DNA from: Pseudomonadota bacterium
Lineage (GTDB): Bacteria > Vulcanimicrobiota > Vulcanimicrobiia > Eremiobacterales > Eremiobacteraceae
Direction of reading: 5' to 3'
Length of the DNA stretch: 44,650 nt
NCBI GenBank assembly: GCA_021325335.1
Contig: JAJPHJ010000109.1
Location: forward strand, 1-44,650
Shown here: positions 1-44,650 of the stretch, piece by piece
How the letters are laid out: the number at the start of each line of letters is the position of its first letter
How positions within the stretch are numbered: the stretch's first letter is position 1
Position numbers and translations under genes: made by a program
The notes under the pieces: generated by a model
Seen by the model: only the letters and a program-made list of their open reading frames with translations
Database searches by the model: none
Told to the model about the DNA's origin: nothing

Positions 1-191
1 ACCGCTGCGAGGCCGTCCGCAAACCCCTCGATCGCGCCGACCGCCAGCGCGCCCCCGCCGAGCGCCGTCACGAACGCCGGCAGCAGCGGCACGATGAGCT
101 CGTAGCATGCGTCTGATAGCAGGCTTGCGATCCCGATCGCCAAGACCGTTCTGGTCAGCCAACGGGAACGCGGCGTGGGCTGATCTCCCAG
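1..191 (-). CDS. MFS-type transporter, N-terminal fragment
   Basis: The minus strand reads open to the left edge and encodes a hydrophobic start typical of a major facilitator superfamily permease: a first membrane helix (TVLAIGIASLLSD), then YELIVPLLPAF and a Gly/Ala-rich second segment ending AIEGFADGLAA. The pattern of SLLSD..YE..VPLLP followed by GAIEG resembles drug or sugar efflux MFS proteins. The C-terminal 80-90% lies outside the window. No ATG or GTG start is present in frame; the boundary given is a CTG just after the PilZ stop, and a TTG at 143 is the other candidate. It lies directly downstream of the PilZ gene on the same strand, so the two are probably co-transcribed. The substrate cannot be told. 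Confidence 0.55.
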   Translation of the reverse strand, partial: MGDQPTPRSRWLTRTVLAIGIASLLSDACYELIVPLLPAFVTALGGGALAVGAIEGFADGLAA

Positions 192-193
192 GG

Positions 194-598
194 TTAGGTT
201 CCCCAGTTGTCCTTGGTGCCGAAGCGCCGGCGCTTTTCATCGTCGACGAACGCGAGGACTTCAGGGATGCCTTCGCGATCGGCGCCGACGAAGCTCAAGC
301 CGCCGTCGAAATGCATGCTCGACGGATCCCGCCTGCAGTAGACGACTTGCGCCGCAAGATTCTGACGGTGCGCTGCGCCGAGTTGCAATTGCAGCGTGAC
401 CCGCTCGTGGAGGGGCAGCGCGAACGTGCTGCGCACGCGCGCGCCCCCGCCCGAGAGATTGACGAGTTTCACGGGCTCGCGGCGTTCGCCGAGCGTGAGC
501 AGGCTGGAATCGGTCATGACAATGCGGGGCCAGCGCCGGGGCATGCGGATCTCTTGGCGGCGCACGAACATCCTGCGAAGGCTGTCGAAGAGCGGCAT
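194..598 (-). CDS. PilZ-domain protein (putative c-di-GMP binding)
   Basis: This 134-residue protein has the two signature parts of a PilZ domain: an arginine motif near residues 18-22 (RMPRR, fitting RxxxR) and the downstream motif VNLSGGGARV (fitting [DN]xSxxG), followed by a beta-rich stretch and FDGGLSFVG. PilZ domains bind cyclic di-GMP and alter motility, polysaccharide export or transcription. The basic N-terminus (SLRRMFVRRQEIR) comes before the arginine motif, and no other domain is seen, so this would be a stand-alone PilZ adaptor. It probably shares a transcript with the MFS gene. The family call is firm; the target is unknown. Confidence 0.8.
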   Translation of the reverse strand: MPLFDSLRRMFVRRQEIRMPRRWPRIVMTDSSLLTLGERREPVKLVNLSGGGARVRSTFALPLHERVTLQLQLGAAHRQNLAAQVVYCRRDPSSMHFDGGLSFVGADREGIPEVLAFVDDEKRRRFGTKDNWGT

Positions 599-618
599 GG
601 TACCACGAAGAGGTTTCG

Positions 619-1182
619 GTGATGGTCGGAGCCCAACCTATGCGCGTGACCCTCGAGGACATCAACACGGTCGTCGGCATCGGGACCTTTTTGGTGATCG
701 CGGCATCGGCGATCGCCGCCGTCATACAATTGCGTCATCTGCGCGCCGGCAACGACCTGCAAGGTCTGCTCAAAGTCCTCGAGATGGCGTACGAGCCCGC
801 GATCCAAGAGGCGTTCGACTTCCTCACGCACGATTTTCCGCGCAAGTTCCAAGATCCGGGTTTCCGCCGAGAGCTGCTCGAGCACCCGATCGACCACCAT
901 CTGCACAAAGAGCTCATCGCGATGGAATACTACGAACGCTTGGGTTCCTACGTGAAGAACAACATGATCTCTGCGAAATACTATTTGGATTGCAGCTCCC
1001 CGCAACTGTATTGGGAGCTGTTGGCTCCCGTTGTCGGCGCATTGCGTGGCAAAAACGGGGCGGCAGCCTACGAGAACTTCGAGTACCTCGTCATGCTCGG
1101 CCAGGAGTGGGACGAGGCGCACCCCGACGGTAACTACCCCCGGGGCGCGCGACGCTTGCGCGTGCCGCCGTTCGAGCCGTGA
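619..1182 (+). CDS. DUF4760-like membrane-anchored protein
   Basis: A protein of about 187 residues with one N-terminal membrane helix (VVGIGTFLVIAASAIAAVIQL) followed by a soluble, helix-rich domain with acidic and aromatic residues (MEYYERLGSYVKNNMIS, YENFEYLVMLGQEW). This architecture, a single helix then a helical cytosolic domain containing a YE..G.....G.I motif, resembles the DUF4760 family, whose function is unknown. The start is either GTG 619 or the ATG at 622; a GAAGAGG ribosome site lies just before both. It is divergent from the PilZ gene and ends seven bases before the convergent DUF1648 gene. Confidence 0.65.
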   Translation: MMVGAQPMRVTLEDINTVVGIGTFLVIAASAIAAVIQLRHLRAGNDLQGLLKVLEMAYEPAIQEAFDFLTHDFPRKFQDPGFRRELLEHPIDHHLHKELIAMEYYERLGSYVKNNMISAKYYLDCSSPQLYWELLAPVVGALRGKNGAAAYENFEYLVMLGQEWDEAHPDGNYPRGARRLRVPPFEP

Positions 1183-1188
1183 TCGCGG

Positions 1189-1662
1189 TCAGACGCGGCT
1201 GAAGCGCACGACCATGCTGCCGAGCCAGATAACGGCGAAGAGCGCGTAAGCCCCGAGCAGCCAGAACGCGGTTGCGCCGGGAAACGGCTGCTGGCTTAGA
1301 TTCGCCGTGATCCCAAGCTGGAACACGGCCATGACGAGCACGAGCGTGCCTGCCCCGAAGACGGTGAAGCGGTCGAGAAAGAACTCCATCGTCGCCTCGC
1401 GTCGCTCGGGGGCAAGCCAATACTCTTTGTTCGGGAGATTGACATACTGCGGAGGCATGACGAGCAACAGCCGAGGGAGTACGAGATAGATCGCGGCCAA
1501 GAACACGAGCACGACGACGTACAGCTCGAGGAAGGTGCCTTTGGGCTCGAAACGGTTGGGCACGCCTGCTGCGTCGAAGTGCGAGGCCACCGTCGCCGGA
1601 AGGCGGGGGAAATAGTAGGCGATCTGGACCGCTGCTGCGGCGAGGAGGACGAAGATCGGCAT
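1189..1662 (-). CDS. DUF1648-type integral membrane protein
   Basis: This 157-residue membrane protein starts with a hydrophobic helix (PIFVLLAAAAVQIAYYF) followed by LPATVASHFDAAGVPNRFEPK, the conserved feature of DUF1648 (P..V..HF...G.......K). Three more hydrophobic segments follow. DUF1648 is found at the N-terminus of SdpI-like immunity proteins and in stand-alone membrane proteins of unknown role. The open frame extends upstream into the divergent solute-binding gene, but the ATG at 1662 gives a normal start; an ATG at 1734 is possible. It converges on the DUF4760-like gene. Any immunity role is speculation. Confidence 0.7.
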   Translation of the reverse strand: MPIFVLLAAAAVQIAYYFPRLPATVASHFDAAGVPNRFEPKGTFLELYVVVLVFLAAIYLVLPRLLLVMPPQYVNLPNKEYWLAPERREATMEFFLDRFTVFGAGTLVLVMAVFQLGITANLSQQPFPGATAFWLLGAYALFAVIWLGSMVVRFSRV

Positions 1663-1732
1663 CACTGACTTTCGCACGGCGCTCGGATTCTTCGTCCGGC
1701 CATCGCTTCTCTGCACCGCGTGCGTCCTCGCC

Positions 1733-3298
1733 ATGCTGTGCACGACGTGCACGATGCACGGCGAGCGGCCCAGACCTGCACGCCCAGGCGAGGTCTCGTT
1801 CAACCTGTCAGAAGATCCGGCGAGCCTCGACCCGCTCTTTGCGCGGAGTGACGACGAACGCCAGGTGGCGCATCTCATGTTCGACATGTTGTTGGACGTG
1901 GACGATCGCGGGCGCCTGATCCCCGCGCTCGCGCTCGCGGTCCCGTCACAGGCCAATCACGGCATCAGTGCCGACGGCCGCACGATCGTCTATCATCTGC
2001 GCACCGGCGTGCGCTGGCAAGACGGCAAGCCGTTCACCGCGGCCGACGTCATCTTCACGTGGCGCGCCATCACAGATCCGGACAACAATGCCCCGAGCAC
2101 GCGCGGCTACAATCTCATCGATCTTATCTTCGCGCCGGACCCTTACACCGTGGTCGTGCGCCTGCGCCGTCCGTGGGCACCGGCCGTCGCTACCTTCTTC
2201 ACCTATGGCGCCGACCCGATGCCCGTCTTACCCGCACATCTGCTGCAAGACCAATCCGACCTCGGACGCGCAGACTTCAATCTGCATCCGGTGGGGACGG
2301 GGCCATACAAACTCGTTCGTTGGGAACGCGACGACCGGCTCGTGTTCGCGGCGAACCCTTCGTACTTCCGTGGAAAACCCAAAACGGCCCTCGTCGTCGC
2401 ACATGTCGTGCCGGACACGAACACCTCGCTGACGATGCTGCGCAGCGGGCTGCTCGATTGGTCGTTGCTCTCCCCTGCCCAGCGCCTCGCGCTCGGTCGC
2501 ACCACATCTTTGCGCTTCACCTACGTTCCTTTCTCCGGCATTGGCGCGATGGCGTACAACTGCCGCCGGCCGCCGCTCGACGACGAGCGCCTGCGCACGG
2601 CCGTCGCGATGGCGATCGATCGCAGGCGCCTGAGCGCCGGCATCACCGCTGGTCAATATCCCCTCGCTGAGAGCGACCAGCCGCCCTTTTCTTGGGCGCA
2701 CGACAGCAGCGTGGCGATGCCCGCCTTCAGTCCGCGCGAGGCCGATCGGCGTTTGGACGCGCTTGGCTGGCGGCGTGGCGCCGACGGCGTGCGCCGTAAG
2801 GCGGGAAAGACGCTCGCGCTCACGTTTGCGAGCTTCCCCGAGAGCGACACGGCCGTGCGCACAGCCGAATACGTGCAGCGCATGCTCGGCGAGCGCGGCA
2901 TCGACGTGACGATCAAGAAGGTGAGCCTGGCGCAATTCTACTTGCCCGCGTCGGAACATGGATTGCTGCTCTCCGGGCGCTTTGATCTCGCCTACGTCGT
3001 ATGGCGGTCGGGTCTGGACCCAGACGATTCCGATCTCGTGACGTGCCGCGGCGCTGCCAACTACGCCGGCTATTGCGACCGCTTCCTCGACGGGCTCGAG
3101 ACCCGCGCGTTGTCGTCGCAGAGCATCTCAGAACGCCGCTCGCTCTACCGTCAGATCCAGCGCCGCCTTGCGGCGGCCCTGCCCTATTTTTACCTCTACT
3201 CGCCGCGTTACGGATACGCGGTTGACCGCGATCTCACAGGCTTCGATCCATCTCCGTTCTCACCCACATGGAACGCCTACCAATGGACCAAGACGTAA
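1733..3298 (+). CDS. ABC transporter substrate-binding protein, family 5 (peptide/oligopeptide type)
   Basis: A protein of about 520 residues with the full SBP_bac_5 fold: VSFNLSEDPASLDPLF at the start, YHLRTGVRWQDGKPFTAADV with FTWRAI, HPVGTGPYKLVRW in the middle and a C-terminal YFYLYSPRYGYAV. Such proteins bind oligopeptides, nickel or other small ligands outside the membrane and pass them to a permease. No permease or ATPase is adjacent, so it is an orphan here. The ATG at 1733 leaves only a stub of a signal sequence, although the reading frame stays open upstream and encodes a hydrophobic Cys-rich stretch (LLCTACVLAMLCTTC) that looks like a lipoprotein signal. The true start may therefore be an unusual upstream codon near 1655, after a GGAGG at 1643. 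Confidence 0.85.
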   Translation: MLCTTCTMHGERPRPARPGEVSFNLSEDPASLDPLFARSDDERQVAHLMFDMLLDVDDRGRLIPALALAVPSQANHGISADGRTIVYHLRTGVRWQDGKPFTAADVIFTWRAITDPDNNAPSTRGYNLIDLIFAPDPYTVVVRLRRPWAPAVATFFTYGADPMPVLPAHLLQDQSDLGRADFNLHPVGTGPYKLVRWERDDRLVFAANPSYFRGKPKTALVVAHVVPDTNTSLTMLRSGLLDWSLLSPAQRLALGRTTSLRFTYVPFSGIGAMAYNCRRPPLDDERLRTAVAMAIDRRRLSAGITAGQYPLAESDQPPFSWAHDSSVAMPAFSPREADRRLDALGWRRGADGVRRKAGKTLALTFASFPESDTAVRTAEYVQRMLGERGIDVTIKKVSLAQFYLPASEHGLLLSGRFDLAYVVWRSGLDPDDSDLVTCRGAANYAGYCDRFLDGLETRALSSQSISERRSLYRQIQRRLAAALPYFYLYSPRYGYAVDRDLTGFDPSPFSPTWNAYQWTKT

Positions 3299-3321
3299 CC
3301 CGCAAGAAAACGTAAATTGTA

Positions 3322-3344
3322 GGGGCGCAAATTTATGAGCGCCC
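3322..3344. repeat. Interspersed palindromic repeat (GGGCGC...GCGCCC), copy 1
   Basis: GGGCGC and GCGCCC flank a 10-base AT-rich centre. Read on the minus strand the right side ends CGCCCCTACA, matching the other copies near 22.95 kb and 29.0 kb. It lies between two convergent genes and overlaps the 3' end of the minus-strand gene, so it could also help end transcription. Confidence 0.6.
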
Positions 3345-3626
3345 TTGATTTCGAACCTGCGGTGTATAGGTCTCTTCATCGCCTTTGGGCACGAGCAACC
3401 CCATGCGGCTGAGCGTGTCCATGAGCTGGCGGGTCCGTTTGCGGTCGTGCTTGTTCGGCATGCCCTGCCACAGCATGGCGACCCGCGAGACGGTGACCTC
3501 GGCGTCGCCTGAAAGCACCTCGCGTGCGACAAAGTCCACACCGAACCCGAGCTTTTCGAGTTCTGCGATCACGTTGTCAAGCTCGCCATGTGCGATGAGA
3601 TAGTCGCGCAACTCTTGTGCTGTCAT
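3333..3626 (-). CDS. Hypothetical protein, about 97 residues
   Basis: I do not recognise this gene. From the ATG at 3626 it encodes a soluble, helix-predicted protein (TAQELRDYLIAHGELDNVI, then LEKLGFGVDFVAREVLSG and KHDRKRTRQLMDTLSRMG) that looks like a small helical or winged-helix-like domain with a basic patch. The frame stays open to 3719, but the extra N-terminus is poor in structure and less likely translated. It converges on the solute-binding protein gene and is divergent from the 34-residue peptide gene. A DNA-binding role is possible but unsupported. Confidence 0.55.
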   Translation of the reverse strand: MTAQELRDYLIAHGELDNVIAELEKLGFGVDFVAREVLSGDAEVTVSRVAMLWQGMPNKHDRKRTRQLMDTLSRMGLLVPKGDEETYTPQVRNQGRS

Positions 3627-3754
3627 CGCCGCTGTATTGTCATCTAGAACGGGTGCTACCTCCGCACATGTGCGTTCCTCGAAGCTCCGGGAGAAACGCA
3701 TGGACCGGCGATGAAACAATCCTAGCTTTCATCGATACATATGCTCGGAAGCAA

Positions 3755-3775
3755 TAAAATCACGCTGAGAAGGAG
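3755..3775 (+). promoter_or_regulatory. -10-like box and ribosome site of the 34-residue peptide gene
   Basis: TAAAAT (3755-3760) is a plausible -10 box in an AT-rich stretch. AAGGAG (3770-3775) is a near-perfect ribosome site eight bases before the ATG at 3784. No clear -35 box is seen. Confidence 0.5.
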
Positions 3776-3783
3776 ACAAGATC

Positions 3784-3888
3784 ATGGCCCTGACCAAAGG
3801 TATCGCCACGCTGACCGACCGCCCGACGATCGTGGTACCGCCGGTATCCGACGGACCGTTCCAGGGCTGGGGCACCCGGATCGGCTAG
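3784..3888 (+). CDS. Stand-alone 34-residue peptide, possible RiPP precursor or signalling peptide
   Basis: ATG to TAG encodes 34 residues with a Thr-rich N-terminal half (MALTKGIATLTDRPT), a central IVVPPVSDG and a Gly/aromatic tail PFQGWGTRIG. It has a strong AAGGAG site, a plausible -10 box and a classical terminator 40 bases downstream, so it looks like an independently expressed gene, not a chance frame. There is no Cys, no transmembrane helix and no similarity that I recognise. It does not share the MY..P leader of the three peptides at 11.8-12.4 kb, although a PqqD-like carrier is encoded about 2 kb away. Post-translational modification is only an inference from size and composition. 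Confidence 0.6.
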   Translation: MALTKGIATLTDRPTIVVPPVSDGPFQGWGTRIG

Positions 3889-3927
3889 TGCGCGAGTAGA
3901 CCACTACACTCCCCGTTTTCAAAAAGC

Positions 3928-3959
3928 AGTGCGCGAGTTCGGCTCGCGCATTTGTTTTT
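3928..3959. terminator. Rho-independent terminator, probably bidirectional
   Basis: An 8-bp stem TGCGCGAG/CTCGCGCA (3930-3937 and 3943-3950) with a five-base loop is followed on the plus strand by TTTGTTTTT. On the minus strand the same hairpin is followed within a few bases by TTTTT, so it can serve both the peptide gene and the convergent epimerase gene. Confidence 0.85.
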
Positions 3960-3969
3960 GCAAGAGCGC

Positions 3970-5346
3970 TCAAAGGAGAGATCGCAACCGCGTCGCGCGG
4001 TAAGCAAAGAGACGCTCCAGATTTCGGCGCACGGTTGGAAGCGCCACATCGCTGAGCGGCGCAAGGCCGAGCGAGTATTCCACCGCATCGCTGACTTCCA
4101 CCGAAGCATCCTCCCTGGTCTCAAAGCGATGCTCGTGCCGCCACAGCTGGTACGGCCCGCGCAGGGCGATGTCTTCGAAGCCCAGCGGCGGATCCCAGCG
4201 CGTGACGAGCGTCTTCCAACGCAACGGGATGGAGCCGACTCGTAAGCGGTAGTCGATCGTGGCTCCGCGCCTCATCTCGACGGGGAGTGGGGTCTGTATC
4301 TCCAGACGCAAACTTCCTGGCGTCAACGCTTCAAGGTTGCCGGGGTCGGAGAAGAATGCGAACACTTTGGACAAAGGGGTGTGGACGAGTTCCGCGGCCG
4401 CAAATCTCTGCGTCCGCGGCGACCTGCGCCCCGACCGGTCGAGCAGGTCGATCAGCGCCGATTCGAGATGCGGGTGCTTCCAGACAAAGCCTTTGTCTTG
4501 CGCGACTGCCGGCAGAAGTAGCTGGCTCGCCAAGAGCGACTCGGCGAACTCACCCAAGACGACCCTGAGTGCGACGCCAGGAGCCGGGGTGAGTGCCGGC
4601 CTGCCGAGGGCGTGACCCAGCGCCTGCGCAAAACGAGCGCTCGTGGCCGGGTCGGGAGCCGCCGCGTTGAACGCGCCGCTGACGTCCTCGCGGTCGACCA
4701 CGAAGATCCATGCCGCGACCGCATCTTCCAGATGGATCCACGGCCACCATTGACGTCCCGAGCCCATCGGGCCGCCCAGGCACGCGCGAAACGGCGGCAA
4801 CATCGCAGCGAGCGCACCACCATCTCGTCCGAGCACGAGCCCCTGGCGCAAGCGCACGACCCGCGTGCCGAACTCTTCGGCTACTTGAGCCTCGCGCTCC
4901 CAATCGATGCAGACGTGCGCAAGAAAATCACCCCCGGGCCGCGAGGATTCGTCCAGCGGCTCGTCACCACGCGAGCCGTAGTACCCTGAGGCGGACGCAC
5001 ACGCGAGCACGGGTGGCCGGACCGGGCATTCCCACATCGCGGTGACGAGGTTGCGCGTGGTGAGCTCGCGCGAATCATGGATCTTGCGCTTCTTCTCTTC
5101 CGTCCAGCGGCCGGATACGCTCTCGCCCGCAAGATGACAGACGGCGTCCAAACCGACAAGTTCTGCCGCGATGTCTGCGATGTTCGCGCTCATGAGATCG
5201 AGCCGGCGCACCTCGACTCGGGCAGGAAACGCGACTTCGGAGGGATCCCGCACGAATGCACGGACGCGATCGCCGCGCGATGCGAGGGCATTCACGAGCG
5301 CGGCTCCGATGAATCCCGAAGCCCCGGTCACACCGATCGTCTTCAT
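3970..5346 (-). CDS. TIGR01777-family NAD(P)-dependent epimerase fused to an SRPBCC domain
   Basis: 458 residues. The N-terminal 290 form an atypical short-chain dehydrogenase: GVTGASGFIGAALVNALASRG (nucleotide-binding Gly motif), CHLAGESVSGRWTEEKK, CASASGYYGSRGDEPL and a C-terminal DUF1731-like part (GRPALTPAPGVALRVVLGE, ending QDKGFVWKHP). This is the YfcH/SDR39U1 pattern. From about residue 310 an SRPBCC (START-like) ligand-binding domain follows (AAELVHTPLSKVFAFFSDP, ALTPGSL, WRHEHRF). The family's substrate is not established, and the fused hydrophobic-pocket domain suggests a lipophilic ligand. It starts two bases from the divergent PEBP frame and ends at the bidirectional terminator. 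Confidence 0.88.
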   Translation of the reverse strand: MKTIGVTGASGFIGAALVNALASRGDRVRAFVRDPSEVAFPARVEVRRLDLMSANIADIAAELVGLDAVCHLAGESVSGRWTEEKKRKIHDSRELTTRNLVTAMWECPVRPPVLACASASGYYGSRGDEPLDESSRPGGDFLAHVCIDWEREAQVAEEFGTRVVRLRQGLVLGRDGGALAAMLPPFRACLGGPMGSGRQWWPWIHLEDAVAAWIFVVDREDVSGAFNAAAPDPATSARFAQALGHALGRPALTPAPGVALRVVLGEFAESLLASQLLLPAVAQDKGFVWKHPHLESALIDLLDRSGRRSPRTQRFAAAELVHTPLSKVFAFFSDPGNLEALTPGSLRLEIQTPLPVEMRRGATIDYRLRVGSIPLRWKTLVTRWDPPLGFEDIALRGPYQLWRHEHRFETREDASVEVSDAVEYSLGLAPLSDVALPTVRRNLERLFAYRATRLRSLL

Positions 5347-5389
5347 GGTCTGCGCATGGATTTGGCAGGATGGTGGGGAACCAACGTGC

Positions 5390-5947
5390 GTGCGCGTTCA
5401 AGACTTGGCGGGCGTTGTCTTTGCGGCCATCACCACGCTATCGCAGGTCACGATGGTTTCGTTCCAGCTCACGAGCCCGGCGTTTCAGAGCCAGGGCATG
5501 TTGTTAGCGCGCTACTCCTATTCGGGGTATGGGTGCACGGGCCAGAACATCTCGCCACCGCTTGCGTGGACGGCGGGCCCCGCGAACACGAGAAGCTATG
5601 CGCTGACCGTCTTCGATCCGGATGCGCGCAACGGCGTGGGATGGTGGCACTGGGTCGTTTTCGACATAGCGCCCAATGTCACGAAACTGCCGGAACACGC
5701 GGGCAGCGGGAGCGGCTCGTTCCTTCCCCAAGGCGCGGTGCAAGGCAGAAATGATTTCCAGAACGTGGGCTGGAGCGGGCCCTGCCCGCCACCCGGACCC
5801 GCGCACCACTACGTCTTTACCGTCTACGCCCTCGACCTGGCTTCGGTGCCCGCCACGAGCGAACTGACGTCGGGGCCGGCGCTGCTTCAAGCGATGCGAG
5901 GTCACGTGCTCGCGAAAGCCAGTCTGGTCGGCCGGTTCAGCCGCTAA
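5390..5947 (+). CDS. YbhB/YbcL-family (PEBP-like) protein, probably secreted
   Basis: The conserved part begins at the ATG at 5453 and has all the marks of the bacterial phosphatidylethanolamine-binding/Raf-kinase-inhibitor-like family: GQNISPPLAW, YALTVFDPDARNGVGWWHWV, the Gly/Pro loop GWSGPCPPPGPAHHYVFTVYAL, and LAKASLVGRFSR at the end. Its length from 5453 (164 residues) matches E. coli YbhB. Upstream, from GTG 5390, a hydrophobic stretch (LAGVVFAAITTLSQVTM) could be a signal peptide, and a GGTGGGG ribosome-like site precedes it. An ATG at 5345 is also in frame. The bacterial family's ligand is unknown. It overlaps the end of the convergent PqqD-like gene by four bases. Confidence 0.82.
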   Translation: MRVQDLAGVVFAAITTLSQVTMVSFQLTSPAFQSQGMLLARYSYSGYGCTGQNISPPLAWTAGPANTRSYALTVFDPDARNGVGWWHWVVFDIAPNVTKLPEHAGSGSGSFLPQGAVQGRNDFQNVGWSGPCPPPGPAHHYVFTVYALDLASVPATSELTSGPALLQAMRGHVLAKASLVGRFSR

Positions 5948-6216
5948 CCGACCTGCGAGACCAACCCGAGCTTTTCGAACTCCTCAAGCAAAGTGTCGAC
6001 GTCGCCCGTCACCGTCGCGCGGTCCGCGCTCGTCGCGCCGCAGATAGCCTCGACGATATCCGTCTTGTTGCGTTGGCCGTCGCACAGCGCCAAGATGTCG
6101 CCCGCCGTCTTATTGAGGATGTGGACCTTTTGCGCGGAGAGATGGTGCACGAGCACCTCATCACCGACCGTTCGGATCTCGAGATCGTCCGCTTTGCGAG
6201 GGTTCACGTCAGTCAT
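5944..6216 (-). CDS. PqqD-family peptide chaperone / RiPP recognition element protein
   Basis: 90 residues with the PqqD layout: an N-terminal beta-wing (LEIRTVGDEVLVHHLSAQKV) followed by VHILNKTAGDILALCDGQR and helices ending GLVSQV. The HILN.TAG.IL.L.DG block is the family hallmark. PqqD-like domains bind the leader of a precursor peptide and present it to modifying enzymes; in lasso-peptide clusters the homologue (B1) recognises a Y..P motif. A strong AAGGAG site lies in the five-base gap after the permease gene. It is the last gene of the minus-strand operon headed by HprK-like 1, which makes it the natural partner of the MY..P peptides at 11.8-12.4 kb. The partner assignment is inference. 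Confidence 0.88.
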   Translation of the reverse strand: MTDVNPRKADDLEIRTVGDEVLVHHLSAQKVHILNKTAGDILALCDGQRNKTDIVEAICGATSADRATVTGDVDTLLEEFEKLGLVSQVG

Positions 6217-6221
6217 GCTCC

Positions 6222-7064
6222 TTAATAATGTCCTAGCGTGCCGTCAAGCTTGGCGCGGCGGACCGCCGTCGCGAAAGCGACAAGCGAGATCGGCATGAGC
6301 AGGATCGTGCAGACGATCATCCAGATGGCGTCCGGCATGAGCGCTGCGACGCTTGCACCGCCCACCGCGCCGCGGATGCCGTTGAGCGCGTGAGTGATCG
6401 GCAGCATCCACGAGACGGCTTGCAGGTACACCGGCAGCTTGCTCACCGGGAAGAGCACACCTCCTAAGAGCATAGCCAGGCCGCTAGCGACCCAGTTCGT
6501 GGGTCCGAGCTGCTTGAACGTCATGATGCTTGCCGCGCTCAGCACGCCGACGGGCGACATGCAGGCGACCGTCAGCAGCAAGAAGGTCAACGCCGTGACG
6601 AGATTGGTGCGCGTGAGATCCAGACCGAGGAGGGCGCCGACCGCCAAGTACACCGCGACCTCGAGCGCGGTCAAGGTAAAAGCCCAAAGGCCCGACGAGA
6701 GGACGATGAGGGGAAGGCTCGTCGGCGTGGCGAGCACCGCTTCTAGCGTCCCAAGCATTTGATCGCTGCGGATAGCGCGTTGGAAGCTCTGGATGGCCAC
6801 GCTTTGAAACTCGACGAAGGCCAAATTCACGATCACGTAGTCGAAATAGCTCGTCGCATGGCCGCCGAAGCCGAAGCTCTTCGACGGACCGATGAGTTTG
6901 CTCACAAAGTAGAAAGCGAGGACTTGGCCCGCGATGCTCACCCATCCCAGCCAGAACGACATGGGATAGGAGATCGCAAGCCGAGCGTCGCGGAGGAAGA
7001 TGGCGCCCGCCTTGCGCGCGTTCTCGAGCGGCCTCGGAGCCAGGGTGACGACGGCGCTACTCAT
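6222..7064 (-). CDS. ABC-2 type transporter permease
   Basis: 280 residues with about six membrane helices (for example FWLGWVSIAGQVLAFYFV, WAFTLTALEVAVYLAVGALLGL, LVTALTFLLLTVACMSPVGV, MIVCTILLMPISLVAFATAV). The mid-protein region QSVAIQSFQRAIRSDQMLGTLEAVLATPTSLPLIVLS is the usual ABC-2 coupling region (G.LE.....P....). The start overlaps the ATPase gene by eight bases, and the pair forms one exporter. With a PqqD carrier, kinases and small peptide genes in the same operon, export of the peptide product (or of an envelope molecule made by the operon) is the likely role. Confidence 0.88.
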   Translation of the reverse strand: MSSAVVTLAPRPLENARKAGAIFLRDARLAISYPMSFWLGWVSIAGQVLAFYFVSKLIGPSKSFGFGGHATSYFDYVIVNLAFVEFQSVAIQSFQRAIRSDQMLGTLEAVLATPTSLPLIVLSSGLWAFTLTALEVAVYLAVGALLGLDLTRTNLVTALTFLLLTVACMSPVGVLSAASIMTFKQLGPTNWVASGLAMLLGGVLFPVSKLPVYLQAVSWMLPITHALNGIRGAVGGASVAALMPDAIWMIVCTILLMPISLVAFATAVRRAKLDGTLGHY

Positions 7065-8064
7065 GCGACGGCTCTTGCGTGGTCAGTCGGAAAAGCTCGA
7101 GCAGCCCGTCGTCGAGCGGTCGCAGGCCCCGGATCGTGGTGCCGTTCGAGCTTAGGGCGTGCAACAGATTCGTCAGCGCGCGGCCGCCCGCGACCAGTTC
7201 GATGGTGAGCGTTTGCTCGCGGCTCGGTGCGGCATGGACGTGCAAGACGCCTTCGATGCCGCGAAGCCGCGCGAGCAGGCCGTCGTCGACGCGGTCCAAC
7301 GAGATCGCGTAGCGCATGCGGCCGCCGATGGTCGCGTTGAGCTCGGCCGGCGAACCTTGCGCCACGATCGCCCCCGCGTTCAGGATTGCGACGGTGTCGC
7401 AAACCGACCATGCCTCTTCCAGGATGTTCGTGGTGAGGATGACCGTCTTGCCGCGCCGTCCGACGAGCTCCTCGCGGAGCAAACGCCGCATGGCATCGGC
7501 GTGGATGGGATCCACCCCGCGAGTGGGCTCGTCGAGAAGCAGAATCTCGGGATCGGCGATGAGCGCCCGGGCCAAAGCCAGGCGCTGGCGCATGCCCGAG
7601 GAGTACGCATCAAACCGCTTATTCAAAGAAGAGCCCAGATCGACGACCTCGACGACCTCTTGGATACGCCGTTCGAGCACGCGGCCGCCAAGGCCGGCGA
7701 GCGTGCCGAAGAACTGAAGATTCTCCTGTGCCGTGAGCCTGAAATAGAAGCTGCGGTCTTCGCTCGTGCACAGACCGATGCGACGCTTCACCGCGTCCGG
7801 CGCGCGGGCGGCGTCGATGCCGTCGACGACAATGCGGCCTGAATCGGGAAGGGAGAGCGTCGCGATGAGCTTCAAGAGCGTCGTCTTGCCGGCGCCGTTC
7901 GGTCCGAGCAGCCCGAAGAGCTGGCGCGCCGGCACGACCAAGCTGACGTCGACGAGCGCAGCGCGCCGCGGACGTCGCCCGAGCGTCCGCAGCCACGAGA
8001 CGAAATCGTAGCTCGCAGGGAAGCTCTTGGCCACATTCATGCAGGCGACGATCGGCTGGTTCAT
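7057..8064 (-). CDS. ABC transporter ATP-binding protein (exporter type)
   Basis: 335 residues from the ATG at 8064. Walker A is GPNGAGKTT (54-62), the signature is YSSGMRQRL (154-162) and Walker B is ILLLDEP (174-180); TTNILEEAWSVCD holds the switch region. In place of a usual Q-loop there is CTSEDRSFYFRLTAQENL, a variant known from ABC-2 drug and lipid exporters. A C-terminal domain of about 90 residues follows the nucleotide-binding domain. The start codon overlaps the stop of the upstream fusion gene in an ATGA, so translation is coupled. Longer frames reach 8139 but would run into the neighbour. It pairs with the permease directly downstream. Confidence 0.92.
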   Translation of the reverse strand: MNQPIVACMNVAKSFPASYDFVSWLRTLGRRPRRAALVDVSLVVPARQLFGLLGPNGAGKTTLLKLIATLSLPDSGRIVVDGIDAARAPDAVKRRIGLCTSEDRSFYFRLTAQENLQFFGTLAGLGGRVLERRIQEVVEVVDLGSSLNKRFDAYSSGMRQRLALARALIADPEILLLDEPTRGVDPIHADAMRRLLREELVGRRGKTVILTTNILEEAWSVCDTVAILNAGAIVAQGSPAELNATIGGRMRYAISLDRVDDGLLARLRGIEGVLHVHAAPSREQTLTIELVAGGRALTNLLHALSSNGTTIRGLRPLDDGLLELFRLTTQEPSHE

Positions 8065-9656
8065 GGCCGCGCCCGCATGGACCGCGCATAGCCGAGCGCG
8101 CACGCGCCCGCGAGCACCCGGCCCGAGATCCGCCACCACGAACGCGCCCGCGGCTCCTCATCCAATCCGGATCGCGGATCGAGCACTTGCCATCCAAGCC
8201 GCGTAAAGCGACGATCCGCGGCATACCACCCTTCTGCCAACTGGCTGCGCTGCGCGAAATACAAAGGCACGTCTTCGCGCCGGCCGACCCAGTCGAGGTA
8301 CCGGTCGACGGCGACGTTTGAAGGCCACGGAACGCCGGCCAACCGCGAAGCGAATGCGAATGATGCGCCGAGCCTAAGCTGGTCGATCCGCTCCTGCGCG
8401 ACAGCGGCGTGAAGTCCGGCGCGCTCTTGCGGCGTCATCACGCCGAGCAGCTGGGCGAGCAGCACGCTGTCTCGCAACCGGTGCAACCCGATCGCGTGCA
8501 CGCCGAGATGAAGCGCGGTGCCTTCGCGATCCAGACAAAGGACGGTTCCTGCGGGACCGTCCACGGGAACCATCCGGTGTCTCAAAGCCTCCCAATCGAG
8601 CGCAGTGGATAGCGTGCCAGGTCGAGCCAGCGCGGTGTGCAGTTCCACGGCGAAACCGAGTCCCGGCGGGAACAGCGGGGCGGCATGATGGTGGTGCTCG
8701 AGATACCGTTGCCGTTTGGCCGCGTACTGGCGTTCCCCATAACCTTCCTCACGCAAGGCTGCAATCGCGCCCTCGAGACGGTCGGGAGGGACAAGGACGT
8801 CGAAATCTCCGCTCGCGTGGAGCGTCGCGCCGGCCTCATTGCCGTACAGTCTCGCGGCGCCTTTGAGCAGCGCGAAGGGCACGCCGCTCTTGCCAAGCGC
8901 AGTCACGACGGCTGCGACGCTGCTCTTGGCGACGAGCGAGAGGAGCACGGCGCTCCGGCCGCCGCGCTGAAGCGACTGACGCAGGTATGCCGCCGCAAAT
9001 CCTTCGGGCTGGAACGCACGCAGAGCCTCGAGCAGCATCGCGGTGCAGCCGTGGCGGCGCGCGGTGGCCGCAAGCGCCGGCATATCCGCGCCGTCGAGCG
9101 CGACGCGAAAGGCGATCGGATCGTTGCGCACCGTGGCAGCCATGAGATCGATGAGTGCCAGATATGGACGCTTGCGGCGCCAGGGTATTGCGTTTGCAAC
9201 TCGGCGCACCTGGGCCGTCGCGCGAAACGGCAACGCTCGTAGCGCCCGCGTCCTGGCGTAGAGAGCTCCGCGCAGGTGGAAGATCCCTGTGTCGACACGG
9301 CGCGCTTCGGGGGCATCCGACGCGAGAACGGATTTTACTTTTCCGACGAACGTGGCAAACGCCGGATACTCGGGCGACCACGGTCGCGCATCGCCGCAGG
9401 TCTCGACTATGCCGTTGGCGACCTTGGTCACGCGGTGTGCCACGAGCTTGCCCTCGTCTTCGAACACGAGGATGTCGCCTCTCGCCGGCGACGCGACGAC
9501 CGGTTCGAGCTCAAGCACCATGGGCTCGCGCAACAACGGCAGCATGCTTGTGCCTTGCATGGCCAAGCGCGGCACGCTGCGCGTGCCGAGCAGCATCTTC
9601 ACCGCTGCGATCGCGGTCTGCGGATTTTCGATCGGAGGTCTTGCGGCAGCGCTCAT
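8061..9656 (-). CDS. S26 (SipW-like) peptidase-like domain fused to a nucleotidyltransferase
   Basis: 531 residues in two parts. Residues 30-115 look like a signal-peptidase S26 core: MQGTSMLP with the nucleophile-like Ser37, then GDILVFEDEGKLVAHRV, where His74 stands at the general-base position used by archaeal/ER/SipW-type enzymes. There is no membrane anchor. Residues 195-450 form a nucleotidyltransferase of the uncharacterised NTP_transf_5 type: LLKGAARLYG then SGDFDVLVP with Asp284 and Asp286 as likely metal ligands. Such NTases and S24/S26-like domains occur separately near HprK-like and PqqD-like genes; the single polypeptide suggests the two acts are coupled. Both ends overlap neighbours by ATGA. 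Substrates are unknown. A leader-cleaving role for the S26 part is inference. Confidence 0.8.
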   Translation of the reverse strand: MSAAARPPIENPQTAIAAVKMLLGTRSVPRLAMQGTSMLPLLREPMVLELEPVVASPARGDILVFEDEGKLVAHRVTKVANGIVETCGDARPWSPEYPAFATFVGKVKSVLASDAPEARRVDTGIFHLRGALYARTRALRALPFRATAQVRRVANAIPWRRKRPYLALIDLMAATVRNDPIAFRVALDGADMPALAATARRHGCTAMLLEALRAFQPEGFAAAYLRQSLQRGGRSAVLLSLVAKSSVAAVVTALGKSGVPFALLKGAARLYGNEAGATLHASGDFDVLVPPDRLEGAIAALREEGYGERQYAAKRQRYLEHHHHAAPLFPPGLGFAVELHTALARPGTLSTALDWEALRHRMVPVDGPAGTVLCLDREGTALHLGVHAIGLHRLRDSVLLAQLLGVMTPQERAGLHAAVAQERIDQLRLGASFAFASRLAGVPWPSNVAVDRYLDWVGRREDVPLYFAQRSQLAEGWYAADRRFTRLGWQVLDPRSGLDEEPRARSWWRISGRVLAGACALGYARSMRARP

Positions 9657-10606
9657 GCGGTCTCGACCGCGTAGACGGGCGTCACGCCGGCGGTGGTGGC
9701 GGCGACGAGCAATGCCGTATCATCGGGCGTCCCAAGCGTCAAGCCAAAGCAGCGTGCTTGCCGCACGAGGTGGGCGGCGGCGGCGAGCCGATCCATCCCT
9801 GGCAAGGGGCCGGCAAACGCAGCGCCGAGCAGCAACTGCAGTGCCGGCTCGAGCGAAAGAGGGTCTATCCGCGGCCGTTCGTCTCTGCCGGTGATGAAGA
9901 AAATGGTCTCGAGCTTCGCCGGTGCCGGCAACGGGCGGTCGCCGAGCACGTCGGACAGCATAGCCGCCTCCCAGTCCTGCCCTCGGCGCGCGCGCAAGAC
10001 GTCACCAATCCCACCGTCATCCGGCACGAGCTCCGATGCCAGCAATTCGATGCCCCCCGCCCGGAGATTCACGGCCCGCGGGAACGGCAGCACGCAACCG
10101 TCGCGGATGACGCAGCGCTCGTCGCTGTACAGGCCCATGCCCCGGCGGGCGCAGGCGAACGCGGTCGTCGATTTTCCCCCGGTCGAGACAGCGGAAATGG
10201 CGGCTGCGACATCGCCGATGCGCAGCGCCGCAGCGTGGAACGAGCACAGCGCCGGATGGATCGAAAAAAACGCGTGCGTGGTGACTGCGTCGGCCAAGAA
10301 TGCGACTGGCCCGGAATTGCGCAACGTCAACGGGTGCGCGAATGCGCCGCCCGGCTCGGTGAAGAATATCGGTCCTCGCTCATCGCTCGCGACTGCACAA
10401 CACACAAGATCGGGCGGGTCAGCCGTGAGAAACGCGCCGTAGCGCCGGCGCAAGGCCTCGATCTCCGCCGGCCGGTTGCAACGCACCTCGATCGTCCGTC
10501 CAAACCAATCCCAGCGCACGCTGTGGAGCGCATGCTCGAGTAATGCAGCACGCTCGCCGGCATCGAGCTCGATCTCTTCGAGCTGGTCTGCTGTGATGAC
10601 CGTCAT
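9653..10606 (-). CDS. HPr kinase-like protein 2 (degenerate P-loop)
   Basis: 317 residues with an HprK-like C-terminal fold: SFHAAALRIGDVAAAI with His124, then AVSTGGKSTTA (139-149) at the P-loop and GMGLYSDERCVI after it. Compared with the usual GxSGxGKS the second Gly is replaced by Thr, but the GKST that contacts phosphate is kept. HprK-like proteins in peptide and exopolysaccharide clusters (HprK-related A and B families) are usually found with a PqqD-like protein and a nucleotidyltransferase, exactly as here; in some lasso clusters a homologue phosphorylates the peptide's C-terminal Ser. It overlaps both neighbours by four bases. Whether it is an active kinase is open. Confidence 0.78.
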   Translation of the reverse strand: MTVITADQLEEIELDAGERAALLEHALHSVRWDWFGRTIEVRCNRPAEIEALRRRYGAFLTADPPDLVCCAVASDERGPIFFTEPGGAFAHPLTLRNSGPVAFLADAVTTHAFFSIHPALCSFHAAALRIGDVAAAISAVSTGGKSTTAFACARRGMGLYSDERCVIRDGCVLPFPRAVNLRAGGIELLASELVPDDGGIGDVLRARRGQDWEAAMLSDVLGDRPLPAPAKLETIFFITGRDERPRIDPLSLEPALQLLLGAAFAGPLPGMDRLAAAAHLVRQARCFGLTLGTPDDTALLVAATTAGVTPVYAVETA

Positions 10607-11496
10607 CCGAGCAACCGCTCGATGATGTCTGCGGCGGCCCCGGGCGTGTGCGCGACGATCCGGTAGCAGGGCACGCTCGAAAGCATCTCAGTCGTGTCGA
10701 CGAAACGCGGGAACCCTTCGGCATCCGCGTTCAATCGCTTCGTAAACTCGACCGCCGCCAGCGCCGGCGTGACGGCGTCGCTTCGGGCGGGCCCCTCAGC
10801 GCGCTCGAGCATGAATGCCGCCGCAAGCGGCGCCGGTTTTGCGAACACATCCTCGCCGAAGACGTCACCCGCATCGATGTTATCCCAGACCCGATCGCCG
10901 TGCTGCGTGCGCGGCGTCGAAGCTTCGCACGCGTCGCGCAGGCGCGTGTCGCCGAAGATCGCGATGGTGCGCTCCCGGATCATGAGCGCTCGAGGCAATC
11001 CCCACACAAACCCATCGGCGCGGCGCACGAAGGCAAATTCGTCGCTGTAGAGCCCCGCGCCGCGTCGCAAAAGCTCCAGTGCGAGCGTCGTCTTGCCGAT
11101 GCCGGATTGTGCCGAGATCAAGATCGCCCGGTCGCCCACGCGCACGGCAGCGGCATAGAGCGATCGCCACGCGGCGTTTTGGCGAAAGCTTAGCCGGATC
11201 AGCTTGCTCGCGCCGTAGAAGGCCAGCCGGAAATTCGTGGCTGGCTTCTCCTCACCGAACTCGACGGCCCGATCGTTGAAGTAGAGCCAATCGGCGCCGT
11301 TATGCGCCAAGATCAACCCGCGGTCTGTCCGTTCATCGCAGGCCGCGGGCACTGGCACGACCGCGCGTCTGTAAGCGGCGCAAAAATACTCCATGATCTC
11401 CGGAGCGTCGCTGTGAACGACGAGCGTGCGCTCGAGCGCGGCGAAGGCATGCCCGGGAGTTCGGGGTACGCGCGGCGTCGGAGCATCAGCGAGCAC
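10603..11496 (-). CDS. HPr kinase-like protein 1 (intact P-loop)
   Basis: 297 residues. The core is RSLYAAAVRVGDRAILISAQSG with SGIGKTTLA (131-139), a good HprK P-loop, then GAGLYSDEFAFVRR and a Pro/Arg-rich segment. The His that precedes the P-loop strand in HprK-like protein 2 (SFHAAAL) is Tyr here (SLYAAAV), so each protein keeps a different half of the typical motif set. GTG start at 11496 with AGAGGAA eight bases upstream. It is the first large gene after the three small peptide genes and begins a chain of genes that overlap by 4-8 bases. Phosphorylation of the peptides or of a carrier is plausible but not shown. Confidence 0.8.
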   Translation of the reverse strand: MLADAPTPRVPRTPGHAFAALERTLVVHSDAPEIMEYFCAAYRRAVVPVPAACDERTDRGLILAHNGADWLYFNDRAVEFGEEKPATNFRLAFYGASKLIRLSFRQNAAWRSLYAAAVRVGDRAILISAQSGIGKTTLALELLRRGAGLYSDEFAFVRRADGFVWGLPRALMIRERTIAIFGDTRLRDACEASTPRTQHGDRVWDNIDAGDVFGEDVFAKPAPLAAAFMLERAEGPARSDAVTPALAAVEFTKRLNADAEGFPRFVDTTEMLSSVPCYRIVAHTPGAAADIIERLLG

Positions 11497-11583
11497 AGCG
11501 TTCCTCTCATAGGAAAATCAAGCGGCGCTATGACGGCCGCCCACTCCTCGCTCTGTCGCTCGCAGGAAACGTGATAGGAATGA

Positions 11584-11601
11584 GAGCGCCTCATCGCGCT
11601 C
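11584..11601. promoter_or_regulatory. Inverted-repeat block, site 1 (upstream of HprK-like 1)
   Basis: GAGCGC-6-GCGCTC, a perfect 6-bp dyad. The same block lies 32-39 bases before two of the small peptide genes. Here it is 88 bases before the GTG of HprK-like 1, and a GAGGAG follows at the spacing expected for a peptide gene although no peptide frame is left. Confidence 0.5.
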
Positions 11602-11715
11602 GGACGTCGCAGTGCGGAAGCGGCGTCCTTCTGCACCCTATTGTGCACGTTTGACGGCCGCGCGCCTAATGGCGTTTTGTGCAAGCCATTGGTCCGAAAG
11701 GCCCCCGCCGCAAAG

Positions 11716-11745
11716 AGAGAAGCTCGGCCATGGCCGAGCTTCTCT
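11716..11745. terminator. Long perfect hairpin, possible attenuator after peptide A
   Basis: A 30-base perfect palindrome (half-site GAAGCTCGGCCA) lies 27 bases after the stop of peptide A on the minus strand and is followed there by a weak T run (CTCTTTG). It would form a very stable stem but a poor terminator tail, so partial read-through into the HprK operon is plausible. This would give much more peptide than enzyme transcript. Confidence 0.6.
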
Positions 11746-11771
11746 TATAGACCGCTGCTACCGGATGGGAT

Positions 11772-11870
11772 CTAGTCGCACCAAACCACGTTGCTGCAGT
11801 TTTGGCCGAGCACGTCGCTGAGCGCTCCGTTGATATCTACCGAAGCCACGATCTGCGGGGTCGTATACAT
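11772..11870 (-). CDS. Small peptide A, putative RiPP precursor
   Basis: 32 residues. Leader half begins MYTTPQIVASVD and ends DVLG (residue 22); tail QNCSNVVWCD carries two Cys. It shares with peptides B and C the pattern MY..P[KQ]I[VI]AS[VL]D and a Gly at residue 22, after which the sequences are unrelated, the signature of a conserved leader and a variable core. GGGAGGAA lies eight bases upstream of the ATG and a TATAAT box just before that. Y..P.[LI] is the leader motif recognised by PqqD-like (B1) proteins in lasso peptides, and a PqqD-like gene closes this operon. The lasso-type Thr before the core and an acidic ring residue at core 7-9 are not evident. A secreted signalling peptide is the alternative. 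Confidence 0.72.
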   Translation of the reverse strand: MYTTPQIVASVDINGALSDVLGQNCSNVVWCD

Positions 11871-11878
11871 GAAGTGTA

Positions 11879-11899
11879 TTCCTCCCGCAGGTCATTATA
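11879..11899 (-). promoter_or_regulatory. Promoter -10 box and ribosome site of peptide A
   Basis: On the minus strand TATAAT (11899-11894) matches the -10 consensus exactly, and GGGAGGAA (11886-11879) is a strong ribosome site eight bases before the ATG. The inferred transcript would start close to the ribosome site. The -35 region is not consensus. Confidence 0.6.
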
Positions 11900-11944
11900 G
11901 CAGCGGGGTGGGCGCGAAAGACCCCAGACAAAGGGCCCAAAAAG

Positions 11945-11979
11945 AACGAAGGACGCTGCGTCATGCCGCGTCCTTCGTT
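11945..11979 (-). terminator. Rho-independent terminator after peptide B
   Basis: A perfect 12-bp stem AACGAAGGACGC / GCGTCCTTCGTT with an 11-base loop, followed on the minus strand by CTTTTTGGG. It begins 21 bases after the stop of peptide B, so B seems to be made from its own short transcript. Confidence 0.82.
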
Positions 11980-11999
11980 TGTTCAGCGATCGATGATGT

Positions 12000-12107
12000 T
12001 TAACCGAAGTCGCACTGGCTGCCTTGGTAGTCGTGTTTGTGGCCGAGTGCAGTGGCGAGGACGATTTTCGCGTCGAGCGATGCGATGATCTTGGGTGAGC
12101 TATACAT
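12000..12107 (-). CDS. Small peptide B, putative RiPP precursor
   Basis: 35 residues. Leader half MYSSPKIIASLD and then AKIVLATALG (residues 13-22); tail HKHDYQGSQCDFG with one Cys and a His/Asp-rich start. It is closest to peptide C in the first 22 residues and unlike it afterwards. GAAGGAGA lies ten bases before the ATG, a TATTAT -10-like box 30 bases before it, and the inverted-repeat block 39 bases before. A strong terminator follows at once. It is too short for default gene callers and I found it by its match to peptide A. The cleavage point after Gly22 is inferred from where conservation stops. Confidence 0.75.
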   Translation of the reverse strand: MYSSPKIIASLDAKIVLATALGHKHDYQGSQCDFG

Positions 12108-12117
12108 GCGGATGATT

Positions 12118-12143
12118 TCTCCTTCGAGCTTCGTGAGATAATA
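12118..12143 (-). promoter_or_regulatory. -10-like box and ribosome site of peptide B
   Basis: On the minus strand TATTAT (12143-12138) and GAAGGAGA (12125-12118) precede the ATG at 12107. The inverted-repeat block at 12146-12163 touches the -10 box, the position from which a bound protein would block RNA polymerase. Confidence 0.5.
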
Positions 12144-12145
12144 GG

Positions 12146-12163
12146 GAGCGCATCATCGCGCCC
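12146..12163. promoter_or_regulatory. Inverted-repeat block, site 2 (upstream of peptide B)
   Basis: GAGCGC-6-GCGCCC, one mismatch from the perfect dyad of site 1. On the minus strand it continues as CTC....T...[TA]CTCAC, a pattern shared by all three sites over about 30 bases. Confidence 0.5.
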
Positions 12164-12255
12164 GTTGCGCATGGAGTGACCCGATGCTCCATCCGCCTTC
12201 GCTCGCCCATCGCTTTCTCCTCAAAGCATTTCGATGCGAAGCTCTGAAGCGAAAG

Positions 12256-12282
12256 ACTTACTCATATGAATGTATGAGAAGT
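12256..12282 (-). terminator. Weak hairpin at the end of peptide C
   Basis: CTCATA / TATGAG with flanking ACTT / AAGT forms a 10-bp stem with one bulge, directly at the stop codon of peptide C. The T run that follows on the minus strand is poor (TCTTTCG), so it may protect the transcript end more than terminate. Confidence 0.35.
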
Positions 12283-12386
12283 TACGGAACGCAACCATAC
12301 CCGCTGCGACCGTTGCTGCTGCCGAACGCACTCGAGAGCACCACCGCGGCGTCGAGCGATGCGACGATTTTGGGTGTGACGTACAT
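12282..12386 (-). CDS. Small peptide C, putative RiPP precursor
   Basis: 34 residues. Leader half MYVTPKIVASLD followed by AAVVLSSAFG (13-22); tail SSNGRSGYGCVP with one Cys near the end. Ten of the first twelve residues match peptide B or A, and the Gly at 22 is shared, while the tail is unique. GAGGAGAA lies seven bases upstream of the ATG, and the inverted-repeat block lies 32 bases upstream. It is the first gene of the array and faces away from the second ABC exporter, sharing its upstream region. The tail's Ser/Gly/Cys content would suit dehydration, cyclisation, phosphorylation or disulfide formation; none can be chosen from sequence. Confidence 0.75.
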   Translation of the reverse strand: MYVTPKIVASLDAAVVLSSAFGSSNGRSGYGCVP

Positions 12387-12417
12387 GAGCTTGTTCTCCT
12401 CGAGGTGATGGGATTCA

Positions 12418-12435
12418 GAGCGACTCAACGCGCTC
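12418..12435. promoter_or_regulatory. Inverted-repeat block, site 3 (upstream of peptide C)
   Basis: GAGCGA-6-GCGCTC, one mismatch from site 1. On the minus strand the block runs on as CTGAATCCCATCACC, parallel to sites 1 and 2. Confidence 0.5.
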
Positions 12436-12440
12436 ATGGC

Positions 12441-12459
12441 GCAGCGTATGGAACGCTGC
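12441..12459. promoter_or_regulatory. Second dyad in the divergent promoter region
   Basis: GCAGCGT-ATGGA-ACGCTGC, a perfect 7-bp inverted repeat with a five-base centre, lies between peptide C and the divergent ABC ATPase gene. It could be an operator for either or a hairpin in the peptide transcript. No clear -35 box accompanies it. Confidence 0.35.
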
Positions 12460-12558
12460 GGCTCTCCGGCTTCTCCACGAGGTTTTCGCGTTCTTGGCCC
12501 GCGCCGTGGTCCTTAGGCCCCGTTCTCGGGCAGCGCCCGCCGGCGGCCGATATTGTAT

Positions 12559-13275
12559 ATGATGACACCGGACGGACTAGCGGTTGCGCACCTCACGAGG
12601 CGCTTCGGCAAACTGACGGCGGTCGACGACCTTTCGTTCCGGGCGGCACGCGGCTCGATCTTGGGGCTGCTCGGGCCCAATGGCGCTGGCAAGACCACAA
12701 CGCTGTTGTGCCTCGCGGGCCTGCTTCGGCCCGACGCAGGGGTGCTCGCGCTTGACGGCCAGCCGCTCGGCGCCGATCGGGGGCGGGTCATCTCGCTCAT
12801 CCCAGAGACGCCGGAGGTCTACGGCATGCTCACCGTTTGGGAGCATCTCGTTTTTGTCGCCAAGAGCTGCAAGCTTGAGGCCGGCTGGGCTGAGCGCGGG
12901 CGCGAGCTCTTGGAGCGGTTAGACCTTTACGAGCGGCGCGACACGATCGGCGAAGCGCTCTCCAAGGGGATGCGGCAAAAAACGCTCATCGCGGCGACCG
13001 CGCTCGCGGGCGCGCCCGTGCTGCTGCTCGACGAACCGATGATCGGTCTCGATCCCAAAGGGCAGCGCGAACTGCGCGCCATCCTCAGCGACCTCCGTGA
13101 CGCCGGCTGCGCCATCATCCTTTCGACGCATCTGCTCGAGTCGGCCGAAGCGATCTGCGACCGCGTGCTCGTGCTCAACTTCGGTCACGCCGTTATCAGC
13201 GCGCCGATGGCAGAACTGCGATTCGGCGAGTTCGGCCGCAGCCTGGAAGACCTGTTTCTGGAAGCGACGCGATGA
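12559..13275 (+). CDS. ABC transporter ATP-binding protein (second exporter)
   Basis: About 238 residues, the size of a minimal nucleotide-binding domain. Walker A GPNGAGKTT, signature LSKGMRQKT, Walker B VLLLDEP then MIGLDPKGQRELR, and the His switch in STHLLESAEAICD. The N-terminus reads AVAHLTRRFGKLTAVDDLSF, typical of ABC-2 exporters. Starts at TTG 12553, ATG 12559 and ATG 12562 are possible and none has a good ribosome site; a TATTGTATAT sequence suggests a promoter very close to the start or a leaderless transcript. It is divergent from peptide C and overlaps its permease partner by four bases. The position suggests a role in peptide export or self-protection, but that is inference. Confidence 0.9.
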   Translation: MMTPDGLAVAHLTRRFGKLTAVDDLSFRAARGSILGLLGPNGAGKTTTLLCLAGLLRPDAGVLALDGQPLGADRGRVISLIPETPEVYGMLTVWEHLVFVAKSCKLEAGWAERGRELLERLDLYERRDTIGEALSKGMRQKTLIAATALAGAPVLLLDEPMIGLDPKGQRELRAILSDLRDAGCAIILSTHLLESAEAICDRVLVLNFGHAVISAPMAELRFGEFGRSLEDLFLEATR

Positions 13276-14894
13276 CCGCCGTCGCTGCCCTTGCCTATCT
13301 CGAGTGCCGCATGGCCTCGAACCGCCTGCGGTTGCTGCTCCACGAACCCGGACGCCTTGCGTTGTGGGCGCTTTTTATCGCGTGGTTGTGCCTCTTCTTC
13401 TTCACCCGGCTTTCACGGGTCTCGGGCGCGCCGCTCGGCCTGTTCCTTCCGCACGAACTCCATCTCTTCTACGCCTTCGCGCCGGCTGCGTACATCGCGC
13501 TCATCGGTCTGCAGATCCGCTCGGGCAGCCGCAGGCCGCCGGCCACCTTCGCATATCCGGCCGATGCCCGCTTTTTGTTCGGGTCGCGCCTCAGCCATAT
13601 CGTGGTCGTGTTCTGGCTGCAAGTGCGCGAAGTGGCATTCTCCGGTACGCGAGTGTTCTTGGGCCTGTTCTTCATCTCGTGGAACTTTGCCGGCAGCGCG
13701 CGCGGTCTGCTCATCGCAACCTGCGCGCTGCTGTGCGCGTACATCATCGCTTTCGGGATCCGCATGCCAGTCTTCTTGGCGCAGCGCCGTATGCCTGAGG
13801 TCCCTTTCGGCACGTTCGGCGCGGCATTGATCTGCACGGCGCTGCTCACCCTTGCGTTTCCGATCGCTTTTTCGTATGCAGCCGGATCGTTCCATTTGAG
13901 TACGGTCGCCGCGCAGACCGTGGTTTTTCCACCGGGGTCCTGGATCGTCGAAGCGCTGGCCGGCAGTCACCGCGCGCTCTTCGGGCTGATCGGGCTCGCG
14001 ACCGCGATCGTGGCATGCGGGTCCATCGCCTCGGCCGACGCCTATCCGGAGATTTGGGAGGCCTCTTCGCGTCTGTACGCCGTGCGAGCGCTTGTCGCAA
14101 GGGGTCACGGCCTTTGGAATTCTCAGGCGTTGCGGTCTCTGCGCGAGGCGCCTGGCAGCGCCCCGACGAGAACCGGCAGCATGAAATCTTCGCGCGGACA
14201 GCAGGTGCCTTCGGGCGCACGGACGCTTCTATGGAAGGATTGGATCGCTTTGCGACGCTCGCCCGGCGGATTGAGCGGCCCGCTGCTGTGGCTTGGCGGC
14301 GCCGGCGCCGCAGGCTATTTCGCGGGGCTTGCCGCGAACTCGCTCAGCGTGCTCTTGATCGCCGGCCCCCTTGTCGCGATCGCCAATATTTTCATCGTCG
14401 TCGGATCGCAAAGCTCGGTCACGCTCGGCCTTGAGCTCCGCAAACCGCTGTGGTGGCTAACACGTTCCACGTTATTCGAGCGCCTGCTGGCATGGATTGC
14501 CGGCGCGACCATTCGCGCGGGGCCACCGCTCGCTGCCGCCGCGATAGCGGCCGGCATTGCGCTGCGCTCGTGGCTCGTAGTGGCTGCCAGCGTGCCGGTC
14601 ATCTGGACGGCACTGCTCTTGGTGCAGGGCATCGGCATCGCGTCCTACGTTGTGCTTCCAGGACGCCACGAACTGCGCGGCCCGGGTTTTATGTTGCGCA
14701 TCTTCATCACCTACGCCGCGCTCCTACCGCCCACCATGGCCTGGGCGACGGCGCAAACGTTCTCGTCGAGCCCGCTGCTCGGCATCGCCGCGGGCCTAGC
14801 CGTCGCAGCCGGCGAGCTGTTGGGCTTGACCCTCTTCGCCGCGAGGCGTTTGGCACAAAATGCGATGGCGTATGCGGTCGCCGAGACGCGCTAG
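13272..14894 (+). CDS. Large integral membrane protein, putative ABC exporter permease
   Basis: 540 residues with roughly a dozen hydrophobic helices in two halves separated by a soluble linker near residues 255-315 (ending PSGARTLLWKDW). The linker sequence ARTLLWKDW..LRR is the repeat start found in two-module ABC export permeases of the 'putative ABC exporter' type: the first half begins with a similar soluble N-terminus (YLECRMASNRLRLLL). It overlaps the ATPase gene by ATGA and therefore should be its membrane partner. The substrate is unknown. The stop lies six bases before the convergent zinc-ribbon gene. Confidence 0.82.
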   Translation: MTAVAALAYLECRMASNRLRLLLHEPGRLALWALFIAWLCLFFFTRLSRVSGAPLGLFLPHELHLFYAFAPAAYIALIGLQIRSGSRRPPATFAYPADARFLFGSRLSHIVVVFWLQVREVAFSGTRVFLGLFFISWNFAGSARGLLIATCALLCAYIIAFGIRMPVFLAQRRMPEVPFGTFGAALICTALLTLAFPIAFSYAAGSFHLSTVAAQTVVFPPGSWIVEALAGSHRALFGLIGLATAIVACGSIASADAYPEIWEASSRLYAVRALVARGHGLWNSQALRSLREAPGSAPTRTGSMKSSRGQQVPSGARTLLWKDWIALRRSPGGLSGPLLWLGGAGAAGYFAGLAANSLSVLLIAGPLVAIANIFIVVGSQSSVTLGLELRKPLWWLTRSTLFERLLAWIAGATIRAGPPLAAAAIAAGIALRSWLVVAASVPVIWTALLLVQGIGIASYVVLPGRHELRGPGFMLRIFITYAALLPPTMAWATAQTFSSSPLLGIAAGLAVAAGELLGLTLFAARRLAQNAMAYAVAETR

Positions 14895-14899
14895 CGCGC

Positions 14900-15196
14900 T
14901 CAGCGGCGCCGGCGCACCGACTTGCGGATCGCTTTGACCGCCTTGCCCACATGCCGCCGTACGACGCCGCGCACGATGGATTCGACCTCTTTGCGCTGCG
15001 GGAACCGCGCCATTTGCGGCACGACGCCGACCACGACCTCGCACGAGGAGCAGACGACGGTCCAAATCGTCAGCTCGCCGCCGGCGCGCTCGGAGCGCGC
15101 TCGAAAGGTCGAGGCCTTCAGGCAATGCGGACACTTGCGCTTGAAGATATCGCGCGGAGGGGCAGGTTTGCGGCGCGAGCGTTTTTTGGCTGCCAT
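14900..15196 (-). CDS. Small basic zinc-ribbon protein
   Basis: 98 residues with a Lys/Arg-rich N-terminus (KKRSRRKPAPPR), CPHC at 22-25 and CSSC about 28 residues later, which together can bind one zinc, and a very basic C-terminal helix (RRHVGKAVKAIRKSVRRRR). The composition suggests nucleic-acid or ribosome binding. I do not recognise a named family. It ends just after the convergent ABC permease and follows the binding-protein gene on the same strand by ten bases, so the two are likely co-transcribed. Confidence 0.7.
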   Translation of the reverse strand: MAAKKRSRRKPAPPRDIFKRKCPHCLKASTFRARSERAGGELTIWTVVCSSCEVVVGVVPQMARFPQRKEVESIVRGVVRRHVGKAVKAIRKSVRRRR

Positions 15197-15206
15197 GACG
15201 AGCGGA

Positions 15207-16091
15207 TCAGTGACGCGACAGATCGACGCCGAAGTACTGCTTGGATAGCCGCGCGAGCGTGCCGTCCTTGTGCATGGAGTTCACCGCCGCCTCGACCGCG
15301 TCGTAAAATCGTTTTGGATCCAAGGGGTTGCTCTTATCGATGGCGACAGCTGCGTCCTCGTAGAACACCGGCGCTCCGATGATGCGGAACGGTTTGCCCT
15401 TCCCGATCTGGTAGGCCGCGAACGGGTACGAGGTCAGCACGCCGTCAAGCTTCACGCCATCGCCGAGTGCGAGATCGTTGAGCGCCAATTGGTCGGTGTC
15501 GTAAGGGATCGCGCGCGCCTGCGGCGCCGGGATCAGGATGTTCTCGTCGGTCAGATCCAGGTGGCCTTCCAGATAAGCTTGATAGGTGGTCGCCGTGCCC
15601 ACGCCGATCCGCTTGCCAGAGAGCTCCTCGATCGAATTGACCTTGCTCTGCTTGTTCACGACGAAGGCGGCCGGGATGAAATAGTAGGGATGCGTGAAGT
15701 AGAGGACCCGCTGACGGTCTCGGGTGATGGTCATCGAATCCACATTGGCGTCCCATCGACCGTTCCAATTCCCGCCGCTGATGACGTCGAAGTTGATATC
15801 GAGGAATTGCGCCTGCACTCCGAGCCTGCGCGCGATCTCCCGGCCGACGTCGACGTCGAATCCTTGCCACGAGCCGTTCGGCGTCCGATAGGACAGCGGC
15901 TGATAGTTCGCGTCGGTCGAGATGAGGAGTTTGCCGCGCTTTTTGACCTCGCTGAGGAGGTCGCTCACCGCGGTGCCGCTCGCGCTCGCCGATTGCGAGG
16001 CGCTCGTGCGCGACGGCGCATTGCTGCACGCCGTGCAGATCGCAAGCACGACGAGGATGGCGGTAACTGCAAAACACCGTTGCACGAGCAA
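15207..16091 (-). CDS. Amino-acid-type ABC substrate-binding lipoprotein (family 3)
   Basis: 294 residues. A lipoprotein signal (VTAILVVLAICTAC, lipobox ICTAC) is followed by an SBP_bac_3 fold: GKLLISTDANYQPLSY, WQGFDVDVGREIARRLGV, DSMTITRDRQRVLYFTHPYY and GKRIGVGTATTYQAYLEG. The family delivers polar amino acids or related solutes to an ABC permease, which is not encoded here. Basic residues at the usual carboxylate-binding point (SMTITRDR) fit an alpha-amino acid ligand. A Ser/Ala-rich spacer follows the lipidated Cys, as is usual for anchored binding proteins. Confidence 0.9.
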   Translation of the reverse strand: MLVQRCFAVTAILVVLAICTACSNAPSRTSASQSASASGTAVSDLLSEVKKRGKLLISTDANYQPLSYRTPNGSWQGFDVDVGREIARRLGVQAQFLDINFDVISGGNWNGRWDANVDSMTITRDRQRVLYFTHPYYFIPAAFVVNKQSKVNSIEELSGKRIGVGTATTYQAYLEGHLDLTDENILIPAPQARAIPYDTDQLALNDLALGDGVKLDGVLTSYPFAAYQIGKGKPFRIIGAPVFYEDAAVAIDKSNPLDPKRFYDAVEAAVNSMHKDGTLARLSKQYFGVDLSRH

Positions 16092-16194
16092 GGCGCACCA
16101 CCGTCCATCGCAGAGCGGCTCATACAGACCGCTCCCGCTTCGTGTTGGATGCTACATTATCAAGGGCAGTGTGACGGACCTGCGCACGACCCGA

Positions 16195-16605
16195 TCATTT
16201 CGCGACGGCGTGGATGTAGAAGATCGCCGCGAGAATCCCGAACCCGAAACCGGCGAGCGCGAGCAACGCAAAGCGCGTGCGCCGCGACACTCTCGTTCGT
16301 ATCCATGAAGGCGTGCCGACGCGCGCGACGCTTCTCGCTGCCCATACCGTGTTGAGCGAAACGAGGACGAGATAGACGGGAAGAAAGACAAGCAGCGGGA
16401 GCAGCACATTCTTGAGCGAGCCGATCTCGCGGCCGAGCAGCACGAACGTAGCGATGAAGCCGAGCGCCGCGGTGCCGACGATGGCGAGCCTGCCATCAAG
16501 CCAGGCGCCGAACAAGTCATGCGTCGACATGGAGCGAGGCGAGACGCTGTGATCCGACACGTGAAGCATTGTAGCACGAATCGTCAATATTTTCGGCGTT
16601 TTCAT
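16195..16605 (-). CDS. Small integral membrane protein, unknown
   Basis: Up to 136 residues with three hydrophobic segments (LAIVGTAALGFIATFVLLG, VLLPLLVFLPVYLVLVSL, FALLALAGFGFGILAAIFYIH) joined by Arg-rich loops. No family is recognised. The start is uncertain: ATGs at 16605, 16569 and 16530 are in frame, none with a good ribosome site, and the last gives a protein beginning shortly before the first helix. It is followed, after a gap of about 100 bases, by the binding-protein gene on the same strand. Confidence 0.55.
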   Translation of the reverse strand: MKTPKILTIRATMLHVSDHSVSPRSMSTHDLFGAWLDGRLAIVGTAALGFIATFVLLGREIGSLKNVLLPLLVFLPVYLVLVSLNTVWAARSVARVGTPSWIRTRVSRRTRFALLALAGFGFGILAAIFYIHAVAK

Positions 16606-16672
16606 GTCACACGTTCAGCCGCAGCAACGGTCATATAGATGAGCAAAACATTTGTGCCGATAACTTATAGAA

Positions 16673-17290
16673 ATGTGCCACCCCGGACGTTCATTTGATA
16701 GCGATGATACCGACCGTTCTCTCCGGCGAGGGACCCTCGACCGCAGGGCATTTTTGACCGGAGTAGGGAGCGCCGTTGCGCTTGGCGCAATGCCGGCGCT
16801 AGCGCGCGCGCAGTTCGGAAGCAATGCCAAGGATCGGTACCTGCTCTTCCTCGAGCGCGTCGATACGGGCGAGTTCGCGGCACAACCGTTCACGCTTGAC
16901 GGCAAGACGTTGTATTGGGCGGGCTATAAGAAATTGTGCGCCATCTTGCGCGACGAACACGTGCCGCCCGAGATGGGCTTCGTCCAGATCAACGTGCGCA
17001 CGATCGAAGCGTTGTGGGCCGTGCAGTCATACTTGCGTCGCGATGGCGTGGGCTCGCCTATCATGGTGCACAGCGGCTACCGCACCCCGCAGACCAACGC
17101 GCAGATCGAAGGCGCGGCACGGCTCTCGTACCACATGTGGGGCAAAGCGGTCGACTTCCACGTCCCCGGAGTTCCCTTGGACTATCTCGCAGGCGTGTGC
17201 GAGGCGTGTCCGGCAAGCGGCGGGGTCGGTTACTACCCGGATGGTTGGGTGCACATGGACACAGGACCCAAGCGTATCTGGGTCGGCTGA
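16673..17290 (+). CDS. DUF882/YcbK-type (peptidase M15-like) TAT-exported protein
   Basis: 205 residues. The N-terminus has a twin-arginine signal (LDRRAFLTGVGSAVALG followed by an Ala-rich cleavage region ALARAQ). The mature part carries the M15-type metal site: SGYRTPQTNAQIEG, HMWGKAVDFHVPGV (HxxxxAxD) and WVHMDTGPKR with the last His. The family trims peptidoglycan stem peptides or shares that fold; E. coli YcbK (MepK) cuts mDap-mDap crosslinks. It acts in the periplasm. The TAT signal fits a protein folded with its metal before export. It has its own upstream region with a TTATAG -10-like box. Confidence 0.82.
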   Translation: MCHPGRSFDSDDTDRSLRRGTLDRRAFLTGVGSAVALGAMPALARAQFGSNAKDRYLLFLERVDTGEFAAQPFTLDGKTLYWAGYKKLCAILRDEHVPPEMGFVQINVRTIEALWAVQSYLRRDGVGSPIMVHSGYRTPQTNAQIEGAARLSYHMWGKAVDFHVPGVPLDYLAGVCEACPASGGVGYYPDGWVHMDTGPKRIWVG

Positions 17291-17381
17291 TTTCAGCCAC
17301 GTCGTTCTCGAGTTTCTTCTCTGCGATTGATGGCACAGGCAAGTGCATGAATTGTCCCCTGTCTCCCGAACCCATCCTATT

Positions 17382-18368
17382 ATGCCTGCCGTCGCGATGC
17401 CGGTCGACGATGGGACCGAGGCCCGGCCGCGTACACCGCAACTCGAACGCCTGAGCCGGCACGTGCGCTCCCTGGCCAAGCGCCGCAATGCCGTCATCCT
17501 CGCTCATATCTACCAGCGTCTCGAGATACAAGAAGTCGCAGATTTCATCGGCGATAGCCTGAACCTCAGCCGCGAGGCCGCGCGCACGAAAGCCGACGTG
17601 ATCGTTTTCTGCGGCGTCCACTTCATGGCGGAGACCGCGAAGCTTCTGAGCCCGAACAAACTGGTTCTGCTGCCGGATATGAAGGCGGGTTGCGGCATGG
17701 CCGACATGATCACGGGCGATCAAGCGCGCGCTTTCCGCGCCCAGTACCCAGGCCGCCCGCTCGTCAGCTACGTGAACACGTATGCTGAGGTCAAGGCCGA
17801 GTCGGACATCTGTTGCACCTCGACGAACGCGGCCACCGTCGTCCGCTCGCTACCCGACGAGGAGATCCTCTTCGCGCCAGACATGTACTTGGGCGGCTGG
17901 GTTCAAAAGCGCTTGCCTGACAAGAAGATCATCGCGTGGAAAGGCTACTGCCCCACCCACTTCGTCATCCAACCTTCCATGGTGGATGCGCGCAAAGCCC
18001 AGCACCCTGGCGCGCTCGTCCTCGCGCACCCGGAGTGCTCGCCTGAGGTTCTCGAGCTCGCGGACTATGTCGGCAGCACGCAGGGCATCATGGACTATGC
18101 AGGCGGCAGCCAGGCGAAGGAATTCATCATCTTGACCGAGGCCGGACTCTTGCTGCGGCTGAAAGCGCTACACCCCCACAAGCATTTCTACTCGATAGCG
18201 CCCTGTCCGCATTGTCCGTACATGAAGTTCGTCGAGCTGGAAAAGGTCGCCGCCGCGCTGGAGAACGATCTCAACCCCATCGAGATACCGACCGCCATCA
18301 TGGCGCGCGCACGGACGAGCATTCAACGGATGATGGATGTCTCGGGCGCGGTCAACCCAGCGGACTAA
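17382..18368 (+). CDS. nadA: Quinolinate synthase A
   Basis: 328 residues from the ATG at 17382 (GTG 17343 and ATG 17397 are also in frame; none has a clear ribosome site). NadA condenses iminoaspartate with dihydroxyacetone phosphate to give quinolinate, using a [4Fe-4S] cluster. The three cluster cysteines are visible in MKAGCGMAD, AHPECSPEV and CPHCPYMK. Other conserved blocks are AHIYQRLEIQEVADFIGDSL, VSYVNTYAEVKAESDICCTS and WKGYCPTHF. It is followed at once by nadB and nadC in pathway order, making one operon for de novo NAD synthesis from aspartate. Confidence 0.95.
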   Translation: MPAVAMPVDDGTEARPRTPQLERLSRHVRSLAKRRNAVILAHIYQRLEIQEVADFIGDSLNLSREAARTKADVIVFCGVHFMAETAKLLSPNKLVLLPDMKAGCGMADMITGDQARAFRAQYPGRPLVSYVNTYAEVKAESDICCTSTNAATVVRSLPDEEILFAPDMYLGGWVQKRLPDKKIIAWKGYCPTHFVIQPSMVDARKAQHPGALVLAHPECSPEVLELADYVGSTQGIMDYAGGSQAKEFIILTEAGLLLRLKALHPHKHFYSIAPCPHCPYMKFVELEKVAAALENDLNPIEIPTAIMARARTSIQRMMDVSGAVNPAD

Positions 18369-18382
18369 ACGTTTCGCCTCGC

Positions 18383-19939
18383 ATGCTGCGCACCGACGCA
18401 CTCGTCATCGGTTCGGGAGCTGCCGGCTTGCTGCTCGCCCTGCACTGCGCGGAAAAGGGCATGCGCGTCACGGTCGTCACGAAGGGCACGATCGAAGAAT
18501 CCAACACCGCGTGGGCGCAAGGGGGTGTCGCCGCATCGCTGGATCTGGAAGAGGATTCGACCGCTGCGCACGTCGCGGATACGCTCGCCGCTGGAGCGGG
18601 GCTGTGCAACGTGGCGGCCGCGGAGATCGTGGCCGCAGAAGCACCGCAACGCATCGAAGAACTGCGCGCACTTGGCGTCGCGTTCAATCTTTCGGTGACG
18701 GGCGAACTTCTGCTCACGCGCGAGGCGGCGCACAGCCACGCGCGCACCGTCTTCTCCGCAGACGCGACCGGCAAGGCCATCTCCACCACGCTTGCGCAAA
18801 AGGCGCTGCACCACTCAAACGTCACCGTGATGGAGCGCGCCTCGGCCGTCTCGCTGATCGTCGCGAAGGACCGGTGCGCGGGGACGTGGGTATTCACGAA
18901 TGGCGAACTCGTGCCGGTCCTGGCCAGCGCGGCGACAGCCCTCGCCACGGGCGGCGTCGGCCAGGTCTACGAACGCACGACCAACCCTCCCGGCGCGACG
19001 GGCGATGGGTTGCAGCTCGCGAGCGCGGCGGGCGCGGCGCTCGCGGACGTGGAGTTCGTGCAGTTCCACCCGACCGCGCTCGCAGTCGCGGGAGCTCCGG
19101 CGCTGCTCGTCTCGGAGGCCGCCCGCGGCGAGGGCGGCATCTTGGTCAACGACGAAGGGCGCAGGTTCTGTTTCGATGCGGACCCGCGCGGCGAGCTGGC
19201 CCCACGCGATGTCGTGGCCCGAGCGATCTTCCATGAGATGCACCGCACGCACGGTGGCGTGTGGCTCGACTTGCGCCCGATCGGGTCGCCGGATTTTTTG
19301 CGCAAACGGTTCCCCAACATCGCTGCGGCGTGCGCGCGATTCGGTGTGGACGTTGCCACGCAACCGATCCCGGTCGGACCGGCAGCGCACTACCACATGG
19401 GCGGCGTCCTCACTGACCTCCACGGGCGTGCGACTCTTCAGTCGCTCTACTCGATCGGGGAATGCGCCTGCACCGGCCTGCATGGGGCGAACCGGCTGGC
19501 CGGTAATTCACTCGCCGAATGCTTGGTGTTCGGGGCGCGCGCGGCGGATGACATCAGCGGAGCGAGTCGCGCGCAGGAGCCGGACACGCTGGCGGAGATC
19601 CCGAGCCGGTTGGAAGCGATGATGACGGTCGAGCCGCTGCGCATGGTGATGTGGAAAGACGCGAGCATCGAGCGCGATGGGGAACCTCTCGCGGCTCTGT
19701 GCCAAAAACTTGCGGAGTGGCCCGTGTCGAGCGCCCCTATCTCGCGCTCGGCGCTCGAATCGCGGGCGCTCTTGTGCGCGGCGCGCTTTATCGCGGGCGC
19801 CGCCCTCGTCCGCGAGGAAAGCCGCGGCGCCCACGAGCGGATGGACTATCCCGAACGGGATGACGCTCACTGGTTAGGGCGCATCGTCTGGTCGGGCGGC
19901 GGCCACGAGCTCGAACCACTCGCTGCCCCCGTGGGTTGA
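18383..19939 (+). CDS. nadB: L-aspartate oxidase
   Basis: 518 residues from the ATG at 18383, which lies 14 bases after nadA. It oxidises aspartate to iminoaspartate with FAD. The Rossmann motif is VIGSGAAGLLLALHCAEKG; NTAWAQGGVAAS, REAAHSHARTVFSADATG and the flavin-binding GECACTGLHGANRLAGNSLAECLVFG are all family landmarks. The product is unstable and goes straight to NadA, which explains the operon. The C-terminal helical part is complete and ends just before nadC. Confidence 0.95.
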   Translation: MLRTDALVIGSGAAGLLLALHCAEKGMRVTVVTKGTIEESNTAWAQGGVAASLDLEEDSTAAHVADTLAAGAGLCNVAAAEIVAAEAPQRIEELRALGVAFNLSVTGELLLTREAAHSHARTVFSADATGKAISTTLAQKALHHSNVTVMERASAVSLIVAKDRCAGTWVFTNGELVPVLASAATALATGGVGQVYERTTNPPGATGDGLQLASAAGAALADVEFVQFHPTALAVAGAPALLVSEAARGEGGILVNDEGRRFCFDADPRGELAPRDVVARAIFHEMHRTHGGVWLDLRPIGSPDFLRKRFPNIAAACARFGVDVATQPIPVGPAAHYHMGGVLTDLHGRATLQSLYSIGECACTGLHGANRLAGNSLAECLVFGARAADDISGASRAQEPDTLAEIPSRLEAMMTVEPLRMVMWKDASIERDGEPLAALCQKLAEWPVSSAPISRSALESRALLCAARFIAGAALVREESRGAHERMDYPERDDAHWLGRIVWSGGGHELEPLAAPVG

Positions 19940-19952
19940 CCGCGAGGGCTGC

Positions 19953-20840
19953 ATGCGACATCCCGCAATGGACCAGGGCTCGTTCGCGCCGCTCAGCGCC
20001 AAAGGCGCGCTCGCATTTGCCGACATCGTCGGCGCGGCGCTGGCGGAAGATGCTGCGGGGACGGACATCACCTCGGTCGCGACGATCGATCCCACGGCCA
20101 GGGCTCGAGCACAGATCGTCTCGCGAGCCAACGCGGTGATCGCGGGCTTGCCCATCGCGGGACTCACGTTTCGCGAGGTCGACGCGACCACGGCCTTCGA
20201 CGAACTCACGGAGGACGGGCGCTTGGTCGCGGCGGGTCCGATCGCGCGAGTGTCGGGATCGGCACGAAGCTTGCTCGCCGCAGAGCGCGTCGCGCTCAAC
20301 TTTTTGGGCCATCTGAGCGGCATCGCATCCTTGACGCAACGCTACGTCGAGCTCGTGCGCGATCTGCCGGTGCGCATCTGCGACACCCGTAAGACCACGC
20401 CGGGGTTGCGCGCGCTCGAGCGCTACGCGGTGCGCGCGGGCGGCGGCTACAACCACCGCTTCGATCTTTCGGACGCGGTGCTGATAAAAGACAACCACCT
20501 GGCGGCCAGCGGTTCCGTGACGCAAGCGATCGCGCGCGCGCGCGCGGCCACGCCGGGCGGCACCATCGTCGAAGTCGAGTGCGAATCGGTGCGGCAAGTC
20601 GCTGAGGCCGTTGCGGGCGCAGCCGATGCGACCTTGCTCGACAACATGGATCTCGCGGACTTGAGGGCGGCGGTCGAGCTCGCGCGCGGCAAGGCGCTCT
20701 TGGAGGCGTCAGGCGGCGTCACCCTTGGCAACGTTCGCGCCATCGCGTTGACCGGCGTCGACATCATCTCTGTCGGGGCGCTCACGCACAGCGCTCCTGC
20801 AGCGGATGTCGCCCTCGATTTCGTCTTGGCGGCCGAGTAA
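19953..20840 (+). CDS. nadC: Nicotinate-nucleotide pyrophosphorylase (carboxylating)
   Basis: 295 residues. NadC turns quinolinate and PRPP into nicotinate mononucleotide with loss of CO2. Signature blocks: AERVALNFLGHLSGIAS, CDTRKTTPGLRALERYAVRAGGG, NHRFDLSDAVLIKDNH and LLEASGGVTLGNVRAIA. All are intact. The start has GAGGG four bases before the ATG at 19953; ATG 19968 is an alternative. It closes the nadABC operon and is followed 30 bases later by an unrelated small gene on the same strand. Confidence 0.95.
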   Translation: MRHPAMDQGSFAPLSAKGALAFADIVGAALAEDAAGTDITSVATIDPTARARAQIVSRANAVIAGLPIAGLTFREVDATTAFDELTEDGRLVAAGPIARVSGSARSLLAAERVALNFLGHLSGIASLTQRYVELVRDLPVRICDTRKTTPGLRALERYAVRAGGGYNHRFDLSDAVLIKDNHLAASGSVTQAIARARAATPGGTIVEVECESVRQVAEAVAGAADATLLDNMDLADLRAAVELARGKALLEASGGVTLGNVRAIALTGVDIISVGALTHSAPAADVALDFVLAAE

Positions 20841-20870
20841 ACTCAAACGCCCGCATGGAAGAGCACGACC

Positions 20871-21266
20871 ATGCCCGACGATCCCCACGACCCCGAGCGG
20901 CAACGGCTCAATTGGGTGGACGCGCACATGGGGCGCACGTCGAAGGAGACTGCGCAGCGCCTGCTCAGCGCGGAACAGCCGCGACCGCCGGCGGATGCCC
21001 CGCTGCTCCACCTGGAGGGCGTCAAAGCGCGCTGCGTCGCGGGAGGCGCATCGAACTTCTGGATCATCGGCGCGGAAGCGGGCGAGCCGACGCTGACGGG
21101 CGACTACCCCATGATCGGCATGTCACCAACCGCGTATTTCATCCAAGCCCCCGAGTTCAACTATTTGCCATACGCCGTCTCGCGGGCGATGTTGCACGAG
21201 ACCAATCATCGCGTCATCGGTGATACCGCTTTGCTCGAATCGCAGATGCGAGAGGTCTACGGCTGA
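20871..21266 (+). CDS. Hypothetical protein downstream of nadC
   Basis: 131 residues, no family recognised. The first third is polar and helical (RQRLNWVDAHMGRTSKETAQRLL). The middle is more structured (CVAGGASNFWIIGAEAG, MIGMSPTAYFIQAPEFNYLPY). The end is HETNHRVIGDTALLESQM. There is no signal or membrane segment. A pyrophosphatase or NAD-related role might be guessed from position only. Its end overlaps the convergent FMN reductase gene by ten bases. Confidence 0.65.
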   Translation: MPDDPHDPERQRLNWVDAHMGRTSKETAQRLLSAEQPRPPADAPLLHLEGVKARCVAGGASNFWIIGAEAGEPTLTGDYPMIGMSPTAYFIQAPEFNYLPYAVSRAMLHETNHRVIGDTALLESQMREVYG

Positions 21267-21814
21267 AAACGGCGCACCCAGCTTGCGAACGCCTCTAAGA
21301 ACTCCGTCAGCTCCGTGCGCAGTTCTTCGTCGAGAAGCTCTCCTCGCTCGTCGAATTTCGTCTGCGCTCGCGCGACACGGATCTCCGGGTTGACCATGAA
21401 GTAGACCTCTTCGATCGTCGCGATCTGCCGTAACGCCGCCTGCGCGCGCAGGGTGCCGTAATAACCCGTCGAGGCACCTAACATGGCAGCAGGCTTGCGT
21501 TCTAGGACCGAGTCATCGGAGGGACGCGAGGCCCACTCGATGACGGTCTTCGTCGCGGCAGGGATCGTGCCGTTGTGCTCCGGGGTCACGATGATCAGAC
21601 CATCCGCTGCGCGGATCGCGTCGCGTAGGCGAGTGACGGCGGGCGGTGGATCGTCTTCCAGATCCGCATTGAAAAGCGGCACCTGGGCGATCTCCAGCAC
21701 ATCGACGCGGACGTGCTGTGGGGCGGCCTTCACGAGGGCATTGAGCAGCATCCGGTTGTACGACCTCTTGCGCAAGCTGCCCGCATAGGCCGCGAACGTA
21801 AAGGTGCGGTCCAT
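21257..21814 (-). CDS. NADPH-dependent FMN reductase-family protein
   Basis: 185 residues with a flavodoxin-like fold: YAGSLRKRSYNRMLLNAL at the phosphate-binding start (GSxRxxS.N), LEIAQVPLFNADLEDD, ADGLIIVTPEHNGTIPAATK (PEYNG-type motif, here PEHNG) and AMLGASTGYYGTLRAQ. These enzymes reduce FMN, quinones, azo dyes or chromate with NAD(P)H. The usual Tyr in PEYNG is His here. It is monocistronic and its start is about 115 bases from the divergent beta-propeller gene. Confidence 0.9.
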   Translation of the reverse strand: MDRTFTFAAYAGSLRKRSYNRMLLNALVKAAPQHVRVDVLEIAQVPLFNADLEDDPPPAVTRLRDAIRAADGLIIVTPEHNGTIPAATKTVIEWASRPSDDSVLERKPAAMLGASTGYYGTLRAQAALRQIATIEEVYFMVNPEIRVARAQTKFDERGELLDEELRTELTEFLEAFASWVRRFQP

Positions 21815-21929
21815 GAAACCACCCCTTTTCGGCCGGCCTGCGACCGCCCTCTTGTGACGTGCGTGGCGTGACGCCGAGCTGAATCGGACGTTCGCGGCTC
21901 CGATACTCTAGACAGGGGGAATCGTGAAC

Positions 21930-22928
21930 ATGAACCGGTTTGCATCCGCGATCTTCGCCTTCGTGGCGTTCGAGTCGTTGCTCGCCGCGAGCGCGTCGAA
22001 CGCCGACGTGGCCTCGCCGACGCCAGCGCCTGCAGCGGCGAGTGCCGCGCCATTCCAAGAATTCGATATCAAGGTGCCGGCCGCGAATGCGCGCTACATC
22101 ACGCGCGGGCCTGACGGCGCCATGTGGTTCACAGAGAACGACGCCGACGCGATCGGGCGCGTCACGGCGCAAGGCGAGGTCTCGAATTTTCCCGTGCCCA
22201 ATGCAGCCTCGGCTCCAAGCGTCATCACCCAAGGCCCCGACGGTGAGCTATGGTTCACGGAGAGGCTCGGCAATCTCGTGGGGCAGTTGACGACCAAGGG
22301 CGCCTTCAAAGCATATAAGCCGCCGACACCGTTCTCCGCGCCGCTCGGCATCGCATCTGGGCCAGACGGCAACCTGTGGTTCACTGAGTACATCGGGGAC
22401 AAGGTCGCGCAGATGACGCCGGCTGGCAAGATGCTCGAGTTCCCGCTCGGCGCTCAAAGCCGGGCCACGGAGATCGTGGCAGGACCCGACGGCAACTTGT
22501 GGTTCACGGAACAGAGCGGTAACAAGATCGGCCGGCTCACGCCGGCGGGCACCCTCACTGAATTCGCGCTCCTGGGAGACAACAACTATCCAGCGAGTTT
22601 GGTCGACGGACCCGATGGCGCCGTTTGGTTCACCGAAGTCGGCAGCGGGAAGATCGGGCGCATCACAATGGCCGGAGCCATGAAGTCTTTCCTCATACCG
22701 ACGCGCCACAGCGGTCCGGGCGGCATCGCCGTAGGACCTGACGGCAACATCTGGTTCACCGAAACAAACGCGGGCCAGCTCGGCCAAGTGAACGTGTCGA
22801 CCGGGCGCATCCGCGAGCTTGCGTTGCCGAACACGAGCGCCGGTCCCGTCGGAATCGCGCTCGGCCCGGATAACGCTTTGTGGATCGTGGAATCGAACGC
22901 GAACAAAATCGGGCGTTTCGTTCCCTAA
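21930..22928 (+). CDS. Secreted beta-propeller protein of the virginiamycin B lyase-like family
   Basis: About 332 residues: a signal peptide (FASAIFAFVAFESLLAASAS), an Ala/Pro spacer, then seven repeats of the form GPDG..WFTE......IGR.T..G, one per blade. This is the Vgb/SMP-30-like propeller. True streptogramin lyases need catalytic His residues; this protein has a single His in its whole length (in PTRHSGP), so lyase activity is unlikely and a binding or scaffold role outside the cell is more probable. GGGGGA lies 9 bases before the ATG at 21930; the in-frame GTG at 21924 is too close to it. Confidence 0.82.
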   Translation: MNRFASAIFAFVAFESLLAASASNADVASPTPAPAAASAAPFQEFDIKVPAANARYITRGPDGAMWFTENDADAIGRVTAQGEVSNFPVPNAASAPSVITQGPDGELWFTERLGNLVGQLTTKGAFKAYKPPTPFSAPLGIASGPDGNLWFTEYIGDKVAQMTPAGKMLEFPLGAQSRATEIVAGPDGNLWFTEQSGNKIGRLTPAGTLTEFALLGDNNYPASLVDGPDGAVWFTEVGSGKIGRITMAGAMKSFLIPTRHSGPGGIAVGPDGNIWFTETNAGQLGQVNVSTGRIRELALPNTSAGPVGIALGPDNALWIVESNANKIGRFVP

Positions 22929-22931
22929 GAA

Positions 22932-22989
22932 GGGGCGACTTGCCAGTCGCCCCCTACAGCTTGGGGCGACTTGCCAGTCGCCCCGTACA
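22932..22989. repeat. Interspersed palindromic repeat, tandem copies 2 and 3
   Basis: Two copies of GGGGCGACT-TGCC-AGTCGCCCC start at 22932 and 22963, followed by CTACA and GTACA. A third partial unit (GGGCGATTTT) starts at 22995 and runs into the end of the peptidase gene. They lie between convergent genes and can form two hairpins in RNA from either strand. Confidence 0.75.
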
Positions 22990-23004
22990 TCTTCGGGCGA
23001 TTTT

Positions 23005-25005
23005 CTATTTCAGGTAGCGGTCGAGCCAGTCGAGCCAGAGCCGCAGCATGTCCTCGATCCGCACGGGCCCGCTGACCTCGTGCCCCGATTCCGGCCATGC
23101 GATGAACGTGACGGGAACGTGGTTGTCTTTGAGAGCGTGATACATGGCATACGACTGCGTGATCGGCACGCGGACGTCGCCGGTGTTGGAGAGGATAAGC
23201 GTTGGCGTCTTGATGTTCTTCCAGTAACTGATCGAGGACTGCTCGCGGCACGCGGCCATGTTGTCACCGACCCAGGGTGAGCCCTTCCAATACCAGATGT
23301 CCGAGGCGTTGGAATCGGAAAGATCGTAGTCCTCGAGACAATCCGTGTAGGCCGCTCCCAGTACCGCCGCCTTCCAGACTTGGTAGTGGCCGATGAGCCA
23401 CGACGTCATGTATCCACCGTTCGACCATCCGCCGACCGCAATGCGCGAAGTGTCGACGATGCCAAGCTTCTCGACAGCCGCAAGCCCGGCCATGATATCC
23501 TTGCCCGGACCGTCGCCCCCGTCGTTCCACGTCGCGTCCATGTACGCGTTCCCGAGATTGTCACTGCCCCGATAGTTCGGCTGAAAGACCAAGTAGCCGT
23601 GCGCGGACACGAGCCGGATGTAATCGTAGAAATCGGTGTTCGAGCCTTCATTGGGGCCGCCGTGAATGCGCAAGACGAGCGGGTATTTCTTCCCTGCCAC
23701 GTAGCCGGGCGGATACGTGAGCACCCCGTCTTCCAAAAAACCGCCGGGACCCTGCCACGTGATGCCTTCGTTGCGGCCGTAGTCCAGCGCTGCGATGGCG
23801 TGGTTGAAGTCCGTCAAGCGTCGTGGAGCGGCGTCGGCCGAGCTCATGTAGTAGAGTTCGGTGGGCCGAGTCGGTTCGTAGCCGGAAAAAGCGATGGCGC
23901 CGTCCCTGCCGACCGTCGCGTCAATGTTGTTGTCGTTGGACGGGTCCACGTCACCCAGCTCGAGTTTGCGCGGCTGTCCATCAAGAGGTTGCACCCATAA
24001 AGAGGTGCGCGTGCCGTCCGGCGCGCCGATCAAGATCGCCTTGCTGTCGGGCATCCAAAACGCGCCGTTCACGTCGCGATCGAGGTGCGTCATGATGTTT
24101 TGGCCATCGCCGCCTTGCTGTGGCGCGACGAAGACATTCCCTTCGTTCATGTCGTTTTCGTGCAGCGAGAACCAGTACGCGATTTTCGACCCATCGGGCG
24201 AGAACATGGCGTAGTCCTCGAAGCGCTCGTGGCTCGTCAGCTTGCGCACCTGCTTGCTCGCAATGTCGACCACGATGATCGTCGATCGATCGCCGTCACC
24301 GGTGTGCGGCGTCGGTACGCGCGTGAGCGCCATCTCGCGTCCGTCGGGAGACCAAGAGAGCGGCACGCTGATGTCGGGGGTCGCAAGACTCCAGCTCCCG
24401 GAGGTGATGCGCTGCGGCGCACCTCCCGTTGCCGCGATGACCCATAGGTGCAGCGGCATCGGCGCGGCGGTGGTGAGATACGGGTCGTTGCCGACTTCAA
24501 AGTAATCGTGCCCACGATCGATCGCCGCTTCATTGGCCGGCACGTCTTCGGTCGTGAATCCGATCGCCTTGCCGTCGGGTTTCCAGGCGAAGACGTCCAC
24601 GCCGTTGGGCACGTTCGTGAGCCGGTGCGGTTTGCCGCCGTGCAGCGACAGGACGTAGATCTGGTCGTTTTGCGCGTCGGTCGACGCGTCGGGGGCTATG
24701 TAGGCGATGACGCTGCCGTGGGGCGACCATTCGGGGGAACGAACCCCTGGCCGGCTTGTGGTCAAGTTGCGCTGCACGCCGCTCGCGATATCGACGAGCA
24801 CGACTTGAGAATCATCGTCGTTCTTTGCGTAGTCTGGCCTTGTGGCCAAAAACACGATTTGTTTTCCGTCTGGAGAGATGAGCGGATTCGACACTTCGAC
24901 AATGTTTCGGACGTCACTGATCTGAATGGTCCGAGCGACGGCGAAGCTGGGGGCGATCGTCGCCAGCGCGACGGCGAACAACGCGATTTTGTTTTGGTTC
25001 CGCAT
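23005..25005 (-). CDS. S9-family prolyl oligopeptidase/acyl-peptidase, secreted
   Basis: 666 residues from the ATG at 25005, where a signal peptide begins (KIALFAVALATIAPSFAVA). Residues 30-400 form a WD40-like propeller with several PDGK/SPDG repeats (LISPDGKQIVFLATR, WSPDGREMALTR, FSPDGSKIAYWF). The C-terminal alpha/beta hydrolase has the nucleophile in VGGWSNGGYMTSW (GxSxGG), the Asp in SNTGDVRVP and the His in WPESGHEVSG. The enzyme should cut small peptides outside the cytoplasm. A long upstream frame is not needed. The start is 50 bases from the divergent PhzF-like gene. Confidence 0.9.
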   Translation of the reverse strand: MRNQNKIALFAVALATIAPSFAVARTIQISDVRNIVEVSNPLISPDGKQIVFLATRPDYAKNDDDSQVVLVDIASGVQRNLTTSRPGVRSPEWSPHGSVIAYIAPDASTDAQNDQIYVLSLHGGKPHRLTNVPNGVDVFAWKPDGKAIGFTTEDVPANEAAIDRGHDYFEVGNDPYLTTAAPMPLHLWVIAATGGAPQRITSGSWSLATPDISVPLSWSPDGREMALTRVPTPHTGDGDRSTIIVVDIASKQVRKLTSHERFEDYAMFSPDGSKIAYWFSLHENDMNEGNVFVAPQQGGDGQNIMTHLDRDVNGAFWMPDSKAILIGAPDGTRTSLWVQPLDGQPRKLELGDVDPSNDNNIDATVGRDGAIAFSGYEPTRPTELYYMSSADAAPRRLTDFNHAIAALDYGRNEGITWQGPGGFLEDGVLTYPPGYVAGKKYPLVLRIHGGPNEGSNTDFYDYIRLVSAHGYLVFQPNYRGSDNLGNAYMDATWNDGGDGPGKDIMAGLAAVEKLGIVDTSRIAVGGWSNGGYMTSWLIGHYQVWKAAVLGAAYTDCLEDYDLSDSNASDIWYWKGSPWVGDNMAACREQSSISYWKNIKTPTLILSNTGDVRVPITQSYAMYHALKDNHVPVTFIAWPESGHEVSGPVRIEDMLRLWLDWLDRYLK

Positions 25006-25054
25006 GACCCAGTCGCTACCGGAAAGAAAGCTTTCCTCCTGCAAGCTTGAGAGC

Positions 25055-25951
25055 ATGGAATATCGGTTCGAACAAGTCGACGTCTTCACGCGCACCCGTT
25101 TCGCAGGTAATCCGCTCGCGGTTTTTACCGATGGGCGGGGACTCTCGGACGGCGACATGCAGCACATCGCGCGAGAAATGAATCTGTCCGAGACGACGTT
25201 TGTGACCCCATCAGAGCGTGCCGACTGCGTCGCGCGCTACCGGATCTTCACGCCGGACTGGGAGATGCCGTTCGCAGGGCACCCCACGGTCGGCACCGCG
25301 TACGTCTTGGCGCGCGCAGGCCTGGCGCCGCCCGGTACGACCGCTTTCAACCTTGAAGCCAACGTGGGGCCCGTGCCCATCCGCCTGGAGGGAGATCCTC
25401 GCAACCCCGACGCGCTCTTCTTCAATTCGCCGCGCGTCGAGTTCGGCGTTCGCTTCGAAGACCGCGCCGGCATCGCGGCGGCGCTGTCCATATCGCCGGC
25501 GGACCTGCTCGCGCAAGCGCCTGTCGAAGAGGCCGGATGTCCGGTGCAGTATGCATACGTCGGCCTTGGGTCACCCGCCGTCGTCGACGCCGTTGCGGTC
25601 AACCCGCAGGCCTTCCTCGCCGCGCTCGGCAAGCCGAAAATCGAAGGCGTTTACGTCTTCGCGTTGCGTCCGCAGGAGCCGCGCGTGTATGCGCGCTTTT
25701 TGGTGTTCAGCGGCGCCGGTATGTGGGAAGATCCGGCAACCGGTTCGGCCGCGTGCCCCCTCGCCGCGTACCTCGTGCGTCACCGGCTGCTCGAAGACGC
25801 GCCGCCGATCGCCGTCGTCATCGAACAGGGCACCCGCATGGGCCGGCAGTCGTTCTTGCATGCTACGGTGATGCACCGCCACGGCGACATCGACAGCATC
25901 GAGATCGGCGGCAGCGCGGTATTCGTGCTCTCAGGCACCCTCGAGATGTAG
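25055..25951 (+). CDS. PhzF-family isomerase/epimerase-like protein
   Basis: 298 residues of the diaminopimelate-epimerase-like PhzF fold. Landmarks: [20 protein letters not shown] at the start, MNLSETTFV with the catalytic Glu typical of Phz[22 protein letters not shown] and, in the second half, [17 protein letters not shown]. PhzF isomerises an intermediate in phenazine synthesis, but most homologues, like this one with no phenazine genes nearby, have no known substrate. Translation starts at ATG 25055. The next gene on the strand begins about 40 bases later and may share the transcript. Confidence 0.92.
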
Positions 25952-25989
25952 CGACCGGCGCTCGGTCTTGCTCTTGAAAGGAGATGGCG

Positions 25990-26637
25990 GTGATCCACCT
26001 CACCTACTACCTCGATGTCATGTCATCGTGGTGCTTTTATTGCGAGCCGAACCTTGACCGGCTTCGCAAGCACGCGGGCGAGCGGCTCGCCTACGAATGG
26101 CGTATCGCGATGGTGACGGAAGCAGGTCCGAAGGGCTTCACCCGCACGCAGATGGAGTGGTTCTACAAGCGCTCCGGATCGATCTCGGGGATCCACCTCA
26201 ACGCCGCCTGGAACCAGGGCGAGCACGACACGCTGCAGCCCAACCTCGCGGCCGAGGCGGCCCGGGAACTTGGCTGCGCCGATGACCGGGTGCGCAGAGC
26301 GCTCGCGCACGCCGCGCTCATCGACGGTGTGCCGATCTATCACAAGAGCGAAGCGGTATCGATCGCTGCTGCCGCGAGCGGGCTTTCCGACGAGCGGCTC
26401 TTCAAAGCGATGGACGATCCCAAAATCGAAGCGCGCATCCGCGCGAGCGGATCTGAATTCGCGGCCTTACGAATCGACCAGCGACCGGCGTTCCTCGTGC
26501 GCAGCGACATCGGCGACGCTGCGGTCTTCTCCGGCATCTGGCGACTCGAGCCGCTTGAGGCTTTGGTCGATTCGATGATCGCCGACGAGAAGAAATACGA
26601 GGAGTTCGCAGCGTCGAACCCACCGTTTCCGGCGTGA
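25990..26637 (+). CDS. DsbA-family thioredoxin-fold protein
   Basis: About 215 residues with the DsbA/2-hydroxychromene-isomerase fold. The start YYLDVMSSWCFYCEPNLDRL holds a CxxC (CFYC) in the usual place after the first strand, and a helical insert follows (AEAARELGCADDRVRRALAHA). QRPAFLVRSDIGD with its cis-Pro comes before the last strand. There is no signal peptide, so it works in the cytoplasm. AAAGGAG touches the ATG at 25984 with no spacer but sits six bases before GTG 25990, which I therefore take as the start. The partner is unknown; it may be co-transcribed with the PhzF-like gene. Confidence 0.85.
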   Translation: MIHLTYYLDVMSSWCFYCEPNLDRLRKHAGERLAYEWRIAMVTEAGPKGFTRTQMEWFYKRSGSISGIHLNAAWNQGEHDTLQPNLAAEAARELGCADDRVRRALAHAALIDGVPIYHKSEAVSIAAAASGLSDERLFKAMDDPKIEARIRASGSEFAALRIDQRPAFLVRSDIGDAAVFSGIWRLEPLEALVDSMIADEKKYEEFAASNPPFPA

Positions 26638-26643
26638 AGAGCG

Positions 26644-28875
26644 CTACGTGCCTTCCCCGCTGCCGAAGCGCAGCAGGTACTTGACGATGAAGCGGTCGAG
26701 CGAGACGCTGGCGGCCGGCGTGCCGTAGTTGACGAAGAGCTCGCTGCCGCTTCGGAACTTCTCGTGGAAGCCGGCCGCGAAGTTCAAGCCTGGCGCGGCG
26801 AAGCCGCCTTGGCCGTTGATGGAGCGCAGGGCGAGAGTAACGTTCGTGTCCGGCCCGATGGATTCTCCCAACGCCACGCTTCGCAAGATCTGCCCGTCCA
26901 CCCCGATGAGCGCCGAACGCTCGTGGGTACCGGCGTAGATGAGCGAGAGATTCAAATGCGTGCCGATCGGCCGCGTCGTGGAAGCGTTGAACTGCTGCAG
27001 GTAAAACGTCGAGAACGGTCCTTCGCCGTAGAAGAAATCGATCGGTGACGGCGTGCCGTCGCGATAGCCGAGCGTGAAAGACGACTGGTTGAAGGGGAGC
27101 ATGACGCCGCCGGTCAGCACGGGGTCGTCGAGCGAACTCGTCTGCTGCGTCAAATTCAGATGGAACAAGTTGTTGGTGAAGATGTCCGTCGTGCCGAAAA
27201 AGTCCGCCTCTTTAGGATTGCCCATGTGGTTTAGAAAACGGTCCGCCGTGAAAAAGCCCGTCCAGTTCTTGATGCCGGGATACGAAGCCGTGAAATCGGT
27301 GAACCCTTGCAGCCCGCGGATGTCGTTGACCGCGGTGAATCCGTCGAGGGGATCGTAGCCGGGGCTGATGTCCAAGTAACCGACGTTCCACTCGTAGTTG
27401 GGCTTGTGGACATCGACGAAGCCGGAGCGAGCGAACGCAAACCCGTCTCCCGGATTCGTCGAGAGGTTCATCTGCTCCAGCCCCTGGTCGTAACCCCACA
27501 CGAAGCCCGTCGCGAGGTTGCGCCCGGCGATGCCGGTCTCCACCGTGCTGTCGTTGCCGATGTCGTGATGAGCGAACACGCCATTGACCCAGTACAAAAA
27601 CGTCCGGTTCGACGTGATGTGTTTGTAGCCGAAGGCCTGATCGTCCAAGATGTCCGTGGGCACGGTGCTGCGCACTGAGAGCAGGCCGAAGGACTGATTG
27701 CCGAACGTCCCTTCGACCTTGAGGCCGCGGTCGAACGGTCCGATGCTCGGCGAGTAGAAGATCTCATCTGGCGGCTGGATATCGTTGCCGGGCGCGAACG
27801 ACTGATTGGTGAAGTATTGCGAACCTTGCGCGAAAAACGGCCGATATTCGTTGAGGTTGCGCGGGAATTCTTGCGGCACGATCGTCTGCTGGTCGACTTC
27901 CACGTTTGAGAAGTCGGGGTTGAGCGTGCCCACCGCCGCAATCGTGCTCGTGAGCGGGTAGACGAGGTCCAGCCCGTAGTTCCGCACTGATTGCGTCGCG
28001 AACGTATTGTTCGCTTGTTGGAAGACGTTGCGGTCCTTGCCGAAGCTCTCAAGCCCGTAGATCGCTGCTCGCGGCTTCGGTCGGGTGGATGTGGACGCGA
28101 TGTCGAGGCCCTGCAGCGTCGGCCAGTAGCGCGCGTCGGTGAGCGGCGGCCAGTTGGGCGGCTGTCCGTCTTGCATGAGCCCGTCGTACGCCCAGGTGTA
28201 GTGCTCGCCCACGCCGGCGACGATGCGGATGAAGTTGATGCGCCAGGCTTTGTCCTTCCCACCCGCGGCCCGCAGGTCTTTGAGCGGTATCGTGAGCATC
28301 GCGGCCCAGTTCGAGCCGTCCACGGCGGCTTGCGCGCGCCACGGTGGATCGTAGCGTGACGATTCGCTGGATTGTTGGTAGCGTACGCCGCGCGGCGTGG
28401 CCTCGAAGAAATACGTCTCCTGCCCCGCGCTCGTATCGATCCCGATGCCGACGGCGTCGTCTTGACCAAACCCGATCTGATTGGTCGTTTGCGCCGCATG
28501 GATTGCGACCCCGGCTTGTTCCGCGCGGAACGCGACGTAGAGATTTTGATCGTCGTAGAGCAGATACGCTGTGGTCTGGAGCGCGGCCGGACGGCGCGTC
28601 GTCAGGTCGAAGAACGACGTGGCCTTGACCGCTTTGGCCCAGGCTGGGTCCGAGAGAGCGGGATCGAACGTGGGCGCGCCCGTCACCCGCGCCGCGGGAA
28701 AGGTCTGGTTGCGGTCGACGGCGGCCTCGACCGGCGCAAGCAAGGCCGCGAGCGCCGTTGCGAAGAGCGCGCCGCCGCTGCACCATGCGCTGAGTCGGAG
28801 CGAGAGATTTGCCTGGGCTGCTCGTGCATGCGCCATCTGCACGAGCATACACGCGGGGAACCGAAAAGGTTTCAT
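26644..28875 (-). CDS. DUF5916-like outer-membrane protein with N-terminal CBM9-like domain
   Basis: 743 residues. After an N-terminal signal (GGALFATALAALLAPVEAA) comes a CBM9-type beta-sandwich: ARVTGAPTFDPALSDPAW, LLYDDQNLYVAFRAEQ, GIGIDTSAGQETYFFEATPRG and WRINFIRIV. The large C-terminal part (NYGLDLVYPLTSTIAAVGT, FSNVEVDQQ, NLNEYRPFFAQGSQYF) matches the DUF5916 family and consists of alternating polar/hydrophobic strands ending in KYLLRFGSG, compatible with an outer-membrane beta-barrel. The function is not established; such proteins often sit near extracellular peptidases. The start could be the ATG at 28875 or 28836. Confidence 0.82.
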   Translation of the reverse strand: MKPFRFPACMLVQMAHARAAQANLSLRLSAWCSGGALFATALAALLAPVEAAVDRNQTFPAARVTGAPTFDPALSDPAWAKAVKATSFFDLTTRRPAALQTTAYLLYDDQNLYVAFRAEQAGVAIHAAQTTNQIGFGQDDAVGIGIDTSAGQETYFFEATPRGVRYQQSSESSRYDPPWRAQAAVDGSNWAAMLTIPLKDLRAAGGKDKAWRINFIRIVAGVGEHYTWAYDGLMQDGQPPNWPPLTDARYWPTLQGLDIASTSTRPKPRAAIYGLESFGKDRNVFQQANNTFATQSVRNYGLDLVYPLTSTIAAVGTLNPDFSNVEVDQQTIVPQEFPRNLNEYRPFFAQGSQYFTNQSFAPGNDIQPPDEIFYSPSIGPFDRGLKVEGTFGNQSFGLLSVRSTVPTDILDDQAFGYKHITSNRTFLYWVNGVFAHHDIGNDSTVETGIAGRNLATGFVWGYDQGLEQMNLSTNPGDGFAFARSGFVDVHKPNYEWNVGYLDISPGYDPLDGFTAVNDIRGLQGFTDFTASYPGIKNWTGFFTADRFLNHMGNPKEADFFGTTDIFTNNLFHLNLTQQTSSLDDPVLTGGVMLPFNQSSFTLGYRDGTPSPIDFFYGEGPFSTFYLQQFNASTTRPIGTHLNLSLIYAGTHERSALIGVDGQILRSVALGESIGPDTNVTLALRSINGQGGFAAPGLNFAAGFHEKFRSGSELFVNYGTPAASVSLDRFIVKYLLRFGSGEGT

Positions 28876-28919
28876 CGGTGCGGTTTTCGAGCGGGCCTAT
28901 CGCCGCCCTCTCCAAGCGT

Positions 28920-28936
28920 CATTTTCGATGAAAATG
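28920..28936. promoter_or_regulatory. Inverted repeat upstream of the DUF5916-like gene
   Basis: CATTTTC-GAT-GAAAATG, a perfect 7-bp dyad about 45 bases upstream of the start at 28875, in an otherwise gene-free stretch of 158 bases. It is AT-rich compared with its surroundings and could be an operator. The preceding CGCCCTCTCCAAGCG resembles the sequence that flanks repeat copy 5 near 30960. Confidence 0.35.
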
Positions 28937-29012
28937 GCGGTTTTGGTCCTCACTGCCTTTCAGGCCGCGCGGATATCGTGGGCTGGACAGGGCCCGACGA
29001 GGAGAACGCTAA

Positions 29013-29038
29013 GGGCGATTTTCCAATCGCCCACTACA
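29013..29038. repeat. Interspersed palindromic repeat, copy 4
   Basis: GGGCGATT-TTCC-AATCGCCC followed by ACTACA. The arms differ from copies 2 and 3 (ATT in place of ACT) but in a compensating way, so the hairpin is kept. It overlaps the stop codon region of the minus-strand secreted protein. Confidence 0.65.
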
Positions 29039-30929
29039 TGTGGTTCCAGGCGTCTTCGTACAGGAAGTTCTGCGGATCGACCGGGTGGTTGAGGGAAAAC
29101 TTGTTCACTCCCGTCCCATCGACCACCCAGGCCCGCACTTGGATTGTCGGGCCGAGCATGCCCGTGATGCAGAGCCGATTTTCGAGTTCGGCGCCGCTCA
29201 ACCAGTTGGGCTGGTTGGGGTGAACCGCGAGCGTCTGCACAAGTTCCGGGCAAAACGCGGAAACCCCTGAATAATCGATCACTGCTGTGACCTGATGCTT
29301 CACATAGAGCTGGATGATGTTGCTGGACGTGGCGTAAGTGTAGTGCGCGTAGATGACCACCTGGCCGGGCACTGGGTTTCCGGGGAGCGAATAGCCGACG
29401 GAACCGTCATCCACGGAGCCCGTGCCGCGCTCGGGCCAACCGAGAGGCGCCATGCTCACGTACGGACGCAAGAGCAGACAGACCACTCCGTTTCCCTTCC
29501 CACGGCCAACCGTCAAACTCGTCGACGAGGCTGTCAGCATGGTGCCTTGCTGCACGCCGAAAACATTGCCCGGCGGATCGCACGGGGTGGACGTGTCGAA
29601 GTCGTTGCCGTTGTTTTGGTCCGAGCCATTGGAATTTTGATTGGAACCATTTCCTCCGCCTCCGCCGCCGGAGTTGTCGCCGTTGTTGTTCCCGCCGTTG
29701 TTCCCGCCGTTGTTCCCGCCGTTGTTCCCGCCGTTGTTCCCGCCGTTATTGTTTCCGTTGTTGTTCCCGCCCGGATTTCCGCCGCCGTTAGCGCCATTGG
29801 GAGGGGGATTACCGCCATCCGGGCCGCCGCCCGATTGGTTCGGGTCTGGCGCGTTGTTTGGCTCCGGAGTCCATGATAGCGGCTGCGTGGGACCGTTGAA
29901 AAAACCACCCCAGTTCGTGAACGGAAACGGCAAATCGAACGCGACCTTTTTCGCGCCGATTCCGCGCAGCTGCTCGGACGCGACGTCGAAACTCTTCGTA
30001 GCCGCCTGAGCGGTCACGCGGACCTGCACGACGCCCTGCGTCAATAGCGTGCCTTTGGTACGCAGCCTTGCGTACACGCCTGGTGCGATGACGCTCCACG
30101 GAGTGTCGGCGATGGGGTTCGGGGCGCGACCTTCCCCTAACCGGCTGAACTGCGCGACGAGCGCATTGAAGTTGTTGCCGTCGCTGATGATGGTATCGCG
30201 GGCCTGACGGATCTGCGCGAGCGTCGTGCCGATGGGACCGAGTTGCCCCAGCGCGCTTTCAAAACTCGGGGCTCCCGGAACTTTGGACGCAATCGAATTC
30301 CATTCGTCACGCGCGCGATCGTAGAAATCGCCTTGCAGCCGGGACTTATAGTCGGGCAGGAGCACATCCACGATCTGCTTCGAGCCGCTACCCATCTCTT
30401 GATAGTCCATGCCGGCTTGCAGCGACCACGACAGCACCTGCACCTGCGGCGGGCTGAAGCGCGAACTGAAGGCTCTGTAGTTGAGAGCCACGGCGATGTC
30501 CGACCAGGCGCCTTTGATGGGCGCGAGGAGAAATTTGTTGCGCCACGGGCCTTGATTGAAATGCCCCATGCAATACGTGACGACCGTGACGTTATAGTCT
30601 CCGGCCGGCATGCGGATGATGCCATTGGGAACGGCCGTGAAAAGCTTCCGTGTCGCAGCGAAACTCGCCGGCCGAAAGGCGCCGCCGGGCAAGTCTCTCA
30701 CGGTCGGCAAGACGTCGTTGCCGCTGATGTACACCGGGCGATTGGCATTGAACCACACCCCGAACTGCTTGAGGAGCTCGTTCGAAACGATGCCCTTCGC
30801 GGCTTGGTTCGCGGAGGGCACGGACGGAACGCCTGGCAGGGAAGGCAGCCCTAAACCCTTTTCGCCGGCCGCAAGCATCAAGAGCGCGGCGGTCGCCGCG
30901 GCGATGATCCGAAGATACGGTGATCTCAT
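29034..30929 (-). CDS. Large secreted protein with Asn/Gly repeat linker, unknown
   Basis: 631 residues from the ATG at 30929, with a signal peptide (RIIAAATAALLMLAAG). Residues 30-370 form an unrecognised globular domain (QFGVWFNANRPVYISGNDVL, GDYNVTVVTYCMGHFNQG, LSWSLQAGMDYQEMGSGSK). Then comes a low-complexity linker of repeated GGNN units and Ser/Asn-rich sequence (about 390-470), followed by a C-terminal beta-rich domain with FDTSTPCDPPGNVFG and several Cys. The linker looks like a flexible spacer between two extracellular domains. It lies in a row of secreted-protein genes on the same strand. I cannot assign a function. Confidence 0.75.
   Translation of the reverse strand: MRSPYLRIIAAATAALLMLAAGEKGLGLPSLPGVPSVPSANQAAKGIVSNELLKQFGVWFNANRPVYISGNDVLPTVRDLPGGAFRPASFAATRKLFTAVPNGIIRMPAGDYNVTVVTYCMGHFNQGPWRNKFLLAPIKGAWSDIAVALNYRAFSSRFSPPQVQVLSWSLQAGMDYQEMGSGSKQIVDVLLPDYKSRLQGDFYDRARDEWNSIASKVPGAPSFESALGQLGPIGTTLAQIRQARDTIISDGNNFNALVAQFSRLGEGRAPNPIADTPWSVIAPGVYARLRTKGTLLTQGVVQVRVTAQAATKSFDVASEQLRGIGAKKVAFDLPFPFTNWGGFFNGPTQPLSWTPEPNNAPDPNQSGGGPDGGNPPPNGANGGGNPGGNNNGNNNGGNNGGNNGGNNGGNNGGNNNGDNSGGGGGGNGSNQNSNGSDQNNGNDFDTSTPCDPPGNVFGVQQGTMLTASSTSLTVGRGKGNGVVCLLLRPYVSMAPLGWPERGTGSVDDGSVGYSLPGNPVPGQVVIYAHYTYATSSNIIQLYVKHQVTAVIDYSGVSAFCPELVQTLAVHPNQPNWLSGAELENRLCITGMLGPTIQVRAWVVDGTGVNKFSLNHPVDPQNFLYEDAWNHM
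29681..29772. repeat. 12-bp tandem repeat encoding the GGNN linker
   Basis: About seven units related to CCGTTGTTCCCG occur head to tail, with drift at both ends. Each encodes Gly-Gly-Asn-Asn on the minus strand. It is inside the preceding coding region, and copy number is expected to vary between strains. Confidence 0.85.
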
Positions 30930-30941
30930 CTGGGCCCTCCG

Positions 30942-30964
30942 GGGGCGGCGTGCCCAGCCGCCCC
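30942..30964. repeat. Interspersed palindromic repeat, copy 5
   Basis: GGGGCGGC-7-GCCGCCCC lies in the 46-base gap between two minus-strand genes, just upstream of the start of the large secreted protein. It shares the GGGGCG/CGCCCC ends but is followed by TCCAAG and not CTACA, so it is the least typical copy. Confidence 0.5.
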
Positions 30965-30975
30965 TCCAAGCGTTT

Positions 30976-32013
30976 CTATTTCGTGCAGGCGAAGCTGATG
31001 CGGTAGTTTGCCGGGAGCTTGTAATGCGGCATGTTTTCCCGTTGGTTCTGCGCATCGGCGTTGAAGGTTACGAGCAGTCGCACCGGCTTGTCAGCCGGAT
31101 TGAAAGGACCGTATCGGAATCGCTGCTGGTGCGTGAACTCTTCACCCGGCTTGAACGTGTGAATCGCTAGCTCGGAGAAGTTCATCGATGTGCCGGCACT
31201 GTTGGACGAGGCGACGGTGTTGCCGCTCGCCAGCACCAGTTGCTCGTCTGACACGTTGACGTCGCCCGGCGCCAGCGGCCGGCTGGTGAGGTTCACCCAC
31301 TGCTGCGTGATCATCCAGCCGATCTGCGGGCTCGACGGGTCGGAGCCATGGTCCTCACCGATGGCAGTCGCGCGCATTTTCCAAACGCCGTTGGACGACA
31401 TCCACTGGTTGAGACAGCCGGATTGGCCCGCGACCTGCGCGGAACCACCCTCGGCCTGCGCCTCGGCGGCCGTGGCCTGGCAATCAAGTTTGAATCGGAA
31501 GTTGTATTGCGCTGTCGTGAAGTGGGGCTTGAACCGGTACGTGGCAAGCTTTGCGGCGTCGAACGTGATGTCGATGGCCCTGGGTTTGCTTGCAGCGTCC
31601 ATCCCGTTCCCGCGGAACTGTTGCGTGTACGTGAATTGGCCGGAGACCGGGAAGCTGTGGAAGCCGACCTGGCCCATCGACAGCGAGCCCGTGGTGCTGT
31701 CGGTCGCCGCGATAACCGATCCGTTCGGCAGTTCGAGCTTCTGATCGGTGAGCAGTGAGTCGCTCGGGGCGAGTTCGACGGACGAGCCGTTGCGCCACAC
31801 TTCGGTGACTTGCCAACCGACGAACTGGCCCCCATCGAGCAGCGGCGCAAAGCCCGTCACCTGCACCCGCCAAATGCCGTTGAAGAGCCACGAATTGACG
31901 CAGCCCTCGCGCGTGTTGCTCGCGGTCGAACCTGTTGACCCGGTCGCCGACACAATTGCGACGATTAAGACCAATACAACCGCTGCACCGGTTTTGGAAG
32001 CAAAAGATCGCAT
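30976..32013 (-). CDS. Secreted two-domain protein with a repeated Cys-framed module
   Basis: About 345 residues from the third of three ATGs, which is seven bases from AGGAG. A signal peptide (GAAVVLVLIVAIVSATG) comes before two tandem modules of about 140 residues. Module 1 begins EGCVNSWLFNGIWRVQVTG and ends FRFKLDC; module 2 begins SGCLNQWMSSNGVWKMRA and ends YRISFAC. Each thus opens with GC[VL]N....NG[IV]W and closes with a Cys, suggesting one disulfide per module. Both contain a conserved FxxxxxFTxxQxFR. I do not recognise the family. The upstream gene encodes one more copy, so this is a local paralogous set of extracellular proteins. Confidence 0.75.
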   Translation of the reverse strand: MRSFASKTGAAVVLVLIVAIVSATGSTGSTASNTREGCVNSWLFNGIWRVQVTGFAPLLDGGQFVGWQVTEVWRNGSSVELAPSDSLLTDQKLELPNGSVIAATDSTTGSLSMGQVGFHSFPVSGQFTYTQQFRGNGMDAASKPRAIDITFDAAKLATYRFKPHFTTAQYNFRFKLDCQATAAEAQAEGGSAQVAGQSGCLNQWMSSNGVWKMRATAIGEDHGSDPSSPQIGWMITQQWVNLTSRPLAPGDVNVSDEQLVLASGNTVASSNSAGTSMNFSELAIHTFKPGEEFTHQQRFRYGPFNPADKPVRLLVTFNADAQNQRENMPHYKLPANYRISFACTK

Positions 32014-32177
32014 CATCATCTCCTGTCAGCCCGGGCCAATCGCGACGGAACTCGCTGGTAGCTCCCCAATTCGAGAGGGTGCCAGAAGCTACATGCCGTC
32101 TGCAACCTCGCCGACATGGCGCTCGCGTATCTAATGAAGGGCGATGTCGAAAACGCTCGCTTGACCGCCGACCGGCG

Positions 32178-32726
32178 CTAGCTGGACGGACTTGGCGACG
32201 ACGACTCGTTACAGGTGAGATCCACGCTAAATGCGGGGTTGGTCAGCTTGTAGCCAAGCGATGTGTGGTAGACGGTGTTGGTCGCACTGACCGGCAAGAC
32301 GAAGGATGCCGCTCTGTTCGTCTGATCGCTCGCGCGAAACCAATACGTCCCCGAGACGTGCATGCCGGGCTTGAAGTTCGTGTACGTAATCGCGTCCTGG
32401 TAGGCGATTTGCGAGTCGGTGGCGATCTCGAGTATCGTTCCGTCCTTGAGCACGACTTGCGGCAGACCGATGCCGAGGGAATCTGGGACCTGCGTCTGCT
32501 TCGACAGGTTGCTCAATGTGAATGTCACTCCGTACGCGGCGACGGCGACGCTCGGGTCGGTTCCGAACACCACGTTCGTCACCTTCAACCCCCAGATACC
32601 GTCACTGAGCGTTTGGTTGACGCAGCCACTCACGGGCCGAGGCGACGTCGTCGCCGGACTCGCAGCCGAGAACGCGACGATCGCGGCGACCGCAGTGACT
32701 GCCACGATGGCTGGCGTCTTGAACAT
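32178..32726 (-). CDS. Secreted single-module paralogue of the Cys-framed domain
   Basis: 182 residues from ATG 32726, preceded by CGGAGG. The signal peptide is PAIVAVTAVAAIVAFSAAS. The mature part begins SGCVNQTLSDGIWGLKVTNV and ends FSVDLTC, so it is one copy of the module seen twice in the neighbouring 345-residue protein. It has TYTNFKPGMHVSGTYWFRA where the other copies have F....FT..Q.FR. A Ser/Pro tail follows. Function unknown; position next to pentapeptide-repeat genes under a BlaI/BlaR1 pair suggests an envelope role. Confidence 0.72.
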   Translation of the reverse strand: MFKTPAIVAVTAVAAIVAFSAASPATTSPRPVSGCVNQTLSDGIWGLKVTNVVFGTDPSVAVAAYGVTFTLSNLSKQTQVPDSLGIGLPQVVLKDGTILEIATDSQIAYQDAITYTNFKPGMHVSGTYWFRASDQTNRAASFVLPVSATNTVYHTSLGYKLTNPAFSVDLTCNESSSPSPSS

Positions 32727-32798
32727 ACGAACCTCCGAGCGCAACAGGAGAGCTGGCCCGTGGGGCGCTTCGACCGAGGCTCGGAGAGGACCGCTTCG

Positions 32799-33635
32799 CT
32801 AGGGGCCGATTGCTCCAGCAAGATCGGCGTGGGCGTACTTGACGAGAATGGCCGCGTCGACGGGCCGGCACGCGCTGTACCGTGATGGGCCGGACACTCC
32901 GTCGCGCGGATCGCACAGCCGTGCCCCCCGCAGCGTCGCACCCACGAGCCTCGCGCCCGAGAGATCCGCGCAGACGATCCGTCCGGCGAGCGGTGGCGCA
33001 TTCCCATTCTCTTCGATCTCGTGAGAGCAAAGCACCGCGCCTGACATATCGGCCTCACGAAGATCTGCGTCGCGCAAATCATCGGAGAACAGCGCAGCGC
33101 CTTTGAGGGTAACTGCGTGCAGGTCCGCGTGCGAGAGATCGTCGCCCTCGAGCGAAAGGGCGCCCAAATCCTTGCCAAAAAGGACGGCGGCTCGAAGGTC
33201 GCAACCCCGGCAGCTCGTGAGGAGCGTGCGCACATTCCCGTCCGCGAACTGCGTGAAATCTTGACTTGACAGATCCACACCGTCGAGCCGGGTGTTGAAG
33301 AGGATGACGCCTGCCAACCTTGCGGCACGCATATCCGCTCCGTTGAGTTTCGCATTGCGAAGGTCCGCGCCGCGCAGATCGGCCCCTTCCAGGTCGGCAC
33401 CGTCCAGCGATGCGTTCTGTAGATTCGCTTGGCGCAGATCGGCGCCGACCAGGTCGACCCCGACCCAGCGCACGCCGCTCAAGTCGAGGTTGTGAAGATC
33501 CGTCCGATTGAAATCGCAGCCTTCGCAGGTGGCCGGCATTCTTGAGGTAGTGCTCGCGACGGATACGTGGCCGACGCCCGTTCCCATGATGAGCATCGCG
33601 CAGAGGCCGATCAGCCGATGCACCGATCGATCCAT
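32799..33635 (-). CDS. Secreted pentapeptide-repeat protein with CxGCD caps
   Basis: 278 residues. N-terminal signal (IGLCAMLIMGTGVGHVSVAS), then two blocks of pentapeptide repeats (A[DN]Lxx), the first opening with CEGCDFNRTDLHNLDL and the second with CRGCDLRAAVLFGKDLG. Pentapeptide repeats form a right-handed square beta-helix. The paired Cys at the head of each block could make a disulfide or bind a metal and cap the helix. The same CxGCD block structure is found in the C-terminal part of the BlaR1-like gene 18 bases upstream, so the two are paralogous in their extracellular parts. AGGAAA precedes the ATG. Confidence 0.82.
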   Translation of the reverse strand: MDRSVHRLIGLCAMLIMGTGVGHVSVASTTSRMPATCEGCDFNRTDLHNLDLSGVRWVGVDLVGADLRQANLQNASLDGADLEGADLRGADLRNAKLNGADMRAARLAGVILFNTRLDGVDLSSQDFTQFADGNVRTLLTSCRGCDLRAAVLFGKDLGALSLEGDDLSHADLHAVTLKGAALFSDDLRDADLREADMSGAVLCSHEIEENGNAPPLAGRIVCADLSGARLVGATLRGARLCDPRDGVSGPSRYSACRPVDAAILVKYAHADLAGAIGP

Positions 33636-33653
33636 GTAATTTCCTGTCTGTTC

Positions 33654-35561
33654 TTATCGCATGATCGCGTTGCTCAGGTCGCTGCCTGTGATATGCGTCC
33701 GTGAAAGATCGACGCTGCGCAGGTCGACGCCTGAGAAATCGCACCCGGTGAATGAGGTCCCGGTGAGTCTCGCGCCCACGAGCGTCGCGTGGTCGAGATC
33801 GACGCCGTTGAAATGCGCGCCGCTAAGATCCGCGCCGCTCAAATTGGCGCGTTCGAGGTTCGCCCCGCTGAGCGTGAGGCCGCGCAGATCTTGACCGCGA
33901 AGATCGGCGCCCTGCAGGTCGCAGCCCCGGCAGTGTTCCAGAACGGCGTGCGCTTGCGACGGCGACAGTCGAGCGACGTCGATGCGACAGCCATCCAAGT
34001 TCGCATCGCTCAGGTCCACGCCGGCGATGTTCGCGCGGCTGAGATTGGCGCCGCTGAGGTTCGCGTTGCGAAAACTGGCCGCGCTGAGGTCGGCGCCTTG
34101 AAAGTTCGCACCGCTGAGATTGGCCCCGGAGAAATCGACATGCTTGAGGTCAGCGTTTGAAAAGTTGGCCCCGGTCAGATTCGACCCATGCAGATCGCGC
34201 CCGGCCCAACGCGCGGCAGCGAAATCGCATCCCGTGCAGTTGAAACTCGTTGCGATGGTCGCGTTTGTGACTGCTGCCGGGGTGCTCGGGAGGTGCGGAA
34301 GCACGGGCGCGGTCGGCGGCGCGTGGGCGTGTTCTCTCACGGTCAAGCGGTGTTCGGAGAGGTGGGCGTGGACCGGAACTGTGCTATGAAAAGAGGGCGT
34401 GTCGGGTGCAACCGCCGGCGCGGGAACGCGCGCGGGCTTTAGCCTCAACGCGCTTGCCGACACGCGCGGGGGCGCGGGCGGCACGGGTGTGGCGATCGTC
34501 GGCAGCGTGAACGCGATCGATGGCGCGACGGTCTGCGCCACGAACAGGAGGACGAACATCGCGGCCGCGACCAGGCCGGCTGTTCCCACGGCGACGGACG
34601 TGCCGATGTTCCTTCCCGCTGCGAGCAGGCGCTCCACCCGAATCGACAGGCCCTTGCGGGTGAGGAATACGCCAGGTGCCGCAAGGGCGCGGTGCGGCCA
34701 CGCCGTCACCTCCGCCATGCGCGTCAAGCAAAGCGCGTACGGCCGTACATCGCGCGTTTGCGCGACGACCCAATCATCGCACGCGACCTCGCGTTCGATG
34801 TCGAGTTTGCGTGCCATCCACAGCATCGCCGGGTTGAAGAAAAAGAGCGCTTCGACGACGCGCTGGAAGCAATTCGTCCAGTCGTCGGCCCGGCGCAGAT
34901 GCGCGAGTTCGTGGAGCACGATCTGGTCGATCTCGCGAGGCGAGAGCGCCCCTAGAAGCCGGGACGGAAGCAAAATGAGCGAATCGAAAAGTCCCACCGC
35001 CACTGGAACTGTGATTCGATCCGAGGTGCACAGCCGCACGTCGCGATCGCCTTTGTGCGCCTGCGCCCAGGCGTCGAGCCCATCACGCAGTTCGATGGGC
35101 ACCGGCAGCGCGTCGCGCTTGAGCTTCTCCAACTGCCACAGCGCCATCGTCAGTCGGACGAGGATGGCGGCGACGACGAGGGCCCATACAAAGAATGGAA
35201 GCGTTGCGAGCGTTGCAGGCACGGCGACCCGCAGCCGCGGGGGCGGCGCCACGGAGCGGCGCGTTGCAATTTCAGTTCCGTAACGGGCGTGGCTCAAGAG
35301 CGTGGCCGGCCGGGAAGCAGGTTGGGTCTTCGCCATGCTCGTTCCGAGCGTCGGCTGTGCGGCCGGGGCGATGGTTGAGGTATGGGGCATCGTGATGGCG
35401 ACGCTGAGCAGCGCCGACGCGGCGAGCGCGAGCGTCCAGGCAGCATAGCGCGTGGTCGCGTTGCTGCGCGGAGCGAGCCAAAAGACCGTTTGAACAGCGA
35501 GCGCCACGAGCAGCGCCACCCAGAGGCTATTGAAAAGAACGGCCACGCCGAACTGGATCAT
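33654..35561 (-). CDS. BlaR1-like M56 metallopeptidase sensor with pentapeptide-repeat domain
   Basis: 635 residues from the ATG at 35561. The first 300 residues are the M56 part: membrane helices (FNSLWVALLVALAVQTVFW, FVWALVVAAILVRLTMALW) and the zinc site HELAHLRRADDW near residue 214, then REVACDDWVV. A further helix (VAVGTAGLVAAAMFVLLFVA) leads to a Pro/Ala linker and, from about residue 440, pentapeptide repeats in blocks headed by CTGCDF and CRGCDL. Classical BlaR1 has a penicillin-binding sensor at this place; here the extracellular sensor appears to be a beta-helix. On signal, the M56 domain should trigger loss of the BlaI repressor. The ATGA overlap with blaI supports that pairing. 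The ligand is unknown. Confidence 0.87.
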   Translation of the reverse strand: MIQFGVAVLFNSLWVALLVALAVQTVFWLAPRSNATTRYAAWTLALAASALLSVAITMPHTSTIAPAAQPTLGTSMAKTQPASRPATLLSHARYGTEIATRRSVAPPPRLRVAVPATLATLPFFVWALVVAAILVRLTMALWQLEKLKRDALPVPIELRDGLDAWAQAHKGDRDVRLCTSDRITVPVAVGLFDSLILLPSRLLGALSPREIDQIVLHELAHLRRADDWTNCFQRVVEALFFFNPAMLWMARKLDIEREVACDDWVVAQTRDVRPYALCLTRMAEVTAWPHRALAAPGVFLTRKGLSIRVERLLAAGRNIGTSVAVGTAGLVAAAMFVLLFVAQTVAPSIAFTLPTIATPVPPAPPRVSASALRLKPARVPAPAVAPDTPSFHSTVPVHAHLSEHRLTVREHAHAPPTAPVLPHLPSTPAAVTNATIATSFNCTGCDFAAARWAGRDLHGSNLTGANFSNADLKHVDFSGANLSGANFQGADLSAASFRNANLSGANLSRANIAGVDLSDANLDGCRIDVARLSPSQAHAVLEHCRGCDLQGADLRGQDLRGLTLSGANLERANLSGADLSGAHFNGVDLDHATLVGARLTGTSFTGCDFSGVDLRSVDLSRTHITGSDLSNAIMR

Positions 35562-35956
35562 GGCTTTTCCTCGTACTCGCGGATGAGTTGTTTGAGGCGG
35601 CGCAGCTCGTCCGACGACGGTCTGCCTTCCTCGACGAGCCTTAAGGCGAGCTCCCCCGGATTGTCGCGAAAAAAACGCTTGAGCAAATGCCCGACCGCGG
35701 ACTTCGCTGCTTGCTCGCGTTCGATCGAAGGGTGATAGACGAATGCTCGACCACGCTCTTCGTGTCCGGCATAGCCCTTCTGCTCGAGGATCCGAAGCAT
35801 CGTCAGGACGGTGCTGTAGGCGACGGGTGGGGGCGGAAGCGCTTCGACGACTTCCGCGACCGTCGCCTTTCGCTTGGCCCACAAGACTTCCATGAGCCGC
35901 AACTCGGTCTCGGTGAGGACGGGCGAACGTTTTCGCGCCAAAGTGCCACCTCGCAT
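35558..35956 (-). CDS. BlaI/MecI-family transcriptional repressor
   Basis: 132 residues. Winged helix: LTETELRLMEVLWAKRKATV, then VVEALPPPPVAYSTVLTMLR, ILEQKGYAGHEERGRAFVY and a C-terminal dimer part (KRFFRDNPGELALRLVEEG). Members bind dyads in their own promoter and are inactivated when the partner M56 protease fires. The start is ATG 35956 or a TTG at 35941, which has GAGGTGG at good spacing. Two matching 14-base sites lie upstream, between this gene and the divergent helicase. The stop overlaps the start of the BlaR1-like gene by four bases. Confidence 0.92.
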   Translation of the reverse strand: MRGGTLARKRSPVLTETELRLMEVLWAKRKATVAEVVEALPPPPVAYSTVLTMLRILEQKGYAGHEERGRAFVYHPSIEREQAAKSAVGHLLKRFFRDNPGELALRLVEEGRPSSDELRRLKQLIREYEEKP

Positions 35957-35961
35957 GGGCT

Positions 35962-36020
35962 ACTAAGAATTTAATAGCAATATACGCCAAGCCGGAGGCG
36001 CTGTCAACTAATTCTTTAAT
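35962..36020. promoter_or_regulatory. Paired operator-like sites, likely BlaI boxes
   Basis: Two 14-base sites of the form ACTAANNNTTTAAT at 35962-35975 and 36007-36020 lie in an AT-rich gap inside GC-rich DNA. Each is close to a dyad, and they are 45 bases apart start to start. One is directly upstream of blaI; the other overlaps the first codon of the helicase gene, so that gene may be regulated as well. Confidence 0.6.
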
Positions 36021-39000
36021 GGCAGTGGGCACTCACAGGCCTGCGACGGTGGAGTTCGACCGGAGCCCAAAGAACTGCACCAAAGTGCACCTGCTTGAAA
36101 CAACCCAAGGCCAGCGGCCGTTTGGCTTCGATCCCCTCGTCGAGGAGTGGTTCAAGCATAAGTTCGGCGAGCCCACCGCTCCACAGATCGCGGGTTGGCC
36201 GCTCATCCGCTCCGGCGGCCACGTGCTCATCACGGCCCCGACCGGCTCCGGCAAGACGCTCGCCGCATTCTTGATGGCGCTGGATCGCCTCATCGGGCTG
36301 GCGCGCGAAGGACTCGCGGACCAGACGTACGTCGTCTACGTCTCGCCGCTCAAAGCCCTCGTCAACGACGTCCATCGAAATCTCGAGGTGCCGCTCGCGG
36401 AGATCGCCGAGCTTGCGGTCCGCCGCGGAGATCAGCTTGCGCCGATCCGCGTTGCGCTGCGCACCGGGGACAGTTCGCAAGCCGACCGCGCGCGCATGCT
36501 CGTCAAACAACCGCACATCCTCGTGACGACACCCGAGTCGCTCTTCATCCTGCTCACCGCAGCCCGCTCGCGCGAGCTGTTCAAGCATGTCTCGACCGTC
36601 ATCGTCGACGAGATCCATGCGCTCGCTCCCAACAAGCGCGGTGCCCACCTCGCGCTCTCGCTGGCAAGGCTCGACCACCTCGTCGCCCAGGCCGGCGGGT
36701 CGCGACCTCAGCGGATCGGGCTGTCCGCCACGGTCAAGCCGGTCGAGGACGTCGCCTTCTATCTGGCCGGTGCATCGCACGCAGCTCCAGCCATCGTGAA
36801 CATCGGGCACCGGCGCGAGATGGATCTGTCCGTATGGGTGCCGCCCGACGAGCTCGGCCCCGTCGCCAGCAATGAGATGTGGGAAGAGATCTACGACCAC
36901 ATCGCCGCTCTCGTCAAAGCGCACCGGACGACGCTTGTCTTCGTCAGCACGCGGCGTCTGTCGGAACGGGTAGCGCACCATTTGATCAAACGTCTGGGAG
37001 TGGGATCAGTCATGCCGCATCACGGCAGTCTGGCCCGCGCCATCCGCCTGGAGACCGAGCGCAGACTCAAAGCGGGTGAGTTGCAAGCAGTCGTCGCCAC
37101 CGCGTCGCTCGAGCTCGGTATCGACATCGGATCCGTCGATGTGGCCGTGCAGATCGGCTCGCCGCGCTCCATCGCGGCCGCGCTGCAACGCATCGGACGA
37201 TCCGGACACTGGGTTGGAGCGCGGCCTAAAGGCGTGCTCATCGCGACGACGCGCGACGAGCTGGTCGAGTGCGCCGCGCTCGTGCGCGCGATGCGCACGG
37301 GCGCGATCGATCGCCAAGAAGCGCAACACGCCCCGCTCGATATTCTCGCGCAGCAACTCGTCGCGGCCTGCGCGGTCGAAGACTGGAGCGAAGACGCGCT
37401 CTTCGCGCTCGCCCGGTCGGCTGCGCCCTTTGCCGAGCTCGCGCGGGCAGACTTCGACGCGGTCGTGGAGATGCTCGCCGAAGGCATCGCCACGTCTCGC
37501 GGTCGTGGCGCGGCGTTCTTGCATCACGATCGCGTCAACCGTCGCCTGCGCGGGCGTAGAGGCGCTCGGCTCGCTGCTATCACGAGCGGTGGCGCGATCC
37601 CCGATCAAACCACCTATGCCGTCGTGGCAGAACCTGAGGGCGCGGTGGTCGGTACGCTCGACGAGGACTTCGCGGTCGAGAGCATGGCGGGCGACATCTT
37701 CTTGCTCGGCACGACTTCATGGCAGATCCACCGCGTCGAGCAGGGCCGCGTTCGCGTGAGCGACGCCCACGGCGCGCCACCGACGATCCCGTTTTGGCGC
37801 GGTGAGGCGCCCGGTCGCACGCTCGAGCTCTCCGCAGAAGTATCGCGGCTCCGGGTGAAGATCGCAGAGCTCATGGCGCCTGAGCCAGCGCCGGCCGTCT
37901 CGTTCCTCGAGCGTGAGTGCGGCGTCGAGCGCCTCGCCGCAGAGCAATTCGTCGACTACATGCGTGCGGGCACTGCGATCTTGGGTGTCGTGCCCTCCCA
38001 GGACTGCGTCGTGGCAGAAAGGTTCTTCGACGAGTCCGGCGGCATGCAACTCGTGGTGCATGCGCCGTTCGGCTCGCGGATCAACCGCGCGTGGGGGCTC
38101 GCGCTGCGCAAGCGGTTTTGCCGCTCTTTCAATCTCGAACTTCAAGCCGCCGCCACGGACAACGGTCTTGTCATCTCGCTGTCCGAGCAGCATGCCTTCC
38201 CGCTCGACATCATCTTCCAGTTCTTGAACACGGTGACGGTCGAGGAGGTGCTCACGCAGGCGATGCTGCCCGCGCCGATGTTCGCCGCGCGTTGGCGTTG
38301 GAACGCGCAACGCTCGCTCGCGATCCTGCGTTTTTCCCACGGCAAGAAGGTCGCGGCGCCGATCCAACGCATGCGATCGGACGATTTGCTCGCCGCGGTG
38401 TTCCCCGATCAAGCCGCGTGCCCGGAAAACCTCAGCGGCGAGGTCCGCATTCCCAACCATCCGCTCGTCAGCCAGACGGTCGCCGACTGCTTGCACGAGG
38501 CGATGGACCTCGATGGCTTGCGGTCGGTGCTCGAGCGCATCGAGGCTGGTTCCTTGCGCACCATCGCAGTGGATACGGCTGAGCCCTCGATGTTCGCGCA
38601 CGAGATCCTCAATGCCAATCCGTTCGCTTTCCTGGATGATGCGCCGCTCGAGGAGCGGCGCACCCGCGCGCTCGCGCTGCGTTCGACGCTGCGCACGGAC
38701 GTCTCGCTCGGCATTGGAGCGTTGGATCCCGAAGCGATCGCACAGGTCGCCGCCGAGGGGTGGCCGGTCGCGCGCGATGCAGACGAACTGCACGATGCGC
38801 TGCTCACGCTTGGCGTGCTGCCGCCCGTGCTCGCCTGGCAAGCGCACTTCGACGCGCTCGTGGCCGCGGGGCGCGCCACGGCGGCCTTCGTCGCCGGAGC
38901 ACGTGGTGCTGAACCTTCGGTGCTTTGGGTCGCCGCCGAGCGGCTCGACATCGCGCGTGCGGTTTACGCCGGCATGGAGTGGCTGCCAGCGATCGCGGCG

Positions 39001-40185
39001 GTTTCTTCGAACCGCGCGGAGGTCGAAACTCCTGAGGCCGGGGCTACGGAGATCGTGCGCGGCTGGTTGGAGTGCAGCGGTCCCCTCACCGCGGCAGCTC
39101 TTGCCCACAAGCTTTCGATGTCGAGCGACGCGGTAGAATCAGCTCTGCTCGCGCTCGAGCACGAAGGGCAAGTCTTGCGCGGTCGTTTCTCCGTGCAGCC
39201 GCAAGGACCGGTCGCGCTCGTCGCTCCCACGGAGTGGTGCAACCGGCGCGTGCTCGCCCGCATCCACCGCCTGACTCTTGGCCGGCTGCGCCGAGAGATC
39301 GAGCCGGTGTCCACCGCACAATTCGAAGAGTTCTCCGCACGGTGGCAACACTGCGTCGCCGGCGCGCAGCTGCATGGCGTCGACGGCACGTTGCAGGTCG
39401 TCAAACAGTTGCAGGGATTGGAGTTTCCGGCCGAAGCGTGGGAGAAGGAGGTCTTGCCTCGCCGCGTGCGCGGTTATCGGAGCGAGTTCCTAGACAAGCT
39501 GTGCGCCTCGGGAGAGGTGATGTGGGGTCGGCTTTCGCCCCATCCGGCGTTTGAAGAGCGCGAAGAGCCGCGCAGCCGGCGCGTGCGCCCGACCCGGGTC
39601 GCGCCCATCTCGCTGTTCTTACGCGACGACGCCGGCTGGCTCGTGCGCAGGCGTCAAGACGAATTGGAAGCGCTTTCAACACCCGCGCGCGACGTTCTCG
39701 CCGCCCTCGCGGCGCGTGGCGCTTCGTTCTTCGTCGAGCTCGCGTCAGCCACGGGTCGGCTTGCGAGCGAAGTCGAGGATGGTTTGTGGGAGCTCGTCGC
39801 AGGGGGGCTCGTCACGGCCGACGGATTCGACAATCTGCGTTCGCTCATCGATCCCAAGCGGCGCCTGGCGCTTGGCCGCCGCAACCGCTCGCGCCCTCGC
39901 AACGCGCCCGGGCGCTGGGCATTGCTGCAAGCCCAGGAGCGACAGGATCGCGATACCGATCTTTTCGCACGCCAGCTGTTGCGGCGATGGGGTGTCGTTT
40001 CGCGTGACATCGCCAAGCGTGAGAGCTTCGCGCCGCCGTGGCGCGATCTGCTCGTCACGTATCGCCGGCTCGAGGCGCAGGGCGAGATCCGCGGCGGTCG
40101 TTTCATCGCGAGCCACATCGGCGAGCAGTTCGCTCTTCCGGATGCCCTCGACTTGCTGCGCGCCATGAAGCGGGTCGCCGTCTGA
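36019..40185 (+). CDS. Lhr-like ATP-dependent DNA helicase
   Basis: 1388 residues, the size of Lhr. The helicase core shows Walker A APTGSGKT (73-80), VDEIHAL near 197 (DEVH/DEIH box), RIGLSATV (motif III), TLVFVSTRRLSERVAHHL (IV), VVATASLELGIDIGSVD (V) and QRIGRSGH (VI). The long C-terminal region continues through the Lhr-specific winged-helix and beta-barrel domains (QLQGLEFPAEAWEKEVLPRR). Lhr unwinds DNA or RNA-DNA hybrids from the 3' side in repair. The ATG at 36019 has no ribosome site and overlaps a BlaI-like operator, so the start may be at GTG 36085. The ROK gene follows two bases after the stop. Confidence 0.92.
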   Translation: MAVGTHRPATVEFDRSPKNCTKVHLLETTQGQRPFGFDPLVEEWFKHKFGEPTAPQIAGWPLIRSGGHVLITAPTGSGKTLAAFLMALDRLIGLAREGLADQTYVVYVSPLKALVNDVHRNLEVPLAEIAELAVRRGDQLAPIRVALRTGDSSQADRARMLVKQPHILVTTPESLFILLTAARSRELFKHVSTVIVDEIHALAPNKRGAHLALSLARLDHLVAQAGGSRPQRIGLSATVKPVEDVAFYLAGASHAAPAIVNIGHRREMDLSVWVPPDELGPVASNEMWEEIYDHIAALVKAHRTTLVFVSTRRLSERVAHHLIKRLGVGSVMPHHGSLARAIRLETERRLKAGELQAVVATASLELGIDIGSVDVAVQIGSPRSIAAALQRIGRSGHWVGARPKGVLIATTRDELVECAALVRAMRTGAIDRQEAQHAPLDILAQQLVAACAVEDWSEDALFALARSAAPFAELARADFDAVVEMLAEGIATSRGRGAAFLHHDRVNRRLRGRRGARLAAITSGGAIPDQTTYAVVAEPEGAVVGTLDEDFAVESMAGDIFLLGTTSWQIHRVEQGRVRVSDAHGAPPTIPFWRGEAPGRTLELSAEVSRLRVKIAELMAPEPAPAVSFLERECGVERLAAEQFVDYMRAGTAILGVVPSQDCVVAERFFDESGGMQLVVHAPFGSRINRAWGLALRKRFCRSFNLELQAAATDNGLVISLSEQHAFPLDIIFQFLNTVTVEEVLTQAMLPAPMFAARWRWNAQRSLAILRFSHGKKVAAPIQRMRSDDLLAAVFPDQAACPENLSGEVRIPNHPLVSQTVADCLHEAMDLDGLRSVLERIEAGSLRTIAVDTAEPSMFAHEILNANPFAFLDDAPLEERRTRALALRSTLRTDVSLGIGALDPEAIAQVAAEGWPVARDADELHDALLTLGVLPPVLAWQAHFDALVAAGRATAAFVAGARGAEPSVLWVAAERLDIARAVYAGMEWLPAIAAVSSNRAEVETPEAGATEIVRGWLECSGPLTAAALAHKLSMSSDAVESALLALEHEGQVLRGRFSVQPQGPVALVAPTEWCNRRVLARIHRLTLGRLRREIEPVSTAQFEEFSARWQHCVAGAQLHGVDGTLQVVKQLQGLEFPAEAWEKEVLPRRVRGYRSEFLDKLCASGEVMWGRLSPHPAFEEREEPRSRRVRPTRVAPISLFLRDDAGWLVRRRQDELEALSTPARDVLAALAARGASFFVELASATGRLASEVEDGLWELVAGGLVTADGFDNLRSLIDPKRRLALGRRNRSRPRNAPGRWALLQAQERQDRDTDLFARQLLRRWGVVSRDIAKRESFAPPWRDLLVTYRRLEAQGEIRGGRFIASHIGEQFALPDALDLLRAMKRVAV

Positions 40186-40187
40186 CG

Positions 40188-41096
40188 GTGCGGATCGGCG
40201 TCGATCTCGCAGCCGGCGAGATAGCGGTGCTTGCGCTGGCGGATGACGGATCCGTGCTGCGCCGCGAACGCGGCCTTGCCGCAGCGATCCGCTATGAAGA
40301 GATGCTCGAAACCGTCACCTCTCTCGTGGGAGCGATCGAGGGTGCACTTGGCACTAAGGGGACGGTCGGCGTCAGCTTGCCGGGCGCCATCTCCGCCAAG
40401 ACCGGCCGCGTCAAGAACTCGAACAACGCGAATCTCATCGGCGCCGATCTGCGCAACGACCTGGCGCGCACGCTCCGGCGCGACGTGCGAATCGGCAACG
40501 ACGCGAATTGCTTCACGCTCGCCGAGGCGTCAGACGGGGCCGCCGCCTCGGGAGTGGTCGTCGTCGGTCTGATCTTGGGGGGCGGCGTAGGGGCTGGCAT
40601 CGCAATCGAGCGGCGCGTCATCGAAGGCGTCAATGCAATCGCGGGCGAGCTCGGGCACAACTCCTTACCGTGGTCGAACGACGAGGAGAGCGCGCGGGTG
40701 CGCTGTTATTGCGGCAAGACCGGCTGCATCGAACAATTTCTCTCCACCGCAGGACTACAGCGAGCCTACAAGGCGCGCACAGGCTCGTACGTGAGCGCCG
40801 ACGAGATCACGCGCGCCTCGGCGGCTCGTCACGCGGACGCGAGCGCCTGTCTTGCGGAATATGAGGATCGGCTTGCGCGCGTGCTTGGCTCGCTCACGAA
40901 CCTCATCGATCCCGACACGGTGGTCATCGGCGGCAGCCTAGCGCGAAACGCGATCGACTACGGAACGTTGCGAAGCGCGGTCGCACGCTACGCGTTCACG
41001 GATCGTCTCGACACGAAGATCGTGCCGTCTGCACACGGTGATGCGGGCGCTGCGCGCGGCGCGGCCATGCTGTGGCCAGCCGCAAGCAACCTCTAG
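40188..41096 (+). CDS. ROK-family sugar kinase
   Basis: 302 residues from GTG 40188, two bases after the helicase stop. ROK landmarks: RIGVDLAAGEIAVLALADDG (phosphate loop), GVSLPGAISAKTG, IGNDANCFTLAEASDG (catalytic GNDAN), LILGGGVGAGIAIERRVIEG and GELGHNSLPW, then the zinc loop CYCGKTGCIEQFLS. ATP-dependent phosphorylation of a hexose such as glucose or N-acetylmannosamine is typical. The substrate cannot be fixed from sequence. GELGHNSLP contains the His and Glu seen in glucokinases of the family. Co-transcription with the helicase is likely from the spacing. Confidence 0.92.
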   Translation: MRIGVDLAAGEIAVLALADDGSVLRRERGLAAAIRYEEMLETVTSLVGAIEGALGTKGTVGVSLPGAISAKTGRVKNSNNANLIGADLRNDLARTLRRDVRIGNDANCFTLAEASDGAAASGVVVVGLILGGGVGAGIAIERRVIEGVNAIAGELGHNSLPWSNDEESARVRCYCGKTGCIEQFLSTAGLQRAYKARTGSYVSADEITRASAARHADASACLAEYEDRLARVLGSLTNLIDPDTVVIGGSLARNAIDYGTLRSAVARYAFTDRLDTKIVPSAHGDAGAARGAAMLWPAASNL

Positions 41097-41149
41097 GCAA
41101 TCCAACAGCCGCCCGATATGCCGAGAGGATGCGCGCAGACGGCGAAAGG

Positions 41150-41674
41150 TTATGCGGCGGCCGCGGTTTTCCGGGTTTTTACCCGTGAGGTGCGACTCCG
41201 GCGCGCCTGCGGCAAGACGAGGGGGTCGTCCGTCCCGAGAACGGGACACGCGCTCAACAGGAGCACCTCGATCTGCTGCACGCCGCGGTCGGGGTTCAAC
41301 GTGACGATCTCGCAGCGCGTATCCTTCGCGCGATCTTTGAGCTGGTTTTGCACCGGGCACGGTTCGCTGCGGGAGCGCTTGAGGAACGCGAAGACGTAGT
41401 TACGCAGTTCGCCGGCAAAAGAGCAGTAGCGGTCGACTGCGGCGGCTGGGAACATGTGGTCGAAGACGACATGCCGTTGTGGTGCGAAGTGGCGTACGTA
41501 TTCTTGCAGCTGCGCTGCGGTAAGACCGGCGCTGCGCACGACGACGGTGTCATGCAGATTCCAGCCGATGAGCTTTTTGCCCAAGAGCAACTCTCTGCCA
41601 TGTTGGCGCTCGATGAAGCGCTGCAACATCATGTCGGTGTCCGGCGCGTTGGCGCCTCGGACGTGGATGACCAT
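41150..41674 (-). CDS. Hypothetical protein, about 174 residues
   Basis: I do not recognise a family. The sequence is soluble, with several Cys, and contains MMLQRFIERQHGRELLLGK, GWNLHDTVVVRSAG and QRHVVFDHMFPAAAVDRYC, ending in a basic tail. GAGGAG sits six bases before the ATG, which supports translation. The plus strand over the same stretch has only short frames. It lies between the convergent ROK kinase and the serine hydrolase on the same strand. Nothing around it suggests a role. Confidence 0.6.
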   Translation of the reverse strand: MVIHVRGANAPDTDMMLQRFIERQHGRELLLGKKLIGWNLHDTVVVRSAGLTAAQLQEYVRHFAPQRHVVFDHMFPAAAVDRYCSFAGELRNYVFAFLKRSRSEPCPVQNQLKDRAKDTRCEIVTLNPDRGVQQIEVLLLSACPVLGTDDPLVLPQARRSRTSRVKTRKTAAAA

Positions 41675-41769
41675 GCGGACTCCTCAAGAGAAAAGATCTG
41701 TACCATAGGACCGCGCCCAAGCGTCAGACGTGGAGTGCGCGAGCTCACTCGTCGCTTTATATGAAGTCC

Positions 41770-42678
41770 CTACGGGCCGAAAAGCCGCCGGACGAATACC
41801 GCATGTTTGAAGCTTGAGGAGCCGCCGAAGTGCACCACCACGGTGCGCAGCGAGGGCACGACGTACAGCGCTTGGCCGCCGGCGCCGCTCGCGTAGGCGA
41901 GATCGGATGGAGCGCCTTCGATGCCGAGCCAGAAGCAGAGACCGTAGCGAGTGTTGACCGCCGAGCCGCGAAAGCACGCCGCGAACTCGTCGTGGCGATC
42001 GCACAAGAAGCGGCCGAACTTCAACCACTCGCGCGCCGACACGAAAGCCCCCGTGGGCAGCGGCTGCGTTCCGTCGGACAGCGTGCGCCATCGGTCGACG
42101 CGCAAACCGATGGGGTCCAAAATGCGCTCCTGGAGGTACTCGTGCGGCGTACGCTTGCGCGCGGCAAGCTTGCGCGCGAGCACCGCGCCGAAGATCTGCA
42201 GCGCGATGCCGCCATGGGTGAACGTGCTTCCGGGTTCGTGCTTGAGGGTTACCGAGAGCGCCTTGCTATAGGTCGGAACCGCCGAACCGAGGCCGCCGAA
42301 ACCGATGCCCGCGGTCAGCTGCAGCAGCTGGCGCAGCGTCACGTGCCTCTTCCACTCGTCGCGCTCCCAATCGGGGACGGTTGCAGCGACGCGCTCGTCG
42401 AGCCTTAGGATGCCGTCGGCTTGCGCTGCAAGCGCAGCGATGCCCCAGAAGCTCTTTGTGCCGCTGTAGAGCGCGTGCGGCGTGTCCGCGTCGACGGCCT
42501 CGGCGTAGGCCTCTTCGATCACGTGCCCGTCTCGCATGATGGCGAGCGCGTGGAACGCGTGCGCGTGCGCGTACGCAAGGGCGCTTGCAATCGAGATACG
42601 AGACCTCGCTTTCGCCGTGAGGATACGAAAAAGCCGGTTTGCTCGCCAGGAGATGGCTGCCCTCCGGAGCGCCACCAC
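41770..42678 (-). CDS. Beta-lactamase-fold serine hydrolase
   Basis: About 300 residues of the penicillin-binding-protein/class C beta-lactamase-like family. SGTKSFWG contains the SxxK dyad; the remaining conserved points are RDGHVIEEAYAEAV, LRLDERVAATVPDW, TLRQLLQLTAGIGFG and the C-terminal AYASGAGGQALYVVPSLRTVV (HxG-like motif replaced by GAG). There is no signal peptide in the reliable part. The start is unclear: TTG 42747 would leave only 26 bases to the divergent gene, GTG 42678 is used here, and the adjacent frame encodes a plausible N-terminus, so a frameshift near 42.6 kb is possible. The substrate is unknown. Confidence 0.75.
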   Translation of the reverse strand: MVALRRAAISWRANRLFRILTAKARSRISIASALAYAHAHAFHALAIMRDGHVIEEAYAEAVDADTPHALYSGTKSFWGIAALAAQADGILRLDERVAATVPDWERDEWKRHVTLRQLLQLTAGIGFGGLGSAVPTYSKALSVTLKHEPGSTFTHGGIALQIFGAVLARKLAARKRTPHEYLQERILDPIGLRVDRWRTLSDGTQPLPTGAFVSAREWLKFGRFLCDRHDEFAACFRGSAVNTRYGLCFWLGIEGAPSDLAYASGAGGQALYVVPSLRTVVVHFGGSSSFKHAVFVRRLFGP

Positions 42679-42773
42679 CGTGCTGTGGACGTTTTGTGGA
42701 CGCGTCCCGTGCTCGATTGGCGCAAGAGGCCAAAGACGGCTGAACAAGAACCGCGATGGAGCTGGAGGTTAGC

Positions 42774-44402
42774 ATGCTTCGAATCAGCCGCATGACCTCG
42801 TCCCTTTTCGCTGCGTGCGCTCTCTTCGTGGCCGGTTGCTCGCACGGCGAGACGACGAACTCGAGCTCGACCGCGGGCCAGGAAAACGCCGCGCAGACGA
42901 ACGCGAGCAATGGTGCTCTGTGGAGCGATTATGAAAGCGGGGCGAACTACGCCGCGCAACATGGAACCGTCGCTTATGACGTGACGTACCAGCCCAACGC
43001 CGTTGTGTTCGACGAAAGATCGACCGAGAGCGCGCTCAAGGGCATGGCTGAAGACGGAGTGACCTACGTTCTCGATGCCGCGTCGCCTGCCGCCGCCAAA
43101 CTCCGGACCGGATCGATCCTGTTTCTCTACGGCATCGCCATCCGCAAAGTGGCGTCGGTGGAGAAGCAAGGATCGAACCTGGTCGTCTCCACCACCGATG
43201 CGGATATCACCGACCTCATCAGCAACGGACACATCAAATGGAACGTGCCGCTCGACTTGAGCATCGTGGCAATGCCGCCCCAGCCCACGTCGGCAAGCAC
43301 CTCGCTCGAGGACTTGTTCGCAAGCCGTGCCGAGGCGGATGAATCCCCATACTCGTTTGAGGGCACCCTTGGTCCGGTTGACTACGAGCTTGGCTTTACC
43401 CCGAGCCTCCCCGAGCGGCGCTTGGATTTTGACGCGAAGTATCAGATGAGCAAGTGGGGTGGATTGTGGCGTTTGGAAGGCCAGGGCTACGTACAGCACA
43501 TCGCAACGGAGGGTGAGTTCGACATCCGCAACGGGCTCATCACATCGATGCAAACCCAAATCGACGGCATTGAGTGTCACATGGACTTCGAATGGACGGC
43601 GGAGCAGAACGACAAGTCGCCTATCTCGCTCATCGATCAATCGTTCAAAGTGAAGATCCCCTATGCGAATGTCGAGTATCCGCTCATCATCGAAGGCATA
43701 CCGTTGATCTTAGAAGTGTCCGCGGCGGTGCTCGTGCACCCGGCGTGGACCGGCGCCAAGCAGGCGACCCACGGCAAGTTCACCGTTGACTATAGCGGCA
43801 ATCTAGGGTGGTCGTACTCGGATGGAGCCGCAGAACCTGAGGGTCAGACCGCGAGCGAAACCGAGAGCATCGATCCGGAGACGAGCATCTCGGCCCCGAA
43901 CGCCATGGGCTTTGTCGCCGCACTGGAAGCTCCGCGCTTCGAGCTCGCCTTGGCGTCCATGTTGCCGAGCTCGTTGGGGAAGTTCGAGGACAATCTCAAC
44001 AGCGAAAACGCCATCGTCAAAGCCCTGTCGGGCGGCACGTATGTGAGTGGCAAGGCCAAGCGGGCGCGGATGATGCAACTGATCGAAGACATCGCATCCC
44101 CAGTCAAGCCGTATGGGTACGTCGACCTCGTCACCGCCACCGGAAGCTTTACGAATGGGATGATCACATCGTCTCTCGTCGGCCTTCCTCCCTGTCAGCG
44201 CTCGCAACTGACTATGACGGCCAATGCCGGCGTCGGCATCAAACTCAACTTTCTGCACCATATGCCGGTGGCGATCGTCAAGAAGATCCTCAAGCCGTTC
44301 GGACATTCGGTCACGGTCGAGGCCTTCGAAGCGGCAAAACCTATTTACGGTCCCAAGACGATCTACCGGTGGGCAAACGGTTTGAAGTGCCCGGGCGACT
44401 AG
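42774..44402 (+). CDS. Large lipoprotein, unknown
   Basis: 542 residues from ATG 42774, with GGAGG upstream. A lipoprotein signal (TSSLFAACALFVAGC, lipobox VAGC) leads to a Ser/Asn-rich spacer and a long beta-rich domain without recognised relatives: YVLDAASPAAAKLRTGSILF, LVVSTTDADITDLISNGHIK, DYELGFTPSLPERRLDFDAK, VEYPLIIEGIPLILEVSAAV. The last part carries MMQLIEDIASPVKPYGYVDL and two further Cys (PPCQRS, GLKCPGD). There are no membrane helices after the signal. The next gene begins inside its last 35 bases, so they are probably translated together. Confidence 0.78.
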   Translation: MLRISRMTSSLFAACALFVAGCSHGETTNSSSTAGQENAAQTNASNGALWSDYESGANYAAQHGTVAYDVTYQPNAVVFDERSTESALKGMAEDGVTYVLDAASPAAAKLRTGSILFLYGIAIRKVASVEKQGSNLVVSTTDADITDLISNGHIKWNVPLDLSIVAMPPQPTSASTSLEDLFASRAEADESPYSFEGTLGPVDYELGFTPSLPERRLDFDAKYQMSKWGGLWRLEGQGYVQHIATEGEFDIRNGLITSMQTQIDGIECHMDFEWTAEQNDKSPISLIDQSFKVKIPYANVEYPLIIEGIPLILEVSAAVLVHPAWTGAKQATHGKFTVDYSGNLGWSYSDGAAEPEGQTASETESIDPETSISAPNAMGFVAALEAPRFELALASMLPSSLGKFEDNLNSENAIVKALSGGTYVSGKAKRARMMQLIEDIASPVKPYGYVDLVTATGSFTNGMITSSLVGLPPCQRSQLTMTANAGVGIKLNFLHHMPVAIVKKILKPFGHSVTVEAFEAAKPIYGPKTIYRWANGLKCPGD

Positions 44403-44650
44403 GCGCGCGCGGCGTATCCGCGACCGTTCTCGCTTGTCTTTTGGCGTGCGGGTTCGGCGCGTGCGCCAAGAACGCCCAGCCACCCGCGGGCGCATCGCCG
44501 ACCGCCCAGATTTCGCAATCAGCACCGACGCCTGAGAGTTCGCAGTCAGCATCGGGTGAGACACCACCGGCCGGCGAGACACCCGAGGCCACCCCCACGC
44601 AACCGATTGATCTCCTGCTCGCTTCGCAAGGTACCATCATGCGGGCGTGG
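44369..44650 (+). CDS. Secreted or lipid-anchored protein, N-terminal fragment
   Basis: The frame begins at GTG 44369 (or GTG 44387), overlaps the end of the lipoprotein gene and runs off the window. The first 40 residues are a signal sequence with Arg residues, SATVLACLLACGFGAC, then a Pro/Ser/Thr-rich spacer (QPPAGASPTAQISQSAPTPE). Several Cys lie near the cleavage region, and GFGAC is a possible lipobox. Too little of the mature domain is visible to name it. Confidence 0.6.
   Translation, partial: MGKRFEVPGRLGARGVSATVLACLLACGFGACAKNAQPPAGASPTAQISQSAPTPESSQSASGETPPAGETPEATPTQPIDLLLASQGTIMRAW

Follow-up and report, generated by a model that had tools for sequence, protein, structure and literature searches.

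The window analyzed here, the whole stretch of 44,650 nucleotides, contains three short minus-strand frames that begin alike and end differently, and the question that this locus raises is whether they encode precursor peptides and, if so, peptides of what class. The first-pass annotation had proposed a leader and core for each frame and had left the peptide class open. Sequence comparisons narrow that class to an LPP-like RiPP, based on an accompanying SEC11-type peptidase, HprK-like kinase, NTP transferase and RRE.

The precursor frames and their copies in the genome

The three frames and the inverted repeats that follow two of them are:

11772..11870, minus strand: precursor peptide w1, 32 residues, leader MYTTPQIVASVDINGALSDVLG, tail QNCSNVVWCD
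12000..12107, minus strand: precursor peptide w2, 35 residues, leader MYSSPKIIASLDAKIVLATALG, tail HKHDYQGSQCDFG
12282..12386, minus strand: precursor peptide w3, 34 residues, leader MYVTPKIVASLDAAVVLSSAFG, tail SSNGRSGYGCVP
11716..11745, minus strand: perfect 15-bp inverted repeat without spacer, after w1, terminator-like at most
11945..11979, minus strand: inverted repeat followed by T5, after w2, terminator-like

The positions and lengths of the frames were confirmed as first noted, as was their common leader, residues 1-22 with the pattern MYxxP[KQ]I[VI]AS[LV]D...G, past whose Gly22 the tails of w1, w2 and w3 are unrelated. The strong ribosome sites also stood, in the form of Shine-Dalgarno-like purine runs (GGGAGG, AGGAGA and GAGGAGA) whose ends lie 8-10 nt before the ATG. 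For w3 there is an alternative ATG 17 codons upstream that would give a protein of 51 residues; the ribosome site and the family alignment favour the start at 12386. The consensus scan found no sigma-70-type promoter and called neither of the two inverted repeats a terminator. Back to back with the precursors is a second ABC pair (window 12553-14894; an ATPase and a PF16962 "putative ABC exporter"), which is also found beside peptides in another genus (L075) and is possibly an exporter, a means of self-protection or a mere neighbour.

The description of the frames as an array of three holds in that they are adjacent here, but they are really three of seven, the other four being on other contigs. 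The DNA pattern for MYxxP[KQ]I[hydrophobic]A gave seven matches in the 149 contigs (2.39 Mb) of this genome, against 0 reversed, with one copy each on contigs C7, C45, C54 and C120; the C7 copy is near apparent ribosomal protein S18 and L9 genes, as read by eye. Among the seven peptides the mean pairwise identity was 57% over residues 1-22 and 7.5% over the tails, compared with 7.3% for shuffled tails, and 44% of the shuffles were equal to or above the observed value. The best reading of these frames is that of leader and core precursors which the PqqD-like protein would recognise.

The peptide family and the putative maturation cassette across the class

A slightly wider DNA pattern gave 11 matches in three of 117 genomes of the class, with 0 reversed. 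A family profile (A1) was then built from 19 peptides and searched in the same 117 genomes, where it identified 28 places in 15 genomes; 19 of these are rows of the profile itself, so that only nine are independent finds (one each in G058, G034 and G074, and two each in G092, G064 and G113). A weak further member in G096 came from a regional scan only (E 0.005 there), bringing the total to 29 genes in 16 genomes. A phylum-wide search of 149 genomes revealed no additional genome with precursor peptides, and no relative was confirmed by a scan of viral contigs. A relaxed regular expression gives a possible divergent precursor in G022, MRRYSKPAILVSY..., which the profile missed.

Removal of near-identical orthologues (those of G058 and G074 and two of G092) from the 29 left 25 non-redundant peptides, which were anchored on Y..P, so that the Tyr and Pro are fixed by that choice. 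Beyond that anchor, all 25 have Ile or Val at -16, Ser or Thr at -13, and Ala or Val at -3 (Ala in 22), and at -1 there are 20 Gly, two Ala and one each of Ser, Met and Thr, making Gly, Ala or Ser in 23/25. These residues at -3 and -1 follow the signal-peptidase pattern. A neighbouring pair of paralogues in G113 is identical over residues 1-22 and afterwards has 3/10 positions in common. The tails, by comparison, have no chemistry that is conserved in all 25 peptides. The first-pass annotation had given them as Cys-containing, which is true of all seven in this genome but of only 16/25 in the non-redundant family (at least two Cys in 10), and none of the 25 leaders has Cys. Ser was present at core position +3 in 11/25, compared with 4.9 expected (p 0.002 when residues are shuffled within tails, with no correction for the relatedness of the peptides). 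None of the window peptides has Ser at that position: w3 has Ser at +1, +2 and +6, w1 at +4 and w2 only at +8.

Frames that are very short and intergenic could be upstream ORFs that are translated for a regulatory role, or could have arisen by chance, and the arrangement lends itself to that explanation, w3 and w2 each preceding another precursor frame and w1 preceding an operon. We consider it very improbable given the class-wide conservation of the leader, the four copies that stand alone at unrelated loci and the inverted repeats that follow w1 and w2, albeit ones that the consensus scan did not confirm as terminators. Also against it, most pairs of near-identical orthologues differ mainly at third codon positions (for G017 and G058, 7 differences at position 3, 2 at position 1 and 1 at position 2), on few sites and with one pair, a17-a92, having no such excess (2, 2 and 1).

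Downstream of the precursors, on the same strand and in this order, are six genes that we refer to as the cassette:

10603..11496, minus strand: K1, HprK-like kinase (P-loop GKT, SDE); PF07475 E 2e-6 and TIGR04352 E 2e-13, both below cut-off
9653..10606, minus strand: K2, HprK-like kinase; TIGR04352 E 2.7e-9, below cut-off, and no Pfam match at 0.001
8061..9656, minus strand: fusion of an S26 (SEC11-like) peptidase and NTP_transf_5; PF14907 E 2.7e-22, TIGR02228 weak
7057..8139, minus strand: ABC transporter ATPase; ABC_tran match
6222..7064, minus strand: ABC-2 type permease; ABC2_membrane match
5944..6216, minus strand: PqqD-like RRE, putative leader binder; PF05402 E 1.2e-11, TIGR04353 30.4 bits, below the cut-off of 35

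Judging from the sequence, the true start of the ABC ATPase is probably the ATG at 8064, giving a 4-base overlap with the stop of the NTase gene. The curated NCBI HPr-rel-A cut-offs were missed by both kinases (36.5 and 50.1 versus 200 bits) and by the PqqD-like protein (30.4 versus 35). An Epimerase/DUF1731 protein whose C-terminus weakly matches PF10604 (window 3970-5346) comes after the cassette both here and in G001 (L073). Elsewhere in the window are a protein with an M56 (BlaR1-type) peptidase domain and a long pentapeptide-repeat C-terminus (33654-36032) and a Virginiamycin-B-lyase-family protein (PF24684; 21924-22928), a family name that is not evidence of resistance. No homologues of K1, K2, the NTase, the permease or the PqqD-like protein were found near the four extra peptide copies by blastp (E<=1e-4) over 12-19 kb each, two of those contigs ending 2-3 kb from the peptide.

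The cassette gene set recurs across the class with variation in order, orientation and completeness, and similar short frames, whose absence from homologous loci had been set beforehand as the refuting outcome, were present at or near these cassettes. The S26-NTase profile matched 24/117 genomes: 14 matches span both domains, that of G001 runs into the end of its contig, in G113 the two domains match separately, and eight genomes have no fused S26 domain (G008, G015, G022, G039, G040, G091, G099 and G115). All 16 genomes with the S26-NTase gene (the 14, G001 and G113) carry the peptides, G096 weakly, and at E<=0.001 there were none in the other 101 genomes of the class (Fisher 5e-20 for the 117 genomes, or 5e-18 if G096 is taken to have no peptide). 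In G022 and G039, which have no profile peptide, separate S26 and NTase matches lie a few kb apart. The possible divergent precursor of G022, MRRYSKPAILVSYLSRDIYAAAAASFGSPGSGVTLG (L027 position 101), belongs to a third family within the class, one with separate matches for S26 and NTase. A single-motif scan of contigs, which for that reason does not prove absence elsewhere, confirmed 11 loci, eight of which encode S26-NTases of the class (five labelled Candidatus Eremiobacterota and three "bacterium"); the other three (two Elusimicrobia and one Anaerolineales) align to the S26 domain only, over 75-102 residues.

A search of 11 peptide-bearing genomes for the kinases found K2 in 10, all but G001, whose operon is broken by contig ends and where the start of K1 is visible at one of them. 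A K1-like second match lay beside K2 in 6/11, and K1 was not found in every cassette. Four peptide-less genomes gave weak matches (G008 and G040) or none (G002 and G005). These distributions bear on the possibility that the peptides are unmodified secreted signalling peptides or bacteriocins, with a leader for export only and with kinases that act on something else. Short and often Cys-bearing tails, the ABC exporter of the operon and the lack of any universally conserved tail chemistry would all suit such peptides; their co-occurrence with a kinase/NTase/RRE cassette, and with K2 in nearly every peptide-bearing genome searched, argues against it, and we regard it as unlikely.

Conserved residues of the enzymes and the proposed pathway

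In the S26 domain, Ser37, His74, Asp89 and Glu96 are invariant in 9/9 sequences, the acid of the triad being either Asp89 or Glu96, and the S26 profile aligns Ser37 and His74 with residues of SEC11A (E 2.5e-4) that we take to be the catalytic ones. In the NTase domain, D284, D286 and E338 are likewise invariant (9/9). The AF2 model of the fusion protein (pLDDT 84) had weak Foldseek matches, none at or below 0.001 (best E 0.027), and the top ones were nucleotidyltransferases (ANT(2'') and MenT1) and signal-peptidase/LexA/UmuD folds including SEC11A. K2 has invariant His124, Lys145 and Asp162 (8/8), and PEPCK was the best match for its model (pLDDT 90.9), with HprK/P lower at E 2e-4; a relation between PEPCK and HprK is known. 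By eye, K1 keeps the Lys and Asp and has Tyr in the window protein where K2 has a His ahead of its P-loop. That His is present in only 1/5 aligned K1 sequences, and K1 may thus be an accessory or altered kinase.

The PqqD-like protein has Asn35 and Asp72 invariant in 8/8 cassettes, and its best PDB matches are the lasso RREs TbiB1 and TfuB1. Compared with the LppB structure 9x8z_B, the profile gave E 0.96, and LppB was not among the matches listed for two single sequences. In LppB, Asn33 and Asp70 fix the leader Pro and Tyr, according to the passages available of the LPP report (PMC13381572). The spacing of 37 residues between Asn35 and Asp72 equals that of the LppB pair, and from this spacing, rather than an alignment, we infer that the two pairs correspond.

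The resemblance to lasso RREs, the leader motif Y..P.[IV] and the presence on contig C78 of a PF13471 protein and a second NTase could together indicate lasso precursors that are matured by a cyclase and B2 protease from another locus, such as that on C78. The earlier statement that the window has no lasso protease or cyclase was borne out: this genome has a single PF13471 match, on C78, and a single PF00733 match, a stretch of 66 residues on C138. No macrolactam synthetase (C) and B2 protease accompany a precursor, based on the PF13471 and PF00733 searches and the operon scan. PF13471 is missing from 7/11 peptide-bearing genomes (among 61 genomes searched), there was no PF00733 match on the cassette contigs of the same 11, with only G043 having a full-length one, on another contig, and C78 resembles a polysaccharide locus (two glycosyltransferases and Polysacc_synt). 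Further, an Asp or Glu at ring position 7-9 is found in only two of the seven cores of this genome (C45 and C54) when counted from residue 23, and in 3/7 (C7 added) when counted from Gly22. On balance lasso maturation seems improbable to us. In its own right, C78 (1-9028, L066), which besides these genes has PPK2 and, next to the PF13471 match, the second NTP_transf_5 gene, is a separate RiPP-or-polysaccharide locus.

The reading that we hold to be probable is that w1, w2 and w3 are precursors of an LPP-like RiPP that is matured by the adjoining cassette. The steps that we infer, namely binding, a cut site, phosphorylation, an NTase reaction and export, would be as follows. Residues 1-22 would be the leader and the 10-13 residues past Gly22 the core. 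The PqqD-like RRE (5944-6216) would hold the leader through Y..P.[IV], and the SEC11-type S26 domain (8061-9656) would cut after the [A/V]-x-G motif. K2, presumably with help from K1, would phosphorylate a core Ser, the third core residue in many relatives, and the fused nucleotidyltransferase would add a further group to the phosphate, after which the ABC-2 pair would export the product. A single cassette would serve all seven precursors in trans, including the four that are unlinked to it.

A hairpin upstream of precursors and operon

An 18-base hairpin lies before w2, w3, the C7, C45 and C120 copies and the operon that starts with K1, is weak before the C54 copy and is not found before w1. 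In the window its sites are:

12418..12435, minus strand: hairpin upstream of w3, GAGCGC-GTTGAG-TCGCTC, with its innermost pair disrupted, repeat D2
12146..12163, minus strand: hairpin upstream of w2, GGGCGC-GATGAT-GCGCTC, repeat D2, terminator-like in the consensus scan
11584..11601, minus strand: hairpin upstream of the maturation operon, GAGCGC-GATGAG-GCGCTC

With up to three mismatches the hairpin had 11 matches in the window versus 2.2 expected, and with one mismatch its core pattern had 94 matches in the genome versus 14 reversed. Thirty of the 94 were viewed, among which three (C7, C45 and the operon) form an in-register stem of six pairs and the rest at most two consecutive pairs. In G001, which is of a second genus, the identical 18 bases stand upstream of the K1 orthologue within differing flanks, and a related hairpin is upstream of one of four peptides. 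Rfam gave only sub-threshold matches at E<=5 over 11400-12700, so the hairpin matches no Rfam family there. A hairpin model (R1) was built from eight sites, whose high scores are therefore by construction, and was searched in genomes outside f2. Independent support for it comes from a single site, its top-ranked match, which lies before the K1 orthologue of G001. Among the matches listed there was none at three of the four G001 peptides, and none at the G007 peptide (best E 0.09 elsewhere), though both peptide and operon are present in G007; two further matches (G000 C116 and G001 C62) had no precursor within the 260 bases viewed, and the control genomes G002 and G005 gave E 0.2 and 0.07.

Taken by themselves, the pair counts are weak evidence: the covariation score of the hairpin was 0.274 versus 0.175 for shuffles, the observed value being reached by 38/500 of them, and a slide of +2 scored 0.238. 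Minimum free energy folds retain the hairpin in 3/6 sequences, with z-scores of -1.8 to +0.5. Pairing between each hairpin and its own start region was better than in shuffles, with 0/500 as good when summed and <0.05 singly for 3/7, and it was also better than with the start regions of other genes (3/40320 permutations as good, or 2/5040 without K1). This pairing was noticed post hoc, after the folds, and the segments were cut by hand. As a post hoc reading, the hairpin before both precursors and operon suggests co-regulation, in which the RNA would alternate between the hairpin and a fold that masks the start region. Alternatively, the hairpin could be a palindromic DNA operator, that is, a protein-binding site, or at w2 a terminator or attenuator, in line with the terminator-like listing of that site. 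If it is an RNA switch, the hairpin would be a common translational element that links RiPP precursors with their enzymes.

A broader proposal, which we put forward tentatively and think less likely to be right than wrong, is that of a dispersed RiPP regulon in which one LPP-like cassette acts in trans on a natural library of unlinked precursors whose Cys/Ser cores diversify freely, with precursors and cassette co-regulated by a small RNA switch that has a hairpin able to pair with the start region of its own gene. Within such a regulon the HprK-like enzymes may use phospho-Ser as a leaving group for the formation of Ser-Cys thioether rings.

Comparison with known systems

No description of a system of the window type was found in the literature, as covered by titles, abstract openings and some passages. 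LPPs (lpp, Paenibacillus alginolyticus) were reported in May 2026 and, in the passages available, are called restricted to Bacillota by their authors (PMC13381572). Those passages give SpI, RRE, HprK kinase and NTP transferase as the core genes, and describe LppS, which is SpI-like, as cutting with the help of LppB and LppK as placing several phosphates on core Ser3 (PMC13381572). The cassette of the window has the same core set without a macrolactam synthetase or B2: a discrete RRE (PF05402), weak as a specific relative of LppB; a SEC11/SipW-type Ser-His peptidase, here as a fused domain; an HprK-like kinase (K2, His/Lys/Asp in 8/8, PEPCK/HprK-like fold), below the NCBIfam cut-offs; and an NTP transferase (PF14907) with an ABC transporter. 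The precursors are alike in their YxxPx[V/I] leader (YxxPx[IV] in 25/25 here), their variable C-terminal part and the Ser at core +3 (11/25 here), which is the position polyphosphorylated by LppK.

The differences are that the system is here in Eremiobacterota, a phylum that is not known for natural products of this type, and there in Bacillota, that the peptidase is here fused to the NTase, that many cassettes here have a second HprK-like gene, that the distance from Tyr to cut is 21 residues here versus 16, and that the cores here have 5-19 residues, often with Cys, with several precursors unlinked to the cassette. In addition, the leader consensus YxxPxVLxHQxIxFETxxS is not followed, HQxIxFET being absent here, and the transporter is of the ABC-2 type (ABC_tran and ABC2_membrane) as opposed to the MsbA-like exporter of LPPs; because of these two points we do not claim strict LPP membership. 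We read the frames as genes for precursors of a RiPP-type system. Most likely this is a pathway to LPP-like phosphopeptides, new in its phylum and its architecture, that serves several precursors in trans.

We take PsmN to be of the PF14907 type. In the tailoring of paeninodin and pseudomycoidin (PadeK/PsmK and PsmN), as given in the passages available, PsmK phosphorylates and the presence of PsmN adds a hexose to the phosphorylated Ser (PMC9266682). The likeness is that of a precursor-Ser kinase with an annotated nucleotidyltransferase, and the difference is that the window system has no macrolactam synthetase or B2 and no conserved C-terminal core Ser. No visible effect of LppN was reported for the LPP system in the passages available (PMC13381572), so the proposed NTase step rests on PsmN. 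Single promiscuous enzymes with many diverse precursors are known from the prochlorosins, which differ in their lanthipeptide chemistry and Nif11-family leaders (PMC10783134).

A phosphorylated linear RiPP is also known in phospeptin of Ca. Eudoremicrobium malaspinii. Its source lineage presumably belongs to Eremiobacterota. Phospeptin was set aside as a model, its sole maturase having, in the passages available, a lanthipeptide-dehydratase-type domain and not HprK/S26/NTase/RRE (PMC9259500).

If the LPP-like reading is true, the logic of LPPs would extend more widely than Bacillota, to Eremiobacterota with S26 and NTase in one protein. Unlinked precursors such as these would escape mining that is confined to gene clusters. 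The 29 precursor genes in 16 genomes provide a test set, in which the fusion, the cut motif and the Ser at +3 give leverage on the unexplained NTase step.
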